DNA of 64,000 nucleotides. Origin: Cryobacterium sp. (lineage in GTDB: Bacteria > Actinomycetota > Actinomycetes > Actinomycetales > Microbacteriaceae). Every line of letters begins with the position of its first letter. Within the stretch, counting starts at the first letter, position 1. A program made the position numbers and the translations under genes. Positions 1 to 64,000 of the stretch are shown in pieces. The DNA is taken from NCBI GenBank assembly GCA_019638935.1, contig JAHBSW010000005.1:34566-98565 (forward strand). Reading direction: 5' to 3'. The notes under the pieces are model-generated. The model searched no databases and was not told where the DNA came from. It was given only the letters and a program-made list of their open reading frames with translations.

Positions 1-376
1 TCTGCACGATCTTGTCGATCGCGCCCGTGGAGCCGCTGCCGGTGAAGATGACGATCGTGTCGTCGTCGCCGTTCACCGCCTCGTGGATCACGGCGCGCGC
101 GTCCTCGCGCAGGCGCGTCGTCTGCAGCCCGGTGCCGCTCGACTCGGTGTGGGTGTTGGCGTAGCGCGGCAGCACCTCGGTGCGAAGGAAGTTCTCGATG
201 AAATCGAGCGAGCGCCCGCTCGCCGTGTAATCGGCGTAGGTGACGGGCTTCGGGCCGAAGGGGCCGTGCATGAGGCGGTCGTCGCCGATGACCGACTCAC
301 GGATGCGCGCGAGCAGTGGAGGCTCCGGCAGGTTCGCGGCGCGAGCAGGGATAACGCACGGAGCAACATCGGTCAT
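1..376 (-). CDS. Class V aminotransferase-fold PLP enzyme (N-terminal part)
   Basis: Partial gene; the 3' part lies outside the window. The visible 125 residues include a Y-A-D-Y-T-A-S-G-R-S segment, N-T-H-T-E-S-S near residue 75, and a later glycine-rich F-T-G-S-G-S-T-G-A-I-D-K motif. These are typical of the cofactor-binding N-terminal half of class V aminotransferases related to cysteine desulfurase and selenocysteine lyase. The PLP lysine would lie in the missing part, so the exact reaction cannot be assigned. The ATG at 374-376 is preceded by TAGCCT (388-383) and a 6-nt gap, which fits a leaderless transcript. Confidence 0.8.
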   Translation of the reverse strand, partial: MTDVAPCVIPARAANLPEPPLLARIRESVIGDDRLMHGPFGPKPVTYADYTASGRSLDFIENFLRTEVLPRYANTHTESSGTGLQTTRLREDARAVIHEAVNGDDDTIVIFTGSGSTGAIDKIVQ

Positions 377-465
377 GCCGACAGGCTACGCGGGTTGGGG
401 GCGCGAGCGCGAGGGTGTCGCAGCAGGGGCTGGCTCGGTTCGCCTGGCCACAGCCGGTGATTCAC

Positions 466-888
466 CTACTCCGGGTCGACCTGCTCGCGGTATGCCTCCA
501 GCGTTCCCTCGGGCAACTGACTGCGGTCGCGTGATATCGCAACGGCCATGGTCTCGAGCTCGTCCTCGGGAATCTCGATTCCCGCGTCTCGGAACCGCTC
601 GCCGAGCAGCTCAACGATGTGCTGGCGGTCACGACCGAGCATGTCGTCGCGCGTTTGCGAGATGATGCCGCTGATGCGTTCATCGGTGGTCGTAAGATTC
701 TGGTCGAGGACCGTCGTGTCTTGCCGCTCGAGTCCGGTGTCGACGTATTCGTGCGCACGAAGTGGAAGCGTGTCGTCACCGAAGTCCTCGTCAGACATGC
801 GCTCCTTCCCGCTGTTCAGGTCGGTGCGGTCGGCATTGTCACGGGTGGTGTCGCCGCGTTCTGGGTTGCGTGCATCGGTGTCGCTCAT
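466..888 (-). CDS. Acidic hypothetical protein
   Basis: Encodes 140 residues with no family I recognise. The N-terminal third is rich in Asp, Asn, Arg and Thr and looks disordered. The C-terminal part (about residues 70-140) is more regular and probably helical, ending V-D-P-E. I chose the ATG at 886-888 because a GGGAG-type ribosome binding site precedes it; an upstream in-frame start would add an unlikely 17 residues. There is no signal peptide or membrane segment. It stands alone between the aminotransferase and a DUF7218-type gene. Its composition resembles small stress-related proteins of actinobacteria, but that is only an impression. Confidence 0.6.
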   Translation of the reverse strand: MSDTDARNPERGDTTRDNADRTDLNSGKERMSDEDFGDDTLPLRAHEYVDTGLERQDTTVLDQNLTTTDERISGIISQTRDDMLGRDRQHIVELLGERFRDAGIEIPEDELETMAVAISRDRSQLPEGTLEAYREQVDPE

Positions 889-1010
889 GGTGGTGGCTCC
901 CGCCTCTCTGCTCCTCACGCTAGGCGGCCCGGGGTGCACGCGGCGGAGTTGTCAGCAAACGTGCACGAAGCTGACGGCGGACTCAGCGGGTGCGGGCCTA
1001 CCGTGCAACC

Positions 1011-1277
1011 ATGCCCAGACGCTCAGAACCCCAGTTGAAGGACCAAGAGCTTTACGAGAAGCTGCGTGACGAGGGTGCCTCGAAGGAGAAAGCAGCTCGC
1101 ATCTCGAACGCCGCCGCACGCGATGGACGCGCCGCGGTTGGAAGACGAGGAGGTGTCGCCGAGGACTACGACGACCGCACCGTGAGTGAGTTGAAGTCCC
1201 GCGCGAAGGAGCTCGGCCTGTCGGGCTACTCGAACAAGAAGAAGTCCGAGCTCATCGACATGCTTCGTAACCACTGA
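1011..1277 (+). CDS. Rho N-terminal-like (DUF7218-type) small protein
   Basis: An 88-residue basic protein. The first half has K/E-rich helices with K-L-R-D-E-G-A-S-K-E-K-A-A-R-I-S-N-A. The second half, T-V-S-E-L-K-S-R-A-K-E-L-G-L-S-G-Y-S-N-K, is the helix-extended-loop-helix (SAP/LEM-like) fold seen at the N terminus of Rho factor. Proteins of this layout are widespread in actinobacteria and presumed to bind nucleic acid; their role is unknown. ATG 1011 is favoured over an upstream start because TACCGT at 999-1004 lies 6 nt before it, the leaderless pattern seen across this window. Confidence 0.75.
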   Translation: MPRRSEPQLKDQELYEKLRDEGASKEKAARISNAAARDGRAAVGRRGGVAEDYDDRTVSELKSRAKELGLSGYSNKKKSELIDMLRNH

Positions 1278-1298
1278 CAGCGGTTACGGTGCGCCTCG

Positions 1299-1739
1299 CT
1301 AGGCGTCTCTGGGCTCGAGAACAAACACCGGGATGAGACGCTCCGTGCGCTCCTGATAGTCCGCGTAGTTGGGGAACGCCTCGACCGCACGCTGCCACCA
1401 CTCGTCACGAAGCTCACCACTCGCCTCGGTGACCGTGTAGTCGCGGGTGACCGGGCCATCCTGAAGCTCGACCAAGGGATGCGCACGCAGGTTCGCCACC
1501 CACGCTGGGTTGGTCGGTGACCCGCCCCGCGACCCGATGGCGGCATAGCGACCCTCGTGCTCGACGCGCATGAGAGCGGTTTTGCGCAGCTTGCCGCTCT
1601 TGGCGCCGAGGCTCGTCAGCACGATCACGGGCTTGCCGTGCAGTTCCGTGCCCTCGGCGCCGCCGGATGCTTCGATCAACTCTGCTTGCTCGCGCGCCCA
1701 GTCGGAGGTGCTGGGTGCGTATTCTCCCTGAAGTGGCAT
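1299..1739 (-). CDS. Ddn-family F420-dependent nitroreductase-like protein
   Basis: A 146-residue protein of the deazaflavin (F420)-dependent nitroreductase/oxidoreductase family, known for the Mycobacterium Ddn enzyme. The family signature is clear: [23 protein letters not shown], then I-G-S-R-G-G and [12 protein letters not shown], then [16 protein letters not shown] at the C terminus. It is presumed to transfer hydride from reduced F420 to quinones or other acceptors. ATG 1739 is supported by CACAAT (1751-1746) 6 nt upstream. A longer in-frame reading would run through the tRNA-Arg gene and is rejected. Substrate unknown. Confidence 0.85.
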
Positions 1740-1822
1740 GTCACCATTGTGACGCACAGGCGTGACGCGCGCTGGCGCCTCGAGGCACTCGAGAGGAGGG
1801 ACCACTGCTTCGACCGATGAAG

Positions 1823-1895
1823 CGCGCCCGGAGAGACTCGAACTCCCAACCTTCTGATCCGTAGTCAGATGCTCTATCCATTGAGCTACGGGCGC
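1823..1895 (-). tRNA. tRNA-Arg (anticodon ACG)
   Basis: On the minus strand the 73-nt sequence starts GCGCCCGTAGCTCAATGGAT and closes with a complementary GGGCGC. The anticodon loop C-T-[ACG]-G-A sits on a CTGA/TCAG stem region, and the T arm carries GTTCGAGTC. The CCA end is not encoded. The ACG anticodon (A34 presumably edited to inosine) reads CGN arginine codons. Confidence 0.95.
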
Positions 1896-1950
1896 GTGCT
1901 GCATCAAGCAACCAGACGACTATACCAGCCCGCATCCTGTGTGAACGCTA

Positions 1951-1967
1951 CCCGGCGAACCGCCGGG
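1951..1967. other. Perfect GC hairpin between tRNA-Arg and the O-methyltransferase gene
   Basis: CCCGGCG-AAC-CGCCGGG forms a 7-bp stem with a 3-nt loop. There is no T tract on either side, so intrinsic terminator function is doubtful. It may be a transcript-end or folding element between the leftward tRNA and the rightward methyltransferase reading frame. Confidence 0.35.
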
Positions 1968-2007
1968 AAAGCGTGCACCTCGCCCCACCGCCAACGACAA
2001 TAAGAGC

Positions 2008-2679
2008 ATGAGCAACAACACTGAATCGTGGCGAGACGTCGACCAGTACCTCAGCGCCCAGCTCGTGCAGCAGGATGCCGCCCTCACCGAGACGCTCGCC
2101 AGAAGCGAACGGTAGGGGCTGCCGGCGATCGAAGTCGCCCCCACCCACGCAAAACTGCTGCACCTGCTCGTTCGCATGATCGGCGCGAAACGGGTGCTCG
2201 AGATCGGCACCCTCGGTGGATACTCGACGACATGGCTCGCCCGCGCCCTCCCCGCCGACGGTACGGTCATCACGTGCGAGGCCGTGCCGCACCACGCCGA
2301 TGTCGCCCGTCGCAACCTCGCCGATTCGGGTCTCGCCGACAGAGTGCAGGTCAGGGTCGGACCTGCCCTCGACACCCTCGCTTCGCTCACGGAGGAGAAC
2401 CTCGAGCCGTTCGACTTCGTCTTCATCGACGCCGACAAAGTCAACAACCCCCACTACTTCGAGGCGGCCCTGAAACTCACCCGAGCGGGCAGCGTGATCG
2501 TGTGCGACAACGTCGTGCGGGGTGGTCGCGTCATCGACGGCTCGAGCACCGACCCCGACATCATCGGAACGCGCACCTTCCTCGACGTGATCGGCAGCGA
2601 CCCCCGCGTCGACGCGACCGCCATCCAAACCGTCGGATTCAAGGGGTGGGACGGCTTCGCCCTCGCGCTCGTCAACTGA
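2008..2679 (+). pseudogene. SAM-dependent O-methyltransferase, interrupted by in-frame TAG
   Basis: The reading frame from ATG 2008 encodes a class I O-methyltransferase (catechol/caffeoyl-CoA type) but contains an amber codon at 2113-2115 (codon 36). The frame then continues without interruption to 2679. Both sides fit the family: Y-L-S-A-Q-L-V-Q-Q-D-A-A-L before the stop; then G-L-P-A-I-E-V-A-P, the SAM motif V-L-E-I-G-T-L-G-G-Y-S-T-T-W-L-A, and F-I-D-A-D-K-V-N-N-P-H-Y-F with the metal-binding region. GACAAT (1996-2001) lies 6 nt before ATG 2008, so the promoter and original start seem intact. A shorter 167-residue product could start at ATG 2176 but would lack the N-terminal substrate lid. 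It may be a recent nonsense mutation, a sequencing error or a readthrough gene. Confidence 0.8.
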
Positions 2680-2712
2680 GGCGCGGTCGAGGCGGGCGGT
2701 CTCAGCGAGGGC

Positions 2713-2895
2713 TCACTCCTCGCCGCGCGCCGCCGTGAGCAGCCTCAGCGCCTTCGGCCCGAAGCCGTGCAGAGCGAGCAGCGTGGAGAGATCGTCTGGA
2801 AGGTCCGCCAGCGCCTCGTAACCTGCTTCGATGAGCGCGTCAACGGCCGGACGGCTCAGCTTCACCCCGTCGAAGTGGTCCCCGCGGTCGTCCAT
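2713..2895 (-). CDS. Small helix-hairpin-helix-like protein
   Basis: A 60-residue protein. The core K-L-S-R-P-A-V-D-A-L-I-E-A-G-Y-E-A-L-A-D-L and L-L-A-L-H-G-F-G-P-K-A-L-R-L-L resembles the helix-hairpin-helix domain of the RNA polymerase alpha C-terminal domain and of small DNA-binding proteins. It probably binds DNA or a protein partner; function unknown. TAGTCT (907-902 within 2902-2907) sits 6 nt before ATG 2895, again a leaderless arrangement. It is followed after 28 nt upstream by the end of the FAH-family gene, on the same strand. Confidence 0.7.
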   Translation of the reverse strand: MDDRGDHFDGVKLSRPAVDALIEAGYEALADLPDDLSTLLALHGFGPKALRLLTAARGEE

Positions 2896-2923
2896 GGCCC
2901 CAGACTAGTCGGCGAACCAGTGC

Positions 2924-3793
2924 TCAAAAAGACTCGGTCTCGTATCGGTTGACGAGCGAGCCGATGCCCTCGATGCGCACCTCGTAGCTGTCGCCGTCGC
3001 GCAGGAACACCTTCGGGTCGCGCGCGCCGCCGACGCCGGAGGGTGTGCCGGTGAGCACGAGGTCGCCGGGCTCGAGGGTCATGATGGTCGTGATGTAGAC
3101 GAGCAGGCTCGGGATGTCGAACATGAGGCTCGTGGTGCGGTCGTCCTGCATGATCTCGCCGTTGAGCAGCCCGGTGATCCGCACGTCGGGCTCGACGCCG
3201 CCAAGGTGCGCTGCCGGAACAACGACCGGACCGAGCGGGGTCAACCGATCCCATGCCTTGCCGGCCGTGCGCTGCGTGGTGTGGTTCTGGAAGTCGCGCA
3301 CCGAACCGTCATTCGCGGCAGTGAAGCCGAACACGGCATCCGTCACCTGCTCGCGAGTGAGGCGCCGCGAGCGTCGGCCGATGACGACCGCGAGCTCGGC
3401 CTCGAAGTCGATCGAGGTCGACTCGAGCGGCAGGGGCAGGGTGTCGAAGGGGCCGGCAAGCGCGTTGTCCCACTTTGCGAAGAGGTCCGGATGCGCGGGC
3501 CCCGCTGCACCGCCGAACTCGCGCACGTGCTCGAGGTAATTCTTGCCGACGCAGATGATCTTGCGGGGGCGGGCGATGGGAGCGAGCAGTTTCGCCGCAT
3601 CCGCCGCGGCGATGGGGGCACCCGCGACGATTCGGCCCGCGTGACCGCCGGCAGCCTCGAGCAGGTCGGGCAGGTCGGCAAATGTTCGGCCGCCAACGGT
3701 GGCCATCGACGCGCCTTCGCTGCCGAAGACGACGACAACGGGCTCCCCGGCGGCATCGACCACTCGCCCCAGTGAAGCCTCCGCGTACCCCAT
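2924..3793 (-). CDS. Fumarylacetoacetate hydrolase family protein
   Basis: A 289-residue protein of the FAH superfamily, metal-dependent enzymes that hydrolyse, decarboxylate or isomerise 2-oxo acids in aromatic catabolism. Visible features: C-V-G-K-N-Y-L-E-H-V-R-E-F-G at about residue 80, the metal-binding acidic set I-D-F-E-A-E-L-A-V-V-I-G, G-F-T-A-A-N-D-G-S-V-R-D-F-Q, K-A-W-D and the conserved L-T-G-T-P-S-G-V-G. The ATG at 3793 overlaps the stop of the upstream membrane protein gene by one base (TGATG), implying translational coupling. A GTG one codon earlier is possible. Substrate cannot be told; acylpyruvate or 2-hydroxymuconate-type substrates are typical. Confidence 0.85.
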   Translation of the reverse strand: MGYAEASLGRVVDAAGEPVVVVFGSEGASMATVGGRTFADLPDLLEAAGGHAGRIVAGAPIAAADAAKLLAPIARPRKIICVGKNYLEHVREFGGAAGPAHPDLFAKWDNALAGPFDTLPLPLESTSIDFEAELAVVIGRRSRRLTREQVTDAVFGFTAANDGSVRDFQNHTTQRTAGKAWDRLTPLGPVVVPAAHLGGVEPDVRITGLLNGEIMQDDRTTSLMFDIPSLLVYITTIMTLEPGDLVLTGTPSGVGGARDPKVFLRDGDSYEVRIEGIGSLVNRYETESF

Positions 3794-4281
3794 CACACCG
3801 GCCCCTGGCTCTCGTCGTCTTCATGGAGATCGAGCCGTGGCTCGATGATCGGCGTGGACCCGGACCACACCGTGAGCAGCAGCACCAGTGCCGTGCCGGA
3901 GAGCAGCCCATCGACGATCCCCGCGGGCAGCATGAATGTCATGAGAACGAGTGTCACCGTGCACATGACGAGGGAGAGCACGAGTCCCCACATCCGGTTC
4001 GTGAACAGCCCGATCGAGGCGACCACCCGCAGGGCACCGAAGATGCCGCTCATGATCATCATGAGGTAGAGGTTGTCATTGAGGTAGGCAAGCGCGAAGA
4101 TCTGCGCTCGCTCGGTCACCGCGGCCTGGTCGATTCCCAGGGCGAGTGCGACGAGGAGACCGAGAAACGGCAGCCCCTCCATGAGTCCGCCCTGAATGAG
4201 CTGCAGGGTGCCGGCGACGCGCACCCGCCGAGAACTCATAGACCGGGCATCCGTCGAGCCGGCCGAAACCACCTCACTCAC
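3793..4281 (-). CDS. Four-helix integral membrane protein, unknown function
   Basis: About 162 residues with four predicted hydrophobic helices: F-L-G-L-L-V-A-L-A-L-G, the L-Y-L-M-M-I-M-S-G-I-F-G-A-L segment, G-L-V-L-S-L-V-M-C-T-V-T-L-V-L-M-T, and G-T-A-L-V-L-L-L-T-V-W. A short acidic tail (H-E-D-D-E-S) follows. No family recognised. I chose GTG 4281 because TAGGCT (4293-4288) lies 6 nt upstream; ATG 4239 is the alternative. It is translationally coupled to the FAH-family gene, but a joint role is not evident. Confidence 0.65.
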   Translation of the reverse strand: MSEVVSAGSTDARSMSSRRVRVAGTLQLIQGGLMEGLPFLGLLVALALGIDQAAVTERAQIFALAYLNDNLYLMMIMSGIFGALRVVASIGLFTNRMWGLVLSLVMCTVTLVLMTFMLPAGIVDGLLSGTALVLLLTVWSGSTPIIEPRLDLHEDDESQGPV

Positions 4282-4303
4282 CAGCAAAGCCTACCCGAGC
4301 ACT

Positions 4304-4383
4304 CGAAATGCAGGAGATTCGCGGGCCGGCCGCCGTGGTCGCGGGTCAGCGCGCTGCGAAACTGCAGAATCTCCTGCATTTCG
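4304..4383. repeat. Palindromic dispersed repeat, copy 1
   Basis: CGAAATGCAGGAGATTC (4304-4320) and its exact reverse complement (4367-4383) flank a 46-nt GC-rich core. A second, slightly altered copy of the arm (CGAAACTGCAG, 4357-4367) lies inside the core and can pair with the right arm as an alternative hairpin. Nearly the same arms occur at 45611-45691, also intergenic, with an unrelated core. Confidence 0.8.
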
Positions 4384-4443
4384 GCCAGAGCCTGCTGGAG
4401 CCCGCAGCATGCGGACTCCTCCAGTGTCAACCCACAGACCCGA

Positions 4444-5760
4444 CTAGCGCGGCCTGCGCGGTTGATGGATCCCCATGCGGATGCGGGTCTTCCGCCGCTC
4501 GACGAGGATGAACACGGTGCCGATCAGCCACAGCGGCACCTGCGTGAGAAACGCTATGCGGAACGCGTCGAGCGTGTAGGTCTCGGGGGTTCCCGCACCC
4601 TGCAGATCGAGCGCGAGCCCGATAAAGAGAATCGCGAGCAGCGCCGAAAGGAACCCGCCGGAGTTCGTCACACCCGTCGCCGAGCTCAAGCGGTGGCTGG
4701 GATTGTGGGCGCGGGCGTGGTCGAAGGCGATCATCGACGCGGGTCCCCCGGTCGCGAGGGCGATGGCGAGAGCGACGAGCACCCAGAGCGGCGCTGTGCC
4801 CGGCCACAGGATGACCACGAACCAGACCGCGGCTTGAATCGCAATCGTGGGCAGCACCAGAGCGTGCGAGCGCCGCAGCGGCATCTTGGCGGAGAGGGCG
4901 CCGATAATCGGCCCGAAGGCCATGCCCGCCACCACATACACGATCATGATCGCTGCCGCCTCGCCGATGGCGCGGCCCTCGCCCACCGTGAGAAACGGTA
5001 AGCCCCACAGCATCATGAACGCCGCCCCCGCGAAAGGCGTCGTGAAGTGCGACCAGAAGGCGAGGCGGGTTCCCGGATGCGACCACGCCGCCCGAATGCC
5101 CACGCGCGTATCGATGGCGGAGGTCACTGTCTGAATCGCCCCCGTCTCGGTGTTGACCGAGACATCCGCTGCGACCTCGGGCGGGTGGTTCCGGATGACG
5201 AGCCACACGAGGATCGTGAACAGAATGCCGAGTGCCGCGAACGCTCCGAATGTGACCGTCCACGACGTGAGATGCAGCAGGGCGACGACCGGAACGATGG
5301 CGACGACCTGTCCAAGTTGTCCGACGATGCCGGTGAGCTGCACCATGACCGGGGCACGCTGAGCGGGGAACCAGGTGGCGATCAGGCGGAGCACGCTGGG
5401 AAAGACGGCGGCGTCGCCGAGACCGAGCAGCATGCGCGCGCCGATCGCGACCGCCACATTGGGCGAGATCGCCACGATCAACTGGCCAAGCGCCATGAGC
5501 ACCATGCCGATCGCCATGATGGGGCGTGCTCCGTGGCGGTCGAGCAGCAGGCCGACCGGTATCTGCATGGCCCCGTACACCGCGAGCTGCAGCACGGCGA
5601 ACATGGAGAGGGTCGAGGCATCCGTCTGAAAGTAGTTCGCCGCGTCAACGCCCACGGCCGAGAGCGACGTTCGGTTGGCGACAGCGAAGGTGTAGGCGGC
5701 CACACCGACGGTCCAGATGATCCACGCTCGTGCCCGGGGCGGTGAGGGGATCGGTGGCAT
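4444..5760 (-). CDS. MFS transporter
   Basis: A 438-residue major facilitator with about 12 hydrophobic helices. The loop between helices 2 and 3 carries the MFS motif G-L-L-L-D-R-H-G-A-R-P-I-M-A-I-G. R-M-L-L-G-L-G-D-A-A-V-F-P-S follows in helix 4, as in ACS-like (nitrate/sugar acid/oxalate) transporters. It lies in the inner membrane and is presumed to be a proton-coupled importer or exchanger of a small organic anion; substrate unknown. It is monocistronic: repeat copy 1 lies downstream and a 316-bp gene-free stretch upstream. Confidence 0.85.
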   Translation of the reverse strand: MPPIPSPPRARAWIIWTVGVAAYTFAVANRTSLSAVGVDAANYFQTDASTLSMFAVLQLAVYGAMQIPVGLLLDRHGARPIMAIGMVLMALGQLIVAISPNVAVAIGARMLLGLGDAAVFPSVLRLIATWFPAQRAPVMVQLTGIVGQLGQVVAIVPVVALLHLTSWTVTFGAFAALGILFTILVWLVIRNHPPEVAADVSVNTETGAIQTVTSAIDTRVGIRAAWSHPGTRLAFWSHFTTPFAGAAFMMLWGLPFLTVGEGRAIGEAAAIMIVYVVAGMAFGPIIGALSAKMPLRRSHALVLPTIAIQAAVWFVVILWPGTAPLWVLVALAIALATGGPASMIAFDHARAHNPSHRLSSATGVTNSGGFLSALLAILFIGLALDLQGAGTPETYTLDAFRIAFLTQVPLWLIGTVFILVERRKTRIRMGIHQPRRPR

Positions 5761-6076
5761 CGCTCGACATTCGCGGTCGGTCGACGAAGGCCCGTCGATG
5801 AGTGGGGAGTTGTGGAGAGAATACAGACAAATACCACAATCACCCTGACTCTTGCGAGAACCGAGTTCGAACCGGTCATGGCGAGCAGGCTGCCCGTCGC
5901 CGAGTAATCACGGCGTCAAAGAATTGAACTCCTAAGCCGTCGAATCTTTAGTCGTCGCCCTGCGTCGCAAAGACAGCGATCACCATGCGTTCTCCCCCTC
6001 TGGCGCTGCTCGTGGATGGCTCCGCGCACGTGCGCTTCTTCCATCGTCAAATCCTTTTTTTCTCAGCGGATCAAAA
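5761..6076. other. Gene-free stretch
   Basis: 316 bp between the MFS gene and the end of the ABC/monooxygenase operon. I see no credible gene on either strand. Just upstream of the MFS start is a weak inverted repeat TGTGG (5811-5815) / CCACA (5834-5838) around an AT-rich centre, a possible operator or promoter. A T8-like run at 6053-6060 lies beyond the leftward operon end. The middle (about 5920-5960) is AT-richer than its surroundings and may be degenerate sequence. Confidence 0.4.
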
Positions 6077-6886
6077 TCACGTAATCATTGTGCGTTTCGC
6101 CGTCTGAACAAGTCGATGAATCTTCTGGCGAAGCTCATTGAACTCCGGCAGCGAGCGCGTTCGAAGCTGATCTCGTGCCTTGGGCAGGGGAATGGGCACG
6201 TCTTCAAGAACGGAGGTCGGAGAGTTCGAGAGCACGAGAACACGCTGTCCGAGATAGATCGCCTCATCGATGTCGTGGGTGACGAAGACGACGGTTACCT
6301 GCAAGGACTTCCACAACGAGAAGACCAGGTCCTCCAGCTCGGCCCGGGTCTGCGCGTCCACCGCGGCGAAGGGCTCGTCCATCAGGAGGATGCGCGGCTG
6401 GTACGCGACGGCCCGGGCGATCGCAACGCGTTGCTGCATCCCACCTGAGAGCTGCCACGGGTACGAGTCGGGAACATGGGCTAGCCCGACGGCTTCGAGG
6501 GCGTCGGACACGAGCTCAGCCCGTCGCGTCGCGGGGACCTTCTTCTCGCGAAGCGGCAGTTCCACGTTCTGTCGCACCGTCAGCCACGGAAACAGGCTGC
6601 GCCCGTACTCCTGGAAGACGATCGCCATGCCTTCGGGTGGCGACGTGACCCGCGCACCCGCGAGGCTCACGCTCCCCGACGTTACGTCGAGCAAGCCCCC
6701 GATGCAGCGCAGCAGCGTCGTCTTGCCCGCTCCCGACGGCCCGACGATGCAGAGGAACTCGCCGTCGCTCACGCGGAAGTCGAGGTCGCGGATGGCCTCG
6801 AACTCGGTGCCCCCGCTCGAGTACACCTTCCTCACGTGCTGGACCTCGAGGAGCGAGGCATCGCCCTCAGATCGGGTGGTGTTCAT
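6077..6886 (-). CDS. ABC transporter ATP-binding protein (SsuB/TauB type)
   Basis: A 269-residue ATPase of the nitrate/sulfonate/taurine/pyrimidine-precursor importer class. Motifs: Walker A G-P-S-G-A-G-K-T-T, Q loop F-Q-E-Y-G-R-S-L-F-P-W-L, signature L-S-G-G-M-Q-Q-R-V-A-I-A-R-A, Walker B I-L-L-M-D-E-P-F-A-A-V-D, and switch His in V-F-V-T-H-D-I-D-E-A. ATG 6886 is chosen for the CAGGAG site just upstream; an earlier in-frame ATG at 6904 lacks one. It is the last gene of the eight-gene leftward operon and would power uptake through the two permeases encoded immediately upstream. Confidence 0.9.
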   Translation of the reverse strand: MNTTRSEGDASLLEVQHVRKVYSSGGTEFEAIRDLDFRVSDGEFLCIVGPSGAGKTTLLRCIGGLLDVTSGSVSLAGARVTSPPEGMAIVFQEYGRSLFPWLTVRQNVELPLREKKVPATRRAELVSDALEAVGLAHVPDSYPWQLSGGMQQRVAIARAVAYQPRILLMDEPFAAVDAQTRAELEDLVFSLWKSLQVTVVFVTHDIDEAIYLGQRVLVLSNSPTSVLEDVPIPLPKARDQLRTRSLPEFNELRQKIHRLVQTAKRTMIT

Positions 6887-6908
6887 TCTGGACGCTCCTG
6901 CCATCTGC

Positions 6909-7685
6909 TCAAACCCTTTGCTCGATACGTTGGATGCTGAGGTACCACCGGAGCACCCACGCCTCGAAGGCCCTGAAGATGACAGAGAGGATGACGCCGA
7001 TGAGTCCCAGGAGCAGCACGCCCGACCACATCTCGGGCATCTCGAAGCCCCGCTGGAACTGCACGATGGCGAAGCCTAGGCCGTTGCTCGCCGCGAACAT
7101 CTCACTGATCACCATGAGGATGATCCCGACCGAGAGCGACTGGCGGGCTCCCGTCACGATCTGGGGGCTCGCGCTTCGCAGCACGAGCGTCATCAGGCGC
7201 GTGGGCACGGAGAGGCGGTAGGACCGTGCCGTGTCGGCGAGCACCTCGTCGATCGCGCGCACGCCCTCGACGGTGTTGAGGAGCACCGGCCAGATGCAGC
7301 CGAGTGCGATCACGGCGACCTTCATCTCGTCGCCGATCCCGGCGAAGAGCATGATGACGGGAACCAGGACCGGCGGGGGCATCGCACGCAGGAACTCGAG
7401 GGTCGGCTCCGCGTAGTCTCGCAGGGTGCGGGACAGTCCGAGTGCCACGCCCGCTACGATGCCGATCGCGAGCGCGACGCCGTAGCCGATGAAGAGCCGC
7501 ACGAGGCTTGGCACCACATCGGAGAGGAGCCTGCCGCTCAACCATGTCTCGGGAAATGTCTCGACGATCGCGCGCAGGGGCGGCCAGAAGAAGCTCGTGC
7601 TGCCGGCGGACACGAACCACCACAGCGTGACGAGGATCACGGGGAGACCGACGGCGAAGAGCACTCGGCGAAGCAGCGTGTTCAC
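6909..7685 (-). CDS. ABC transporter permease (SsuC/TauC type), second copy
   Basis: A 258-residue binding-protein-dependent permease with about six transmembrane helices and the cytoplasmic coupling loop ending S-A-S-P-Q-I-V-T-G-A-R-Q-S-L-S-V-G. GTG 7685 is chosen: AGGAGG lies about 7 nt upstream and it overlaps the preceding permease stop by 4 nt (GTGA). The pair of unequal permeases suggests a heterodimeric channel, whereas SsuC-type channels are usually homodimers. Part of the operon carrying the monooxygenase and amidohydrolase. Confidence 0.9.
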   Translation of the reverse strand: MNTLLRRVLFAVGLPVILVTLWWFVSAGSTSFFWPPLRAIVETFPETWLSGRLLSDVVPSLVRLFIGYGVALAIGIVAGVALGLSRTLRDYAEPTLEFLRAMPPPVLVPVIMLFAGIGDEMKVAVIALGCIWPVLLNTVEGVRAIDEVLADTARSYRLSVPTRLMTLVLRSASPQIVTGARQSLSVGIILMVISEMFAASNGLGFAIVQFQRGFEMPEMWSGVLLLGLIGVILSVIFRAFEAWVLRWYLSIQRIEQRV

Positions 7686-8512
7686 GGCGAACCCTCCTGG
7701 TCCCGTCGAATCGAGGTGTGCCACCGCAGGACCCGGCGCTCGAGCAGCCGAGTGCCCAGATTGACGGCGACACCGAGCATCCCTGCCACGATGACGAAGG
7801 CGTACATGGTCGCCACCTGGCCGGCGGTTTGCGACAGCACTATCTGCTTTCCGATGCCGGGACTCCCGATCACGAGCTCGCCCGTGATCTCGAGGATCAG
7901 GGCGACCGATGCTCCCAGCCGCACCCCCGTCATGACATAGGGCAGGGCGGTCGGCCAGACGAGCGAACGAAGCTGGGTGAGCGGCCGGAAGCGATACGAG
8001 CGCGCCGTCTCGCGCGCGATCGGGTCGACATCCTGAACCCCAGAGAGAACCTGGATCAGCACCTGCCAGAAGGTCGCGTAGACGACCAGGAGCAGGGTCG
8101 AGCGCATGTCGGTGCCGAACAGGATGACCGCCAGCGGGATGAGGGCGACGGAGGGGATGGGCCGGAGGAACTCGATCGTGGAGTGGGTCGCCTCACGAAC
8201 CCACTTCAGACTGCCGATGAACATGCCGAGGGCGATGCCGGCGACGAGGGCGATTATCAGGCCAGTGAACCAGCCGAACACGGTCTGGCCCAGCAGGGTC
8301 CAGAAGGCCGGGGTCGCGGCCTGCGCCCCGAGAGCCACCATGATCTCGCTGAACGGGGGGAGGTACGCCGGGTTCACAAGTCCGAGCCGCGGCACGGCCT
8401 CGAGGATGAGCACGAAGAGGAGCGTTCCGGTGAGCCCACGGATCGCCACGCGCCGGCGTGCCGATCCTGCGCGGAGCCGAGTCGAGCCGCGCTGGGCGAG
8501 GGGCAGCGTCAT
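7682..8512 (-). CDS. ABC transporter permease (SsuC/TauC type), first copy
   Basis: A 276-residue inner-membrane permease of the same family as its downstream neighbour. A basic N terminus (R-G-S-T-R-L-R-A-G-S-A-R-R-R) precedes six hydrophobic helices. The coupling loop W-P-T-A-L-P-Y-V-M-T-G-V-R-L-G-A-S-V-A-L is intact. The ATG at 8512 starts 3 nt after the monooxygenase stop, with a GTG at 8515 as alternative, so translation is probably coupled. It would import the substrate handed over by the NMT1/SsuA-like lipoprotein of this operon. Confidence 0.9.
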   Translation of the reverse strand: MTLPLAQRGSTRLRAGSARRRVAIRGLTGTLLFVLILEAVPRLGLVNPAYLPPFSEIMVALGAQAATPAFWTLLGQTVFGWFTGLIIALVAGIALGMFIGSLKWVREATHSTIEFLRPIPSVALIPLAVILFGTDMRSTLLLVVYATFWQVLIQVLSGVQDVDPIARETARSYRFRPLTQLRSLVWPTALPYVMTGVRLGASVALILEITGELVIGSPGIGKQIVLSQTAGQVATMYAFVIVAGMLGVAVNLGTRLLERRVLRWHTSIRRDQEGSP

Positions 8513-8515
8513 CAC

Positions 8516-10444
8516 TCAGGTGCCGTTCTCGACTACGACCGTGTAGTCGTCGAGGTCGACGTCGCGCGTCAGGTTCCAGTAGGTTGTGAGGTCGTAGGGC
8601 CAGACCTGGGAGACGCGGCCCGAACTGCTCTTGTACCAGCTCGTCACGCTCTCGACGCCCCACGCTCGCTCGGCGTTCGCACTGTCGACGTCGGCGATGA
8701 ACCTCTCCAGCGCCTCCGGCGTGCAGTCCAGGTAGCGGTAGCCCTCGCGGATCATCGTCGTGATGCTCGCGAGGATGTAGTCGACGGCGGCCTCGGTCAT
8801 GAAGGTCGCGCTGCCGTTGACGACGAGATTGGTGTTGGGGCCGTACAAGCAGTACAGGTTCGGGAAGTGCGGGATCGTGATGCCCAGGTACGCACGCGGG
8901 TCTCCGCTCCAATGCTCTTTCAGGCTCAGCCCCTCGAGGCCGGTGATGCGAATGGGGTCGAGCGAGTTGGCGGCCTGGAAACCGGTGCAGTAGATGATCA
9001 CGTCGACCTCGATGAGGGAGCCGTCGACGGTGCTTATCCCCGTCGGTTCGATCGACCGGATTCCCTCGGTGTGCAAGCCTACGTTGTCCCGCTTGAGTGT
9101 CGTCGACCATGCGCCCCCGTCGCGCAGCATGCGCTTCGCTCCCGGTGGGTAGTCGGGGATCACCTGGGCCATGAGGTCCTCACGGTCGGTGAACTGCTCG
9201 CGGATCCTGCTCTCGAGCACCTCGCGGAGCTCACGGTTCGCTGCGGATACGCTACCGGGCTCCTTCCACTCGGGGTCGACGCCGACGTAGGGGAGCCGAC
9301 CCTCCGTGGCCGTCCAGAACTGCCAGAACCGGAACCAGCGCTCGTAGTTCGGGACGACCTGCAGGAGCCACGCGAAGCCGGGCTTCAGGGGCTCGTAGTA
9401 CCCGCGGGTCGGCATGATCCACGGCGCGGTCCTCTGGAAGACGTGGAGTTGCTCGACATCCGCAGCGATCGCGGGAACGACCTGATATGCGCTGGCGCCC
9501 GTTCCGATCACGGCGACGCGCTGGCCCACGAGATCGACGTTCGGGTCCCACCGGGCGGAGTGCATCTCGAGCCCGCTGAACTCTCCGACACCGACGATGT
9601 CGGGCAGCTTGGGCAGATTGAGCTGGCCCACCGCGCTAACGAGCGCGCGGGCGGTGACCGTGTCGGCGACGCCGTCGGATGTCACCTCGAGAGTCCACGA
9701 TCCGGTCGTGGCATCGAAGGTCGCGGCATCGACCCGCGTGCTGAACCGGAAGTGCGGCCACAGGTTCTCGCTGTCACACAGCGAGCGGAAGTACTCGAGG
9801 ATCGTCGAGCCCTCGGAGAACTGGTGCGTCCAGTCCTTCGTCTGGGCGAACGAGAATCCGTACGCGAAATTGTTGGTGTCCAGGCGAACGCCGGGGTAAA
9901 CGTTCTCCAGCCACGTTCCCCCCATGTCGTGGTTCTTCTCCAGGATCACGAAAGGGATGCCGGCCCGCTTCAAGCGGTAGGCCATCGCGATGCCCGACAT
10001 CCCGCCACCGATGATCGCGACGGTGAAGTCCTCGGCAAGGGCGCCGACCGCTGCGGGCTCCGCCTCGGCGCTCTCGTACCCGAGCTCGCGATCCAAGAGC
10101 TTCAGCAGCGAGCCGTCCACGTCGCCGATGAGGTAGTCCATCAGTCGGCGACGAAAGCCCTTGTCTCCCTTCGACTTCGGGGCGACGCGATCATCGCCCG
10201 CGAGCAGGCGCAGCACCCCATCGACCGCGCGCCCTCGCGCGATCGTCTGCTGCTGCTGGGAGAGGCCGCCTTGGGCCTCCGGCAGCGCGACCTTGCGGTT
10301 GGGCGGCCTGAGATCGTCAGGCACCATCGAGTCGTCCCCGAGCGCGTCGGCGAGGGCGACCATCAGGGCGGGAATCTCCGCGTCGGCCACCGCCCGCGTC
10401 ACCCATTCGCGATCGGTCAGGCCAGGTGGCCGGATTCCGGTCAT
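8516..10444 (-). CDS. Baeyer-Villiger flavin monooxygenase, 4-hydroxyacetophenone monooxygenase type
   Basis: A 642-residue class B flavoprotein monooxygenase. An N-terminal helical extension of about 135 residues, typical of 4-hydroxyacetophenone monooxygenase (about 640 residues), precedes the FAD Rossmann motif V-A-I-I-G-G-G-M-S-G (142-151). Then follow G-G-T-W-L-E-N-V-Y-P-G-V-R-L-D (176-190), the Baeyer-Villiger fingerprint F-S-G-L-E-M-H-S-A-R-W-D (290-301) and the NADPH motif G-T-G-A-S-A-Y. Such enzymes insert oxygen beside a ketone to make an ester or lactone in the cytoplasm. The alpha/beta hydrolase two genes upstream could cleave that ester. The real ketone is unknown. Confidence 0.9.
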   Translation of the reverse strand: MTGIRPPGLTDREWVTRAVADAEIPALMVALADALGDDSMVPDDLRPPNRKVALPEAQGGLSQQQQTIARGRAVDGVLRLLAGDDRVAPKSKGDKGFRRRLMDYLIGDVDGSLLKLLDRELGYESAEAEPAAVGALAEDFTVAIIGGGMSGIAMAYRLKRAGIPFVILEKNHDMGGTWLENVYPGVRLDTNNFAYGFSFAQTKDWTHQFSEGSTILEYFRSLCDSENLWPHFRFSTRVDAATFDATTGSWTLEVTSDGVADTVTARALVSAVGQLNLPKLPDIVGVGEFSGLEMHSARWDPNVDLVGQRVAVIGTGASAYQVVPAIAADVEQLHVFQRTAPWIMPTRGYYEPLKPGFAWLLQVVPNYERWFRFWQFWTATEGRLPYVGVDPEWKEPGSVSAANRELREVLESRIREQFTDREDLMAQVIPDYPPGAKRMLRDGGAWSTTLKRDNVGLHTEGIRSIEPTGISTVDGSLIEVDVIIYCTGFQAANSLDPIRITGLEGLSLKEHWSGDPRAYLGITIPHFPNLYCLYGPNTNLVVNGSATFMTEAAVDYILASITTMIREGYRYLDCTPEALERFIADVDSANAERAWGVESVTSWYKSSSGRVSQVWPYDLTTYWNLTRDVDLDDYTVVVENGT

Positions 10445-10482
10445 TCCGCTACGTCCTTGCAGTGCTGCATGATCTCGCGATC

Positions 10483-11058
10483 CTAGATTCCGCTCGCGAG
10501 GTCTTGGTTGCGGTCACCGATGCGCTCGAATGGGCGCCCGCCGGTGGATGCTGCGATGGCCACCACGATCTCATCGGCTTCGGGCGCATCCTCGATCGAG
10601 AGGGTGGACGTGATGAAGTGCGACCTCCGCCACGACTCGAGCTTGTGCACCATGGGGATGACGACGAGGGCACCGGAGCCGGCCCGGCGATTGGTGAAGC
10701 TCAGGTAACTCGTGCCCTCCGCCATGTCCCGGAACACGTTGCCAAAGTGCAACGTGTGGATGAGGGCCGACGCGTGCTCGATCTCGCCGTTCAGCCCGAC
10801 GACCGCCGATTTGCCGTACGCCTCGATGCTCACCCCACCGCCCAGTGCGGTGACGACCTCATGAGAGAGCAGTTGGCCCAGTTCGGGAGCGATCGCCTTT
10901 ATCTTCGGGCTGAGGTCCTCGACGAACCCCTCGTCGACCCACGGATTGCGGATCACCGCGGCGGCGATGGCGGTGCGGATCGTGGGATCAACCTCCCGAT
11001 CGTATTCGGTACTGAGGGTCTCCACCTGAGTGATGACTTTGCGGAGCTTGAGCGACAT
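10483..11058 (-). CDS. Amino acid synthesis family protein (PF06684/DUF1185)
   Basis: A 191-residue protein I recognise as the AA_synth family (PF06684). The motif is near the N terminus: R-N-P-W-V-D-E-G-F-V-E-D-L, then L-S-H-E-V-V-T-A-L-G and Y-G-K-S-A-V-V-G-L-N-G-E-I-E-H-A-S-A-L-I-H. The C terminus has the typical A-P-E-A-D-E-I-V-V-A-I-A-A-S-T-G-G-R-P and a final R-I-G-D region. Despite the name, the biochemical function of the family is poorly defined; members often sit in catabolic clusters beside amidohydrolases and transporters, as here. Its place between the hydrolase and the monooxygenase suggests a step on the same substrate. Confidence 0.8.
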   Translation of the reverse strand: MSLKLRKVITQVETLSTEYDREVDPTIRTAIAAAVIRNPWVDEGFVEDLSPKIKAIAPELGQLLSHEVVTALGGGVSIEAYGKSAVVGLNGEIEHASALIHTLHFGNVFRDMAEGTSYLSFTNRRAGSGALVVIPMVHKLESWRRSHFITSTLSIEDAPEADEIVVAIAASTGGRPFERIGDRNQDLASGI

Positions 11059-11111
11059 GTGGTTCCTATCGGTTATCGGTGTTGAAGGTGAAAGTTCGGC
11101 GATGCGTCAGG

Positions 11112-11948
11112 TCAGACGCGCTTGGCCATCGCGTGTCCAATGTGCTCGTCGAGTCGGGCCGCGACCTCGGCGGCATTGTCGACGTGCGGAAGATGGAGTC
11201 CATCCTGGACGGTGAACACCGAAGCACCGGTGATCTCCTTCGCCATCTCGACGGCCCATTGGGGGTCGACGAGCGGGTCTTGACCGCCGGCGACGAGGAG
11301 GGTGGGTCGGGTGATCCGGCGGATCATCGCCGTGTGGGGGTGGATGTCAGGGTCGCTCGGCTCGGGAAGGATCCCAGGCCCGTGAATGCGCCGCGCTCGA
11401 TACGACGGGAGGTAGCCGTCAGAGAGAGCGCTCTCCAGCCGCGCGCGCACAGCGGCCTCAGAGGGCTCCTTGACGAGCGTGCGCTCGACGGCGAGCGTCG
11501 CCTCTTCGGTCGGTTCATAGTTGCTGATCGGCAGCAATCCCTCGGGATTCATGTACCGGCCCCCTGGACCGGCGATGGAGGTTCCGCAAAGAATGGAGAA
11601 TGCTCCCCGCGCCATTGACTGAAGCACCATCCCCCCACCTAAGGAGGCACCAACCAAGGCCGGCGGCGCGAGCGCGAGCGCGTCGCAAAGGCCGGCGACT
11701 TGGCCGATCATGTGGCTGTAGAAGTCCGTGTCGAGGTGGATCAACTTCTCCGACCTGCCCGAGCCGGTCATGTCAGGGGCGATGACCCGGTACTTCTCAG
11801 CCAGGAGCGGGATTAGCGGTGCCCAGCACGATCGTGCGTCCGAGCCAGGCGAGCCGTCATGAAGGAGAACGATGGGCTGCGCTGCTGCTGATCCTTCGTC
11901 GAGGTAGGCGGTCTTCACGCCACGAATACGCATCACTCTGTAGTCCAC
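11112..11948 (-). CDS. Alpha/beta-fold hydrolase
   Basis: A 278-residue alpha/beta hydrolase of the MhpC/haloperoxidase-like group. The oxyanion region is L-L-H-D-G-S-P-G, the nucleophile elbow V-G-A-S-L-G-G-G-M, the acid probably the Asp of A-G-G-Q-D-P-L-V-D-P, and the base the His of Q-D-G-L-H-L-P-H-V-D-N. GTG 11948 is chosen because AAGGAG lies 6 nt upstream; an earlier ATG adds a histidine-rich stretch without a site. In the operon it precedes the PF06684 protein and the monooxygenase, so ester cleavage after Baeyer-Villiger oxidation, or C-C bond cleavage, is a reasonable guess. Confidence 0.85.
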   Translation of the reverse strand: MDYRVMRIRGVKTAYLDEGSAAAQPIVLLHDGSPGSDARSCWAPLIPLLAEKYRVIAPDMTGSGRSEKLIHLDTDFYSHMIGQVAGLCDALALAPPALVGASLGGGMVLQSMARGAFSILCGTSIAGPGGRYMNPEGLLPISNYEPTEEATLAVERTLVKEPSEAAVRARLESALSDGYLPSYRARRIHGPGILPEPSDPDIHPHTAMIRRITRPTLLVAGGQDPLVDPQWAVEMAKEITGASVFTVQDGLHLPHVDNAAEVAARLDEHIGHAMAKRV

Positions 11949-12033
11949 GCTGTGCTCCTTGTCATGCCGATGATGAGTGTGCTGGTAGTCGACGGTGCGC
12001 ATTCACGCACCGCCGACCCCCAAACAACGTCGC

Positions 12034-13047
12034 CTAGTTGATGACGGAGATCGAGGGCACATCGATCTCGTTATTGATCAGGCCGAACTTCAGCATCAGG
12101 TCAGCGAGACCTTGCAGTCCGGTGATGTTGAACGGCGCGTTTGCATCTTCGTACCACGTGGGCAGGTAGATCTGTGCGGCCGTTTCCTCGTCGATCGCCG
12201 TGTACACCGAGAGAATCGCTCGTGCCTCTTCAGGGTTTGCCTGAGCGTAGGCGTTCGAACGATTGGCGGCCCGCGCGAACGCAGCAATCACCTCGGGGTT
12301 CTGCTCAACGTAGTCGCGTGCGGCGAAGTAGACGTCGCCGGGAAGTTCGAACCCAGCTTCCGACATGTACGAGAAGAGCCCGCGGAACGTATCTCCGCTG
12401 TTGCGCGCGATGGTGTAGAACGGCTCCGAGACGACAATCGCATCGACGCTCCCAGTGTCGAGTGCGTTGAGCATGTCCGGGAAACCTATCTCGACCAGAT
12501 TGAGCTGTGACGAGTCGGCGCCCAGTTCCTCAACTGCCGACCTAATTGCTAGCTCCGCGATCCCCTTGAAGGTGTTCACCGCTACGGTCTTGCCCTCAAG
12601 ATCGCTGGCCGACTCGATTGCCGAGTCGCTCCGCACGAGAACGACGTCGGGAGCCTGAACCCAGCCGTCCGCGTCGACGGTGGGGGATTGCTCTGCATAG
12701 TCGGCGTTAGCGATCATCACGATGTCGAGACCCTGGTGGGCCGCGAGCATCGGAGAAACGGGGTTGGCCAGTCCGACCTGAAACTCTCCGCTCGTCAGCC
12801 CGGGGATGATGGCTGCACCGCCCGCGGCGATGTCGTACTCTACGTCGAGTCCCTCTTCTTCGAAGAATCCCTTTTCGATGCCGAGAACGAGGGCCGCGGC
12901 ATGAACGATGGGAATCGTACCGACGGTCACAGACGTGAGTTCGCCGGAATCACCCGGTGTCGGGGCAGGCTGGTCGCTGGTGCAACCTGAGAGCACAAGC
13001 GCGCTCGCGAGAGACAGCACAGCGGCTGTCGTTATTGACTTCCTCAT
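12034..13047 (-). CDS. ABC transporter substrate-binding lipoprotein (NMT1/SsuA-like)
   Basis: A 337-residue secreted lipoprotein. The signal peptide M-R-K-S-I-T-T-A-A-V-L-S-L-A-S-A-L-V-L-S ends at lipobox L-S-G-C, followed by a T/P/G-rich linker. The mature part is the NMT1/THI5-SsuA fold: G-I-E-K-G-F-F-E-E-E-G-L-D-V-E-Y, later D-L-E-G-K-T-V-A-V-N-T and V-V-S-E-P-F-Y-T-I-A. It should bind the imported compound outside the membrane and deliver it to the two permeases. ATG 13047 gives a normal signal peptide; earlier starts add a His/Asp-rich stretch. It follows the amidohydrolase gene in the operon. Confidence 0.85.
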   Translation of the reverse strand: MRKSITTAAVLSLASALVLSGCTSDQPAPTPGDSGELTSVTVGTIPIVHAAALVLGIEKGFFEEEGLDVEYDIAAGGAAIIPGLTSGEFQVGLANPVSPMLAAHQGLDIVMIANADYAEQSPTVDADGWVQAPDVVLVRSDSAIESASDLEGKTVAVNTFKGIAELAIRSAVEELGADSSQLNLVEIGFPDMLNALDTGSVDAIVVSEPFYTIARNSGDTFRGLFSYMSEAGFELPGDVYFAARDYVEQNPEVIAAFARAANRSNAYAQANPEEARAILSVYTAIDEETAAQIYLPTWYEDANAPFNITGLQGLADLMLKFGLINNEIDVPSISVIN

Positions 13048-13112
13048 TGTGGACCTCATTTGTGTGTGGTGGATGGATCGGGAAATGTGATCGTTATCGT
13101 GGGGGTGTTCGC

Positions 13113-14762
13113 TCATTCGCTACTCCAGGTGGCTGCACCTCCCCATTCGGTTGAGTGATGGACCGGGTTTCCGCCGACCACCGTGAGGACCGATGTGATG
13201 AACGGGATACTGTCGTCACTCACCTCGAAGTAGTCCTCGCTCAGCACTGCGAGATCGGCTAGTTTGCCCACCTCGAGAGTGCCGAGTCGGTCGTCATCGA
13301 AAGAGAACCACGCGCTGCCCACGGTGTAAGCCGCAAGTGCCTCGGCCCTGGTGAGACGCTCCGACTCGTCCCTCGTGATTCCCCCGTCGATGGGCTTGCC
13401 GGTGACCATCCACCAGAGAGAACGCCAGGGATTTATGGGGGCCGCGACGGTGGCGTCAGTGCCTCCTCCGATGGGCAAGCCCAGGTTCAGCATCGTCTTC
13501 AGTGGCGGGGCGTGGCGAACGGCGTCCTCGCCCCAAGCCTTAGCTGAGTCGATGGTGCGCATCCCCATGCGGTCTTGCACCATGATCCCCGCGCCGAGCG
13601 CCTTGGCCCGATGGAGGCTTTCGTCGCTGATCGCGTCAGCATGCGAGAACGAGAACCTGAGGTCGGAGAGAGGGATCTCGACATCGACGTCCTCCCAAAC
13701 GTCGAGGATCGAACGGACGCTCGAGTCATGGATCGCGTGGATGTTCATCGTCCAGCCGCTTTCAGCGAGGAGCACCGTGGCTTCCCGAAGGCGCTGCTTC
13801 AACTCTGCGGAGATCTCGATCGAGGTGAATCCAGCGCCATCGTAGTAGCCCTTGAAAAGGATCTCGCCGATACCGACAGTCCGTAAAAAATCATCGCCGA
13901 AGCGCGGGTGCAGGTAGTTGATAAAGTCCTTGATCTGATCGAGCTCATCGACCCCGCTGCGCGGATGGACGAAGAGCCGAGTACGAAGAGTCATGGCACC
14001 CCGTCGATGAACCTCATGCACGGCCCGGTATGCCTCAGCGTCCATACGCGATGCGCCGCCCAGATCGATGGCTCCTGTCATGCCCAGTGCATTGAGGTCG
14101 CGCTGCATCGCGATCGTGTTCTCGATCTGGCGATCGAGGGTCTGGTTCATCATGAGCTCGAGACAGTAGGCGTACGCCGCCTGCCCCTTGATGATGCCGG
14201 TAGGGTTCCCCGATGCGTCGCGCACGACCTCCCCGGAGAACGGCACCTGCTCGGTCCCTCGAATGCCGCACTTCTCCAGCGCGGCAGTGTTCAGGATCGC
14301 CTGGTCGTACTGCTGCTGCACGAAGATCGGGACAGTGGCCGACAGTTCAGTGAGCTCCTCGGGCGTGGGCGGGCGCTGCTCGTCGAACTGGCCGGGGTGC
14401 CACCCTCCTACGACCACAATGCAGCCCGTCGACGGCACGTCGGCAAGAGCCTCGCGAATCAGTGCGAAGCCTTCGGCTAGAGAGCTGACGTCGCCCCAGC
14501 GCACCTCGTCGTTCCACGAACGGCCCGCTCGAACGACATGAACGTGTGAGTCGATTAGGCCTGGGATCACTCGACGGCCGTCGAGCTCAACCACCGATGT
14601 GTGCGACCCGATGAGCGCTGCGACCTCGGCTATCGATCCCACTGCAACCACTCTGTCGCCGCGAACGGCAATCGCCTCGGCGTCCACCGCACCGAGTACC
14701 CCTGTCGTGATCTTGCCGCCAAGAAGCACTGCATCAGCCGGGCGTGGATTCGACGCGTTCAT
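13113..14762 (-). CDS. YtcJ-like metal-dependent amidohydrolase (amidohydrolase 3 family)
   Basis: A 549-residue amidohydrolase of the YtcJ/N-substituted formamide deformylase type. Metal ligands: the H-V-H of G-L-I-D-S-H-V-H-V near residue 60, a His in M-N-I-H-A-I-H-D, the S-F-S-H-A-D-A motif, and the Asp of G-G-G-T-D-A-T-V-A-A-P-I-N-P-W near the C terminus, followed by the A-Y-T-V-G-S-A-W segment. Members hydrolyse amides, formamides or cyclic ureides. It is the first gene of the leftward operon, and a perfect inverted repeat lies 33 nt upstream. It has a paralogous counterpart at 53467, also next to an ABC importer. Confidence 0.85.
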   Translation of the reverse strand: MNASNPRPADAVLLGGKITTGVLGAVDAEAIAVRGDRVVAVGSIAEVAALIGSHTSVVELDGRRVIPGLIDSHVHVVRAGRSWNDEVRWGDVSSLAEGFALIREALADVPSTGCIVVVGGWHPGQFDEQRPPTPEELTELSATVPIFVQQQYDQAILNTAALEKCGIRGTEQVPFSGEVVRDASGNPTGIIKGQAAYAYCLELMMNQTLDRQIENTIAMQRDLNALGMTGAIDLGGASRMDAEAYRAVHEVHRRGAMTLRTRLFVHPRSGVDELDQIKDFINYLHPRFGDDFLRTVGIGEILFKGYYDGAGFTSIEISAELKQRLREATVLLAESGWTMNIHAIHDSSVRSILDVWEDVDVEIPLSDLRFSFSHADAISDESLHRAKALGAGIMVQDRMGMRTIDSAKAWGEDAVRHAPPLKTMLNLGLPIGGGTDATVAAPINPWRSLWWMVTGKPIDGGITRDESERLTRAEALAAYTVGSAWFSFDDDRLGTLEVGKLADLAVLSEDYFEVSDDSIPFITSVLTVVGGNPVHHSTEWGGAATWSSE

Positions 14763-14794
14763 CATTCAATGATCCTCTGATTGGCATCCGGTAA

Positions 14795-14809
14795 TACGAT
14801 TATTTCGTA
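14795..14809. promoter_or_regulatory. Candidate GntR operator upstream of the amidohydrolase operon
   Basis: TACGA-TTATT-TCGTA is a perfect inverted repeat in an AT-rich stretch of otherwise GC-rich DNA, just upstream of the first operon gene and downstream of the GntR/FCD gene. The size and spacing suit a dimeric winged-helix repressor. The assignment to the neighbouring regulator is inference. Confidence 0.5.
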
Positions 14810-14911
14810 GTACGTGATTAGAAGGTAGTCGTCATCGTTCGCGCTGTCAATGCGCGAACGATGAGATATGAGGTTTGTTGCAGCCGGACTGGGTCGGCCC
14901 GCAGTTCAGCT

Positions 14912-15649
14912 CTAGCGCGCTCCTGCGCCGGTCTGTGCGTCGAGTTCACGCATTGCGACGACGGCAGCGGCTTCGACGTGCAAGCGTGCCGCGCGAGCGG
15001 CATTCTCCGCATCACCCGCTACGGCAAATCGCACGATGTCGGAGACCTCCTTGAAGGTCTGAGGGCGTCGACCCTCCGATCCGAGCGACAGTTTGCGCAG
15101 CACACTCACCTGAGATTGCAGCCTGAGTAGTGTCTCTCCCAAGATCTCGTTGTGCGCGCCCTCCGTGAGTGCCGCATAGAACTCGTCCTTAGACAGAATC
15201 CAGCCCACATGACTGTCTTCCTCGAAAGCCGCCCTCACCGATTCCACCGCACCGGTCAGGCGAGCGCGTTCGGACGCTGTCGCCTTGGTAGCGAACAGTT
15301 CCGCAGCAAGGGCTTCGAGTCCGGCCCGCACCTCGAATATGGCTGCGGCCTCAGTCTTCGAGATGCCCCTCACCACTGGCCCGACGTTCGGGATCACCGT
15401 CACTAAGCGCTCGGCCTCCAGAAAGCGGAGCGCCTCGCGTACGACGGTGCGGCTCACTCCGAAGCGCAGACAGAGTTGACGTTCGCCGAGCCGCTCGCCT
15501 GCCTGATACTCGCCGTCGACAATAGCGGCACGAAGAGTCGCGATCATCTCCTGCCTCAGGGGCGCTGCAGTTCGTGCTAGCGGCATGGACAGCGCTCGAT
15601 CGCCGCTCGAACCGGTGAGGGGAGTGCTTTCATCGATGGACTGTGTCAT
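14912..15649 (-). CDS. GntR-family regulator, FCD (FadR) subfamily
   Basis: A 245-residue regulator. The N-terminal winged helix has I-V-D-G-E-Y-Q-A-G-E-R-L-G-E-R-Q-L and F-G-V-S-R-T-V-V-R-E-A-L-R-F-L-E. The C-terminal FCD helical domain senses a ligand, often a carboxylate, through a bound metal. Here the usual metal histidines are largely replaced: the common F-H of the first ligand helix is F-Y in D-E-F-Y-A-A-L, and only the last His (A-A-R-L-H-V-E-A-A) is obvious. It probably represses the downstream catabolic operon. ATG 15649 is preferred over an in-frame start at 15682. Confidence 0.85.
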   Translation of the reverse strand: MTQSIDESTPLTGSSGDRALSMPLARTAAPLRQEMIATLRAAIVDGEYQAGERLGERQLCLRFGVSRTVVREALRFLEAERLVTVIPNVGPVVRGISKTEAAAIFEVRAGLEALAAELFATKATASERARLTGAVESVRAAFEEDSHVGWILSKDEFYAALTEGAHNEILGETLLRLQSQVSVLRKLSLGSEGRRPQTFKEVSDIVRFAVAGDAENAARAARLHVEAAAVVAMRELDAQTGAGAR

Positions 15650-15715
15650 TCGCCTTGTTTCCCTGTTTGCAGTTGAACCCATTGTGGCCTAGCGCGCCAC
15701 GATAGCCGAGAGAAG

Positions 15716-15725
15716 AGCATATGCT
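15716..15725. promoter_or_regulatory. Palindrome in the GntR-cupin divergent promoter region
   Basis: AGCATATGCT is a perfect 10-bp palindrome within the 120-bp space between the GntR gene and the divergent cupin gene. TAGGCT (15756-15761) and overlapping TAATAT (15761-15766) are possible -10 boxes for the cupin. It may be an autoregulatory site, but its arms differ from the repeat at 14795. Confidence 0.35.
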
Positions 15726-15769
15726 TCCCCCTGTCACAACTGTTGCATACTGTCCTAGGCTAATATGGT

Positions 15770-16090
15770 ATGAGCGCAAATCAAGCCCATTCGACTCTTC
15801 AGTTCGACACCACAGCGGTCAGGATCACGCTGTGGGAGTTCCCGCCCGGCACTCAGACCGGGTGGCATCTCCACGAGCACGACTACGCCGTCGTGCCCGT
15901 CACCTCGGGCCGACTGACCGTCGAATCAGACGAAGCGAGCGTGGATAACGAGCTTCAGGCTGGCGTCACCTATATGAGAACGCGACCGGTGCGTCACAAT
16001 GTACGCAACGACGGCACGGATTTCATCAGCTTCGTCGAACTAGAGTTCAAATCGCCCGATCATCGGCCCCCTGCCGACGGCGAAGGCTGA
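15770..16090 (+). CDS. Small cupin-domain protein
   Basis: A 106-residue single-domain cupin. The first motif G-T-Q-T-G-W-H-L-H-E-H-D-Y-A-V-V-P-V carries the His ligands and the second is R-P-V-R-H-N-V-R-N-D-G. It probably binds a divalent metal. Small cupins of this kind act as isomerases, dioxygenases or effectors for catabolic pathways; this one is divergent from the GntR gene of the monooxygenase/amidohydrolase cluster and may belong to that pathway. TAGGCT lies 8 nt before ATG 15770, so the transcript is nearly leaderless. Confidence 0.75.
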   Translation: MSANQAHSTLQFDTTAVRITLWEFPPGTQTGWHLHEHDYAVVPVTSGRLTVESDEASVDNELQAGVTYMRTRPVRHNVRNDGTDFISFVELEFKSPDHRPPADGEG

Positions 16091-16160
16091 CACCCGGAAT
16101 CCTCGCGCGCCTGCGCACTCGTTGTGACCGCGTCAATCGAAAGTCGCGAAGACGGCTTGT

Positions 16161-16166
16161 TATACT
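16161..16166 (+). promoter_or_regulatory. Extended -10 box for the ABC-F leader transcript
   Basis: TATACT with an immediately preceding TGT makes a strong extended -10 element. The predicted transcription start, 6-7 nt downstream, coincides with the ATG of the five-codon leader ORF at 16173. No good -35 element is visible. Confidence 0.55.
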
Positions 16167-16172
16167 CAGGAA

Positions 16173-16190
16173 ATGTGGATGTTCTTCTGA
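16173..16190 (+). CDS. Five-codon leader peptide MWMFF upstream of ABC-F gene
   Basis: ATG-TGG-ATG-TTC-TTC-TGA encodes Met-Trp-Met-Phe-Phe. It lies at the predicted transcript start and 56 nt before the ABC-F ATG. Short, aromatic-rich leader ORFs before ribosome-protection or resistance genes commonly stall drug-bound ribosomes and change the downstream RNA fold. I infer the same role here. Nothing proves that it is translated. Confidence 0.5.
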   Translation: MWMFF

Positions 16191-16194
16191 CCTG

Positions 16195-16222
16195 ACCTGC
16201 GTCTGAGGAGTACCCGGCAGGT
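16195..16222 (+). terminator. Putative attenuator hairpin between leader ORF and ABC-F gene
   Basis: ACCTGC (16195-16200) and GCAGGT (16217-16222) can form a 6-bp stem around a 16-nt loop, followed by TTTCCC. The stem begins five bases after the leader stop codon, so a ribosome paused on the leader could cover or free it. The poor T tract leaves open whether it ends transcription or masks initiation. Confidence 0.4.
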
Positions 16223-16245
16223 TTCCCACTGCACGCGAGGTCTCC

Positions 16246-17871
<1,626 letters not shown>

Positions 17872-18403
17872 GTCTGAGCGGATCATCGCGGCATCCTTCT
17901 CGTAGTCGTCGTCGCTCGTGCCCGCCCAGCGATAGAGGGTGAAGATGATCTCGCTCGCGTCGCCGTTGCGCACGACGCGCATCGGGTTGTGAAAGATCGT
18001 GCCGTCGGGCATGAGCACGTCGTGATCGAGGATGCCGAATTCGAGACCGCCGAGAAATCTGACCTCGACCGCGCCCATGGGCGAGTCTGCCAACCATCGC
18101 CCGTTCTCCAGACGGATTCCTGAGCTCAACCCCTCCGCCCACCGCGGCAGGTTCGCCGGGTTGCCCGCGTACGCGGCAACCGCGCCGGGGTCGCGCCCGA
18201 TCACCTGCGAGATATGGCGGGACTCGAAGATCATGCCTCCAGTTCATCACAGTGAGCACTCGCTGCGTCACCTGTTTTTCTGCCTCCGAGCGGCGATCAC
18301 CGAGCGCGGATTTCTCGATGAGTAGTTCCTACTCAATGCATCATTCGCCGCGTCGCACCACAATGAAATCCCCCACCAGGAACCGACTCATCGAGGAGGA
18401 ACT

Positions 18404-18874
18404 ATGCGAATCAGAATTCTCGGCGCCGCTGGCGCGGTCGCCCTCTCACTCACACTTGCGGGTTGCGCGAGTCCGATCGAGAGCATCATCGAGCCACAGA
18501 CGGATGCCGAGATCACGACCGACGGCGAGGGCGGTCTCATGGTCGAGACGGATACCGGCAGCGTCCAAGCGGGAAGCTCGGTCGAACTCCCCGCCGACTT
18601 CCCGGCAGACCACCCGGTACCCGCTGGCCGGCTCGTCAGCGCCTGGGCCTCGGAGGGCAGCTGGCTGCTCGTTTTCGAAGATGTGGCTCTCAGTGAGTAC
18701 GAGCGGATGCTCGCGCACTACACCTCGTCGAGGTACGAGGAGATACTTCGAACCGCCTCGAGCAATATCAACGACCACCAGATGGCAGTCTACGAAAGCA
18801 CCCACTGGAACGTGTCGGTGTCCTGGGAGGATGTGCGAGGCGGCAACCTGAACTACAACGTGGCCGCGCGATGA
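18404..18874 (+). CDS. Secreted lipoprotein, first of a tandem pair
   Basis: A 156-residue lipoprotein. Signal peptide M-R-I-R-I-L-G-A-A-G-A-V-A-L-S-L-T-L with lipobox L-A-G-C. The mature part has the motif L-P-A-D-F-P-A-D-H-P-V-P-A-G, then an alpha/beta region with S-E-Y-E-R-M-L-A-H-Y. No family with known function recognised. A GAGGA site precedes the ATG. It overlaps the next lipoprotein gene by 4 nt (ATGA), and both share the proline-rich F-P-A-x-F/H-P motif, so they look like diverged duplicates exported to the outer face of the membrane. Confidence 0.75.
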   Translation: MRIRILGAAGAVALSLTLAGCASPIESIIEPQTDAEITTDGEGGLMVETDTGSVQAGSSVELPADFPADHPVPAGRLVSAWASEGSWLLVFEDVALSEYERMLAHYTSSRYEEILRTASSNINDHQMAVYESTHWNVSVSWEDVRGGNLNYNVAAR

Positions 18875-19356
18875 CGCCCGCAAGAAGTCTCCGGCTGCTC
18901 GCCGCCGCCCTTGCGCTGCCGTTGTTGCTCACGGGCTGCCTGAGCCCGTCGGTCAGCTCTGATGAATCCCCGGTCGAGGACGCAGTTCCGACGGTGACCA
19001 CCCCGACCGACACCATGACCGAGGATGAAAGCCTCGCCGATGACGCCTCGCCGATCGATCTCGCCGAGTTTCCCGCCCACTTCCCGCTGCCGACTCAATC
19101 GCCGAGCTTCGTGGATCGGGTGAACTACGAGTGGCGAATCGACTACAGCTTCGACAGCGACGCGGAACCCGTCGAGCGAGCCGAGTGGTTCGGCCGAAAC
19201 GGCTACCAGGCGATTGACATCGCCGAAAAGGTCGCCCTCACTGCTGGCGCTGATGCGCGAACCTGGGCGTGGGAGAGCGACGAGTTCCGGGTGGATCTGG
19301 TGCTCAGCCCGGATGGTGACGGTTACGTCTTCCGCTACACAGTGCTGTGGAAGTAG
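18871..19356 (+). CDS. Secreted lipoprotein, second of a tandem pair
   Basis: A 161-residue lipoprotein. Signal peptide A-R-S-L-R-L-L-A-A-A-L-A-L-P-L-L with lipobox L-T-G-C, then an acidic, threonine-rich linker of about 45 residues. The folded part begins L-A-E-F-P-A-H-F-P-L-P-T, matching the motif in the upstream lipoprotein, and ends G-Y-V-F-R-Y-T-V-L-W-K. Function unknown. Translation is coupled to the upstream gene through ATGA. Confidence 0.75.
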   Translation: MTPARSLRLLAAALALPLLLTGCLSPSVSSDESPVEDAVPTVTTPTDTMTEDESLADDASPIDLAEFPAHFPLPTQSPSFVDRVNYEWRIDYSFDSDAEPVERAEWFGRNGYQAIDIAEKVALTAGADARTWAWESDEFRVDLVLSPDGDGYVFRYTVLWK

Positions 19357-19567
19357 CGCGGTTCCGAAACTGCGGGGCGGGACACCTCCGGGCACCGTCG
19401 ACCCATCGCGGGTCGCCTAAGCCCATCAGCGGGATCGCTTTGCTTTCCGCGGGTATGCCACCCATAGAAATGACCACCCGTGGCCGACGGTCGCAGAACT
19501 CGGTGCCGCCCCGGCCACTCCGTACGTGCTGGGTGTGCTCGTCAAAGCCCTCTCGTTGTCAAGGAAT

Positions 19568-20809
19568 TCAGCGCCAGTCGAGCCCGGTCAGCAGAATCGC
19601 GCTGCCGGCGAAGGACGCGAGCCCACCGGCTACAGGGACCGCGCCGCCCGCGGCATAGGGGAGGTTCTCGGCCAGTTGACTCCAGACAGCACCGTCTGAC
19701 GTGCCCCACGCATCGACCCCACCGTCGCCTTCGAGGAGGACGAACAGGCCGCTGGGTGACTCGGTCACCAGCAACGGCTTGCGATATCCCGCCTCGGTGA
19801 GGTCGGTGCGCTTCCAGGTGCTGCCATCCGCACTGGACCACACCGCCACAATGTCCCCGCCGTCGGCGCTGTAACTGCCCAGCACCGCCATCATCCCGTC
19901 ACCGGTGACCGCGAACTGCGCCGTGAACAGGTCGAGCTCGCCCTCAGTGATCGCGTCCACTCGCTCAACCTCCCACGACCTGCCGTCGGTAGTGCGCCAC
20001 ACGTCGAACTGGGTGGCCGTTCCGGTCGACAGGGTGACCATCATCACCTCGTCACCGACACGCTCCACCCCAACGATGTAGTGGTTGCCGGAAGCACTGT
20101 TCATCGGCGGCGAGTTCGTGGAGTACACCGACCATGAACCGTCGGCACCGCGCGTCGCCGAGAACAGGTCGTAGCTGCCCGTCTTGTACGGCTGCCACCA
20201 CTGACCTCCGCCCACCATGATCTCAGTTCCCGCGAGGTCGACGGTTCCTGCGATGCACCGGGTGCGGAAGTCCCAGCCCGCCTCGCTGGCCGGCATCCGC
20301 TCGAGCCCGATGTCCGCACCGTTGGTCACCGTCACCGCACCCGCCGAGGTGACCTCAACGAACCACATGGCCGTCAGGAGACCGAGAGGATGGGTGCCAC
20401 CATAACCGCTCACGTAGTGAAGCAGTGCCGTCGGCCCGTCGTCGCCGAGAATCTTCGTGTCCGGGCAGGAGTAGTCGGACTGGAAGTTCGCCTCCGCCGG
20501 AAGACCGTGCTCGGTGAGGTCAACCGTCAGCCAGGTTGCTCCGTCGGTGGTTCCGTACAGCGTGGTCGGCAGCTCCGTCTGGTACGCCCATAGGATGTCG
20601 CCACCACCCAGACTGCGCCAGTACCCTGCCTCTGCGGTGCTCGGTGGTGTCACGTCAATCCTCGTCCAGTCAACACCCCACGCGGCCAGGTCTTGGGTGG
20701 GTTCCGTCGTCTCACCGTCGGGGGTGAGGGCATCCTGTGGCGCAGCGCACCCGGCGAGGAGGATTACCGCCGAAACGACGATGGCGCCGCCCTGGGAGAA
20801 CCGTCGCAT
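19568..20809 (-). CDS. Large lipoprotein with beta-propeller-like (BNR/sialidase-type) repeats
   Basis: About 413 residues. Signal peptide R-R-F-S-Q-G-G-A-I-V-V-S-A-V-I-L-L with lipobox L-A-G-C. The mature protein repeats a strand pattern with Asp-box-like signatures: Y-G-T-T-D-G-A-T-W, W-R-T-T-D-G-R-S-W, W-S-S-A-D-G-S-T-W and W-G-T-S-D-G-A-V-W. This indicates a beta-propeller anchored on the outer membrane face. Sialidase catalytic residues cannot be confirmed, so an enzymatic role is not claimed. ATG 20809 is chosen because it begins a proper signal peptide. Monocistronic; 212 bp before it (19357-19567) hold no gene. Confidence 0.75.
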   Translation of the reverse strand: MRRFSQGGAIVVSAVILLAGCAAPQDALTPDGETTEPTQDLAAWGVDWTRIDVTPPSTAEAGYWRSLGGGDILWAYQTELPTTLYGTTDGATWLTVDLTEHGLPAEANFQSDYSCPDTKILGDDGPTALLHYVSGYGGTHPLGLLTAMWFVEVTSAGAVTVTNGADIGLERMPASEAGWDFRTRCIAGTVDLAGTEIMVGGGQWWQPYKTGSYDLFSATRGADGSWSVYSTNSPPMNSASGNHYIVGVERVGDEVMMVTLSTGTATQFDVWRTTDGRSWEVERVDAITEGELDLFTAQFAVTGDGMMAVLGSYSADGGDIVAVWSSADGSTWKRTDLTEAGYRKPLLVTESPSGLFVLLEGDGGVDAWGTSDGAVWSQLAENLPYAAGGAVPVAGGLASFAGSAILLTGLDWR

Positions 20810-21221
20810 GCCTGACCGATACGTCGAATGATCAGGATGAGACGGGTGTCGTGGGTCGGCCAACGTGCGCTCCTTCGGGTGCCTGCAGGTCACCAATCCG
20901 ATGATTGTGATCAGACTATGGCGGTGACGCGAACGGAAGTCAATGGCCTGGCCGACAGGGATGCCCTGTGACCGCTAGTGCCGAGCGAGACCTTCCGCCG
21001 CATCGGAGCTCCGCGCTCTCCGCGTCCGAGATCTCCAGCGCGCACTCCGAGAGCTACACCGAGAAGGGGGAACCAAGAACGCGCCGAGCCCGGCTCGTGT
21101 CGCTCAGCCTGCGCGCAGACGAGCTCCTGCAGCGCGCTGGGAACCTACGCCCCCGTTCTCGGTGCCCTCAAGAGCGATGTCGTTGGCAACCACGGAAAGA
21201 CACTGTGACCAGGGATTTTGC
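20810..21221. other. Gene-free stretch beside tRNA-Ser
   Basis: 412 bp between the propeller lipoprotein and tRNA-Ser(GCU). The plus-strand open frame here (up to 106 residues) runs into the tRNA gene and has no recognisable domain or ribosome binding site, so I do not call it. There is no duplicated tRNA end, integrase or repeat. Part of it presumably carries the lipoprotein promoter. Confidence 0.45.
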
Positions 21222-21310
21222 GGAGACGGAGGGATTTGAACCCTCGGTTCCCTTACGGGAACTCCACCTTAGCAGGGTGGTGCACTAGGCCTGACTATGC
21301 GACGTCTCCA
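21222..21310 (-). tRNA. tRNA-Ser (anticodon GCT)
   Basis: 89 nt on the minus strand, starting GGAGACGTCGCATAGTCAGG. The anticodon stem is CCACC/GGTGG around a CTGCTAA loop, with a long variable arm typical of class II tRNA, and the T arm GGGTTCAAATCCC. The anticodon GCU reads AGC/AGU serine codons. No CCA is encoded. Confidence 0.95.
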
Positions 21311-21382
21311 GTTGTTCGAGTGCAATCATAGCGGCACGCGGCTGGCGAGGAACCCAGTTCGCCTGCGGACCATACACCACAG

Positions 21383-22711
21383 CTAGTAGGTCGGTGCCGG
21401 ATCGAGTCCGAAGTACTCCTCGAGTGTCGCGATACCGCGGCTGTGCATCGCGGTCGAGACGTCAACGCCGACGTAACGCAGGTGCCAGGGCTCCCAGTCA
21501 TATCCGGTGATGTGCTCATAACCGTTCGGGTAGCGGATGATCCAGCCGAAGCGCCATGCATTCGCTTCAAGCCACTTGCCGTGCACCATGTCGCCGAAGC
21601 ACTGCTGGATGCTGCAACCGCCGCCCACCGGGTCGACATCGAGCGCGAGCCCCGTCTGGTGCTCACTGTGCCCGGGCCGTGCCGAGCCTCGGTCGGCCTG
21701 TGCCTGACCTTTCGTCGACACATGGTAGTTGTAGGTGTTGGTTTGCGTGGCGTACGAGCGATAGCTGTTCTGAAGTCGGAGCTGCTCCCCGGTCTCCGCG
21801 TGGAAGGCCGCGAACATCTCCACGAGCGGTCCAGCGGCCTCCTGACGCAACAGTGGTGTTGAGACGTACGGCACGTTCACGCGCACCAACTCCGGTGCGT
21901 AGCTTTGTGGTTGCAGTGGCCTCCTCTTATTGACCACCACAACGACAGAGTTCGGGTCGGAAAGTCGAACAGCATTCGAGCTGTGGGCGACCTGGCCGGC
22001 GGCATCGAACACGACGTCCAGCGCTTCCAACAGTTCACCGGCATTCGTCTCGGCGAGGGTGTCGAGGGCGGATTGGAAAGCCAGCAGTGACTTTTCGCTC
22101 GCGTCCTGCCGCTCTGTGACGAACTCGTGACCGCGAGTGACGATGCCGGCGACCAAGTCCCTGAGCGCTGTGCCGGCCTCTGCAACGAAACCCCTCACGG
22201 ATTCTGCAGACCGGATGCGGTTCGCCGTGGCTCCATCGATTCGTTTCGACTCGTAGGCGATCCGATTTGCGATCCGATCGAGCGCCTCTACGTCCAGCGT
22301 CGTCGGCTCAGCAGGGCGCTCTGTCACCTCGGGTGATCCGAGCGTGACCAGGGGCGCGAGTATGACGGTCGTGTTGTCTCGCAGCGAACTCAGCGCCGCG
22401 GTTGCCTCCCTCGGCACGAGGTCGTCCTCGAGTTCGAGGATCGAATGCACGAGTGAGTCGATGTCGAGCAACTCTTCTCGGGCAGCATCGATTTCACCTA
22501 CCGCCTGCATGAAGCCAACCACTGCCTCATCCTGTGCGAGCGCAGCCGACTCATAGCGTGTCAGTGCCTGACGCCACTCGACGAACTGAACCGTGGCCAC
22601 GACCATCGCCGCGATGACTGCGACCGCGACCACACCCAGGGCGGTGAATGCGACAACGCGCGAGGTGCGAGTCGATCGTGGGGGCGTCACCGTCGTAGGG
22701 TCGGCGAGCAC
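21383..22711 (-). CDS. VanY-type D-alanyl-D-alanine carboxypeptidase, membrane-anchored
   Basis: A 442-residue protein. One transmembrane helix (about residues 19-43) is followed by a long helical extracellular region (about 45-270) and a C-terminal peptidase M15 (VanY) domain. The zinc motif is S-A-R-P-G-H-S-E-H-Q-T-G-L-A-L-D-V-D, with the second part in Y-E-P-W-H-L-R-Y-V-G-type sequence D-W-E-P-W-H-L-R-Y. It trims the last D-Ala from peptidoglycan stem peptides outside the cell. It lies 15 nt downstream of an LCP-family gene on the same strand, so the two form a cell-wall pair. The start appears to be GTG 22711. Confidence 0.88.
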   Translation of the reverse strand: MLADPTTVTPPRSTRTSRVVAFTALGVVAVAVIAAMVVATVQFVEWRQALTRYESAALAQDEAVVGFMQAVGEIDAAREELLDIDSLVHSILELEDDLVPREATAALSSLRDNTTVILAPLVTLGSPEVTERPAEPTTLDVEALDRIANRIAYESKRIDGATANRIRSAESVRGFVAEAGTALRDLVAGIVTRGHEFVTERQDASEKSLLAFQSALDTLAETNAGELLEALDVVFDAAGQVAHSSNAVRLSDPNSVVVVVNKRRPLQPQSYAPELVRVNVPYVSTPLLRQEAAGPLVEMFAAFHAETGEQLRLQNSYRSYATQTNTYNYHVSTKGQAQADRGSARPGHSEHQTGLALDVDPVGGGCSIQQCFGDMVHGKWLEANAWRFGWIIRYPNGYEHITGYDWEPWHLRYVGVDVSTAMHSRGIATLEEYFGLDPAPTY

Positions 22712-22726
22712 GGATCCATCGGCAAC

Positions 22727-23962
22727 TCAGTTCGCCTTCGAGCACGTGTGGTCGGCGGCGCTCTGGCCCTTGAGCCCCGCGATCACCTGACCTGGCTCGA
22801 GAACGGGTGCGTCGGCGCTTGCCGAGGGGCTCGGGTCGACGGTGGGCTCCGGCGCGTTCGGGTTGAGCGTTGAACCGATCCCCGTGTTTCCCGCAGCAAC
22901 GGTGAATGGCTCATCGGCTCTGATCTTGGCGAAAAGCTGGTCCGCGACCGACTTGACGGGCGCAACCTTGCCCAAATACAAACCGTCTTGGCCGGTCACT
23001 CCGGGGTACTGGACGAACATGACCCGCTCAAGCGGCAGGTTCTTGAGCACCTGTGCCATCGCCACCATCGTGTTGACGTTGCTGAGGCCCTCCGACAGGG
23101 TCATGTGGTTCGCGGCGACATTCGCGATGTTGTAGAGCTTGCCGAGGTCGTTGAGCACGCCATCGTTCTTGAGGGTCCGCACGAGTGACGACATGTACAC
23201 CTGCTGGCTGCTGATACGCCCGAGGTCGCTGCCGTCGCCGACGCCGTGGCGCGAGCGCAGGAAGGCAAGAGCGTCGTGGCCTTGAAGTTCGTATTCACCA
23301 GCGCTAGGCAGGAACAGTCCTGCGTAACGGTCGTTGATAGGACCATCGACACATACCGTGACTCCCCCTACCGCTGTGGCGAGCGAGGCAACACCGTAGA
23401 ACGTGACCAGTCCAGCAAACTGGATGTCGAGCCCAGTGAGGCTCTCCAGGGTCAAAACGGTGCACGGCAACCCGCCATAGGAGAGCGTCACGTTGATCGG
23501 CTGCCCGGACATGGATGGATAGTTGCCACCGCTCGGTGCCGGGCACGGGGGAATGGGAACGACGAGGTCGCGCGGAAAGCTCACAGCGACGGCGTGAGTC
23601 TGATCCTGGGAGACGTGCAGCAGAATCGTGACGTCGTTGAGTTCCGCGCTACCGCGACCGGCGCAGCCACCGGGATCCTCGCACTTGTCGCTGCCGACGA
23701 CGAGCAGGTTGAAGCCGCCCTCGAACGATCCGAGCGCGGGTGGAGGCCCCTCGGTCTCGCCGACCAGCGTCACCGTCTTGATGCTGCTTTGCAACCGCCA
23801 TAGCTCTAGCCCGGCGAGCGCAGCGCCGCTCACGAGAACGACGGTGAGGGATGCCGCGACGATCTTGAGCACGGTCGTCCAGGCGCGGGGCCGCCTCAGC
23901 TTGCCGTGACGGGCAATTCCGGCCGGCGCTCTGCGCTGCGCGCGCCGCGTCGTCTCACTCAC
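22727..23962 (-). CDS. LCP family (LytR-CpsA-Psr) glycopolymer ligase
   Basis: About 411 residues: a basic cytoplasmic N terminus, one membrane helix (I-V-A-A-S-L-T-V-V-L-V-S-G-A-A-L-A), then an extracellular LCP domain. Conserved arginines and acids are visible in V-S-F-P-R-D-L-V-V-P-I and L-A-F-L-R-S-R-H-G-V-G-D-G-S-D-L-G-R-I-S-S-Q. LCP proteins attach teichoic-acid-like or arabinogalactan-like polymers to peptidoglycan. The C-terminal tail is Pro/Ser-rich and ends in a Cys-containing segment. GTG 23962 with a GGGAG site is chosen; a longer frame would enter the tRNA gene. Confidence 0.88.
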   Translation of the reverse strand: MSETTRRAQRRAPAGIARHGKLRRPRAWTTVLKIVAASLTVVLVSGAALAGLELWRLQSSIKTVTLVGETEGPPPALGSFEGGFNLLVVGSDKCEDPGGCAGRGSAELNDVTILLHVSQDQTHAVAVSFPRDLVVPIPPCPAPSGGNYPSMSGQPINVTLSYGGLPCTVLTLESLTGLDIQFAGLVTFYGVASLATAVGGVTVCVDGPINDRYAGLFLPSAGEYELQGHDALAFLRSRHGVGDGSDLGRISSQQVYMSSLVRTLKNDGVLNDLGKLYNIANVAANHMTLSEGLSNVNTMVAMAQVLKNLPLERVMFVQYPGVTGQDGLYLGKVAPVKSVADQLFAKIRADEPFTVAAGNTGIGSTLNPNAPEPTVDPSPSASADAPVLEPGQVIAGLKGQSAADHTCSKAN

Positions 23963-24004
23963 TCGCAACTCCCAACTGTGGTCGGACAAGAACGCCCGGT
24001 TCCG

Positions 24005-24089
24005 CGGAGGGCGTGGGATTCGAACCCACGAGACATTTCTGCCCACCAGTTTTCAAGACTGGCTCCATCGGCCGCTCGGACAGCCCTCC
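24005..24089 (-). tRNA. tRNA-Ser (anticodon TGA)
   Basis: 85 nt on the minus strand, starting GGAGGGCTGTCCGAGCGGCC. Anticodon stem CCAGT/ACTGG around the CTTGAAA loop, a class II variable arm, and T arm with GGTTCGAATCC. The anticodon UGA reads UCA and related serine codons. Confidence 0.95.
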
Positions 24090-24180
24090 CGTGAAAAACT
24101 CACGCCCGACAGATTCTAACCGCACCTGCCCTGGGGATGCGCCGAACGCACAGCACCCAGCAGCCGCGCGCGGCGACGGA

Positions 24181-24993
24181 CTACGGGAGGAGCAACGAAT
24201 CGAGCACGGGCACGAGGCCGTCGACCCAGACATCCGCGGCGAGCTCGGTCGCCGCCGCCTTGACCTCGGGCGGCGCCTGCCCCATGGCGACGGCCCGGCC
24301 GTAGGCGCCGGCCCACTCGAACATCTCGATGTCGTTGCGTCCGTCACCGGCGACGAGCACGCGCTCCCGCGGCACGCCGAGAATGCTCCGCGCTCGCTCC
24401 AGAGCAGTGCCCTTGTTGACGCCGTCGGGGGCGATGTCGAGCCACGCGGTCCAGCCGATCGCGTAGCTCACCTGGTGCAGGCCGAGGCTGTCGATGAGGC
24501 GGATGAACTCCTCGGGCTCATGATTGGGTGACACCACGACGACGCGGGTCACCGGCTCATCGGCCAGCTGATCGAGCGGAACCTGAATCGCGTGCTCCAG
24601 GTTCCAGTCGGACATGCCCTCGGTGTAGAGCCGTTGACCCTTGGCATCCTCGACCATGAAGCGCGCGTCGGGCAGGCTCGTCCGCAGCTGCTCCAGCACC
24701 GGACGCGCATCGAATGTCTCGACGAGGTCGCGGCGATATCCGCCCTCGACGTTGTCGTCGCGCCGCATGGTGATCGCGCCGTTCGCGCTCACGACGAACT
24801 CGGGCTCGAGGCCGAGGTCACGCATGATTGGCTCGGTCGACTCCCAGGAGCGGCCCGTGGCGAGAGTGATGAGGTGACCCGCGTCACGAACGCGGCGCAC
24901 CGCATCCGTCACCGGCTGGGTCAGGGTGCCGTCTTCGTGCAGCACGGTTCCGTCGATGTCGAGCGCGACGAGCCACTGCTCACGGTGAGTCAT
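24181..24993 (-). CDS. HAD-superfamily (Cof/IIB) phosphatase
   Basis: A 270-residue HAD-IIB hydrolase. Motif I is L-D-I-D-G-T-V, motif II lies in I-T-L-A-T-G-R-S-W, and motif IV is V-A-G-D-G-R-N-D-I-E-M. The inserted C2 cap separates them. Such cytosolic enzymes dephosphorylate sugar phosphates or flavin and PLP precursors; the substrate is not evident. The gene begins immediately after the serS stop codon, so the two are co-transcribed. This serS-HAD pairing is familiar from actinobacteria. Confidence 0.88.
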   Translation of the reverse strand: MTHREQWLVALDIDGTVLHEDGTLTQPVTDAVRRVRDAGHLITLATGRSWESTEPIMRDLGLEPEFVVSANGAITMRRDDNVEGGYRRDLVETFDARPVLEQLRTSLPDARFMVEDAKGQRLYTEGMSDWNLEHAIQVPLDQLADEPVTRVVVVSPNHEPEEFIRLIDSLGLHQVSYAIGWTAWLDIAPDGVNKGTALERARSILGVPRERVLVAGDGRNDIEMFEWAGAYGRAVAMGQAPPEVKAAATELAADVWVDGLVPVLDSLLLP

Positions 24994-26259
24994 CTAGGCG
25001 ACCGGGGCCAACAGCTCGAGTCCGCCGAGGTACGGCCGCAGAGCCTCGGGCACGCGAACCGACCCGTCGGCCTGCTGGTGAGTTTCGAGAATAGCGACGA
25101 TCCAGCGTGTCGTCGCGAGCGTTCCGTTGAGGGTCGCGACCGGCGCCGTCTTTCCGCCGTCGGTGCGATACCGGATGTCGAGCCTGCGCGCCTGGTAGGT
25201 CGTGCAGTTGCTCGTGCTGGTGAGCTCGCGATACCGCCCCTGCGTGGGAACCCACGCCTCGACGTCGTACTTGCGCGCCGCGCTCGAGCCGAGATCACCC
25301 GCCGCGGTGTCGATGACGCGGTAGCTGAGTTCGCAGGCCTGAAGCATCCGCTCCTGTAGCGCGATCAGTCGCTCGTGCTCGGCTTCGGCCTGCTCGGGCA
25401 GCACGTAGCAGAACATCTCGAGCTTGTTGAACTGGTGCACGCGCAGGATGCCGCGATTGTCCTTCCCCGCAGACCCCGCCTCGCGGCGGTAACAGGTGGA
25501 CCACCCCGCGTAGCGCAGGCCGTCTGCACCGAGGTCGAGGATCTCGTCGGCGTGGAGGCCCGCAAGCGCCACCTCGCTCGTGCCCGTGAGGTACAGGTCA
25601 TCGGCGGGGAGATAGTAGATCTCGTCGGCGTGCTCGCCGAGAAAGCCCGTGCCGTCCATGATCTCGGGTCGCACGAGCGTCGGGGTGATGAGCGGCGTGA
25701 ACCCCTCGGTGAGCGCGAGGTCGAGCGCCATGTTCATGAGCGCGATCTCGAGTCGGGCGCCGACGCCGCTGAGGTAGTAGAAACGTGCGCCCGATACCTT
25801 GACGCCCCGTGTGATGTCGATTGCCTTCAACAGCTCGCCCAGTTCGACGTGGTCACGCGGCTCGAAGTCGAACACGACAGGCTCACCGTGCGTCTTGAGC
25901 GTCACGAAATCGTCCTCGCCGCCGGCGGGAACACCCTCGATGATGGGGTTCGCGATCATGCGCACGATCTTCGTGAAGCGCTCATCCGCCTCTGCGGAGG
26001 CCTGGCTTGCGGCCTTCACCCTCACCGCGAGAGCCTGGGCCTGATCGACGAGCGCCGCCTTCTCCTCCTTGGGAGCGGACGCGACGGTCTTGCCGAACGC
26101 GTTCTGCTCCGCACGCAGCGATTCGAAGGATGCGATTGCCGCACGACGTGCCCCATCGGCGGCGATCGCCTCGTCAATGAGTTCGACCGAGTCACCCCGC
26201 GCGCGCTGTGACTGCCTGATGGCATCCGGATTCTCACGCAGCAACTGGGGATCGATCAC
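24994..26259 (-). CDS. serS: Seryl-tRNA synthetase
   Basis: A 421-residue class IIa synthetase that charges tRNA-Ser. The N-terminal coiled-coil arm (about residues 25-105) is followed by the catalytic core: motif 2 region [16 protein letters not shown] with G-I-L-R-V-H-Q-F, a serine-binding [10 protein letters not shown], and motif 3 with [16 protein letters not shown] near residue 390. Full length. GTG 26259 has TAGACT (26271-26266) 6 nt upstream, so the mRNA is probably leaderless. It is divergent from the lipid kinase gene. Confidence 0.97.
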
Positions 26260-26301
26260 CCACTCAGTCTATTCGTCGCCTGAATGTCGTACGGTTGGCT
26301 C

Positions 26302-27294
26302 GTGAGCGCAGACTCGTCTCCGAATCCGCCGTGGGCGGCCGTTGTGTTCCACGGCGAGAAGGTCGATGTCGAGAAGCTGCGTCACCTCGTCGACAAGGCG
26401 GCCGCCGAGGCGGGATTCGCCGAGACGGGATGGTTCAAGACCTCTGTCGACGATGCCGGCCAGGAGGCGACACGCAGAGCTCTCGCGAAGAAGCCCGCTG
26501 TCGTACTCGCCGCCGGGGGCGATGGCACGGTACGCGCCGTCGCCGAGGCGCTCCGCTCGACGGATGTTCCGCTCGCGTTGATTCCCTCGGGCACCGGTAA
26601 TCTGCTCGCCCGCAATCTCGACCTCAGTCTTTCCCTTGCCCCTGCTGTTACCGCCGCTTTCACGGGTGAGGACCGCACGATCGATCTCGGGATGGCAGAG
26701 ATCACGCGCGCGGATGGCGCAACCGAAGAGCATGCCTTCGTCGTGGTCGCCGGCATCGGGCTCGACGCCGAAATGATCGCGAACACGAACTCGAAGCTCA
26801 AGAAGGCCGTCGGCTGGCTCGCCTATCTCGATGGCGGCATGCGTGCCCTCACCGAGAGCGAGCCGGCTCATATGTACTACCAGCTCGACGGACAGTCGAC
26901 TCGCCACCTATCGGCGCACACGCTCATGATGGGCAACTGCGGCAGTCTGCCGGGCGGAATGCTGCTGATTCCGGAGGCGAAGCTCGACGACGGCATACTC
27001 GACTTCGTCGCATTCAAGCCGCGCGGACGCTTCGGCTGGCTTCGCGTGTGGAACAAGATCTGGTGGGAGAACGGCGTGCTGCGCAAGAGCGCGCTGGGTC
27101 GCAAGATCATCGATGTCAGCCGCGATGTGCGCGATGTCGCCTACTTTCGCGGACGCCAGCTCGTCGTCGAGGTCGACCCCGCGCAGGAGTGCCAACTCGA
27201 CGGCGACGAGTTCGGTCAGGTGACGAAGATTCACACCTGGGTCGAGCGGGCTGTACTGACGGTCAGGATGCCGAGTCCCCGGAAGGGGCATTAG
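26302..27294 (+). CDS. Diacylglycerol kinase family (DAGK catalytic domain) protein
   Basis: About 330 residues of the DagK/LCB5/sphingosine kinase fold. The nucleotide-binding G-G-D-G-T-V-R-A-V-A-E-A-L and I-P-S-G-T-G-N-L-L-A-R-N motifs are intact. The second domain has the later G-I-G-L-D-A-E-M-I and L-D-D-G-I-L-D. It probably phosphorylates diacylglycerol or a related lipid at the membrane. GTG 26302 is preferred because TACGGT (26290-26295) lies exactly 6 nt upstream; ATG 26284 is the alternative. Its 3' end overlaps convergent pheA by about 32 bp. Confidence 0.88.
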   Translation: MSADSSPNPPWAAVVFHGEKVDVEKLRHLVDKAAAEAGFAETGWFKTSVDDAGQEATRRALAKKPAVVLAAGGDGTVRAVAEALRSTDVPLALIPSGTGNLLARNLDLSLSLAPAVTAAFTGEDRTIDLGMAEITRADGATEEHAFVVVAGIGLDAEMIANTNSKLKKAVGWLAYLDGGMRALTESEPAHMYYQLDGQSTRHLSAHTLMMGNCGSLPGGMLLIPEAKLDDGILDFVAFKPRGRFGWLRVWNKIWWENGVLRKSALGRKIIDVSRDVRDVAYFRGRQLVVEVDPAQECQLDGDEFGQVTKIHTWVERAVLTVRMPSPRKGH

Positions 27295-28213
27295 ACACGA
27301 TGTCGCGCAGCCAGTCGCGCGCGTCGGCGAAGACCTCGTCCTCGTGCCGCGGCGTGACGGTTGCGGCCTGACGATCGGCGCGCGGGTACGACCCCAGGAA
27401 GATGACGTTGGGGCTCGTTCGCTTGACTCCGAGCAGCGCGTCGGCAACGCGCTCTTCGAGCACGTGACCGTCGATGTCGATGACGAAGCGGTAGCGCCCG
27501 AGGGTGTCGCCGATGGGCCGCGACTGGATGAGGCTGAGGTTGACGCCGCGCGTCGCGAACTGTTCGAGCAGATCGAGCAGGGCACCCGGTGCGTCGCTCG
27601 GCAGCTCGGCGATGATGCTGGTCTTGTCGGCTCCCGTGCGTTCGCGAAGCGCCCCGCCACGACTCACGAGCACGAATCGCGTGACCGCGTTGCGATTGTC
27701 GCCGATGTGCTCGGCGAGCACTTCGAGGTCGTGGTGGTCGTCGATTCCGGGGGGAGCGACCGCAGCATCCGCGGTGTCTCCCGTGAGCAGTGAGGATGCC
27801 GCGGCGACGTTCGATGCCGCGGGGATGTGGCCGTGACCGGGCAGGTTGGCTTCGAGCCAGCGATGGGTCTGTGCGTAGGCGACCGGATGCGCGTTGATCG
27901 TCTTCACGTCGGCGAGCGTCACTCCGCGGGTGGCCACGAGCACGAAGTCGACGGGCACCAGGTACTCACCGATGATGCGCAGCCCGGGGATCGCGGCGAG
28001 CGCGTCCTGGGTCGCGCTGACTCCGCCCTCGACGGAGTTCTCGATGGCGATCATGGCCGCTACGGAGCGTCCGGAGACCACGTCGTCGAGTGCTTCACCG
28101 ACGTTGTTGACGGGGCGCCAGACCTTGCCCTGCGCCTCCGATACCTGTGCGAGCGCCATCTGGGTGAAGGTGCCGGGGGGGCCGAGGTAGCTGTAGGTCG
28201 AGGCGGCGGGCAT
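27263..28213 (-). CDS. pheA: Prephenate dehydratase
   Basis: A 316-residue monofunctional prephenate dehydratase that makes phenylpyruvate in phenylalanine synthesis. The PDT domain starts Y-S-Y-L-G-P-P-G-T-F-T-Q-M-A and contains I-A-I-E-N-S-V-E-G-G-V. The catalytic Thr lies in N-A-V-T-R-F-V-L-V. The C-terminal ACT domain (E-L-P-S-D-A-P-G-A-L-L-D-L-L, then L-S-L-I-Q-S-R-P) provides allosteric feedback by phenylalanine. ATG 28213 follows TAGAGT (28226-28221) by 7 nt. Confidence 0.95.
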   Translation of the reverse strand: MPAASTYSYLGPPGTFTQMALAQVSEAQGKVWRPVNNVGEALDDVVSGRSVAAMIAIENSVEGGVSATQDALAAIPGLRIIGEYLVPVDFVLVATRGVTLADVKTINAHPVAYAQTHRWLEANLPGHGHIPAASNVAAASSLLTGDTADAAVAPPGIDDHHDLEVLAEHIGDNRNAVTRFVLVSRGGALRERTGADKTSIIAELPSDAPGALLDLLEQFATRGVNLSLIQSRPIGDTLGRYRFVIDIDGHVLEERVADALLGVKRTSPNVIFLGSYPRADRQAATVTPRHEDEVFADARDWLRDIVSNAPSGDSAS

Positions 28214-28292
28214 GCTCACCACTCTAAACGGACGAATTGCACCGAACTCTTGACACGGACCAACTTCGACCAATATCGTGATCGCGATTGCG

Positions 28293-28306
28293 TGGGAGCG
28301 CTCCCA
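28293..28306. promoter_or_regulatory. CebR operator, perfect box
   Basis: TGGGAGCGCTCCCA is a perfect 14-bp palindrome, identical to the CebR box known for the cellobiose operon of Streptomyces. It lies 62 bp upstream of the cebE start. A second box follows 24 bp on. CebR should be released from it by cellobiose or cellotriose. Confidence 0.92.
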
Positions 28307-28316
28307 TATCGTAATT

Positions 28317-28330
28317 TGGGAACGCTCCCA
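28317..28330. promoter_or_regulatory. CebR operator, second box
   Basis: TGGGAACGCTCCCA differs from the perfect box by one base. The 24-bp spacing between the two centres is a little over two helical turns, suiting cooperative repression. The likely cebE promoter (weak -10 around TAATTT, 28312-28317) lies between the boxes, so occupancy would block RNA polymerase. Confidence 0.85.
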
Positions 28331-28368
28331 TCTGATCGACCCCCATCCACGCACACAAAGGAGTGACC

Positions 28369-29643
28369 GTGAAACTCTCACGACGCACCACCACCGGGGC
28401 CGCGATTGTCGCCGCATCGGCGCTCGCTCTCGTCGCCACCGGATGCTCCACCCCGGAAGCACCGACGGAGGGCGAGAAGATCACACTGACCATCGCGACC
28501 TTCAACGACTTCGGCTACACCGAAGCACTGCTGCAGGAGTACATGGACCTGCACGAGAACATCACCGTCGTGCACAACAAGGCCGCCACGTCGAACGACG
28601 CGCGCGAGAACATGTTCACGAAGCTCGGCGCCGGCAGCGGCCTGAGCGACGTCGAAGCGATCGAGGTGGACTGGCTCGCGGAGCTCATGCAGTACTCCGA
28701 CCTGTTCGTTCCCGTGACCGATCCCGACACCAACAACCGCTGGGTCGACTGGAAGACCGCGGCGGCGACGGATGCCGCGGGCAACCTCATCGGCTACGGC
28801 ACCGACATCGGTCCGGAGGGCGTCTGCTACCGCGCCGACCTGTTCGAGGCGGCGGGCCTGCCGAGCGATCGCGAGGCGGTGGCCGAGCTGCTCACGGGCG
28901 ACTGGGACCGCTACTTCGAGGTCGGCCGTCAATACCTCGCCGCGGGCGGTGAGGGCGCATGGTTCGACTCGGCCGGAGCCACCTATCAGGGCGTCGTCAA
29001 CCAGATCAAGAACGCCTACGAGCAGAACGACGGAACGGTCATCGCGACGACGAACCCCGAGGTCAAGGCTGCCTACGAGAAGGTGCTCACTGCGAGCGCC
29101 GACCTGTCCGCCCACCTCGGTCAGTGGGGTGACGACTGGTTCGCCGGTCTCGCCAACGGCGCCTACGCGACGATGCTCTGCCCCGGCTGGATGCTCGGCG
29201 TCATCAGCGGAAACGCCCCCGACACCAAGGGCTGGGACATCGCCAACGTCTTCCCGGGCGGCGGCGGCAACTGGGGTGGTTCCTACCTCACCGTGCCGAA
29301 GCAGAGCGCACACCCCGAGGAGGCATCCGCCCTCGCCTCGTGGCTGACCGCCCCGGAGCAGCAGCTCAAGGCGTTCGCCAACGCGGGCACGTTCCCGAGC
29401 CAGGTCGCCACCTACGGCAGCCCGGAGCTCGAGGGTGCGACAAACGAGTACTTCAACAACGCCCCCGTGGGCTCGATCCTCACCGAGCGCTCACAAGCGA
29501 TCACGGTCGCTCCGTTCAAGGGCGTGAAGTACTTCCCCATCAACGACGCGATGCAGAAGTCGCTCACTCGCGTTGAGGATGGAACCCAGACGATCGAGGA
29601 GTCCTGGCAGGGCTTCCTCGACGAGGTGAACTCGCTGGGCTGA
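28369..29643 (+). CDS. cebE: Cellobiose/cello-oligosaccharide ABC transporter binding lipoprotein
   Basis: A 424-residue extracellular solute-binding protein, family 1 (sugar type). Signal peptide with R-R-T-T-T-G-A-A-I-V-A-A-S-A-L-A-L-V and lipobox A-T-G-C. The mature domain starts L-T-I-A-T-F-N-D-F-G-Y and contains late S-Y-L-T-V-P-K-Q-S and A-S-W-L-T-A-P-E-Q-Q-L-K typical of sugar binders. GTG 28369 has AAGGAG 5 nt upstream; the GTG at 28363 overlaps that site. The CebR boxes, the permeases and the beta-glucosidase downstream make cellobiose or cellotriose the likely ligand. Confidence 0.9.
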   Translation: MKLSRRTTTGAAIVAASALALVATGCSTPEAPTEGEKITLTIATFNDFGYTEALLQEYMDLHENITVVHNKAATSNDARENMFTKLGAGSGLSDVEAIEVDWLAELMQYSDLFVPVTDPDTNNRWVDWKTAAATDAAGNLIGYGTDIGPEGVCYRADLFEAAGLPSDREAVAELLTGDWDRYFEVGRQYLAAGGEGAWFDSAGATYQGVVNQIKNAYEQNDGTVIATTNPEVKAAYEKVLTASADLSAHLGQWGDDWFAGLANGAYATMLCPGWMLGVISGNAPDTKGWDIANVFPGGGGNWGGSYLTVPKQSAHPEEASALASWLTAPEQQLKAFANAGTFPSQVATYGSPELEGATNEYFNNAPVGSILTERSQAITVAPFKGVKYFPINDAMQKSLTRVEDGTQTIEESWQGFLDEVNSLG

Positions 29644-29651
29644 TCGCCGAA

Positions 29652-29688
29652 GTCGGGGCCGGCCTCGCGTCCGCGGGTCGGCCCCGGC
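29652..29688 (+). terminator. Intra-operon hairpin after cebE
   Basis: GTCGGGGCCG (29652-29661) pairs with CGGCCCCGGC (29679-29688) over 10 bp, with one T-G pair, around a 17-nt loop. No clear T tract follows (CTTCCCC). In sugar-importer operons such stems usually protect the binding-protein mRNA and lower expression of the permeases. Confidence 0.55.
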
Positions 29689-29749
29689 TTCCCCTCTGCT
29701 ACTCCGTCTCCCCACACAACGCCCCCACCCACACCAGCAAGGACGCCCC

Positions 29750-30703
29750 ATGACGACTGCGAAGAGCACCGCGACACGGTCGCCGCGCCGCATCGCGTGG
29801 AGTCAGCGTCTCGGACGCTGGGACATCAAGCTCTCGCCCTACCTCTACGTCTCGCCGTTCTTCATCCTGTTCGCCATCGTCGGCCTGTTCCCGCTTCTCT
29901 ACACGGGCTACGTCTCACTTCACCAGTGGCATCTGATCGGCGGACAGGGCGACTTCGTCGGCTTCGAGCACTTCGCGTTTCTGCTGAGCCAGCGCGCCTT
30001 CTGGGTCGCCCTCGGCAACACCATGAGCATCTTCCTGATCTCCACGATCCCCCAGCTCGTCTTCGCGCTCATCATCGCGGCCGTGCTCGACACCAACCTG
30101 CGCGGCGCCACGTTCTGGCGCATGGGCGTGCTGCTGCCGTACGTCGTCATGCCCGTCGCGGTGACACTCATCTTCAGCAATATGTTCGCCGACCAGTACG
30201 GTCTCGTGAACACCCTGCTCGGCCAGATCGGGCTCGGCCCCATCGGATTTCACTCCGACGCCCTCTCGAGCCATGTCGCGATCGCGACCATGGTCAACTT
30301 CCGCTGGACCGGCTACAACGCCCTCATCCTGCTCGCGGGCATGCAGGCCATCAACCGCGACTACTACGAGGCCGCGACGATCGACGGGGCGGGCCGCATC
30401 CGCCAGTTCTTCTCCATCACCATCCCCCAGCTTCGCCCGACGCTCATCTTCGTCATCATCATGTCGACCATCGGCGGCCTGCAGATCTTCGACGAACCGC
30501 GCCTCTACGACCAGTACGGCCAGGGCGGCGCGAACAGCCAGTGGATGACGCTCACCATCTACCTCTACAACCTCGGCTGGGGCCAGCTGAACTTCGGTCG
30601 CGCCGCCGCGGTCGCCTGGCTGCTGTTCCTCATCATCGTGCTCATCGGCCTCGGCAACTACCTCATCACCCGCAGGATCTCCTCGAACGAGGCAGCCCGA
30701 TGA
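29750..30703 (+). CDS. cebF: Cellobiose ABC transporter permease (MalF-like)
   Basis: A 317-residue sugar-importer permease. After a basic N terminus come six hydrophobic helices. The EAA coupling loop is Y-Y-E-A-A-T-I-D-G-A-G-R-I-R-Q-F-F-S-I-T, followed by I-P-Q-L-R-P. It forms a heterodimer with CebG in the membrane. No ATPase is encoded in the operon; in Streptomyces the shared MsiK ATPase, encoded elsewhere, powers this importer, and the same may hold here. It overlaps cebG by 4 nt. Confidence 0.9.
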   Translation: MTTAKSTATRSPRRIAWSQRLGRWDIKLSPYLYVSPFFILFAIVGLFPLLYTGYVSLHQWHLIGGQGDFVGFEHFAFLLSQRAFWVALGNTMSIFLISTIPQLVFALIIAAVLDTNLRGATFWRMGVLLPYVVMPVAVTLIFSNMFADQYGLVNTLLGQIGLGPIGFHSDALSSHVAIATMVNFRWTGYNALILLAGMQAINRDYYEAATIDGAGRIRQFFSITIPQLRPTLIFVIIMSTIGGLQIFDEPRLYDQYGQGGANSQWMTLTIYLYNLGWGQLNFGRAAAVAWLLFLIIVLIGLGNYLITRRISSNEAAR

Positions 30704-31566
30704 GCCGGGTCAGGAGTCGGCCCATGAACCGCCGCAGGGGCCTCGGCAATCGGCCCGGCTTTCTCGCCTACGGGTTCCTCTCGGCCATCCTTCTCGGTTC
30801 CGCCTTCCCGCTCTACTGGACCGTGCTCATCGGCAGCGGCGACGCCTACACGATCAACGATCCCAATATGAGCTGGATTCCGGGCGGCAACTTCATCGAC
30901 AACGCGCTCACGGTCATCAACAACCAGTCCGTGCACTTCTGGCGGGCGCTCGGCAACAGCATCCTCGTCTCGACGGTGGTGTCGGCATCCGTCGTCTTCT
31001 TCTCGACCCTCGCCGGGTACTCCTTCGCGAAGCTGCGCTTCCGCGGCAAGCGCGCTCTGCTCGTCTTCGTCATCGCGACGATGGCGGTGCCGGTGCACCT
31101 CGGGGTCGTTCCGCTCTTCATCGTCATGTCGAGGCTCGGCTGGGCCGGCTCGATCGGCGCCGTGATCGTTCCCGGGCTGGTGTCGGCGTTCGGCGTGTTC
31201 TGGATGACGCAGTACCTGAGCCAGGCGCTTCCCGACGAGCTTGTCGAGGCCGGCCGCATCGACGGGGCGTCGATGTTCCAGACGTTCTGGTACATCGGGC
31301 TGCCCGCCGCGCGCCCCGCCGCCGCGATGCTCGCGCTCTTCATCTTCATCGCCACGTGGACGAACTTCTTCTGGCCGTTCATCGTGCTCGACCGGCAGAA
31401 TCCGACGCTGCCGGTCGCGCTGCAGCTGCTGCAGGGCAGCTTCTTCGTCGACTACTCGGTCGTGCTCGCGGGGGTGATGCTCGCGACCATCCCGCTTCTG
31501 GTGCTGTTCGCTTTCGTGGGCCGACACCTCGTCGCGGGGATCATGCAGGGAGCGGTAAAAGGATGA
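30700..31566 (+). CDS. cebG: Cellobiose ABC transporter permease (MalG-like)
   Basis: A 288-residue permease partner of CebF with six transmembrane helices. The EAA loop is L-V-E-A-G-R-I-D-G-A-S-M-F-Q-T-F-W-Y-I-G, followed by L-P-A-A-R-P. ATG 30700 overlaps the cebF stop (ATGA). An alternative ATG at 30724 has CAGGAG upstream and gives a protein 8 residues shorter; both are plausible. The stop overlaps the beta-glucosidase start by 4 nt, so the three genes are translationally coupled. Confidence 0.9.
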   Translation: MSRVRSRPMNRRRGLGNRPGFLAYGFLSAILLGSAFPLYWTVLIGSGDAYTINDPNMSWIPGGNFIDNALTVINNQSVHFWRALGNSILVSTVVSASVVFFSTLAGYSFAKLRFRGKRALLVFVIATMAVPVHLGVVPLFIVMSRLGWAGSIGAVIVPGLVSAFGVFWMTQYLSQALPDELVEAGRIDGASMFQTFWYIGLPAARPAAAMLALFIFIATWTNFFWPFIVLDRQNPTLPVALQLLQGSFFVDYSVVLAGVMLATIPLLVLFAFVGRHLVAGIMQGAVKG

Positions 31567-33041
31567 CAGAAGTGACCACGACATCGCCGGCGAAGGATGC
31601 TGCGACTCGCGCCTTTCCGAAGGACTTCCTCTTCGGGGTGGCCACGGCCGCCTACCAGATCGAGGGGGCGGCGCACGAAGGCGGTCGCCGCGACTCGATC
31701 TGGGACGCCTTCGCGCGCGTTCCCGGCGCCGTCGTGAACGGCGACAATGGCGACCTCGCGTGCGACCACTACAACCTCTACCGCGACGACGTCGCCCTCA
31801 TGGCCGAGCTCGGCCTGCAGACCTATCGCTTCTCGACCTCCTGGGCGCGGGTGCGACCCGATGGCGACGAGGTCAACGCCGAAGGACTCGACTTCTATTC
31901 GCGACTCGTCGACGAACTGCTCGCGAAGAACATCCGCCCCTGGCTGACGCTCTATCACTGGGACCTGCCCGAGGCGCTCGAGGAGAAGGGCGGCTGGGCC
32001 AATCGCGACACCGCCTACCGTTTCGCGGAGTACGCCGCGAGCGTGCACGATGTGCTCGGCGACCGGGTCGACGCGTGGACGACGCTCAACGAGCCCTGGT
32101 GCTCCGCATTTCTCGGCTACCTCGGCGGCGAGCACGCCCCGGGCCGCCAGTCGATCGACGATGCCCTCGCCGCGGGTCACCACCTCCTGCTCGCCCACGG
32201 CCTCGCGGTTCGGGAGTTGCGGGCGCGCGACTCGAATCTGCAGCTCGGCATCACCCTCAACCTCACCGTGGCCGACGCCGTCGACCCGGCGAACGAGGCC
32301 GACCTCGATGCCGCCCGCCGCATCGACGGCCAGTTCAACCGCTTCTTCCTCGACCCCATCTTCCGCGGTGAGTATCCGGATGACGTGGTCGTCGACCTCG
32401 ACGCGATCGGCCATGCCGATGCACTCACCGCAGCGATCCGCCCGGGAGATCTCGACATCATCGCGAGTCCGATCGACTCGCTGGGTGTGAACTACTACCA
32501 CGGCGAACTCGTCGGCGCGCAGCCCGCCGTCGGCAACGATGCGACAGCACCGACGACGGCAGCACCATCCGCGCGCCCGAAGCGCTCGCCGTTCCCCGCC
32601 GCCGACGGCGTGCACTGGCACCCACGCGATCTTCCCGTCACGAACATGGGCTGGGAGGTTCAGCCCGAGGGGCTCACACGACTGCTGCGCCGCATCCGGG
32701 ACGACTACACGGCGGCGGCGGACGTGACCCTCTCGATCACCGAGAACGGTGCCGCCTACGACGATGTCGTCGAGCCAGACGGTTCCATTCGCGACACCGA
32801 CCGGGCGGCGTTCCTGCGCGAGCACCTCGCGGCGGTGCTCGACGCGATCGAACAGGGTGTCGAGGTCGAGGGCTACTTCTACTGGTCGCTGCTCGACAAT
32901 TTCGAGTGGGCGTGGGGCTACGACAAGCGCTTCGGCCTCGTACGCGTCGACTACGAGACCCAGCAGCGCACCCTCAAGCAGAGCGCTATCGAGTACCGTC
33001 AGATCATCCAGAACCGCTCCCTCGGCCCCGTCGCCGAATAA
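31563..33041 (+). CDS. bglC: GH1 beta-glucosidase
   Basis: A 492-residue cytoplasmic glycoside hydrolase family 1 enzyme that would split imported cellobiose to glucose. It begins P-K-D-F-L-F-G-V-A-T-A-A-Y-Q-I-E-G-A. The acid/base is Glu177 in T-L-N-E-P-W; the nucleophile is Glu394 in S-I-T-E-N-G-A-A-Y-D. The aglycone/sugar-binding W-S-L-L-D-N-F-E-W-A-W-G-Y lies near the C terminus. Length is normal for the family. ATG 31563 overlaps the cebG stop and has GGAG upstream. The symbol follows the Streptomyces ceb operon naming. Confidence 0.93.
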   Translation: MTEVTTTSPAKDAATRAFPKDFLFGVATAAYQIEGAAHEGGRRDSIWDAFARVPGAVVNGDNGDLACDHYNLYRDDVALMAELGLQTYRFSTSWARVRPDGDEVNAEGLDFYSRLVDELLAKNIRPWLTLYHWDLPEALEEKGGWANRDTAYRFAEYAASVHDVLGDRVDAWTTLNEPWCSAFLGYLGGEHAPGRQSIDDALAAGHHLLLAHGLAVRELRARDSNLQLGITLNLTVADAVDPANEADLDAARRIDGQFNRFFLDPIFRGEYPDDVVVDLDAIGHADALTAAIRPGDLDIIASPIDSLGVNYYHGELVGAQPAVGNDATAPTTAAPSARPKRSPFPAADGVHWHPRDLPVTNMGWEVQPEGLTRLLRRIRDDYTAAADVTLSITENGAAYDDVVEPDGSIRDTDRAAFLREHLAAVLDAIEQGVEVEGYFYWSLLDNFEWAWGYDKRFGLVRVDYETQQRTLKQSAIEYRQIIQNRSLGPVAE

Positions 33042-33059
33042 CCGCAAGGCTTCGACCCC

Positions 33060-34088
33060 ATGACCGATACGTCTCAGAACGGGCGTCGCGCAGCCCCGAC
33101 TCTCGAGGCGGTAGCGGCCGAGGCGGGGGTGTCGAAGTCGACGGTCTCGCGGGTCATCAACGGCTCGAATCAGGTGAGTCCGGATGCGGCGGCCGCCGTC
33201 GAGGCCGCCATCGAGCGTCTCAACTACGTGCCCAACCGTGCGGCGCGCTCCCTCGTCAACAGCCGGACGATGGCGATCGCGCTCGTCGTGCCAGAGGACA
33301 CGACCCGCTTCTTCGGTGACCCCTACTTCGCCGCGATCATGCAGGGCATCGCCCGCGGCCTCGAGACGAGCGACTATGTGCTCACGCTGCAGCTGACCAG
33401 CCCGTCGCATCCCTCCACGAAAACCATCCGCTACCTCACGGGCGGCAATGTCGACGGTGCTTTCGTCATCTCGCACCACTCCGGCGACCACTTTCTCACC
33501 GAACTCGGCACGAGCCTCCCGGTCGTCTTCGGTGGTCGGCCCCTGCGCACGGGACCTGGCTCAAGCTACTTCGTCGACGTCGACAATGCCGCCGCCGCCG
33601 CGACAGGCACCAAGCACCTCGTCGACCTTGGGCGCCGTCGCATCGCGATCCTGGCCGGTCCCGTGAACATGCCCGCCGGTGTCGACCGAACGAGCGGATG
33701 GCGCGAGGCTCTCAACGAGGCGGGCCTTGACCCGAAGCGGATCGCGCACGGTGACTTCTCCCATGCCAGCGGAGCCGCGGCCATGCGGGAACTGCTCGAG
33801 CAGCATCCTGACCTCGATGCCGTTTTCGTCGCGAGCGACCTCATGGCGATGGGCGCACTCACCGTGCTGCGCGACCGAGGCATCGCGGTGCCCGACGATG
33901 TTGCGGTCGTCGGCTTCGACGACTCACCCGCGGCCGTCGCGGGGCCGATACAGCTCACGACCGTGCACCAGCCCTCACAGGAGATGGGCTACGCGATGGC
34001 GTCGATGATGCTCGACCTGCTCGGCGGCAAACCCGTCGAGCACGCGCGCATCCTGCCGACGCACCTCGTCGTGCGCGACTCGGCCTAG
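33060..34088 (+). CDS. cebR: LacI-family repressor CebR
   Basis: A 342-residue LacI-family regulator. The N-terminal helix-turn-helix and hinge are P-T-L-E-A-V-A-A-E-A-G-V-S-K-S-T-V-S-R-V and N-Y-V-P-N-R-A-A-R-S-L-V-N-S-R-T. The C-terminal periplasmic-binding-like domain ends V-V-G-F-D-D-S-P-A-A-V, then T-T-V-H-Q-P and H-L-V-V-R-D-S. The CebR boxes before cebE and its position as the last operon gene support the name; repressing its own operon gives negative feedback. In Streptomyces cebR instead sits ahead of cebE. Its stop overlaps the convergent methyltransferase gene. Confidence 0.9.
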   Translation: MTDTSQNGRRAAPTLEAVAAEAGVSKSTVSRVINGSNQVSPDAAAAVEAAIERLNYVPNRAARSLVNSRTMAIALVVPEDTTRFFGDPYFAAIMQGIARGLETSDYVLTLQLTSPSHPSTKTIRYLTGGNVDGAFVISHHSGDHFLTELGTSLPVVFGGRPLRTGPGSSYFVDVDNAAAAATGTKHLVDLGRRRIAILAGPVNMPAGVDRTSGWREALNEAGLDPKRIAHGDFSHASGAAAMRELLEQHPDLDAVFVASDLMAMGALTVLRDRGIAVPDDVAVVGFDDSPAAVAGPIQLTTVHQPSQEMGYAMASMMLDLLGGKPVEHARILPTHLVVRDSA

Positions 34089-34954
34089 CCGTCGGCAGCG
34101 CTCACCGCGAACGGCAGACCTGCAGCATTGAGCCGCCCCCGGGTGACGGCGATGGCATCCGGATGCTGGTCGACGAGCACGAATCGCCGACCCAGTTGCG
34201 CGGCCACCACCCCTGTCGTGCCGCTGCCGCCGAAGAGGTCCAGCACCCAGTCGCCCTCGCGGCTCGACGCCTGCACGATGCGACGCAGGATCCCCTCCGG
34301 TTTCTGGGTCGGGTACCCGGTCTTCTCCTTGCCGGTGGGCGACACGATCGTGTGCCACCAGACATCCGTTGGCAGTTTTCCGCGCTCAGCCTGCTCGGGG
34401 GTCACGAGACCGGGCGCCATGTACGGCTCCCGGTCGACGCTCGTGGAATCGAAGTAGTACGCCTGCGGGTTCTTGACGTAGACGAGGATCGTGTCGTGCT
34501 TGGTCGGCCAGCGTCGCTTCGACTTTCCGCCGTAGTCATAGGCCCAGATGATCTCGTTGAGAAAGCACTCGCGGCCGAAGAGGGCATCGAGCAGCACCTT
34601 CGCGTAGTGTGCCTCGCGGTAGTCGAGGTGCAGGTAGAGAGTGCCGTCGTCGGCGAGCAGCCGCCACGCCTCGATCAGCCGGGGCTCGAGAAAGCCCCAG
34701 TAGTCCTCGAATTCGTCGTCGTATCGAAAGAGATCGCCACGGATGCGCTCGTAGCGCTGACCCTTGAAGCCCGTGATCGCGGTTCCCGACCCCGAGACGC
34801 TGCGCACGCTCGTGGTCGACTGCCGCGCCTGCGAGCGGCCCGTGTTGAAAGGCGGGTCGAGGTAGATGAGGGTGAACGCGGCATCCGGAAGCCGCCTGGC
34901 GACCTCGAGATTGTCGCCCTCGATCAGGAGGCTCGAGGCGTCGAGCTCGATCAC
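34085..34954 (-). CDS. Orphan site-specific DNA methyltransferase, beta type (N4/N6)
   Basis: A 289-residue amino-methyltransferase. The catalytic motif D-P-P-F (Y-L-D-P-P-F-N-T-G, near residue 33) lies ahead of the SAM motif D-L-F-G-G-S-G-T-T near residue 245, the beta-class order also used by CcrM and HinfI methylases. T-Q-K-P-E is conserved just before the SAM motif. The target recognition part would lie at about 45-200. There is no restriction endonuclease nearby, so it may act in epigenetic regulation. The GTG 34954 start overlaps the stop of the upstream membrane protein gene (GTGA). Confidence 0.88.
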   Translation of the reverse strand: MIELDASSLLIEGDNLEVARRLPDAAFTLIYLDPPFNTGRSQARQSTTSVRSVSGSGTAITGFKGQRYERIRGDLFRYDDEFEDYWGFLEPRLIEAWRLLADDGTLYLHLDYREAHYAKVLLDALFGRECFLNEIIWAYDYGGKSKRRWPTKHDTILVYVKNPQAYYFDSTSVDREPYMAPGLVTPEQAERGKLPTDVWWHTIVSPTGKEKTGYPTQKPEGILRRIVQASSREGDWVLDLFGGSGTTGVVAAQLGRRFVLVDQHPDAIAVTRGRLNAAGLPFAVSAADG

Positions 34955-35274
34955 TTGCTGTGTCGACCCCGGCGCGGCCGCGGGTCGCCGGCGTCATCGA
35001 GCTCGTCGACGTTGATCACGACCGGTCCGTCGAAGATGTCGTTCGCCCCGTCGCCCGGGATGGGCGCGGGAGCAGGAAGGATCGTCTCGCGTGCCCGCTC
35101 CTGGGCCGCCTCGTGGCGGGTCGGGGCGAAGATCTCGTCGCCGAGTGACATGAGACCGCCCATGCCGCTTCCGCGACGGCCCGAGCCGCGAAAATCGACG
35201 AGCCCTGCGCGCTGAAGCCCCCAGAGGAAGGCGACGACGCCCGCGGCGATCACCAGCCACCAGTACCAGTCCAC
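34951..35274 (-). CDS. Small single-pass membrane protein
   Basis: A 107-residue protein with an N-terminal membrane anchor (D-W-Y-W-W-L-V-I-A-A-G-V-V-A-F-L-W-G-L) and a cytoplasmic tail with R-G-S-G-R-R-G-S-G-M-G-G, a helical A-A-Q-E-R-A-R-E-T segment and a basic C terminus. No family recognised. GTG 35274 is chosen because TAGGCT (35287-35282) lies 7 nt upstream. It is translationally coupled to the DNA methyltransferase, so a joint role is possible but unproven. Confidence 0.65.
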   Translation of the reverse strand: MDWYWWLVIAAGVVAFLWGLQRAGLVDFRGSGRRGSGMGGLMSLGDEIFAPTRHEAAQERARETILPAPAPIPGDGANDIFDGPVVINVDELDDAGDPRPRRGRHSK

Positions 35275-35330
35275 GCGTGCAAGCCTAGCGAGCGGCGCCT
35301 CGGTCTCAGGTAGCCCGCGAACTTCTCGCC

Positions 35331-35414
35331 GGTTGAGTAGCCGACGCAGTCGGCGTATCGAAACCGTCGTGCACAGGGAGGTTTCGATACGCCCGCTTCG
35401 CGGGCTGCTCAGCC
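35331..35414. repeat. REP-like palindromic element of the GGTTTCGATACGC family
   Basis: Two inverted halves, 35331-35365 and 35380-35414, face each other across 14 nt. The outer parts match: GGTTGAGTAGC and the reverse complement of GGCTGAGCAGC, and GTATCGAAACC against GGTTTCGATAC. Each half has its own inner hairpin (GCCGACGCAGTCGGC; GCCCGCTTCGCGGGC). I know this element as a common intergenic repeat in Microbacteriaceae. It lies between the small membrane protein and the lipoate ligase gene and could act as a transcript end. Confidence 0.8.
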
Positions 35415-35429
35415 ATCGGAGATCGGCGA

Positions 35430-36479
35430 CTACGGAACGCGGTACAACCACTCCTGCGTCGAGAACTTCTCGCTCACGAGCTGCTCGGCGCGAGCGAGCT
35501 CCTCCGCGGTGATCGCCGACGGCGTGAGGCCGTAGAGACCCGCGAAGGTTCCCTTGAGCTGCTCGATGATCTCCGCCCGACTGAGCCCCGTCTGACTACG
35601 CAGGGGGTCGACGCGCTTCTCCGCACTCTTGGTTCCCTTGTCGCTCATCTTCTCGCGGCCGATACGCAGAACCTCGACCATCTTGGCGCTGTCCATGTCG
35701 TAGCTCATCGTCGCGTGGTGCAGCACCGCACCGGCACCGATGCGCTTCTGGGCGGCGCCCCCGATCTTGCCCTTGGCGCTCGTGATGTCGTTGAGCGGCT
35801 GGTAGAACGCATCGATGCCGAGCGCTCGCAGACCCGTGATGACCCACTCGTCGAGAAAGGCGTAGGAGTCGGCGAAGGTCATCCCGTGCACGAGTTCGGT
35901 CGGGGCGTAGATCGAGTAGGTGATCACCGAACCGGCCTCCATGAACATCGCCCCGCCGCCGCTGATGCGACGCACCACCTGAAAGCCGTACCTTTCAGCA
36001 TTCTCGAGGTCGACCTCGTTCTTGACCGACTGGAAGCTGCCGATGACGACACCCGGTTCGTTCCACTCCCAGATGCGCAGGGTGGGCTTGCGGCGGCCCG
36101 CGCCCACCTCCTCCGTCAGCACCTGGTCGAGTGCCATCTGCAGCACCGGCGGGTAGGCAGCGTCGTGAACGAGTTGCCACTCGTAGTCCGTCCACGAGCT
36201 CGCCTGCGCCAGTGAGCGGCGCACCGCGACCGCGACGGCCTCGGGACTGAAGCCGAGCAAGAGGGCATCATCGGGCAGGGCGTTGCGAACGGCCGTCGCG
36301 ATGGCTGAGGCATCCGCCTCGGTAGACAGGCCATTGACCGCCGAGTTGATGTCGTCGATCGCCTCGTCGGGCTCGAGAAAGAAGTCACCCGCGAGCCTGA
36401 AATTCGTGATGCGACCGTTCTCGACGTCGAGGTCGACGACGACGAGCTTGCCGCCCGGAACCTTGTACTCTCCGTGCAT
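35430..36479 (-). CDS. Lipoate-protein ligase family protein with N-terminal accessory domain
   Basis: A 349-residue protein. Residues 1-90 resemble the small accessory domain of lipoate ligases (H-G-E-Y-K-V-P-G-G-K-L-V-V-V-D, then G-D-F-F-L-E-P). Residues 105-349 form the catalytic LplA domain, with R-R-I-S-G-G-G-A-M-F and the lysine region S-A-K-G-K-I-G-G-A-A-Q-K-R. It would attach lipoate to E2 and glycine-cleavage H proteins in the cytoplasm. In E. coli LplA the accessory domain is C-terminal, so the order here is permuted. A GGAG site lies before ATG 36479. Confidence 0.82.
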   Translation of the reverse strand: MHGEYKVPGGKLVVVDLDVENGRITNFRLAGDFFLEPDEAIDDINSAVNGLSTEADASAIATAVRNALPDDALLLGFSPEAVAVAVRRSLAQASSWTDYEWQLVHDAAYPPVLQMALDQVLTEEVGAGRRKPTLRIWEWNEPGVVIGSFQSVKNEVDLENAERYGFQVVRRISGGGAMFMEAGSVITYSIYAPTELVHGMTFADSYAFLDEWVITGLRALGIDAFYQPLNDITSAKGKIGGAAQKRIGAGAVLHHATMSYDMDSAKMVEVLRIGREKMSDKGTKSAEKRVDPLRSQTGLSRAEIIEQLKGTFAGLYGLTPSAITAEELARAEQLVSEKFSTQEWLYRVP

Positions 36480-36550
36480 CGGTTCTCCAGTGTGGTCAGG
36501 ATTGGGGTTGTGCGATCGGGCCAGTCAAGCCTATTGCGCTCGGCGGCAGC

Positions 36551-37003
36551 TCACAGGGTCGGCAGTGCGGTGCCGGGTTCGGCGGGGACGAAACCGTCGA
36601 AGCCGTTGCTGCGCAGACGCGATCGCAGACGCGCGGCCGCTTCGTCCAGGTCATCCGGATGCGGATGCCGCTCGATGCCCGCGGGGTGGAACTCCCACGG
36701 CGACCACGACGGCCACACGTGAACGTGAACATGCGGAACCATGTAGCCCTCGATCATGACTCCCGCCCGATCGGAGTCCCATTCATCGCGCTGGGCGAGC
36801 CCGATGCGGTGTGCGACCGCCATGAGATGCACGACAAGGGACTCGGGCAGGTCGGTCCACCGATCCACCTCGATACGCGGAACGACGAGCGTGTGCCCCG
36901 GTTTACGCGGCTCGATGGTCAGGAACGCGACGCAGTGCTCGTCGTACCAGATGAACCGCGCGGGCGACTGACCGCGGATGATCTGGGTGAAGACAGTTGT
37001 CAT
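36551..37003 (-). CDS. HIT family protein
   Basis: A 150-residue histidine-triad nucleotide-binding protein. The N-terminal half has F-I-W-Y-D-E-H-C-V-A-F-L-T-I-E-P-R-K-P-G-H-T-L-V-V-P. The triad is V-P-H-V-H-V-H-V-W-P, whose middle His is the nucleophile for hydrolysing dinucleotides or AMP-lysine type substrates. ATG 37003 is chosen because homologues start near this point; an earlier frame adds 22 low-complexity residues. The physiological substrate is unknown. Confidence 0.85.
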   Translation of the reverse strand: MTTVFTQIIRGQSPARFIWYDEHCVAFLTIEPRKPGHTLVVPRIEVDRWTDLPESLVVHLMAVAHRIGLAQRDEWDSDRAGVMIEGYMVPHVHVHVWPSWSPWEFHPAGIERHPHPDDLDEAAARLRSRLRSNGFDGFVPAEPGTALPTL

Positions 37004-37044
37004 ATGGCTTGGCGTCGGGCAGTTCGGCTTCAGGCGATTCGGCG

Positions 37045-37908
37045 TCAGGCCACCCGCGAGCGAATCCACTCGATGGTGTCGGCGATGATCTCGTCGCGGT
37101 TCGTCTCGTTGAAGATCTCATGACGGGCATCCGTGTAGACGATGAGCTTGACGTCGGTGAGGGCGCTGCGCTTGAGGTAGTCGTCGGCGAGGCGCTTCAC
37201 GCTGTCGCCGACGGGCAGCGGGTCCTCGCTGCCGCCCTGGATGAGCACCGGGATGTCGTGCTCGATGTTCTTCGCTGGTCGACCGAGCAGCCGCAGCGAG
37301 TCGACGAGTCCGAACAGCTTGAGGGTCTGTGCTTCGAACGTGAGCGGGTCGGCGACGAACGCCTCCTGAATCGTGACGTCGCGGCTGAGCCACTCGACGC
37401 CGGTGCCGCCGGATGCGCGGTGCGACTTCGAGAGGTCGCCGCCGTTCATGTGCGTGAGGGTGCGGTACGCGGTGCCGGAGAGAATGAGGGCGTCGTAGTC
37501 GCTGGCGTCGTCGTCGATGAGCTTCTGGGCGATGATCGAGCCCCACGAGTGGCCGAGCAGCACGAGTGGCAGCCCCGGGTTCTCGTCGCGGATGATGCCG
37601 GTGAATTGACGCACCGCCGCAACCGTGGCGGGAATGCCACCGACTCCGAGCTTGCCGAGCTTGGAGTGGTCGCCGCCGTGCTGGCCGAGTCCGGTTGCGC
37701 CGTGTCCGCGGTGCTCGTCGGCGTAGACGGAGTAGCCCGCCGCAACGAGCTTCGTCGCGAGCGCTTCGTAGCGCATCGCATGATCACCGAGTCCGTGCAG
37801 AAGCTGCACAACAGCGCGCGGTTCGACGGCTGCCCACACGTGAAAGTGGATCGTGACGCCGTGCGCGTCGACGTAGGTGCGGTCCTCTCGTGCTGCAATC
37901 GCTGTCAC
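37045..37908 (-). CDS. Alpha/beta hydrolase, monoacylglycerol lipase-like
   Basis: A 287-residue serine hydrolase. Oxyanion motif L-L-H-G-L-G-D-H-A-M-R-Y, nucleophile elbow L-G-H-S-W-G-S-I-I, acid in Q-G-G-S-E-D-P-L-P-V-G, and final His in D-A-R-H-E-I-F-N-E. The H-G-x-G-D-H and D-x-R-G-H-G pattern (A-D-E-H-R-G-H-G) is typical of monoglyceride lipases and lysophospholipases. GTG 37908 is preceded by GAGGAGG. It is divergent from the MarR gene; the palindrome in between may control it too. Confidence 0.85.
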   Translation of the reverse strand: MTAIAAREDRTYVDAHGVTIHFHVWAAVEPRAVVQLLHGLGDHAMRYEALATKLVAAGYSVYADEHRGHGATGLGQHGGDHSKLGKLGVGGIPATVAAVRQFTGIIRDENPGLPLVLLGHSWGSIIAQKLIDDDASDYDALILSGTAYRTLTHMNGGDLSKSHRASGGTGVEWLSRDVTIQEAFVADPLTFEAQTLKLFGLVDSLRLLGRPAKNIEHDIPVLIQGGSEDPLPVGDSVKRLADDYLKRSALTDVKLIVYTDARHEIFNETNRDEIIADTIEWIRSRVA

Positions 37909-37965
37909 TGCGCCTCCTCATTCGATCCCCAGTGTATTGATTCGCCTTCGCGCATGGGCGCAAAC

Positions 37966-37984
37966 TTTAGTTAGGCTAACTAAA
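37966..37984. promoter_or_regulatory. Perfect 19-bp palindromic operator before the MarR gene
   Basis: TTTAGTTAG-G-CTAACTAAA is a perfect inverted repeat. Its left end coincides with a possible -35 (TTTAGT, 37966-37971), 17 bp from -10 TATGAT (37989-37994), so a bound repressor would block the MarR-MFS promoter. This is the usual design of MarR autoregulation. Confidence 0.8.
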
Positions 37985-38002
37985 TTGCTATGATGGATGT
38001 CT

Positions 38003-38419
38003 ATGCCACATCTGCCTGCTCAAGAACTTCGATTCGCGATTCAGCGACTCAGCCGGCGCATCCGTCTCAATCAGGCGAACACCGACGTCACCGAGGGCCA
38101 GCGCGCGGTGCTCTTCACCCTCTTCTCCGATGGCCCCCAGTCACTCAGTGCTCTCGCCGAGAGCGAGCATGTGAGCCCGCCGAGCATGAATCGCACCGTC
38201 AACCTGCTCATCGACCTGGGGCTGGTCTCGCGCGAGGCCGACGACGATGACGGCCGTAAGATCTCGGTCGCGCTGACGGATGCCGGTCGCGAGTTCGCCA
38301 TGGAGACTCGCCGCCGCCGAGACGCCTGGTTCACCCTCCGGCTCGAGACACTCACGACCAAGGAGCGAAAGATTCTCGAGCAGGCCACCCCGATCCTTAA
38401 GAAGCTGATCGACGAATGA
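38003..38419 (+). CDS. MarR-family transcriptional regulator
   Basis: A 138-residue winged-helix repressor. Recognition region S-P-P-S-M-N-R-T-V-N-L-L-I-D-L-G-L-V-S-R, followed by the wing D-D-D-D-G-R-K-I-S-V-A-L-T. It probably represses itself and the efflux pump downstream, and lets go on binding a small toxic compound. Two ATG codons (37997, 38003) are in frame. I prefer 38003, 8 nt from the TATGAT box. It overlaps the MFS gene by 4 nt (ATGA). Confidence 0.87.
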   Translation: MPHLPAQELRFAIQRLSRRIRLNQANTDVTEGQRAVLFTLFSDGPQSLSALAESEHVSPPSMNRTVNLLIDLGLVSREADDDDGRKISVALTDAGREFAMETRRRRDAWFTLRLETLTTKERKILEQATPILKKLIDE

Positions 38420-39738
38420 AGGCGATGTTCCGCTCGCTCGGGGTGTTCAACTACCGGGTCTGGTTCGTCGGCGCCCTCGTGTCGAACATCGGCGCGTGGA
38501 TGCAGCGCACGGCCCAGGACTGGATCGTGCTCACCGAGCTCACCGACCACGACGCCGCCGCCGTGGGAATCTCGATGGCGCTGCAGTTCGGACCACAACT
38601 GCTGCTCGTTCCCCTCACCGGAGTCATCGCCGACCGCGTCGATGCCAAACGGGCGCTCGTCGTGACTCAGGCGATCATGGGGGTGCTCGCCCTCGGCCTC
38701 GGTGTGATCGTCATTCTCGGTGTCGCCGAGTTGTGGCACGTCTATCTGTTCGCCCTCGGCATTGGTGTGGTTGCCGCGATCGATGCGCCCATTCGACAGA
38801 CCTTTGTCGCTGAGCTCGTCGAGAAGAGGTATCTCGGCAACGCCGTCTCGCTCAACTCGGTGTCGTTCCACTTGGCGCGCATGATCGGCCCCGCTGTGGC
38901 TGGGTTCCTAGTGGTTCTGCTCGGCGCCGGCTTGGTCTTCATCATCAATGCCACGACCTTCGGCGCGACACTGCTCGCACTCGCGCTCGTGCGACGCGCG
39001 TTCCTCCACCTTCAGCCCCGCGCGGGCCGGGCAAAGGGTCAGGTGCGAGAGGGGTTCGCCTACGTGCGCACGCAGCCCACGATCGTCGCGATCATGGCCA
39101 TGGTCGGGGTCATGGGTGCACTCGGTCTCAACTTCGCCATCAACATCTCGACGATGGCGACAGTCGAGTTCGGCAAGGGTGCGGGTGAGTTCGGCGTTCT
39201 CACGTCGGTCATGGCGATCGGTTCGGTGACGGGCGCACTGCTGTCCGCGCGACGCGAGAAACCGCGTATGGGCATCGTCATCTGGTCCAGCGCCCTTTTC
39301 TTTGTCAGCTGTGCCGTCGCGGCCGTCATGCCGACCTACGAACTCTTCGCGGTCTCGCTGGTGGTGGTCGGCTTCGCCGTACTCACGTTCATGACCAACG
39401 CGAACGCCTTCATCCAGACCAATGTCAACCCCGTGATGCGCGGTCGCGTCATGGCGCTCTACATGGCGATCTTCGTCGGTGGAACCCCCGTCGGTGCCCC
39501 CTTTGTCGGTTGGGTCGTCAATGAGGTCGGACCCCGCTGGGGTGTCGGCGTTGCCGCGATCGCCGGCTTGATCACGACGGGAATCGGTCTCGTCTGGCTC
39601 ATCAGGCACCGTGAGCTTCGCCTACGCTTCTCACGTTCCAAGCGGTGGTTGCACCTCACCTACCTCGGCGACGCGCGAGCGCGCGAACTCGCAACGCAGG
39701 AGATCGCGGTCGTCGAGGCCGAGGTGCAAAGATCCTGA
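38416..39738 (+). CDS. MFS efflux transporter (MFS_3/EntS-like)
   Basis: A 440-residue major facilitator with about 12 helices. It starts F-R-S-L-G-V-F-N-Y-R-V-W-F-V-G, typical of the EntS/DHA3-like exporters. It has the motif V-I-A-D-R-V-D-A-K-R-A-L-V-V and the helix-5 region S-V-S-F-H-L-A-R-M-I-G-P-A-V-A-G. Coupled to MarR, it most likely exports a drug or siderophore-like compound. The 3' end is 1 bp from the convergent MFS gene of the same superfamily branch. Confidence 0.87.
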   Translation: MKAMFRSLGVFNYRVWFVGALVSNIGAWMQRTAQDWIVLTELTDHDAAAVGISMALQFGPQLLLVPLTGVIADRVDAKRALVVTQAIMGVLALGLGVIVILGVAELWHVYLFALGIGVVAAIDAPIRQTFVAELVEKRYLGNAVSLNSVSFHLARMIGPAVAGFLVVLLGAGLVFIINATTFGATLLALALVRRAFLHLQPRAGRAKGQVREGFAYVRTQPTIVAIMAMVGVMGALGLNFAINISTMATVEFGKGAGEFGVLTSVMAIGSVTGALLSARREKPRMGIVIWSSALFFVSCAVAAVMPTYELFAVSLVVVGFAVLTFMTNANAFIQTNVNPVMRGRVMALYMAIFVGGTPVGAPFVGWVVNEVGPRWGVGVAAIAGLITTGIGLVWLIRHRELRLRFSRSKRWLHLTYLGDARARELATQEIAVVEAEVQRS

Positions 39739-39739
39739 G

Positions 39740-41074
39740 TCAGGGCAGCGGATTCTCCGCGTCATACCTATTGATCGACGTCATCCGCACGATGACGAGC
39801 GTGAGCGCCATGATGAGCACCCCGCCGAGCAGCGGCGGGAACCACAGCACGGAACCCACGACCGTGAGGCCGATGTAGACGTCGCCGACGCGAGGACCGC
39901 CTCCCGCGACGACGATGAAGACACCCTGAAGACGTCCGCGCATGTTGTCGGGAACCGCCGCGACCATCATCGTGTTCCTGAAGATCATCGACACGTTGTC
40001 GCTCGCACCCGCGCCGGCGAGGGCAAGCGAGGCGAGCCCGATGGCCGTCCAGTTCGCCCCCGAGATGTCGGCGGTCGTCGGCCATGCCCCCGCGATCAGC
40101 AGCACCAGCCCGAATGCCGAGGTGAAGACGCCGTAGACGACCACCGAGACGCCGATCGCACGACCCTGCCAGCGCACGTTGCCCGCCTGCCCTGAGAACA
40201 GGCTGCCGACGATCACCCCCACCGCGCCCGCCGAGGTGAGGATGCCGACCGTGATCGCGCCCCCGCCGAGCAGCAGTGCGCCCACCGCCGGGAACAGCGC
40301 GTGCGGACGTCCGAACGCCATGGCGACGATGTCGATCCAGAACGAAGCGCGAATATTGGGCGCGTTCCGCAAGAACAGCAGCCCCGACTTGAGTGCTGTC
40401 CACCCCGGCTTTCGCACCTCCCCCTCGGGCAGGATCTTCGGAAGTCCGACGATCCCCGCGAAGGCGGCGGCGAACAGCACCACGTCGACGGAGTAGGTCC
40501 ACGCGAACCCGACGGTCGCGACAAGCACCCCCGCGAGCGCCGGCCCCACCGTGACCGCGACACCGAAGCTCATCCCGTTGAGCGCCGACGCGGCGGGAAG
40601 CAGTCTGACGCCGATGAGCCGCGGAACGATCGCCTGTCGCGTCGCGATCAGCACCGTTCCCGCCATTGCGTTGAGTGCGGTGAGCACGTAGAGCGTTCCC
40701 ACGGTCTCGAGGCCCAGCCACGCGAGCAGCGCGATCACCGCGGTCGCCGCCCAGGCAACGGTGGCCGACAGGAGTGCCACCAGCCTGCGATCGAACGCGT
40801 CGGCAAGCATCCCGCCATAGAGTCCGGCGATGAGCATCGGCACGAGCGCCACACCGCCGACCATCGCCACCGCGAAGGTCGAGTGGGTGAGGTCGTAGAC
40901 GTGCAGCCCGACCGCTACGACGGTCATCTGCGTGCCGATGCCCGCGACCGCGTTGCCAAACCACAGGCGTGCGAAAGCAGGACTCTCGCGCAGTGGAGTC
41001 AGGTCGACGAGGTTGCGTCGACGAGGAGGTTTGGTGGAGATGGTCGTGCCCTTCACGCGCTCGCGGCCAAGCAC
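39740..41074 (-). CDS. MFS transporter (MFS_3-like)
   Basis: A 444-residue major facilitator of the same branch as its convergent neighbour. It begins P-L-R-E-S-P-A-F-A-R-L-W-F-G-N-A-V-A-G-I-G, with G-G-M-L-A-D-A-F-D-R-R-L-V-A-L in loop 2-3 and N-G-M-S-F-G-V-A-V-T-V-G-P-A-L-A-G in helix 5. Substrate unknown. The start is uncertain: GTG 41074 and GTG 41056 are both possible, and neither has a good ribosome binding site. Confidence 0.85.
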   Translation of the reverse strand: MLGRERVKGTTISTKPPRRRNLVDLTPLRESPAFARLWFGNAVAGIGTQMTVVAVGLHVYDLTHSTFAVAMVGGVALVPMLIAGLYGGMLADAFDRRLVALLSATVAWAATAVIALLAWLGLETVGTLYVLTALNAMAGTVLIATRQAIVPRLIGVRLLPAASALNGMSFGVAVTVGPALAGVLVATVGFAWTYSVDVVLFAAAFAGIVGLPKILPEGEVRKPGWTALKSGLLFLRNAPNIRASFWIDIVAMAFGRPHALFPAVGALLLGGGAITVGILTSAGAVGVIVGSLFSGQAGNVRWQGRAIGVSVVVYGVFTSAFGLVLLIAGAWPTTADISGANWTAIGLASLALAGAGASDNVSMIFRNTMMVAAVPDNMRGRLQGVFIVVAGGGPRVGDVYIGLTVVGSVLWFPPLLGGVLIMALTLVIVRMTSINRYDAENPLP

Positions 41075-41157
41075 GCCAAGCGGGCGGCCAACTAGAAGCG
41101 TACTCCTGATGGGATCAGGCCACGCCGGTGTCAGCAGTGGGCGCCGGGGCGACAGCC

Positions 41158-42018
41158 TTAGCTACGCAACTCCAGGGTGCAGCACTTGACCCCGCCGCCG
41201 CCACGCAACAGTTCGGAGAGATCCACGCCGATCGGGTTGTACCCGCGCTCGCGCAGCGACGCCTCGAAGCCTTTCGCGCGCGACGCGATGACGACGTTGT
41301 AGCCGTCGGAGTAGGAGTTGAGTCCGAGAACGGATGCGTCCTCTTCGCTGACGATGACGGCATCCGGGAATCGACTCTCGAGCTCAGCGAGTCCCTCGGC
41401 GCTGAAGGCGGAGGGGAGGTACGCGATGTTCTGCTTTCCGTCGGAGTCGGGAACCGGGTCGAGCACCGCGATGGCCGTGTCGAGGTGGTAGAAGCTCGGG
41501 TTGACGAGTTCGAAGCTCACGACCTCGCGGCCGAAAATTTCTGCGACCTCGGTGTGGCTGCCCGTGTCGCTGCGGAATCCATAGCCGCCGAGAATGACGT
41601 CGCCGACGAGCAAGAAGTCACCCTCGCCCTCGTTGGTGTGCTCGGGAACGCGAACGTCGAACCCGTTGTCGCCGAACCACCGCATGTAGGCGGGGCCCTC
41701 AGGAACGCGCTCGTCGTAGCGGAACTTCGCCCCGTACGCGATGTTGTCGATCACGAACCCGCCGTTGGCGGCGTAGACCATGTCGGGCAAGCCCTCGATC
41801 GGATCGATGAGCTCGACGTTGATACCGAGCTCGCGATAGGTGTCGTACAGCACCTGCCACTGGCTCACCGCGAGCCCGGTATCGGTCGGCACTTCGGGGT
41901 GCATCCACGGGTTGATGCGATAGTCGACCGTGAAGAACTCGGGTCGGCACATGAGGATCGTACGCTCGGTGGCAACGCGGGCGGGTGCGTCAGCCGAGAC
42001 ATCCGTTTGAGTCGTCAT
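41158..42018 (-). CDS. Dimethylargininase / arginine deiminase-like amidinotransferase family protein
   Basis: A 286-residue guanidine-modifying enzyme. It starts I-L-M-C-R-P-E-F-F-T-V-D-Y-R-I-N-P-W-M. Then come A-N-G-G-F-V-I-D, the general-base region N-P-S-F-Y-H-L-D-T-A-I, and the nucleophilic Cys in G-G-V-K-C-C-T-L-E-L. Such enzymes hydrolyse N,N-dimethylarginine or arginine to citrulline. ATG 42018 has GGAGAA 7 nt upstream. It is divergent from an Lrp regulator that probably controls it in response to an amino acid. Confidence 0.85.
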   Translation of the reverse strand: MTTQTDVSADAPARVATERTILMCRPEFFTVDYRINPWMHPEVPTDTGLAVSQWQVLYDTYRELGINVELIDPIEGLPDMVYAANGGFVIDNIAYGAKFRYDERVPEGPAYMRWFGDNGFDVRVPEHTNEGEGDFLLVGDVILGGYGFRSDTGSHTEVAEIFGREVVSFELVNPSFYHLDTAIAVLDPVPDSDGKQNIAYLPSAFSAEGLAELESRFPDAVIVSEEDASVLGLNSYSDGYNVVIASRAKGFEASLRERGYNPIGVDLSELLRGGGGVKCCTLELRS

Positions 42019-42162
42019 GGTGTTCTCCATCGGTTGTTCTGATCGCTGCCGTTTTGTGTCGACTGCCATTATGCGCCGCAAACTGCTCAATTGTGACCGA
42101 GTTGACGCAGAAATCTCGCGTTCTTTCTCGCTCAACGCAACGATTCGCCGTATGCTCGAGGC

Positions 42163-42603
42163 ATGGACAGTCTCGATCACGGCATCCTCGACCTGCTCCG
42201 GCAGAACTCCCGTGCGGGCTACGGTGACATCGGCGAGGTCATCGGGCTCTCGGCGTCGGCCGTCAAACGGCGCGTCGACCGCCTCGTGGCAGACAAGGTC
42301 ATCCGAAGCTTCACGATTCAGGTCGATCCTGCCGTCGATGGGATGGCAACCGAGGCCTACGTGGAGCTGTTCTGCCGCGGCACCGTGTCGCCCGACGAGC
42401 TCCGCAGGATTCTTGCGGCCGTTCCCGACGTCGTCGACGCGGGCACGGTGACCGGCAGCGCCGACGCTATCGTGCACATGCGCTCACGTGACATCGCGAG
42501 CCTCGAAATCGCGCTGGAGCGCGTGCGCGACGCCCCCAACGTCGATCACACGCGCAGCGCGATCGTGCTCTCAAAGCTCATCCACCGCCCGTACGACGCA
42601 TAG
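42163..42603 (+). CDS. Lrp/AsnC-family transcriptional regulator
   Basis: A 146-residue regulator. Helix-turn-helix with S-R-A-G-Y-G-D-I-G-E-V-I-G-L-S-A-S-A-V-K-R-R, then the RAM ligand-binding domain with V-D-A-G-T-V-T-G-S-A-D-A-I-V-H-M. TATGCT (42151-42156) lies 6 nt before ATG 42163, a leaderless arrangement. The 144-bp gap to the dimethylargininase gene has a loose CAATT-N7-AGTTG inverted repeat (42088-42104) that may be its site. Confidence 0.88.
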   Translation: MDSLDHGILDLLRQNSRAGYGDIGEVIGLSASAVKRRVDRLVADKVIRSFTIQVDPAVDGMATEAYVELFCRGTVSPDELRRILAAVPDVVDAGTVTGSADAIVHMRSRDIASLEIALERVRDAPNVDHTRSAIVLSKLIHRPYDA

Positions 42604-42610
42604 GGAAGCT

Positions 42611-43183
42611 CTACGCCGCAGCAGCCTGCTGCTGCTCGCGCAACGGCTTGAGCGCGCGAGCCCAGCGCGCGATCTGCGCGACCTGAGTCTCGAGCTCAGT
42701 GAGGTGGGCCGCTACCGGCTTGCAGAGCGAGAAGTTCTCGAAGTCGGTGAAGAGCGAGAGCATGACGTTCTGACGAACGTCGGCCACCTGCAGTTCGGCG
42801 AGAACCTGACGCAGGTGCTCATTGGCCCGAACGCCGCCCATGGAGCCATAGCTGACGATGCCCGCGGCCTTGTCGTTCCATTCACGGTTCAGGTACGCGA
42901 TCGCGTTCGTGAGCGCAGCGGGGATCGTGTGGTTGTACTCACCGGTCACGAAGATGTAGCCATCGAACTGGTCGATCACGGCGGCCCACTTCTTGGTGTG
43001 GTCGTTCTCAGCACCGCCGGGAACGGGCTCGTCGAGCAAGGGGAGGTCGTAGTCGGCGATGTCGACGATGTCGAAGTCGACGCCCGCAGCTTTGGCGTTG
43101 TTTTTCACCCAGTTGGCGACATCGAGGCTCTTGCGTCCGGGGCGAGTGGTACCGACGATGATGCCGATCTTGAGGTCTGACAC
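42611..43183 (-). CDS. NADPH-dependent FMN reductase
   Basis: A 190-residue flavodoxin-like reductase. The FMN phosphate loop is G-T-T-R-P-G-R-K-S, and the second conserved region G-E-Y-N-H-T-I-P-A-A-L-T-N-A-I follows near residue 80. It would reduce quinones or azo compounds in the cytoplasm. GTG 43183 follows an AAAGGA site. An inverted repeat TTGAA-TG-TTCAA lies about 95 bp upstream. Confidence 0.88.
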   Translation of the reverse strand: MSDLKIGIIVGTTRPGRKSLDVANWVKNNAKAAGVDFDIVDIADYDLPLLDEPVPGGAENDHTKKWAAVIDQFDGYIFVTGEYNHTIPAALTNAIAYLNREWNDKAAGIVSYGSMGGVRANEHLRQVLAELQVADVRQNVMLSLFTDFENFSLCKPVAAHLTELETQVAQIARWARALKPLREQQQAAAA

Positions 43184-43274
43184 GGTGGTGTCGTCCTTTC
43201 ACGAAGTTCTTGAGGGATGTGCGAGACCTCGCGTTCGAGAACGAGGTTCGCCTCGTCCCAGTCTAGCCGCATAG

Positions 43275-43286
43275 TTGAATGTTCAA
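43275..43286. promoter_or_regulatory. Candidate operator upstream of the FMN reductase
   Basis: TTGAA-TG-TTCAA has perfect 5-bp arms. MarR-type regulators often use TTGAA/TTCAA sites before quinone reductases. No regulator gene is adjacent, so the assignment is tentative. Confidence 0.35.
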
Positions 43287-43338
43287 TTACACACGCATAG
43301 TGACAAACGCATGAACTTCGCTGACCGCTCTCGAGCGT

Positions 43339-43890
43339 CTACTCCCAGATGCTCGGCGCCGGCGACTTCGTCGACGGCAACGCGACATCCCTGCTCCAGC
43401 GCAGCAGCCACTCCGGCATCACCACATCGTCACGATCGATGCCGAAGAACTGGATGAGCTCACCCATCGGCACAAGACCACCTCTTTCCTGGAGAAAGCG
43501 GCCGCGGATGACCATCTGCGCATAGATCTCGCCATCCACTGTGAACCGCTGCTCCACGTACACCGCGCGGTCATCGATGCCGACGAGCCTCGACTCGAGG
43601 TCGTACTTCTTCCAGAGGTCGAGCGACTTGCGATAGCTGATCGTCGACGCCACAACGACGGGATACCAGCCGCGCTTGCGCATGGGACCGTAGAGCCCAG
43701 CCTGCTGCAACAGCTCGAAGCGGCCCAGGTCGGCGATCGACAGGAACCGTCCGTTGTTCATGTGCCCCAGCGCGTCGACGTCGGTCGGCAGCACACGAAA
43801 CGACGACCTCGACACCGCGAGTGGGCTCGCACCAGTCGGCTTGCGCCGCCGCACGAACATTCGCCAGAGACTGCGCCAGATGAGATTCAC
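43339..43890 (-). CDS. Hot-dog fold thioesterase family protein
   Basis: A 183-residue protein of the acyl-CoA thioesterase (4HBT-like) family. D-V-D-A-L-G-H-M-N-N-G-R-F near residue 38 is the catalytic loop, and the second half has Y-V-E-Q-R-F-T-V-D-G-E-I-Y-A-Q. The short basic N terminus (W-R-S-L-W-R-M-F-V-R-R-R) could associate with the membrane. Acyl substrate unknown. It is a single gene just downstream of nothing obvious, with aceB beginning its 3' end about 70 bp further on the same strand. Confidence 0.8.
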   Translation of the reverse strand: MNLIWRSLWRMFVRRRKPTGASPLAVSRSSFRVLPTDVDALGHMNNGRFLSIADLGRFELLQQAGLYGPMRKRGWYPVVVASTISYRKSLDLWKKYDLESRLVGIDDRAVYVEQRFTVDGEIYAQMVIRGRFLQERGGLVPMGELIQFFGIDRDDVVMPEWLLRWSRDVALPSTKSPAPSIWE

Positions 43891-43961
43891 GAAGCGAACC
43901 TAACCACTGCCGCGACCGCCCGCCCAACCGCTTGTCGATTGCCTACAATCCGCGGACGCCC

Positions 43962-45584
<1,623 letters not shown>

Positions 45585-45610
45585 GGTCGTGCCTTTCTGA
45601 TCGGCAGTTT

Positions 45611-45691
45611 GCGAAATGCAGGAGATCTGATGGATCTGAGCCGTATAGGCCGATTCCGAGTCGGTGAGGATGCAGATCTCCTGCATTTCGC
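45611..45691. repeat. Palindromic dispersed repeat, copy 2, between aceA and aceB
   Basis: GCGAAATGCAGGAGATCTG (45611-45629) and its exact reverse complement (45673-45691) flank a 43-nt core unrelated to that of copy 1 at 4304-4383; the first 15 bases of the arms match. Its place between two pathway genes could stabilise the aceA message or reduce aceB transcription. Confidence 0.8.
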
Positions 45692-45705
45692 TAGGGAAAG
45701 AGGGG

Positions 45706-46998
45706 TCAGTGGAACTGTGCCGTTTCGGTGGAGCCCGCGAGCGCGAGGGTCTCGCTGTCGGGGTTGAGGGCGGTGGCGATGCGGTCGAAGTAGCCCGTGC
45801 CGACCTCGCGCTGGTGGCGCGTGGCGGTGTAGCCGTTCGCCTCCGAGGCGAACTCCGCCTCCTGCAGAGCGACGTACGCGGTCATCTGGCTCTCCTTGTA
45901 GCCGCGTGCGAGCTCGTACATGGAGTGGTTGAGCGCGTGGAACCCGGCCAGCGTGATGAACTGGAACGCGTAGCCCATCGCGGCGAGCTCCTTCTGGAAG
46001 CGCGCGATCTGGTCGTCATCCAAGTGCCGCTTCCAGTTGAACGACGGGGAGCAGTTGTAGGCGAGCCTCTTGCCGGGGAACTTCGCGTGGATGGCCTCGG
46101 CGAAGGTGCGGGCGAGGTCGATGTCGGGCTCGGCGCTCTCGACCCAGAGCAGGTCGGCGTACTCGGCGTAGGCGAGGCCGCGCGAGATCACCGGGTCGAT
46201 GCCGGGTGTCGTGCGGAAGAAGCCCTCCGACGTTCGCTCGCCGGTGAGGAAGGGCTTATCGCGGTCGTCGACGTCGCTCGTGATGAGGTCGGCCGCGAGC
46301 GAGTCGGTGCGAGCGATGATGATCGTCGGCACCCCGGCCACGTCGGCGGCGAGGCGGGCCGCGTTGAGGGTGCGCACGTGCTGCTGGGTCGGGATGAGAA
46401 CCTTGCCGCCGAGGTGTCCGCACTTCTTCTCGCTCGCGAGCTGGTCCTCCCAGTGCACGCCCGCAGCACCGGCCTCGATCATCGCGCTCATGAGCTCGTA
46501 GGCGTTGAGCGGGCCGCCGAAGCCGGCCTCGGCATCCGCCACGATGGGCTGCACCCAGTCACGAACTTCGCCGCCCTCGGTGAACTCGATCTGGTCGGCG
46601 CGCAGCAGGGCGTTGTTGATGCGCCGGACGACTGCGGGAACCGAGTTGACCGGGTAGAGGCTCTGGTCGGGGTAGGTCTGGCCGCTCGTGTTGGCGTCGG
46701 CGGCGACCTGCCAGCCCGAGAGGTAGATGGCTTTGAGGCCGGCGCGCACCTGCTGCACGGCCTGGTTGCCGGTGAGGGCGCCGAGCGCGTTGACGAAGGG
46801 CTCCTCGTCGAAGTAGCGCCAGAGGTTCTCGGCACCGCGGCGAGCGAGGGTGCGGTCTTCACGAACCGATCCCCGTAGCGCGATGACGTCTTCGGCCGAG
46901 TAGTCGCGATTGACGCCGTTCCAGCGGGCGGCGGTCTTCCACTCGCTCTCGAGCTCGGCTGCGGTCTGGGTCTGATCGCCGGGGCGGTTCGTGCTCAT
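45706..46998 (-). CDS. aceA: Isocitrate lyase
   Basis: A 430-residue enzyme that splits isocitrate into succinate and glyoxylate. The active-site loop [10 protein letters not shown] has the catalytic Cys193. Also visible are [21 protein letters not shown], and Y-N-C-S-P-S-F-N-W with C-terminal lid. AGGAG precedes ATG 46998. It is transcribed away from the RamB-like gene, with a shared 199-bp promoter region. Confidence 0.96.
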
Positions 46999-47161
46999 GT
47001 GGGTCTCCTGGTGTTGTGTGGCGGTGCTATGGCCGGTGTTGCAGGGTGTCGTGTCGACGGCTGCCTGGCCGGCTCGGTGGCGGGCTCAGGATGTCGTGCC
47101 TCCACCTTCCTCGCACTCTGGCGCTTCTTCTGACCAAATCGACCTAGAAGAATTGCTATAT

Positions 47162-47176
47162 TTCTGCGATTCAGAA
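47162..47176. promoter_or_regulatory. Candidate RamB-type operator in the aceA-ramB region
   Basis: TTCTG-CGATT-CAGAA is a perfect inverted repeat. It overlaps GAATTGC-N9-GCGATTC (47150-47172, one mismatch), in the only AT-rich part of the divergent promoter. It lies just before the CACACT -10 of the regulator gene, suiting autoregulation and control of aceA. It does not match the Corynebacterium RamB box obviously. Confidence 0.45.
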
Positions 47177-47197
47177 GGAATGTGGCACACTGGGCTC

Positions 47198-48667
47198 ATG
47201 GCCGAGCAGATTCTCGACGACACGGATGCCGAGCTGGACTCGCTCACGATCGGCAGACGCATCCGCGCCCTGCGCACCGAGCGCGGCCTGACGCTCGATG
47301 AGCTCGGCTCCGCGGTCGGCCGGGCGGCGAGTCAGATCAGCGTGCTCGAGAACGGCAAGCGCGAGCCGCGCCTGAGCGACCTCACCGCCGTCGCACGGGC
47401 GCTCGGAGTGACCCTGGACGAGCTGCTGACGGCCTCACCGCCGAGCAGGCGCGCGGCCCTCGAGATCCAGCTCGAGCGCATCCAGCGCGGTCCGCTCTAC
47501 GGTTCGCTCGGCTTGCCGACGCTGCCCGTGCGCAAGACCCTCAGCGACGAGGCCATCGAGACAGTGCTCGGCCTGCATGCCGAACTCGAACGCCTGCACC
47601 GCGAGCGCGCGGCGACGCCGGAGGAGGCCCGTCGCGCGAACACCCAGCTGCGCGAGCAGATGCGCAAGCAGAACAACTACTTTCCCGAGCTCGAGAAGAC
47701 CGCGCGAGACCTGCTCGCGAGAATCGGCCACTCGAGCGGCCCGCTGTCAAACCGTGCCGCCTCGGATCTCGCCACGCACCTGGGGTTCTCGCTGCACTAC
47801 GTGACCGACCTGCCGGCATCCACGCGATCGATCAGTGACCTGCGCCACCAGCGCATCTACCTTCCCGTGGACAAGAAGGGCGGCGACCCTCGTGGCGCGC
47901 TGCTGCGGGCGCTCGCGGGGCAGGTGCTCGGCGCGACCGAGCCGAGGGACTACACCGAGTTTCTGCTGCAGCGGGTGGAGACGAACTATCTGGCGGCGGC
48001 GCTCATGATTCCGGAGGCGAGCGCGACCGGCTTCCTGCGCCGCGCGAAGGAGGCGAAGGAGCTCTCGGTCGACGACCTGCGCGACGAGTTCGCCGTCACC
48101 TACGAGACCGCGGCGCATCGCTTCACGAATCTGGTGACCGAGCACCTCGGGCTTCCGGTGCACTTTCTCAAGGTGCACGAGTCGGGAACGATCTCGAAGG
48201 CCTACGAGAACGATGCCGCGAAGTTCCCGACCGATGCCCTCGGCGCGGTCGAGGGACAGGTGGTCTGCCGCTACTGGAGCGCTCGTCAGGTCTTCGACAT
48301 CGCCGACCGCTTCAGCCCGTACCACCAGTACACCGACAAGCCCAACGGAACCTACTGGTGCACCTCGAGCATCCAGTCGACGGGCCGTGGCGAGTTCTCG
48401 GTGAGCGTGGGCACGCCCTTCGCCCACGTGAAGTGGTTCCGCGGGAGAGACACCCAGAACCGCAGGGCGTCCGGATGCCCCGACCCCGCGTGCTGTCGCC
48501 GCCCGCCCGAGGGTCTCACCACGGCGTGGGCCGAGCACGCGGTGCCGAGCCCGCGCCTGCAGTCGTCGCTGCTCGCGGCCGTTCCCACCGAGTCGTTCAC
48601 CGGTGTCGACCGCACGGAGGTCTACGAGTTTCTCGCCGCCCACGCACCCGTCGGGGGCGACGGATGA
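47198..48667 (+). CDS. ramB: RamB-like regulator (XRE helix-turn-helix with IrrE/ImmA and C-terminal domain)
   Basis: A 489-residue regulator. The N-terminal XRE motif L-D-E-L-G-S-A-V-G-R-A-A-S-Q-I-S-V-L-E-N is at about 37-56. The middle is an ImmA/IrrE-like domain, and the C-terminal half carries the short-chain fatty acid regulator domain with Q-V-V-C-R-Y-W-S-A-R-Q-V-F and cysteines in G-C-P-D-P-A-C-C. This layout is that of RamB, which controls the acetate genes aceA and aceB in Corynebacterium. ATG 47198 has CACACT 6 nt before it. Confidence 0.85.
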   Translation: MAEQILDDTDAELDSLTIGRRIRALRTERGLTLDELGSAVGRAASQISVLENGKREPRLSDLTAVARALGVTLDELLTASPPSRRAALEIQLERIQRGPLYGSLGLPTLPVRKTLSDEAIETVLGLHAELERLHRERAATPEEARRANTQLREQMRKQNNYFPELEKTARDLLARIGHSSGPLSNRAASDLATHLGFSLHYVTDLPASTRSISDLRHQRIYLPVDKKGGDPRGALLRALAGQVLGATEPRDYTEFLLQRVETNYLAAALMIPEASATGFLRRAKEAKELSVDDLRDEFAVTYETAAHRFTNLVTEHLGLPVHFLKVHESGTISKAYENDAAKFPTDALGAVEGQVVCRYWSARQVFDIADRFSPYHQYTDKPNGTYWCTSSIQSTGRGEFSVSVGTPFAHVKWFRGRDTQNRRASGCPDPACCRRPPEGLTTAWAEHAVPSPRLQSSLLAAVPTESFTGVDRTEVYEFLAAHAPVGGDG

Positions 48668-49050
48668 CGCACAGCCTCGCTTCGGTGACCGTCGACCCGT
48701 CGTCGCCGACCCCGCCCTTCGAGCAAGTGCGACAGCAGGTGCTCGCTCTGGTCAGCGCAGGGGCGCTCGCGGCGGGCACCCGCCTTCCGACCGTGCGCGC
48801 ACTGGCGCAGGAGCTCGGCATTGCGGCTAATACCGCGGCACGCGCGTATCGCGAGCTCGAGTCCGGCGGCATCATCGAGACGCGCGGGCGCAACGGAACC
48901 TTCGTGGCACCGCACGGGGACATTGTGCAGCGGCACGCGCAGGAGGCGGCTGCGGCGTTCGCGGTGCGCATCCGTCAGTTGGGGGTCGACCCCGAGCAGG
49001 GGCTGGCGCTCGTCACGGCCGCTCTGCGCGCGATAACAGCTATTCGCTGA
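48664..49050 (+). CDS. GntR-family regulator, YtrA-like short form
   Basis: A 128-residue regulator: the winged helix (P-F-E-Q-V-R-Q-Q-V-L, then G-T-R-L-P-T-V-R-A-L-A-Q-E-L-G-I-A-A-N-T-A-A-R) with only a short dimerisation tail. The small YtrA subfamily usually controls ABC transporters. It overlaps the RamB-like stop by 4 nt (ATGA), so is co-translated with it, and precedes the polyamine-type importer by 161 bp. Its target could be either. Confidence 0.82.
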   Translation: MTHSLASVTVDPSSPTPPFEQVRQQVLALVSAGALAAGTRLPTVRALAQELGIAANTAARAYRELESGGIIETRGRNGTFVAPHGDIVQRHAQEAAAAFAVRIRQLGVDPEQGLALVTAALRAITAIR

Positions 49051-49211
49051 TAATCATCTACTGGCTTGCGGATTTCGTCGCCCGCGAGTGTCGCAGCTTC
49101 GAATTTCGCAGAATGATTGCACTCGCGGTGCCAAACACGGTTGACTACCGCAAAGGCCCGACCAACCGGGGCCTGGCAACAACGGCAACGACGCCGAGAG
49201 GTCACTCCTGC

Positions 49212-50324
49212 ATGACTAGTACAGCGCCCTCCCCGACGGTTCCGGATCGTGTCGACGAGCCCCTGGGCACGGTCGTGCTCGACGGCGTGAGCAAGTGGTT
49301 CGGAGATCAGCTCGCGGTCGATTCGCTCGACCTTCGCGTCGAGCCCGGCGAGTTCCTCTCCCTGCTCGGCCCCTCCGGCTGCGGCAAGACGACGACGCTG
49401 CGCATGCTCGCCGGCTTCGAGCACCCCGACGAGGGCGGGATTCGCATCTCGGGCAACAGCGTGCTGGGGCTGCCGCCCTACAGGCGGGACGTCAACACGG
49501 TGTTTCAGGCCTTCGCGCTCTTTCCGCACCTCAGCGTCGCCGAGAATGTCGGTTACGGTCTGGTGCAGAAGCGCGTCGCCAAGTCGGAGATCCGCGACCG
49601 CGTCGTCGAGGCGCTCGATCTGGTGCAGATGCGCAGGTTCGCCGACCGCAAGCCGACGATGCTCTCCGGCGGGCAGCAGCAGCGCGTCGCCCTCGCCCGC
49701 GCCATCATCAATCGCCCCTCCGTGCTGCTGCTCGATGAGCCGCTCGGTGCCCTCGACCGGCAGCTTCGTGAGGAGATGCAGGTCGAGCTGAAACTGCTGC
49801 AGTCGCGGCTCGGCATGACGTTCGTCTTCGTCACGCACGATCAGGAGGAGGCTCTGTCGATGAGCGACCGCGTCGCGGTCATGCGCGAGGGTCGTCTCGA
49901 GCAGCTTGCGGATGCCCACACCGTCTACGGCGAACCGGCGAGCGCGTACGTCGCCGGCTTCATCGGCCGACAGAACTTCTTCGAGGGCACGGCGGATGCC
50001 GTTGGTGCCCTCGTCACGGCGCACGGCACGGTTCGCGGACGCGAGGCCGTGCCCACGGGAACGACCGCGAAGGCGGCGATCAGACCCGAGGACGTCACGG
50101 TCGAGGCCGCCGCGAGCGGACCGTCGGGCGGCGAGGAGAACGCGGTGCACGGGCGGTTGGCGGGGGTCAGCCACCTCGGCGACACGCTGCAGTACCTCGT
50201 CGAGCTCGGCGACGGGTTCACCCTCCTGTGTCGCCGGCCGCGGCCGGGGGCTCCCGCACTGGAACCCGGGGATGCCGTGCGCGCCAGTTGGCACGCGTCC
50301 TCGGTACTTCTGTTTCACACGTAA
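49212..50324 (+). CDS. Polyamine-type ABC transporter ATP-binding protein (PotA-like)
   Basis: A 370-residue ATPase. Walker A G-P-S-G-C-G-K-T-T-T, signature L-S-G-G-Q-Q-Q-R-V, Walker B L-L-L-D-E-P-L-G-A-L-D, switch V-T-H-D-Q-E-E-A. The C-terminal TOBE domain holds A-I-R-P-E-D-V-T-V. ATG 49212 is preferred; an earlier in-frame start lies in the promoter region. First gene of an operon with binding protein, two permeases, an amidohydrolase and a phosphatase. Confidence 0.88.
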   Translation: MTSTAPSPTVPDRVDEPLGTVVLDGVSKWFGDQLAVDSLDLRVEPGEFLSLLGPSGCGKTTTLRMLAGFEHPDEGGIRISGNSVLGLPPYRRDVNTVFQAFALFPHLSVAENVGYGLVQKRVAKSEIRDRVVEALDLVQMRRFADRKPTMLSGGQQQRVALARAIINRPSVLLLDEPLGALDRQLREEMQVELKLLQSRLGMTFVFVTHDQEEALSMSDRVAVMREGRLEQLADAHTVYGEPASAYVAGFIGRQNFFEGTADAVGALVTAHGTVRGREAVPTGTTAKAAIRPEDVTVEAAASGPSGGEENAVHGRLAGVSHLGDTLQYLVELGDGFTLLCRRPRPGAPALEPGDAVRASWHASSVLLFHT

Positions 50325-50374
50325 CACGACGAACACGATCACAGCACAACGCAGGTCACTGAGAGGAAGAACAC

Positions 50375-51550
50375 ATGACTAACGACAAGCAGGTGCGAAT
50401 ACTCGCCAATGCGACCGCATCGCGCATCATCGGCCACGAGCTCACTCGCCGCGGGTTCATCGGTGCCACCATCGCGGCTGGCACGGCCGGAGTGCTCGCC
50501 GCATGCACTCCCACGGGTGGCCCCGCCCCCGCGCCGGGTGCGACGGGCGGGCCGCTCGAGAACGGCCTCTCGATCTACACCTGGGGCGACTACGACGACC
50601 CGGAGCTGCTCACCCAGTTCACGTCCGACAATGGTCCGCAGATCACGCTCGACTCGTTCAACTCGAACGAGGAGATGATCTCGAAGCTCATCGCCGCGCG
50701 CGGCACGAGCGGCTACGACATCGTCGTGCCGACGGGCGTCTACCTGCCGCAGATGATTCAGAACGATCTGCTCACCGAGCTCAATCTCGACCTCATTCCG
50801 AACCTGCAGCACATGGATGGCGCCTTCCTCAATCAGGTGTGGGATCCGGGCAACCGGTACTCCATCTGCAAGGCGTGGGGGACCACCGGTTTCGTCTACG
50901 ACAACACCGTCATCTCCCGCGACCTGCGCACCTGGGGCGACTTCCTCGACGCGGCCCAGAACGAGGCGAGCGGCAAGACGTCGGTGCTCGACGACCCGAC
51001 CGGTCTCGTCGGCATGTACTTCTGGTCGAAGGGCATTCCGTGGACGACGAGCGACCCCGCGCAGCTCGATGAGGCCGAGGACTTTCTCGTCAACACCCTC
51101 GCGAAGCATGTCGCCGCGTTCGACTCCTACCCGGGCGGCGCGGCGATTCCGCAGGCCAGCCACGTGCTCATGCAGTCGTGGAACGGCGACGCCCGCATCG
51201 GCATCCTCGAGAGCGACGACCCCGACCGCTGGGAGTGGCGTCTCGGCGCGCCCGACACCGAGCTGTGGATGGACAACTGGTGCATCGCGAAGGGCGCCCC
51301 GAACCCCGAGGCTGCGCACGCGTTCATCAACTTCGTGCTCGACCCCGAGGTGCAGCTCGTCAACCTCGACTACATCGGCTACCACACCGGTGCGGAGGGC
51401 ATCGAGGACGCTGCCGCCGACATGGAGATGCTCGACCTCGTCTTCTTCGACGACGCCCAGGTCGCGACCATGCACCCGTGGGAGATCGGCGACAGCCAGC
51501 AGCGCGTCGTCGACATCTGGAACGCCATGCGTGCTGCCGCAGGGGCCTGA
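50375..51550 (+). CDS. Polyamine-type ABC transporter binding protein, Tat-exported lipoprotein
   Basis: A 391-residue binding protein (PotD/PotF-like). The twin-arginine motif is T-R-R-G-F-I-G-A-T-I-A-A-G-T, and the likely lipidated Cys follows in L-A-A-C. The mature part starts L-S-I-Y-T-W-G-D-Y-D-D, with S-N-E-E-M-I-S-K-L-I-A and W-M-D-N-W-C-I-A-K-G-A. The amine-binding acidic residues are in the W-G-D-Y and D-N-W parts. It follows the ATPase by 50 nt with GAGAGGAAG. Confidence 0.88.
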   Translation: MTNDKQVRILANATASRIIGHELTRRGFIGATIAAGTAGVLAACTPTGGPAPAPGATGGPLENGLSIYTWGDYDDPELLTQFTSDNGPQITLDSFNSNEEMISKLIAARGTSGYDIVVPTGVYLPQMIQNDLLTELNLDLIPNLQHMDGAFLNQVWDPGNRYSICKAWGTTGFVYDNTVISRDLRTWGDFLDAAQNEASGKTSVLDDPTGLVGMYFWSKGIPWTTSDPAQLDEAEDFLVNTLAKHVAAFDSYPGGAAIPQASHVLMQSWNGDARIGILESDDPDRWEWRLGAPDTELWMDNWCIAKGAPNPEAAHAFINFVLDPEVQLVNLDYIGYHTGAEGIEDAAADMEMLDLVFFDDAQVATMHPWEIGDSQQRVVDIWNAMRAAAGA

Positions 51551-51561
51551 ACCGCAGCTCG

Positions 51562-52524
51562 ATGACGTCACAGATCACGACCCCTCGGCCGCGGCAGGAT
51601 GCTTCGCGCACCCCGCCGAGCCGCAAGCGGCAAGGCAAGTGGTGGCTTCCGAAGCCGCTGCTTGCCTTGCCCGCGTGGGCGTGGCTGCTCATCTTCTTCG
51701 TCGCACCGGTCGGGCAGGTGCTCTGGTTCAGCTTCGGCTACAAGCCGGGTATCTTCGGCACGCATGCGAACGATGTGCTCTCGTTCGACCGCTACGCGGA
51801 GGCGCTCTCCCCGACGTTCTTCCTGACCTTTCAGAACACGCTCTGGGTGGGCATCGCGGGCACGCTCATCTGCCTGATCATCGCCTTTCCGGTCGCCTAC
51901 TGGATGGCACTCAAGGCGCCGCTGAGTCGGCGTGGGCTGCTCATCGCGCTCGTCATGGTGCCCTACTGGGCGAACTTCCTCGTGCGCACGATCGGCTGGC
52001 AGGTGATCCTCGCGCCGGAGGGATGGCTGTCGCATCTGCTGCAGGGGCTCGGGCTCACGAACGAGCCGCTCGAGATCCTCTACACCCGCACGGCCGTGCT
52101 CATCGGTGTCGTCTACAACTACCTGCCGCTGATGATCCTGCCGCTCTTCGTCGCCTTCGACCGCGTGGAGCTGCCGCTGCGCGAGGCGAGCAAGGATCTC
52201 GGCGCGAACCGCTGGTCGACGCTCACCCAGGTGACGATTCCGCTCGCGAAGCCCGGCATCATCGTCGGCTGCCTGCTCGTCTTCATCCCGCTCATGGGCG
52301 ACTACATCACCGCTACCGTGCTCGGCGGCGCACGCGGCAACATGATCGGTCAGCTCGTCGCGAGCCAGTTCCAGACGGCGCAGAACTGGGCGCTCGGCTC
52401 GGCGATGGCGGTGCTGCTCATGCTGATCATCCTGCTCACCGTCGCCGTGGCGGCCCTCATCGTGTGGGTGGCGTCGCGACCCTTTGCGTGGCGTCGCCGT
52501 CTCGTCATCGGGGAGGACTCATGA
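51562..52524 (+). CDS. Polyamine-type ABC permease (PotB-like)
   Basis: A 320-residue permease with six membrane helices. It contains V-P-Y-W-A-N-F-L-V-R-T in helix 3 and the coupling loop L-R-E-A-S-K-D-L-G-A-N-R-W-S-T. F-I-P-L-M-G-D-Y-I-T near the end is typical of PotB. It pairs with the next permease, with which it overlaps by 4 nt (ATGA). Confidence 0.9.
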   Translation: MTSQITTPRPRQDASRTPPSRKRQGKWWLPKPLLALPAWAWLLIFFVAPVGQVLWFSFGYKPGIFGTHANDVLSFDRYAEALSPTFFLTFQNTLWVGIAGTLICLIIAFPVAYWMALKAPLSRRGLLIALVMVPYWANFLVRTIGWQVILAPEGWLSHLLQGLGLTNEPLEILYTRTAVLIGVVYNYLPLMILPLFVAFDRVELPLREASKDLGANRWSTLTQVTIPLAKPGIIVGCLLVFIPLMGDYITATVLGGARGNMIGQLVASQFQTAQNWALGSAMAVLLMLIILLTVAVAALIVWVASRPFAWRRRLVIGEDS

Positions 52525-53447
52525 CTTCCCCCGCGACCACCGGCCCCAGGGGGGCCTCGGCATCAAACGCCACGGCCCCACCAACGCGCACCCCACCGCG
52601 CCGCAAGCCGCGGGTTCCGCTGAGCGACCGTCTGCTGGGCATGTGGGGTGTGCTCGTCTTTCTCTTCCTCTTCGCCCCGCTGCTCGTCATCGTGGTGCAC
52701 TCGTTCAACTCGGGCAGGCTCCTGGTTGCCTGGCAGGGCTTCGGCTTCGAGGCGTGGGAGGCGATGTTCACGAAGCCCGCGATCGGCAACGCGGTCTGGA
52801 TCACCCTGCAGACGGGCGTGATCGCGGCGCTGCTCTCCACGTTCCTCGGCACGCTCGCGGGGCTCGCTCTCGCCCGCCGGGCCGGCAAGTGGACCCCGTG
52901 GTTCTCGATCCTGCTCATCCTGGTCACCGTGACCCCCGAGATCGTGGACGCCGTCGCGCTGCTGCCGTGGCTCGTGTTCCTCGGCGCCGACCTGGGTCTG
53001 GGGATCTTCAACGACGGCATCGTGCGCCTCGTCGTGGGTCACTCGCTGTTCGCGACCGCGGTCGTCTCCTACCTCGTGCGCGCACGGCTGGTGGGGCTCG
53101 ATGAGCGGCTCGAGGAGGCGTCCGCCGACCTGTACGCACCCCCCGTGCGCACGTTCTGGAGGATCACTCTCCCGCTGACGATGCCCGCCGTGCTCGCCGG
53201 CGCCCTGCTGTCGTTCACGCTCAGCCTCGACAACACCGTCGTCAGCGCGTTCATTCAGGTGTCGGGCTCGACCCCGTGGCCGGTCTATGTGCTGAGCGCC
53301 GTGCGCAGCGGTCTGCGACCCGAGATCGCGTCGGTCTCGACGGTCATGCTCGTGCTCACCCTCGGTGCGATCGCCCTCGTGGCCGTCGTGCTCAAACGCT
53401 CGGGCGACTCGACCACCCAGATCGTGCGCACGCTCTCGGGCGATTAA
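52521..53447 (+). CDS. Polyamine-type ABC permease (PotC-like)
   Basis: A 308-residue permease. The proline-rich cytoplasmic N terminus (about 30 residues) precedes six helices. Motifs: P-L-L-V-I-V-V-H-S-F-N in helix 1 and the EAA-like loop L-E-E-A-S-A-D-L-Y-A-P-P. The family motif S-F-T-L-S-L-D-N-T-V-V-S-A-F is clear. The gene is followed 19 nt later by the amidohydrolase. Confidence 0.9.
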   Translation: MTSPATTGPRGASASNATAPPTRTPPRRKPRVPLSDRLLGMWGVLVFLFLFAPLLVIVVHSFNSGRLLVAWQGFGFEAWEAMFTKPAIGNAVWITLQTGVIAALLSTFLGTLAGLALARRAGKWTPWFSILLILVTVTPEIVDAVALLPWLVFLGADLGLGIFNDGIVRLVVGHSLFATAVVSYLVRARLVGLDERLEEASADLYAPPVRTFWRITLPLTMPAVLAGALLSFTLSLDNTVVSAFIQVSGSTPWPVYVLSAVRSGLRPEIASVSTVMLVLTLGAIALVAVVLKRSGDSTTQIVRTLSGD

Positions 53448-53466
53448 GACAGCAGAAGGGCCAAGG

Positions 53467-55113
53467 ATGCCTCACGCCGACCTCGTCTTCCACGGCGGCA
53501 CCGTTTTCACCGCGACCGCCGCGCGACGCCCGGCCACCGCCGTCGCTGTGACGGGCGGCCGCATCATCGCGGTCGGCCACGACGAGGTGCGAGACCTCAT
53601 CGGGCCGAAGACCGACGTGGTCGACCTGACCGGCAGGATGCTCGTGCCCGGGTTTCAGGATGCCCACGTGCACCCGGTCTGGGGCGGCCTCGACATGATG
53701 CGCTGCGATCTCGCTCCCTTCAGCACCCGCGAGGAGTACCTCGCGCGCATTGCCGAGTACGCGGCGGAGCGGCCGAACGACGAGTGGGTTCTCGGCGGCG
53801 GCTGGATGATGTCGGCGTTCCCCGGCGGCACGCCGACGGCGGCCGACCTCGACTCGGTCGTGCCAGACCGACCCGCATTCCTGCCCAACCGCGACGGCCA
53901 CGGCGCCTGGGTGAACTCGCGGGCTCTCCAGCTCGCCGGGCTCGACCGCGACACCCCCGACCCGGGCGACGGCCGCATCGAGCGCGACAGCGACGGCAAC
54001 CCGAGCGGCACGCTGCACGAGGGCGCGATGAGCCTCGTCAATCGCCTGCTGCCCGAGACGCCGCTCGCCGAGTCGAAGAGGGCGCTGCTGCTCGCGCAGA
54101 GCTACCTGCACTCGCTCGGCATCACCGCCTGGCAGGACGCGATCCTCGGCGACTACGGCGACGCGGGCAACCCCGCGGATGCCTACCAGGCCCTCGCGGA
54201 GGAGGGCGCACTCACGGCGAGGGTGCGCGGTGCTCTGTGGTGGGATCGCTCACGCGGCGTCGAGCAGCTCGACGAGCTCGTCGCGCACCGCGAGCGCCTC
54301 GGCGCTGGGCGATTCACGACGGGTTCGGTCAAGATCATGGCCGACGGTGTCGCCGAGAACTTCACGGCCGCGATGCTCGACCCCTATCTCGATGCCTGCG
54401 GCCACACCCATCTCGGCAGCGGCATCGAGTTCGTCGATCCCGCGGTGCTTCGCGAGGCCGCCCCCCGGCTCGATGCGCTGGGCTTCCAGCTGCACTTCCA
54501 CGCGATCGGCGACCGGGCGGTGCGCAACTCCCTTGACGCGGTCGAGGCCGCGCGAAGTGCGAACGGGTGGAGCGACAACCGCCACCACATCGCGCACATC
54601 CAGGTGATTCATCCCGAGGACATCCCCCGGTTCCGCACTCTCGGGGTCGCCGCGAACATGCAGGCGCTGTGGGCGACCTTCGAGCCGCAGATGGTCGACC
54701 TCACACTCCCCTTCCTCGGCGAGGAGCGCTCGGCGTGGCAGTACCCCTTCGGCGACCTCCTGCGTGCCGGCGCGGTGCTCGCGGCGGGCAGCGACTGGTC
54801 GGTCTCGAGTCCCGACCCGCTCGCGGCGATTCACGTCGCCGTGAACCGGGTGGCGGCACCCGGTCACGAAGAGGGCGACTACCCGCCATTCCTTCCCGAC
54901 CAGGCACTCGACCTCGCGACAGCGCTCACGGCGTACACGGCGGGCTCCGCCTATGTGAACCACCTCGACGACGCAGGACAGGTGCGCGTCGGCGCGCTCG
55001 CCGATCTCGTCGTACTGGATCGCGATCCGTTCGCGGCACCGCCTGCCGAAATCGGGCTCACGACCGTCGAGCAGACCTTTGTCGAGGGTGAACGGGTCTA
55101 CGCCCGCGGTTGA
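53467..55113 (+). CDS. YtcJ-like metal-dependent amidohydrolase, second in the window
   Basis: A 548-residue amidohydrolase. Metal ligands: H-V-H of G-F-Q-D-A-H-V-H-P, His in L-H-F-H-A-I-G-D-R-A-V-R-N and H-I-A-H-I-Q-V-I-H-P, and Asp in A-G-S-D-W-S-V-S-S-P-D-P. The conserved V-K-I-M-A-D-G-V lies mid-protein. The start ATG 53467 has AAGGG upstream. Since it is in the polyamine-importer operon, it probably deacylates or opens an imported N-substituted amide or cyclic compound. Confidence 0.88.
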   Translation: MPHADLVFHGGTVFTATAARRPATAVAVTGGRIIAVGHDEVRDLIGPKTDVVDLTGRMLVPGFQDAHVHPVWGGLDMMRCDLAPFSTREEYLARIAEYAAERPNDEWVLGGGWMMSAFPGGTPTAADLDSVVPDRPAFLPNRDGHGAWVNSRALQLAGLDRDTPDPGDGRIERDSDGNPSGTLHEGAMSLVNRLLPETPLAESKRALLLAQSYLHSLGITAWQDAILGDYGDAGNPADAYQALAEEGALTARVRGALWWDRSRGVEQLDELVAHRERLGAGRFTTGSVKIMADGVAENFTAAMLDPYLDACGHTHLGSGIEFVDPAVLREAAPRLDALGFQLHFHAIGDRAVRNSLDAVEAARSANGWSDNRHHIAHIQVIHPEDIPRFRTLGVAANMQALWATFEPQMVDLTLPFLGEERSAWQYPFGDLLRAGAVLAAGSDWSVSSPDPLAAIHVAVNRVAAPGHEEGDYPPFLPDQALDLATALTAYTAGSAYVNHLDDAGQVRVGALADLVVLDRDPFAAPPAEIGLTTVEQTFVEGERVYARG

Positions 55114-55128
55114 GCCTAGGCTGAGAAC

Positions 55129-55911
55129 ATGAGAACTCGTGCGGATGTCGAATGCTGGCTCACCGACATGGATGGCGTGCTCGTCTACGAGAATCAGCCG
55201 ATCCCGGGCGCCGCCGACCTCATCGCCCAGTGGCGCGCGACGAGCACACCCTTCCTCGTGCTCACCAACAACTCCCTCTTCACGCCGCGCGACCTGAGCG
55301 CTCGACTGCGTCGCGCCGGTCTCGAGGTTCCCGAGGAGTCGATCTGGACCTCCGCCCTCGCGACCGCCAGCTTTCTCGCGAGCCAGACTCCGCACGGCGG
55401 CACGGCCTTCACGATCGGCGAGGCCGGACTCACGACCGCCATGCACGAGGCGGGCTTCGTCATCACCGAAAGCGATCCCGACTTCGTCGTCGTCGGCGAG
55501 ACCCGCTCCTACGACATCGAGGCGATCACTCGGGGCATCCGTCTCATCGACAAGGGCGCTCGCTTCATCATCACCAACCCGGACGCCACCGGGCCGTCTC
55601 CGCAGGGCGCAACCCCCGCCACGGGTGCGGTTGCCGCGCTCATCACCAAGGCCACGGGCAAGGAGCCCTACGTCGTGGGCAAGCCCAACCCGATGATGTT
55701 CCGCTCCGCGATGAACAAGATCGGGGCGCACTCCGAGAACACCGCGATGATCGGCGACCGCATGGACACCGACATCGTCGCCGGGATCGAAGCCGGCCTG
55801 CACACCGTGCTCGTGCTCACCGGCATCAGCGACCGGGCCGAGATCGAGCGCTACCCGTACCGCCCCGACGAGGTCGTGAACAGCGTCGCCGACCTGCTCG
55901 AGCAGGTCTGA
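55129..55911 (+). CDS. HAD-IIA (NagD-like) phosphatase
   Basis: A 260-residue HAD hydrolase. Motif I L-T-D-M-D-G-V-L, motif II V-L-T-N-N-S, motif III in V-V-G-K-P-N-P, and motif IV I-G-D-R-M-D-T-D-I. The NagD family dephosphorylates nucleotides or glycolytic-type by-products. It lies 15 nt after the amidohydrolase, but TAGGCT (55117-55122) is 6 nt before ATG 55129, suggesting its own leaderless promoter. Confidence 0.9.
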   Translation: MRTRADVECWLTDMDGVLVYENQPIPGAADLIAQWRATSTPFLVLTNNSLFTPRDLSARLRRAGLEVPEESIWTSALATASFLASQTPHGGTAFTIGEAGLTTAMHEAGFVITESDPDFVVVGETRSYDIEAITRGIRLIDKGARFIITNPDATGPSPQGATPATGAVAALITKATGKEPYVVGKPNPMMFRSAMNKIGAHSENTAMIGDRMDTDIVAGIEAGLHTVLVLTGISDRAEIERYPYRPDEVVNSVADLLEQV

Positions 55912-55960
55912 TCCGCGGTCAAGAGCGGGCAAGCATCCGATTCAGGCGGATGCCTGCGGG

Positions 55961-57211
55961 TCAGTCACCCTCGGTGCCGCCTTCGTCTGCGCCCTCTTCT
56001 TCGGTCGCGGGAACGTCGGGCGCGGGCGGCGCGGCGAGGCTGCCTTCGATCAGTGCCCCGGATGCGAGGCTCACGAAGCAGAAGTAGTCACGTCGACCCG
56101 TGTCCCACTCCTCAGCACTGGGCGGGAAGCTCGCCTCGAACTGGACATCGTCGTAACCCTTTGCGGCTTCGTAGTCGATGACGGCAGCATCCGTGCAGAG
56201 CAGGTTCATGCGGCTCTGCAGGTCGAAGACACCGGGGTAGGTTCCGCCCGTGCCCGCGAGAACGGGAACGGCCGCACGAACGACGAGCTGGGCCGAGTGC
56301 GGAAGGGCGCAGTCCACGACCGTGTACTCGTTCTCCCACGCCCCCCGGAAGTCTTCGATGCACTCGCCCCCGAGCAGCTCGTTCCAGTTGTAGGTTCCGG
56401 GCTCGACGGGTCCGACGGGGCGCTCCGTTTCCACGGGGATCGGGGCTGACGAGGGGCCGGTCGACGTGCTCCCCGTCAGCATCGGCAGCCTTGTGCCGAC
56501 GAGAAAGAAGGCGAAGAGCGCGAGCGCGGCAACGACGGAGCCCGCGACCCACATCATCGTCACGTGCAGCTTGCTGATGCCTGCGGGCGGCTCGTCCCCG
56601 CTGCCGTCGGGTGCCGCGGGTGTGCTGGGCGGCGGGGTCGGAGAGACGAGGGCATCCTGGTACTCCTGAAACCTGTCCTCACCGAACAGTGCGTCGAGCG
56701 CATTGATGTCGGTGGCGGTCTGCGCGGTCGACGGAATGAACTCGGTCGGCACGGCGTCTTGACCCTCCAGACCGAAGTCGACCGTGGGCGGCACGGGCAC
56801 CTGAGGGTACTGCGTCGTCGGGTTCTGCGGGAACCGCGGGGGAGCCGCGAATGCGGGCGTGGCACCCTGCTCGTCGTAGACGGGCGGATTGACCCACTCC
56901 TGGGGCATCGCAGGCTCGGTGAGCGGGTAAGGCTCGGGCGCGCCGACGGGCTGGGGCGGGAGGCTGGCACCGCCGAGTGACGGGTCGAATGTCGCGGGGG
57001 GCTGCGGGGGAACCTGGGGAGGCTGCGAAGGGAACTGCGGCTGCTGCGGCACGGTGTAGTCGGGGATTCCCGGCGGCATCACCGGCTGTGGCGGCACCGG
57101 AGGAGGAGGCTGAGGCGGCGGCACGGCGCCTGTCGTCGGCTTCTCCTGACCGTCGGCGAAGTGCGACGCGAACCAGTCGTCGAAGTTCTGGTCGTCTCGT
57201 TTGTCGCTCAC
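55961..57211 (-). CDS. Membrane protein with septum-formation domain and proline-rich N terminus
   Basis: A 416-residue protein. Residues 1-215 are disordered and rich in Pro and Gln (P-P-P-Q-P-P-P-P-V-P-P-Q-P). One membrane helix follows (V-A-G-S-V-V-A-A-L-A-L-F-A-F-F). The extracellular domain has paired cysteines in G-G-E-C-I-E-D-F and V-V-D-C-A-L-P-H-S-A-Q, and L-C-T-D-A, as in the actinobacterial 'septum formation' family (PF13845). It may link a cytoplasmic division factor with the wall. GTG 57211 overlaps the pyrE stop. Confidence 0.8.
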   Translation of the reverse strand: MSDKRDDQNFDDWFASHFADGQEKPTTGAVPPPQPPPPVPPQPVMPPGIPDYTVPQQPQFPSQPPQVPPQPPATFDPSLGGASLPPQPVGAPEPYPLTEPAMPQEWVNPPVYDEQGATPAFAAPPRFPQNPTTQYPQVPVPPTVDFGLEGQDAVPTEFIPSTAQTATDINALDALFGEDRFQEYQDALVSPTPPPSTPAAPDGSGDEPPAGISKLHVTMMWVAGSVVAALALFAFFLVGTRLPMLTGSTSTGPSSAPIPVETERPVGPVEPGTYNWNELLGGECIEDFRGAWENEYTVVDCALPHSAQLVVRAAVPVLAGTGGTYPGVFDLQSRMNLLCTDAAVIDYEAAKGYDDVQFEASFPPSAEEWDTGRRDYFCFVSLASGALIEGSLAAPPAPDVPATEEEGADEGGTEGD

Positions 57212-57801
57212 TGCGGTGGTTCCGTTCGGTCGGCGTGGGGCACGTGGCCTGAAGCGCCCAAGCCCAGATCGCTCAGATCTACGGCGGCCAGATAAGGGTA
57301 CCCGGCGTTCTCGATTCTCTCGCGCGCGCCCGTATCCCGGTCGACGACGACGGCGACCGCTGCGATCTCCGCCCCGATCTTCTCCAGAGCGGCGATGGCG
57401 GCAAGCGGCGACCCGCCCGTGGTCGACGTGTCTTCGACCACGATGACACGCTTGCCCGCGACATCCGGCCCCTCGACCTGTCGACCGCGGCCGTGATCCT
57501 TGGGTTCCTTGCGCACGACGAACGCGTCGAGGGAGAGGCCGCGCACGACGCCGCGGTGCATGATCGAGGTAGCGATCGGATCGGCGCCCATCGTCATCCC
57601 GCCCACGGCGGTGACCCCGGGCACCTCGGCGATGAGGTCGAGCATGACGTCACCGATGAGGGGCGCGACACGGTGGTCGAGGCTCACCTTGCGCAGGTCC
57701 ACATAGAAGGATGCTTTCGCCCCGCTCGTGAGTGTGAAGTCGCCGTGGAACACCGCATCGCGTGCGATGAAGTCGATGAGGCTCTGCCGCGCATCCGTCA
57801 C
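57208..57801 (-). CDS. pyrE: Orotate phosphoribosyltransferase
   Basis: A 197-residue enzyme that makes OMP from orotate and PRPP in pyrimidine synthesis. It has F-T-L-T-S-G-A-K-A-S-F-Y-V-D near the N terminus, V-V-R-K-E-P-K-D-H-G, and the PRPP motif V-I-V-V-E-D-T-S-T-T-G-G. GTG 57801 has TAGAGT (57814-57809) 7 nt upstream; homologues start here. It is coupled by GTGA to the septum-domain gene. Confidence 0.93.
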   Translation of the reverse strand: MTDARQSLIDFIARDAVFHGDFTLTSGAKASFYVDLRKVSLDHRVAPLIGDVMLDLIAEVPGVTAVGGMTMGADPIATSIMHRGVVRGLSLDAFVVRKEPKDHGRGRQVEGPDVAGKRVIVVEDTSTTGGSPLAAIAALEKIGAEIAAVAVVVDRDTGARERIENAGYPYLAAVDLSDLGLGASGHVPHADRTEPPQ

Positions 57802-57897
57802 CCGATCAACTCTACCGACCGAGACCCGAGCGACTCGTCGAGCCAGGGCTTCGTCACTGCGCATCACGACGGTATGCACCCCCCTAGAATGGGGGCC

Positions 57898-58740
57898 ATG
57901 CTCATCGCGACGTGGAACGTCAACTCGATTCGCGCTCGCGCGGCACGGGTCGTCGACTGGCTCGTGCGCGAGGACATCGACGTGTTGGGGATGCAGGAGA
58001 TCAAGTGCAAGCCTGAGCAGTTTCCCGTGGAACTCTTCGAAGAGGCCGGCTACGAGATCATCGCCCACGGTCAGGGCCAGTGGAACGGCGTCGCGTTCGC
58101 AAGCCGACTTCCGATGACCGATGTCGAGACGAACTTCGCCGGCCAACCCGGCTTTCTCAAAGGCTCCGAGGGCGCCGATCTGCCGGTCGAGGCACGAGCG
58201 CTCGGCGTGACCGTCGATGGTGTGCGGCTGTGGAGTCTCTACGTGCCCAACGGCCGAGCGCTGGACGATCCGCACTACGCCTACAAGTTGGACTGGCTCT
58301 CGAAGCTCAAGCACGCCACGAGCGTGTGGCAGGCCGCGCATCCAGACACTCCGCTCGCCCTCATGGGCGACTGGAACGTCGCCCCGACCGATGCCGACAT
58401 GGGTGACCCGAGCTTCGTGCACGGGCTCTCGACACACATCTCGCAGCCCGAGCGCGACGCGTACTTTGCTTTTGCCGAGCTCGGTCTCGTCGACGTCGTG
58501 CGCGACTTCGTGCCCGAGGGCTTCACCTATTGGGACTACAAGCAGCTGCGTTTTCCCCGCAACGAGGGCATGCGCATCGACTTCATCCTCGGGTCACCCG
58601 CCTTCGCCGAGCTCACCACGGCCGCGACCATCCACCGCGACGAACGCAAGGGAGACGCGCCGAGTGACCACGTTCCCGTGAGTGTCGAACTCGCCGTTGC
58701 CGACGATGAAGACGACCTTGATCGACCGATGATTTTCTGA
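57898..58740 (+). CDS. xth: Exonuclease III (AP endonuclease)
   Basis: A 280-residue DNA-repair enzyme that cuts at abasic sites and trims 3' ends. Motifs: W-N-V-N-S-I at the start, M-Q-E-I-K (metal-binding Glu), Y-V-P-N-G-R, G-D-W-N-V-A-P-T-D-A-D, and the catalytic S-D-H-V-P-V near the end. TAGAAT (57885-57890) lies 7 nt before ATG 57898. A GntR gene follows after 11 nt. Confidence 0.94.
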   Translation: MLIATWNVNSIRARAARVVDWLVREDIDVLGMQEIKCKPEQFPVELFEEAGYEIIAHGQGQWNGVAFASRLPMTDVETNFAGQPGFLKGSEGADLPVEARALGVTVDGVRLWSLYVPNGRALDDPHYAYKLDWLSKLKHATSVWQAAHPDTPLALMGDWNVAPTDADMGDPSFVHGLSTHISQPERDAYFAFAELGLVDVVRDFVPEGFTYWDYKQLRFPRNEGMRIDFILGSPAFAELTTAATIHRDERKGDAPSDHVPVSVELAVADDEDDLDRPMIF

Positions 58741-58751
58741 TGGAGGTTTTT

Positions 58752-59435
58752 GTGTCCCAACCCCTGGCCCAGCGTGCGCCCGATGCCGGAGAGGTCGACC
58801 ACATTGCGACGAGCCCGGTCGTCGTCGAGGTGTTCAACGCGATTCTCGACGACATCAATCAGGGACGTCTGCTGCCGGGGCAGCGCATCAGCGACCTCGA
58901 GATCGCCGACGCCTTCGCGGTCTCACGCACGCCGGTTCGTGAGGCCATTCAGCGGTTGCGCGAGATCGGCCTTATCGAGGCGTCGGCCAACCGGTTCACC
59001 CGTGTCGCGATCGTGAGCCCGCGGCAGACCGCGGAGGGACTCACCGTCTGGGTCGCCCTGTTCACGGAGGTGCTCACGGAGACGATTCCCCACGCGGACG
59101 CGAGCCTCGTCGCCGACCTCGAGCGAGCACATGACGTGTTCCTCAGCGCGGTCGCCGCTCGCGACATGAAGCGCATCGCGACGTCGAACTTCGAGTTCGT
59201 GCAGCTTTTCACGGCGCGCTCGCACAACCTCGTCCTGCGTCGTTCCATACGCGGGGTCGTTCACCTCGTGCAGCTCGGCAGTCTCCACTTGCCCACCGCA
59301 ATCGACTTCGAGCTCCTCGCCGAGTCGCACAGATTGATGATCGAGGCGGCACGAACCAAGGCTGTCGACCTCGGGCTGTCCGCCCTCGACCGAATCCGCG
59401 CAATCCAGGTGAGCAGCCTGGGTGACGGGAGCTAG
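58752..59435 (+). CDS. GntR-family regulator, FCD subfamily
   Basis: A 227-residue regulator with winged helix L-L-P-G-Q-R-I-S-D-L-E-I-A and F-A-V-S-R-T-P-V-R-E-A-I-Q-R-L and a C-terminal FCD domain. The usual FCD metal histidines are mostly missing: N-F-E-F-V replaces the common F-H, and the last helix is A-L-D-R-I-R-A. GTG 58752 is chosen because TGGAGG lies 5 nt before it. It follows the exonuclease gene but regulates an unknown target; no metabolic operon is adjacent. Confidence 0.85.
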   Translation: MSQPLAQRAPDAGEVDHIATSPVVVEVFNAILDDINQGRLLPGQRISDLEIADAFAVSRTPVREAIQRLREIGLIEASANRFTRVAIVSPRQTAEGLTVWVALFTEVLTETIPHADASLVADLERAHDVFLSAVAARDMKRIATSNFEFVQLFTARSHNLVLRRSIRGVVHLVQLGSLHLPTAIDFELLAESHRLMIEAARTKAVDLGLSALDRIRAIQVSSLGDGS

Positions 59436-59444
59436 ACTGCCCCC

Positions 59445-59909
59445 ATGGCGACGAATCGAGTCCGTTCAGAGTCCATCACCATCGCCGCAACACCCGAGGT
59501 GCTCTACAGCATGGTCTCGGATGTCACACGCATGGGCGAGTGGAGTCCCGTCTGCAAGCTGTGCTGGTGGGATGACGAGACGCGCGGGGTCGGAGCGTGG
59601 TTCACCGGTCGCAATGTGACCGACGACAAGACCTGGGAGACGCGATCCAAGGTGCTCGTCGACGAACCCGGACGAGAGTTCGCCTTCGCCGTGAATGGCG
59701 ACCGCACTCGCTGGGGGTACACCTTCACCCCGGTCGACGGCGGAACGATGGTCACCGAGTCCTGGGAGATCCTGCCCGCCGCGGAACCGACCTATGTCGA
59801 ACGCTTCGGTGATCGCGCCGAGGAGGAGCTCGCCTCCCGCGCCGACGGGGCGAGCGAGGGGATGCGTGAAACCCTCGCCGCCATCAAGCGCGTCGCCGAG
59901 GGCGGCTAG
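59445..59909 (+). CDS. SRPBCC-fold protein (polyketide cyclase/dehydrase-like)
   Basis: A 154-residue START-like protein: I-T-I-A-A-T-P-E-V-L-Y-S-M-V-S-D-V-T-R-M then G-E-W-S-P-V. The long strand region has W-G-Y-T-F-T-P-V-D-G-G-T-M-V-T-E-S-W-E. Probably lipid or polyketide binding; no reaction assigned. TAGACT (59433-59438) lies 6 nt before the ATG and overlaps the end of the GntR gene. Confidence 0.82.
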   Translation: MATNRVRSESITIAATPEVLYSMVSDVTRMGEWSPVCKLCWWDDETRGVGAWFTGRNVTDDKTWETRSKVLVDEPGREFAFAVNGDRTRWGYTFTPVDGGTMVTESWEILPAAEPTYVERFGDRAEEELASRADGASEGMRETLAAIKRVAEGG

Positions 59910-60073
59910 ACCGCGCGGAGCCTCCCGCCCGCAACTCTCGTGCGTTTCACGGCGATTCTCGTCGCGGCGCCGGTCGACGGCGCAAGTCTGAGCGCAGATT
60001 CACAACCAAATGCGCCGGTTTCGGCCGTACCCTTGAGGGCAGAATCCGCTATCGACGACGAAGGGAGACAACC

Positions 60074-61474
60074 ATGTCGGCAGCAAAGACTTCACCGATC
60101 ATCGGCGAGCCCGAGGTCGTCGAAGACACCGTGACCGTTGCGAACGTCGAGTCCAGCACGGCGTGGCTCGCCATCAAGGCGGCGGCAATGCGGCTCGGCG
60201 AGGTTCAGGAGCACGACGGTTCGATTCCGGATGCCGCGCACCACGCCGAAGCGGCGACGCTGGTCGATTCGCTGACCGACGGCATCCGTCGTCTCAGCCC
60301 TCTTTTTCCGCACGATGCCGCCTACCTCAGCGCTCTCGTGGTGGACTTCGAGCGCTGGGCGAGCGAGGGCTTCGGCGTGCCGGACTTTCTCGACTCCCTC
60401 GTCGAGTTCGACCCGGCAAGCCAGCGCATCGACGGGCTGCGTCACCTCGTCGTGTTCCCCATGTACACGCAGAACGGCAGCACCGACCGTCATGTCGAAG
60501 CCGTCATCGTGGAGGTCGTCTGGCCCGACTTCGTGGCTGAGCTCGAAGCGGGCGAGTACTCGAACAAGCTGTTCGTGCCCGTGCGCTTCGTCGACTTCAC
60601 CGCCGGCTACGACACGAACTCGGCGGTGCTCTTCCCCGAGACGGTCGCGACCCGCGAGACACCCACCTTCACCTGGGGGGCGATCTTCTGTGACCGCGAG
60701 GCCGCTCGCTTCCGTCGAGTCGTGAAGGAAGCGTCCGAGATCACGGGGCTCGAGTTGCCCGACGACCTCGCCGAGCTGCTCGACGATCAAGAGCTCGCCG
60801 AACGCACCTTCGTCATGTGGGATCTCATCCACGACCGCACCCACATGCGCGGAGACCTGCCGTTCGACCCGTTCATGATCAAGCAGCGCATGCCGTTCTT
60901 CCTCTACTCGCTCGAGGAGCTGCGCTGCGACCTCACGGCATTCCGCGAGTCGGTCGCGCTCGATCGCGACCCCGACACCGACGACGTCACACGCACGCAC
61001 GCCAAGCTGGTGCAGTACGCCGTGATCTTCGACCGCATCTTCCGGTTCGCCATCACCGGCAGCCGCGTGCGCAACTACGACGGGCTCGGCGGGCAACTGC
61101 TCTTCGCGTGGATGCACCAGCAGCACGTGCTCCACTGGACTGACACCACGCTCGCCATCGACTGGCCCGAGGTTCCGGATGTCGTCAACCGCCTGGGCGA
61201 GCAGATCTCCGACCTCTACTGGCGGTCGATCGACCGACCGAAGGTGGCGCACTGGCTCGCGGCGTACGATCTCATCGCGGGCACCCTCACACCGCATCCC
61301 GCCTCTGCGTGGTCGAAGGGGCTGCCTCAGGAGGTGCTTGCGGGCGCACCCAAGGGCTACACCGACGAGGTTCTGGACGATGAGTTCCCGCTCTCGATGT
61401 TCTACGAGGCTCTGCAGAAGAAGATGGCCCCGATCATCGAGTCGACCGCCGGAATCACGGGCAGGAACAACTAG
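60074..61474 (+). CDS. DUF6421 family protein, possible metal site
   Basis: A 466-residue soluble protein that I recognise only as the actinobacterial DUF6421 family. No signal peptide or membrane helix. Notable residues: H-D-R-T-H (His253, His257), then Y-S-L-E-E-L-R-C-D-L with Glu281 and Glu282, and a later N-Y-D-G-L-G-G-Q-L-L-F-A-W-M-H-Q-Q-H. The His-x3-His plus downstream Glu pair resembles, but does not match, the zinc site of M49 dipeptidyl peptidases. GGGAG precedes the ATG. Single gene, with a 76-bp inverted repeat right after the stop. Confidence 0.75.
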   Translation: MSAAKTSPIIGEPEVVEDTVTVANVESSTAWLAIKAAAMRLGEVQEHDGSIPDAAHHAEAATLVDSLTDGIRRLSPLFPHDAAYLSALVVDFERWASEGFGVPDFLDSLVEFDPASQRIDGLRHLVVFPMYTQNGSTDRHVEAVIVEVVWPDFVAELEAGEYSNKLFVPVRFVDFTAGYDTNSAVLFPETVATRETPTFTWGAIFCDREAARFRRVVKEASEITGLELPDDLAELLDDQELAERTFVMWDLIHDRTHMRGDLPFDPFMIKQRMPFFLYSLEELRCDLTAFRESVALDRDPDTDDVTRTHAKLVQYAVIFDRIFRFAITGSRVRNYDGLGGQLLFAWMHQQHVLHWTDTTLAIDWPEVPDVVNRLGEQISDLYWRSIDRPKVAHWLAAYDLIAGTLTPHPASAWSKGLPQEVLAGAPKGYTDEVLDDEFPLSMFYEALQKKMAPIIESTAGITGRNN

Positions 61475-61477
61475 CTC

Positions 61478-61553
61478 GAGTGCTCGATCCTGTTCGGTAC
61501 GGCTGATGCCGCTCGAGCGGCGCTGCGCGCGCCCAACAGGATCGAACGCACTC
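61478..61553. repeat. Inverted repeat downstream of DUF6421 gene
   Basis: GAGTGCTCGATCCTGTT (61478-61494) and AACAGGATCGAACGCACTC (61535-61553) are inverted copies with a 2-nt difference in length. The core contains a perfect 14-bp palindrome GCCGCTCGAGCGGC (61508-61521). It starts 3 nt after the stop codon, suiting a transcript end, but there is no T tract. Confidence 0.65.
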
Positions 61554-61686
61554 GGTTCGCCGTCTAGCACACGCCTGCTCTTCCCCAAATAACCCCGAAT
61601 GGGCGTCTTGACTGCCCCGCAGCACGCAACTATCTTGGGGCGACGCGGTATGAGATCACCACTTTTTCAGGGGGAAGAGCCGGCGG

Positions 61687-62154
61687 ATGCGAAACAAGGG
61701 CACGATTACGCTCAGCATGGAGTGGACGATCTCGCGCGTCATCCCCGCGCCTCGCGAACGCGTGTGGCAGGCGATGACCACGACGGATGACCTCACCCAC
61801 TGGTTGCATCCCGCCGGGATAGAAAGCCCGAAGGAGCTCATGAGCTTCGATGTCAAGCCCGGCGGCACGTTCAAATACGCGATGGTCACACCCGATGGTT
61901 CGCAGTTCCCGTCGTTCGGGGAGTACCTCGAGGTCGACGAGAACGTTCGACTCGCCTTCACCTGGGCAAACCCGGGCCTGCCCGACGCGCCTCCCGCCAA
62001 CGTGTGGATCGACCTCAGCGACTACAAGAAGGGCGGCACGAACCTCGACTTCACGCTCTCGGGCATCCCCGGCGGCGCTGGCGATCAGAACGTGTACGAC
62101 GGGTGGTCGCAGTCGATCCGCCTGCTCGAAGTGCACCTCGAGGAAAACAACTAG
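61687..62154 (+). CDS. AHSA1/SRPBCC-domain protein
   Basis: A 155-residue SRPBCC protein of the AHSA1 (activator of Hsp90 homologue) group. It has I-P-A-P-R-E-R-V-W-Q-A-M-T-T-T-D-D-L-T-H-W, then F-D-V-K-P-G-G-T-F-K-Y-A-M and a C-terminal helix G-W-S-Q-S-I-R-L-L-E-V-H-L-E. Ligand unknown. The exact start is uncertain; an inner ATG at codon 11 would also suit family homologues. Threonine aldolase follows 15 nt later. Confidence 0.82.
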   Translation: MRNKGTITLSMEWTISRVIPAPRERVWQAMTTTDDLTHWLHPAGIESPKELMSFDVKPGGTFKYAMVTPDGSQFPSFGEYLEVDENVRLAFTWANPGLPDAPPANVWIDLSDYKKGGTNLDFTLSGIPGGAGDQNVYDGWSQSIRLLEVHLEENN

Positions 62155-62169
62155 CGCCAGAATGGTCTA

Positions 62170-63237
62170 GTGACCCAACTCCACGACACCGCCCGCCGCG
62201 GCTTCGCGAGCGACAACTACGCGGGCATCCACCCCGAGGTTCTTGACGCCATCGCCGCGGCCAACGGCGGCCATCAGATCTCGTACGGCGAAGACGACTA
62301 CACCGAGCGGCTCGAGTTCGTCATGCGGCGGATCTTCGGCGAGCAAACCACGACCTTCCCCGTCTTCAACGGCACCGGCGCCAATGTCACCGCACTGACG
62401 TCCATGATGCCGCGCTGGGGTGCGGTCGTCGGCACGTCCACCGCCCACATTCACACCGATGAGGGCGGCGCACCCGAGCGCGTGAGTGGTCTCAAGGTGC
62501 TCACCGTGGACACCCCCGACGGCAAGCTCACGCCCGAGCTCATCGACAAGCAGGCGTGGGGCTGGGGCGATGAGCACCGCGCACAGCCGCTCGTCGTGAG
62601 CGTCACCGACTCGACCGAACTCGGCACGGTGTATACCGCGGCAGAGCTTCGCGCGATCAGCGACCACGCCCACTCGCTCGGCATGACCGTGCATCTCGAC
62701 GGTGCCCGCCTCGCCAACGCCGCCGCCGCGCTCGGCGTCTCACTGAGCGACCTCACGACCGACGTCGGCATCGACGTGCTGAGCCTCGGCGGCACCAAGA
62801 ACGGACTGCTCGGCGCCGAGGCGATCATCGTCATCAACCCGGATGCCGCAGACGGCCTGCTCTACCTGCGCAAGCTGGGCATGCAGCTCGCCTCGAAGAT
62901 GCGATTCGTCTCCGCCCAGCTGCTCGCACTGTACGAGGGCGACCTCTGGAACCGCTCCGCGAGTCACGCGAACACGATGGCGGCCCGCCTGCGCGGTGCC
63001 CTCGACACCGCCATGGCCGCGGGGTCCATCAAGGGCTTGAGCTTCACCCAGGAGACCCAGGCCAACGCCGTGTTCGCCGCACTGCCGACCGAAGCATCCG
63101 ACCGCTTGCGTGAGAAGTTCCGCTTCTACGACTGGGACCGCGCGCGCGGTGAGGTTCGCTGGATGTGCTCGTTCGACACGACCGAGGGCGACATCGACGA
63201 GTTCGTCGCGGCAATCACAGCCGAACTCGCAGAATAG
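62170..63237 (+). CDS. Low-specificity threonine aldolase family PLP enzyme
   Basis: A 355-residue beta-eliminating lyase/threonine aldolase that splits L-threonine or allo-threonine into glycine and acetaldehyde. The N terminus R-R-G-F-A-S-D-N-Y-A-G-I-H-P-E is typical. H-L-D-G-A-R-L-A-N-A-A-A holds the PLP Asp, and the Schiff-base Lys is in S-L-G-G-T-K-N-G-L-L. GTG 62170 has CAGAAT (62158-62163) 6 nt upstream, though it also sits 15 nt after the SRPBCC gene. Confidence 0.9.
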   Translation: MTQLHDTARRGFASDNYAGIHPEVLDAIAAANGGHQISYGEDDYTERLEFVMRRIFGEQTTTFPVFNGTGANVTALTSMMPRWGAVVGTSTAHIHTDEGGAPERVSGLKVLTVDTPDGKLTPELIDKQAWGWGDEHRAQPLVVSVTDSTELGTVYTAAELRAISDHAHSLGMTVHLDGARLANAAAALGVSLSDLTTDVGIDVLSLGGTKNGLLGAEAIIVINPDAADGLLYLRKLGMQLASKMRFVSAQLLALYEGDLWNRSASHANTMAARLRGALDTAMAAGSIKGLSFTQETQANAVFAALPTEASDRLREKFRFYDWDRARGEVRWMCSFDTTEGDIDEFVAAITAELAE

Positions 63238-63291
63238 GGGTTCACGAGCAGAGCGCGAGATCTGCGACGCACCCCCGGGCGCGACGATTTT

Positions 63292-64000
63292 TTAGTCGCG
63301 GGCGAGTGCTCGATCCAGCGCGGCCGAGACCGCGGGCACCATCGTCAGCACGAAGGTGTTCGTCAGATGGTCTTTGTCACGGTAGACGTTCGCCCCATTG
63401 ACGACCGAACGACATACCTCGACGGTGCAGTAGCGGTCGGTGAAGTCGATCAGCTCCGCACCCGCGACAAGAGCAGCGTGAGCGGCCCCGTCGACGTCAG
63501 CGAGAGCGAATGACCTCGGTTCCGTGCACTCACTCGGAATGCTGACCTTGAGACACTTGTTGGGGTCGACCGAGAACACGGGGTTGTCGGCGATGACAAC
63601 GATTCTTGCCTCGCCCACTTGCCGCCAGGCGTCGATGAATCCCTCGGTGACGACGCGGTCGCGTTGCTCACTCGACACTCGGTACGGAGTCGTGGCGAGC
63701 GCCGTCGTGACCACCGCGTCGAAAGCATCCTCCGCCGCGAGTGCGTCAGCGACATTGGCACGCCACGGGGAGCACGAATCGGTCGCGCCCAGCGCGAGAG
63801 TGCCCACGGGCGCGGTGGTCCACGGACACGCGCCCTTGAGGTAGGTGGTGAGGGACCAGCCCCGCGTCTCGGCAACCACGATAAGCGCTTCGATGTATTG
63901 ATACGCATGACTGTCGCCGATGAGAGCGATGCGCACGGCATCCGGATCGGTCGAGCCGAATGTGCACGCGCGCGCTTCCGTATCGGCGAGCTGCACGAAG
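63292..64000 (-). CDS. Acyltransferase SGNH domain (C-terminal part)
   Basis: Partial gene; the start lies beyond 64000. The visible 236 residues form an SGNH hydrolase-like domain: block I I-A-L-I-G-D-S-H-A-Y-Q-Y, and block V Y-R-D-K-D-H-L-T with catalytic Asp and His. This domain commonly ends OafA/YrhL-type membrane O-acyltransferases that acetylate cell-surface polysaccharides. Three cysteine pairs (such as C-P-W and C-T-V-E-V-C) suggest an extracytoplasmic, disulfide-bonded domain. The membrane part would lie outside the window. Confidence 0.82.
   Translation of the reverse strand, partial: FVQLADTEARACTFGSTDPDAVRIALIGDSHAYQYIEALIVVAETRGWSLTTYLKGACPWTTAPVGTLALGATDSCSPWRANVADALAAEDAFDAVVTTALATTPYRVSSEQRDRVVTEGFIDAWRQVGEARIVVIADNPVFSVDPNKCLKVSIPSECTEPRSFALADVDGAAHAALVAGAELIDFTDRYCTVEVCRSVVNGANVYRDKDHLTNTFVLTMVPAVSAALDRALARD

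Follow-up and report, generated by a model that had tools for sequence, protein, structure and literature searches.

The HAPMO (4-hydroxyacetophenone) route is known from Pseudomonas fluorescens ACB, and in the hydroxyacetophenone (hap) cluster the ring-cleavage genes lie within the cluster. The trigonelline (tgn) operon contains an LLM monooxygenase, a flavin reductase and an aldehyde dehydrogenase. As described in PMC7913881, PF06684 relatives occur in catabolic operons, namely TgnF (trigonelline) and HcdD (7-hydroxycoumarin). We compared with these systems a locus in a window of 64,000 nucleotides (the whole stretch of Cryobacterium sp. DNA that was analysed). All ten genes proposed for it in an initial annotation were found in place and with the proposed families by profile search. 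The eight same-strand genes with short or overlapping junctions were borne out: they adjoin each other on the minus strand (6077-14765) at intergenic distances of -43 to +53 bp (-4, 31, 53, 38, 0, -43 and 4 bp in order of transcription), the 43-bp overlap between the permeases being conditional on a GTG start. So were the upstream GntR regulator and the divergent cupin. A FAH-family gene (2924-3796), with only family-level matches (35-44%) in 7/7 congeners, and an MFS gene (4444-5760) were excluded as operon members by a 316-bp gap. The genes are:

13113-14765, minus strand: YtcJ-type amidohydrolase, operon gene 1 (Pfam Amidohydro_3, PF07969, 275.7 bits)
12034-13116, minus strand: SsuA/NMT1-type substrate-binding lipoprotein (NMT1, 115.9 bits; LVLSGC lipobox)
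11112-12002, minus strand: alpha/beta hydrolase, proposed esterase (Abhydrolase_1; GASLG, GGQD and H motifs)
10483-11058, minus strand: PF06684 (DUF1185, 'AA_synth') protein of the TgnF-like clade (204.5 bits, cut-off 27)
8516-10444, minus strand: HAPMO-type type I Baeyer-Villiger monooxygenase, BVMO (FSGLEMHSARWDP fingerprint, GGGMSG and GTGAS motifs)
7682-8515, minus strand: ABC permease 1 (BPD_transp_1)
6909-7724, minus strand: ABC permease 2 (BPD_transp_1)
6077-6904, minus strand: ABC importer ATPase, final operon gene (ABC_tran, 110.8 bits)
14912-15682, minus strand: GntR/FCD regulator (GntR and FCD domains)
15770-16090, plus strand: small divergent cupin (Cupin_2, 37 bits)

Although each enzyme is of a known type, the combination occurred just once in the data searched. 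Our preferred reading, to which we give a probability of about 0.5, is a hybrid catabolic operon, probably acquired, that would import an aromatic ketone, perhaps amide-bearing, for amide hydrolysis, Baeyer-Villiger oxidation and ester cleavage, with the PF06684 protein assisting. The steps, possibly in this order, would be: (i) uptake by the SsuABC-type importer of a polar ketone, probably aromatic and perhaps with an amide, (ii) removal of the amide acyl (perhaps formyl) group by the YtcJ-type enzyme, (iii) insertion of oxygen next to the carbonyl by the HAPMO-type monooxygenase, giving an ester, (iv) cleavage of this ester by the alpha/beta hydrolase and (v) assistance by the PF06684 protein, a member of the TgnF-like clade, on an intermediate that has been oxygenated or hydrolysed, a role that its relatives presumably play next to other flavin monooxygenases. 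The resulting phenol could flow into a hydroxyquinol route of the host, and GntR would regulate the operon.

Type I BVMOs are defined by an FxGxxxHxxxW[P/D] fingerprint and two Rossmann motifs, and alignment showed all of these in the operon's enzyme, together with an N-terminal extension of ~138 residues (FAD domain from near residue 140) that aligned in six relatives. Its sequence thus assigns it to the HAPMO-like type I enzymes, and oxygen insertion into aryl ketones is its predicted activity. A scan of genome contigs gave at least 568 confirmed relatives; among the best 80 of these, the top identity was 51%. A second BVMO-like protein is present in the host. The alpha/beta hydrolase, whose best-matching relatives of solved structure are meta-cleavage C-C hydrolases, is 28-35% identical to eight BVMO-adjacent hydrolases and groups with them at moderate support (83/79), its likeness to the hydrolases of tgn-like clusters being weak; in 8 of 98 BVMO loci, a related hydrolase is found no more than 9 kb from the BVMO. 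In the YtcJ-type protein, pattern matching found the HxH, K, H, H, D motifs, which we take to be the metal ligands of such amidohydrolases; it may be an amide hydrolase, perhaps acting on an N-formyl group.

The NMT1 lipoprotein, SsuC-type permeases and ATPase of a complete SsuABC/NMT1-type importer were found in one operon. The best PDB match of the binding protein, at family level only, was a formylaminomethylpyrimidine-binding protein (3IX1, E 1.9e-12). Relatives share 50-66% identity with permease 1 and 62-71% with the ATPase (16 relatives each), and 51-66% with permease 2 in sixteen importer loci. Since relatives have such pairs side by side, the two different permeases of the initial annotation are better described as a single SsuC/TauC-type pair serving one importer. 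In 7 of the 98 BVMO loci, this importer is encoded at a distance of up to 9 kb from the BVMO. No BVMO was found near the importer relatives in the sixteen loci (one of only 4 kb), so the importer is not BVMO-specific and was ruled out as a dedicated partner of that enzyme. Four of six importer relatives examined gene by gene had aromatic-catabolism-like neighbours, resembling vanillate demethylase in one case, a PcaR-type regulator accompanied by a reductase in another, a P450 in a third and benzoylformate decarboxylase together with pcaJ/pcaF-like genes in the fourth.

Ring-cleavage genes were absent from the ten cluster genes by profile search. A different contig of the host (C62) encodes a relative of hydroxyquinol 1,2-dioxygenase (1tmx, 463.8 bits), an enzyme resembling maleylacetate reductase (3w5s, 228.5 bits; the top match, 3iv7, carries the name alcohol dehydrogenase IV) and a regulator resembling PcaR (150.6 bits, under the model cut-off of 284.75). 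Extradiol cleavage may also be possible, because 13 matches to the glyoxalase family were found in the host, some of them in frames with two domains. The original proposal of ketone uptake, Baeyer-Villiger oxidation and ester cleavage is thus supported in part, by the type I fingerprint, the recurrence of the importer near BVMOs, its aromatic-like neighbourhoods, the hydrolase grouping and the hydroxyquinol-like genes; the amide on the substrate is no more than tentative, its ground being one amidohydrolase of a diverse superfamily.

The PF06684 protein retains N38, P39, G82, K83, G88, G91, H95, R110, P159, E163, R175 and R179, all invariant in 97 aligned rows, as well as E92 and E94 (92/97 rows). 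It departs from the family at D20 and D42, where 88 and 89 of the 97 rows, respectively, have Gly. Its Phe177 was aligned by eye with His174 of BB2672; family rows have His (45), Asn (23), Gln (18) or Phe (6) at this position. In a tree that included members from tgn-like (trigonelline-degradation-like) clusters, TgnF itself not among them, it clustered with the proteins of such clusters at 100/97 support. The family is present in 44/398 genomes of the host's taxonomic family and 27/394 of the class (the window's own included). We scored 73 PF06684 loci by tblastn, some being inspected gene by gene: 60 genome regions (a subset of the listed places) and 13 plasmid regions, which are related to one another and not independent. 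Within 6 kb of the PF06684 gene, 54 of the 73 have a flavin monooxygenase (none was detected in the other 19), 52 have an alpha/beta hydrolase and 48 have both; nine loci count themselves, because the reference proteins were drawn from them. Scored in the same way, none of the 16 control importer loci had a flavin monooxygenase or alpha/beta hydrolase (ALDH, 5/16; amidohydrolase, 1/16; GntR, 1/16; one locus was only 4 kb).

This broader association with flavin monooxygenases plus alpha/beta hydrolases is new here. It agrees with the initial suggestion that a family of unclear function might gain a real one, although the family was not blank, given TgnF and HcdD (PMC7913881). PF06684 was named after amino-acid synthesis on thin evidence, and the operon adds one more class of flavin monooxygenase to its neighbours. 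It is conceivable, if rather doubtful, that PF06684 proteins are general helpers of flavin-monooxygenase pathways, opening or tautomerising the lactone, hemiacylal or enol-ester intermediates that arise from oxygen insertion. Such a role would fit TgnF, with its hydroxybutyrolactone intermediate and cyclising succinate semialdehyde, HcdD, since dihydrocoumarin is a lactone, and the operon, where the PF06684 gene adjoins that of a BVMO, an enzyme that makes esters or lactones. The counts of 54 and 52 loci make the role testable, as a question of which oxygenated intermediate is acted upon, and the operon is a convenient test because the BVMO product would be a defined ester or lactone.

The GntR gene lies on the same strand as the operon, 146 bp upstream. 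Two elements were identified in the gap:

14832-14864, minus strand: perfect 13-bp inverted repeat with a 7-nt loop, a probable terminator read from the sequence
14792-14812, no strand assigned: palindrome TAATACGA-TTATT-TCGTAGTA (7/8 pairs), candidate operator of the regulator

The hairpin has no clear T run behind it; an 8-bp arm was equally good in 7/300 shuffles, and the folding z-score of the 146 nt was -5.0, matched by 0/200 shuffles. Because this hairpin separates it from the operon, GntR probably forms its own transcript. Inverted repeats better than shuffles were absent from three other gaps, and terminator-like sites in the region showed no excess over shuffles. TACGA-N3..7-TCGTA occurs only once in the window, and the operator candidate is weak, as the motif was picked after being seen.

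A search for the same gene set in other actinobacteria had been suggested. Within the data searched the exact set occurred only here, which limits neighbourhood conservation to the sub-modules; these do recur. Neither PF06684 nor YtcJ genes were found near the related BVMO in any of the 98 loci (17 under 12 kb) or among the best 80 of the at least 568 BVMO relatives; the PF06684 peptide scan of genome contigs gave no confirmed relative; and a HAPMO-type BVMO was near none of the 73 PF06684 genes, nor was any BVMO present in 29 further short PF06684 loci of the taxonomic family (about 1.5 kb each side). A single BVMO flag among the 73 (L211) was a partial 26% match to a different oxidoreductase. 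All seven congeners lack PF06684 and any BVMO match at E<=1e-30; flank synteny via an ABC-F gene gave E<=1e-50 matches in two of them, at only 37-46% identity. The operon was probably acquired by this lineage.

The same data bear on other explanations. A variant N-heterocycle pathway would use a ketone-bearing pyridine- or pyrimidine-like substrate, with the BVMO replacing the two-component LLM ring-opening monooxygenase and the YtcJ-type enzyme deformylating an N-formyl ring-opening product. The PF06684 clade fits it, as does the N-formyl pyrimidine ligand of the binding protein's best solved relative; the GntR is 34-37% identical to those of six tgn-like clusters, a similarity that is not specific, comparable identities occurring in unrelated contexts (e.g. 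L231). NfdA, an N-substituted formamide deformylase, is also a PF07969 member, according to a figure legend in a preprint (PMC13081902). However, the ten genes include no LLM monooxygenase, flavin reductase or aldehyde dehydrogenase (which also rules out a plain tgn operon), the hydrolase is only distantly similar to its counterparts in tgn-like clusters, and the importer and BVMO kin indicate aromatics. We also know of no established case of heteroaromatic ring opening by BVMOs, and consider this pathway unlikely. A 3-acetylpyridine pathway was dropped, a literature search on those terms being without match.

That two unrelated operons were fused by chance (YtcJ-binding protein-hydrolase-PF06684 and BVMO-importer), with no shared substrate, would agree with the single occurrence of the exact set and with sub-modules that occur apart. 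It appears quite improbable: gene 2 and the last three genes resemble one importer, as in relatives, so that the enzymes sit inside an importer operon, and the junctions are tight throughout. Still less credible is detoxification of a ketone antibiotic or plant phenolic in place of feeding. BVMOs are often promiscuous, the host has its second BVMO-like protein, and the MFS gene, which may encode an importer or an exporter, lies 316 bp beyond the operon, but the operon itself has no exporter and its enzymes are accompanied by a dedicated importer and regulator.

We return to the proposed aromatic-ketone operon and the known systems. Like the HAPMO route, it pairs a hydrolase with a type I BVMO that has an N-terminal extension, hydroxyquinol-type genes being present elsewhere in the host; unlike that route, it has no local ring-cleavage genes and adds an SsuABC-type importer, YtcJ and PF06684. 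With the tgn operon and its rhizobial and other look-alikes (L086, L207, L210, L215) it shares the clustering of GntR, PF06684, alpha/beta hydrolase, flavin monooxygenase and ABC importer, whereas a BVMO takes the place of LLM monooxygenase and flavin reductase, an aldehyde or succinate-semialdehyde dehydrogenase is missing, the hydrolase is from another group and the importer is of another type. The 7-hydroxycoumarin upper pathway hcdDEFG, an aromatic-lactone pathway, likewise combines a PF06684 protein (HcdD) with a cupin-like one (HcdF); its description in PMC7913881 includes an alcohol-dehydrogenase-type reductase (HcdE) and an FMN reductase (HcdG), unlike the operon, and names no BVMO or amidohydrolase. 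Importer-BVMO clusters of Nocardioides (L195), a Subtercola MAG (L157), a Rhodococcus antarcticus plasmid (L082), Arthrobacter/Pseudarthrobacter (L130, L131, L139) and another class member (L090) lack YtcJ and PF06684, in contrast to the operon, but share its importer type (ATPase, 50-62%) and BVMO type (42-46%) and, where inspected, carry FAD hydroxylase, HpaB-like, meta-cleavage-like or, judging from annotation, gentisate-like genes.

The gene calls of the initial annotation were borne out: all eight minus-strand genes, together with a GntR/FCD regulator and a cupin, are present with the families it had named, and the operon it had recognized is real and unusual.

Operon, 14765 down to 6077, minus strand, in the order YtcJ-type amidohydrolase, SsuA/NMT1 lipoprotein, alpha/beta hydrolase, PF06684 protein, 4-hydroxyacetophenone-monooxygenase-like (HAPMO-type) Baeyer-Villiger monooxygenase (BVMO), permease, permease, ATPase

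Successive junctions are −4, 31, 53, 38, 0, −43 and 4 bp. Upstream lie the GntR/FCD gene and the divergent cupin gene. A perfect 13-bp hairpin between the GntR gene and the operon (14832-14864; no clear T run behind it, absent from the terminator scan's list) is a putative GntR terminator, and a single TACGA-N5-TCGTA repeat, closer to the operon start, is a candidate operator. The importer genes frame the enzymes (binding protein second, permeases and ATPase last); since the hydrolase, PF06684 and BVMO genes sit inside this set, the layout argues for a single substrate over a fusion of two operons. Downstream on the same strand are an FAH-family hydrolase (2924-3796) and an MFS transporter (4444-5760) starting 316 bp past the operon end. 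A second YtcJ-like amidohydrolase (53365-55113) precedes a HAD-like gene, named by eye.

The BVMO shows the fingerprint of type I enzymes and is extended at its N terminus; its top identity is 51% among the matches listed, and its best-scoring relative is from a Rhodoglobus MAG (locus L126). A second BVMO-like protein of the same genome (G000:C20:10013-11461, G000 being this genome and C its contigs) is 33% identical over residues 135-596. The search for the same gene set elsewhere, which had been proposed as a check, found parts of it but no second copy of the whole in the loci covered. Among 98 BVMO loci (the best 80 of 568 genome-contig loci, 4 plasmid loci and 14 from the organism's class; 17 are <12 kb long), a same-type importer (ATPase at least 50% and a permease at least 38% identical, within 9 kb) was found in 7 and a related alpha/beta hydrolase, under the 9-kb rule, in 8, whereas PF06684 and YtcJ were each found within 9 kb in none. 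In L126 the hydrolase lies ∼6 kb from the BVMO, beyond another ABC transporter; L203 also has the importer, 5-7 kb away from its second copy of the BVMO, a case outside the rule. Among the genes around importer-BVMO pairs, L131 has an HpaB-like hydroxylase, L195 a gene resembling 2-oxopent-4-enoate hydratase, L082 maleylpyruvate-isomerase, FAH and cupin genes of gentisate-like appearance, and L090 FAD hydroxylases together with a carboxylesterase.

The operon hydrolase is 28-35% identical to the BVMO-neighbouring hydrolases, with which it groups at moderate support (83/79), and matches weakly those of the trigonelline (tgn) type; because its closest solved structures are meta-cleavage C-C hydrolases, its putative esterase role is a reading by context. 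The YtcJ-type protein shows both the family match and the motifs. Known PF07969 members are NfdA, an N-substituted formamide deformylase, and bile salt hydrolases of the metal-dependent kind (PMC13081902); amide hydrolysis is for that reason a plausible activity of this protein, whichever acyl group it may remove.

No BVMO was found near importer relatives (51-66% identity) in 16 other loci. Gene lists were made for six, several NCBIfam scores being below their own cut-offs, and four have neighbours like aromatic catabolism: a VanA-type oxygenase (L237), a reductase and PcaR-like regulator (L238), a P450 (L241, link judged by eye) and benzoylformate-decarboxylase-, pcaJ- and pcaF-like genes (L246); the lists for L236 and L247 have none. 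The importer family therefore seems to serve aromatic catabolism broadly, not BVMO pathways alone.

In a tree of 97 PF06684 sequences, TgnF (the tgn member) not among them, the operon protein is sister (support 100/97) to 11 proteins, nine on alpha- or betaproteobacterial plasmids and two in small genomes of the organism's class; its branch is long (0.62) and its best identity 54-56%. Loci were inspected for ten of the 11. In most of them PF06684 is accompanied by genes for an alpha/beta hydrolase, a flavin reductase, an LLM monooxygenase and an aldehyde dehydrogenase, and frequently by a GntR regulator and an ABC importer too, a content resembling that of the trigonelline operon. L085 has no annotated LLM gene and is interrupted by transposases; in L103 no flavin reductase was seen.

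Of 73 PF06684 loci, 54 have a flavin monooxygenase no more than 6 kb away, 52 an alpha/beta hydrolase and 48 both (references came from nine of these interrelated loci, which thus count themselves), compared with none of either in the 16 importer loci used as controls, one only 4 kb long. Amidohydrolases of other subfamilies lie within 6 kb in 18 of 73. No flavin monooxygenase was detected in 19 of 73, including L047, L107, L111 and L212, the last a 6-hydroxynicotinate-type cluster. A second PF06684-amidohydrolase pairing occurs in three of these:

L047:9012-10807, PF06684 then Amidohydro_1 gene
L107:9902-11682, PF06684 then Amidohydro_1 gene
L111:9920-11703, PF06684 then Amidohydro_1 gene

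The PF06684 gene overlaps the amidohydrolase start by 4 bp in L047 and L111, and the two are adjacent in L107; LigB and ring-hydroxylating oxygenase genes are close by in L047. On a Pseudosulfitobacter plasmid (L212:4104-8677), two PF06684 genes adjoin a 6-hydroxynicotinate reductase and a UPF0280 protein. Actinobacterial tandem PF06684 pairs (L031-L038, L040, L041, L043, L105, L109, L110, L115, L120, L121, L206, L234) have their copies in separate clades of the 97-sequence tree, suggesting an old duplication; the copies perhaps form a hetero-oligomer. A further cluster type recurs within the organism's own family (L217, L228, L235 and similar), with PF06684 beside FAD hydroxylase-, class II aldolase- and 3-hydroxyacyl-CoA dehydrogenase-like genes, judged by eye. 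The crystal-structure paper (PMC2954203) proposed a role in amino-acid metabolism, in part because of neighbouring BCAA-transport genes; most contexts inspected here point instead to aromatic and heterocycle catabolism. A 7-hydroxycoumarin study (PMC7913881) describes TgnF as homologous to HcdD, the PF06684 protein of the 7-hydroxycoumarin pathway, and as stimulating succinate-semialdehyde oxidation by TgnE; attempts to find a like effect for HcdD failed.

The host genome spans 2.4 Mb in 75 contigs at 94.86% completeness. One contig of 7 kb encodes a relative of hydroxyquinol 1,2-dioxygenase (463.8 bits to 1tmx), an iron-dependent enzyme like maleylacetate reductase (228.5 bits to the maleylacetate reductase 3w5s; top PDB match 3iv7, named alcohol dehydrogenase IV), a PcaR-like regulator scoring below the model cut-off and a partial flavin hydroxylase cut by the contig end. 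These hydroxyquinol-type genes, unlinked to the operon, would make a phenolic end product usable. Models for gentisate and homogentisate dioxygenases found nothing in this genome. Its 13 glyoxalase-family matches may include extradiol dioxygenases, three frames with two matches each being possible two-domain candidates:

G000:C75:60947-61696, double glyoxalase-family match
G000:C65:842-1561, double glyoxalase-family match
G000:C56:70223-71029, double glyoxalase-family match

Since the seven other genomes of the genus (87-96% complete) all lack PF06684 and a BVMO match at E ≤ 1e-30, the operon was either gained by this lineage or lost in the others; we favour gain.

Of these results, the most useful is that PF06684 is associated with flavin monooxygenases and hydrolases together, which narrows its function to a short list of assays. 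The operon itself is best read as a variation on the ketone pathway built from a BVMO and a hydrolase, extended by an importer of its own, by an amidohydrolase and by a PF06684 protein of TgnF-like type.
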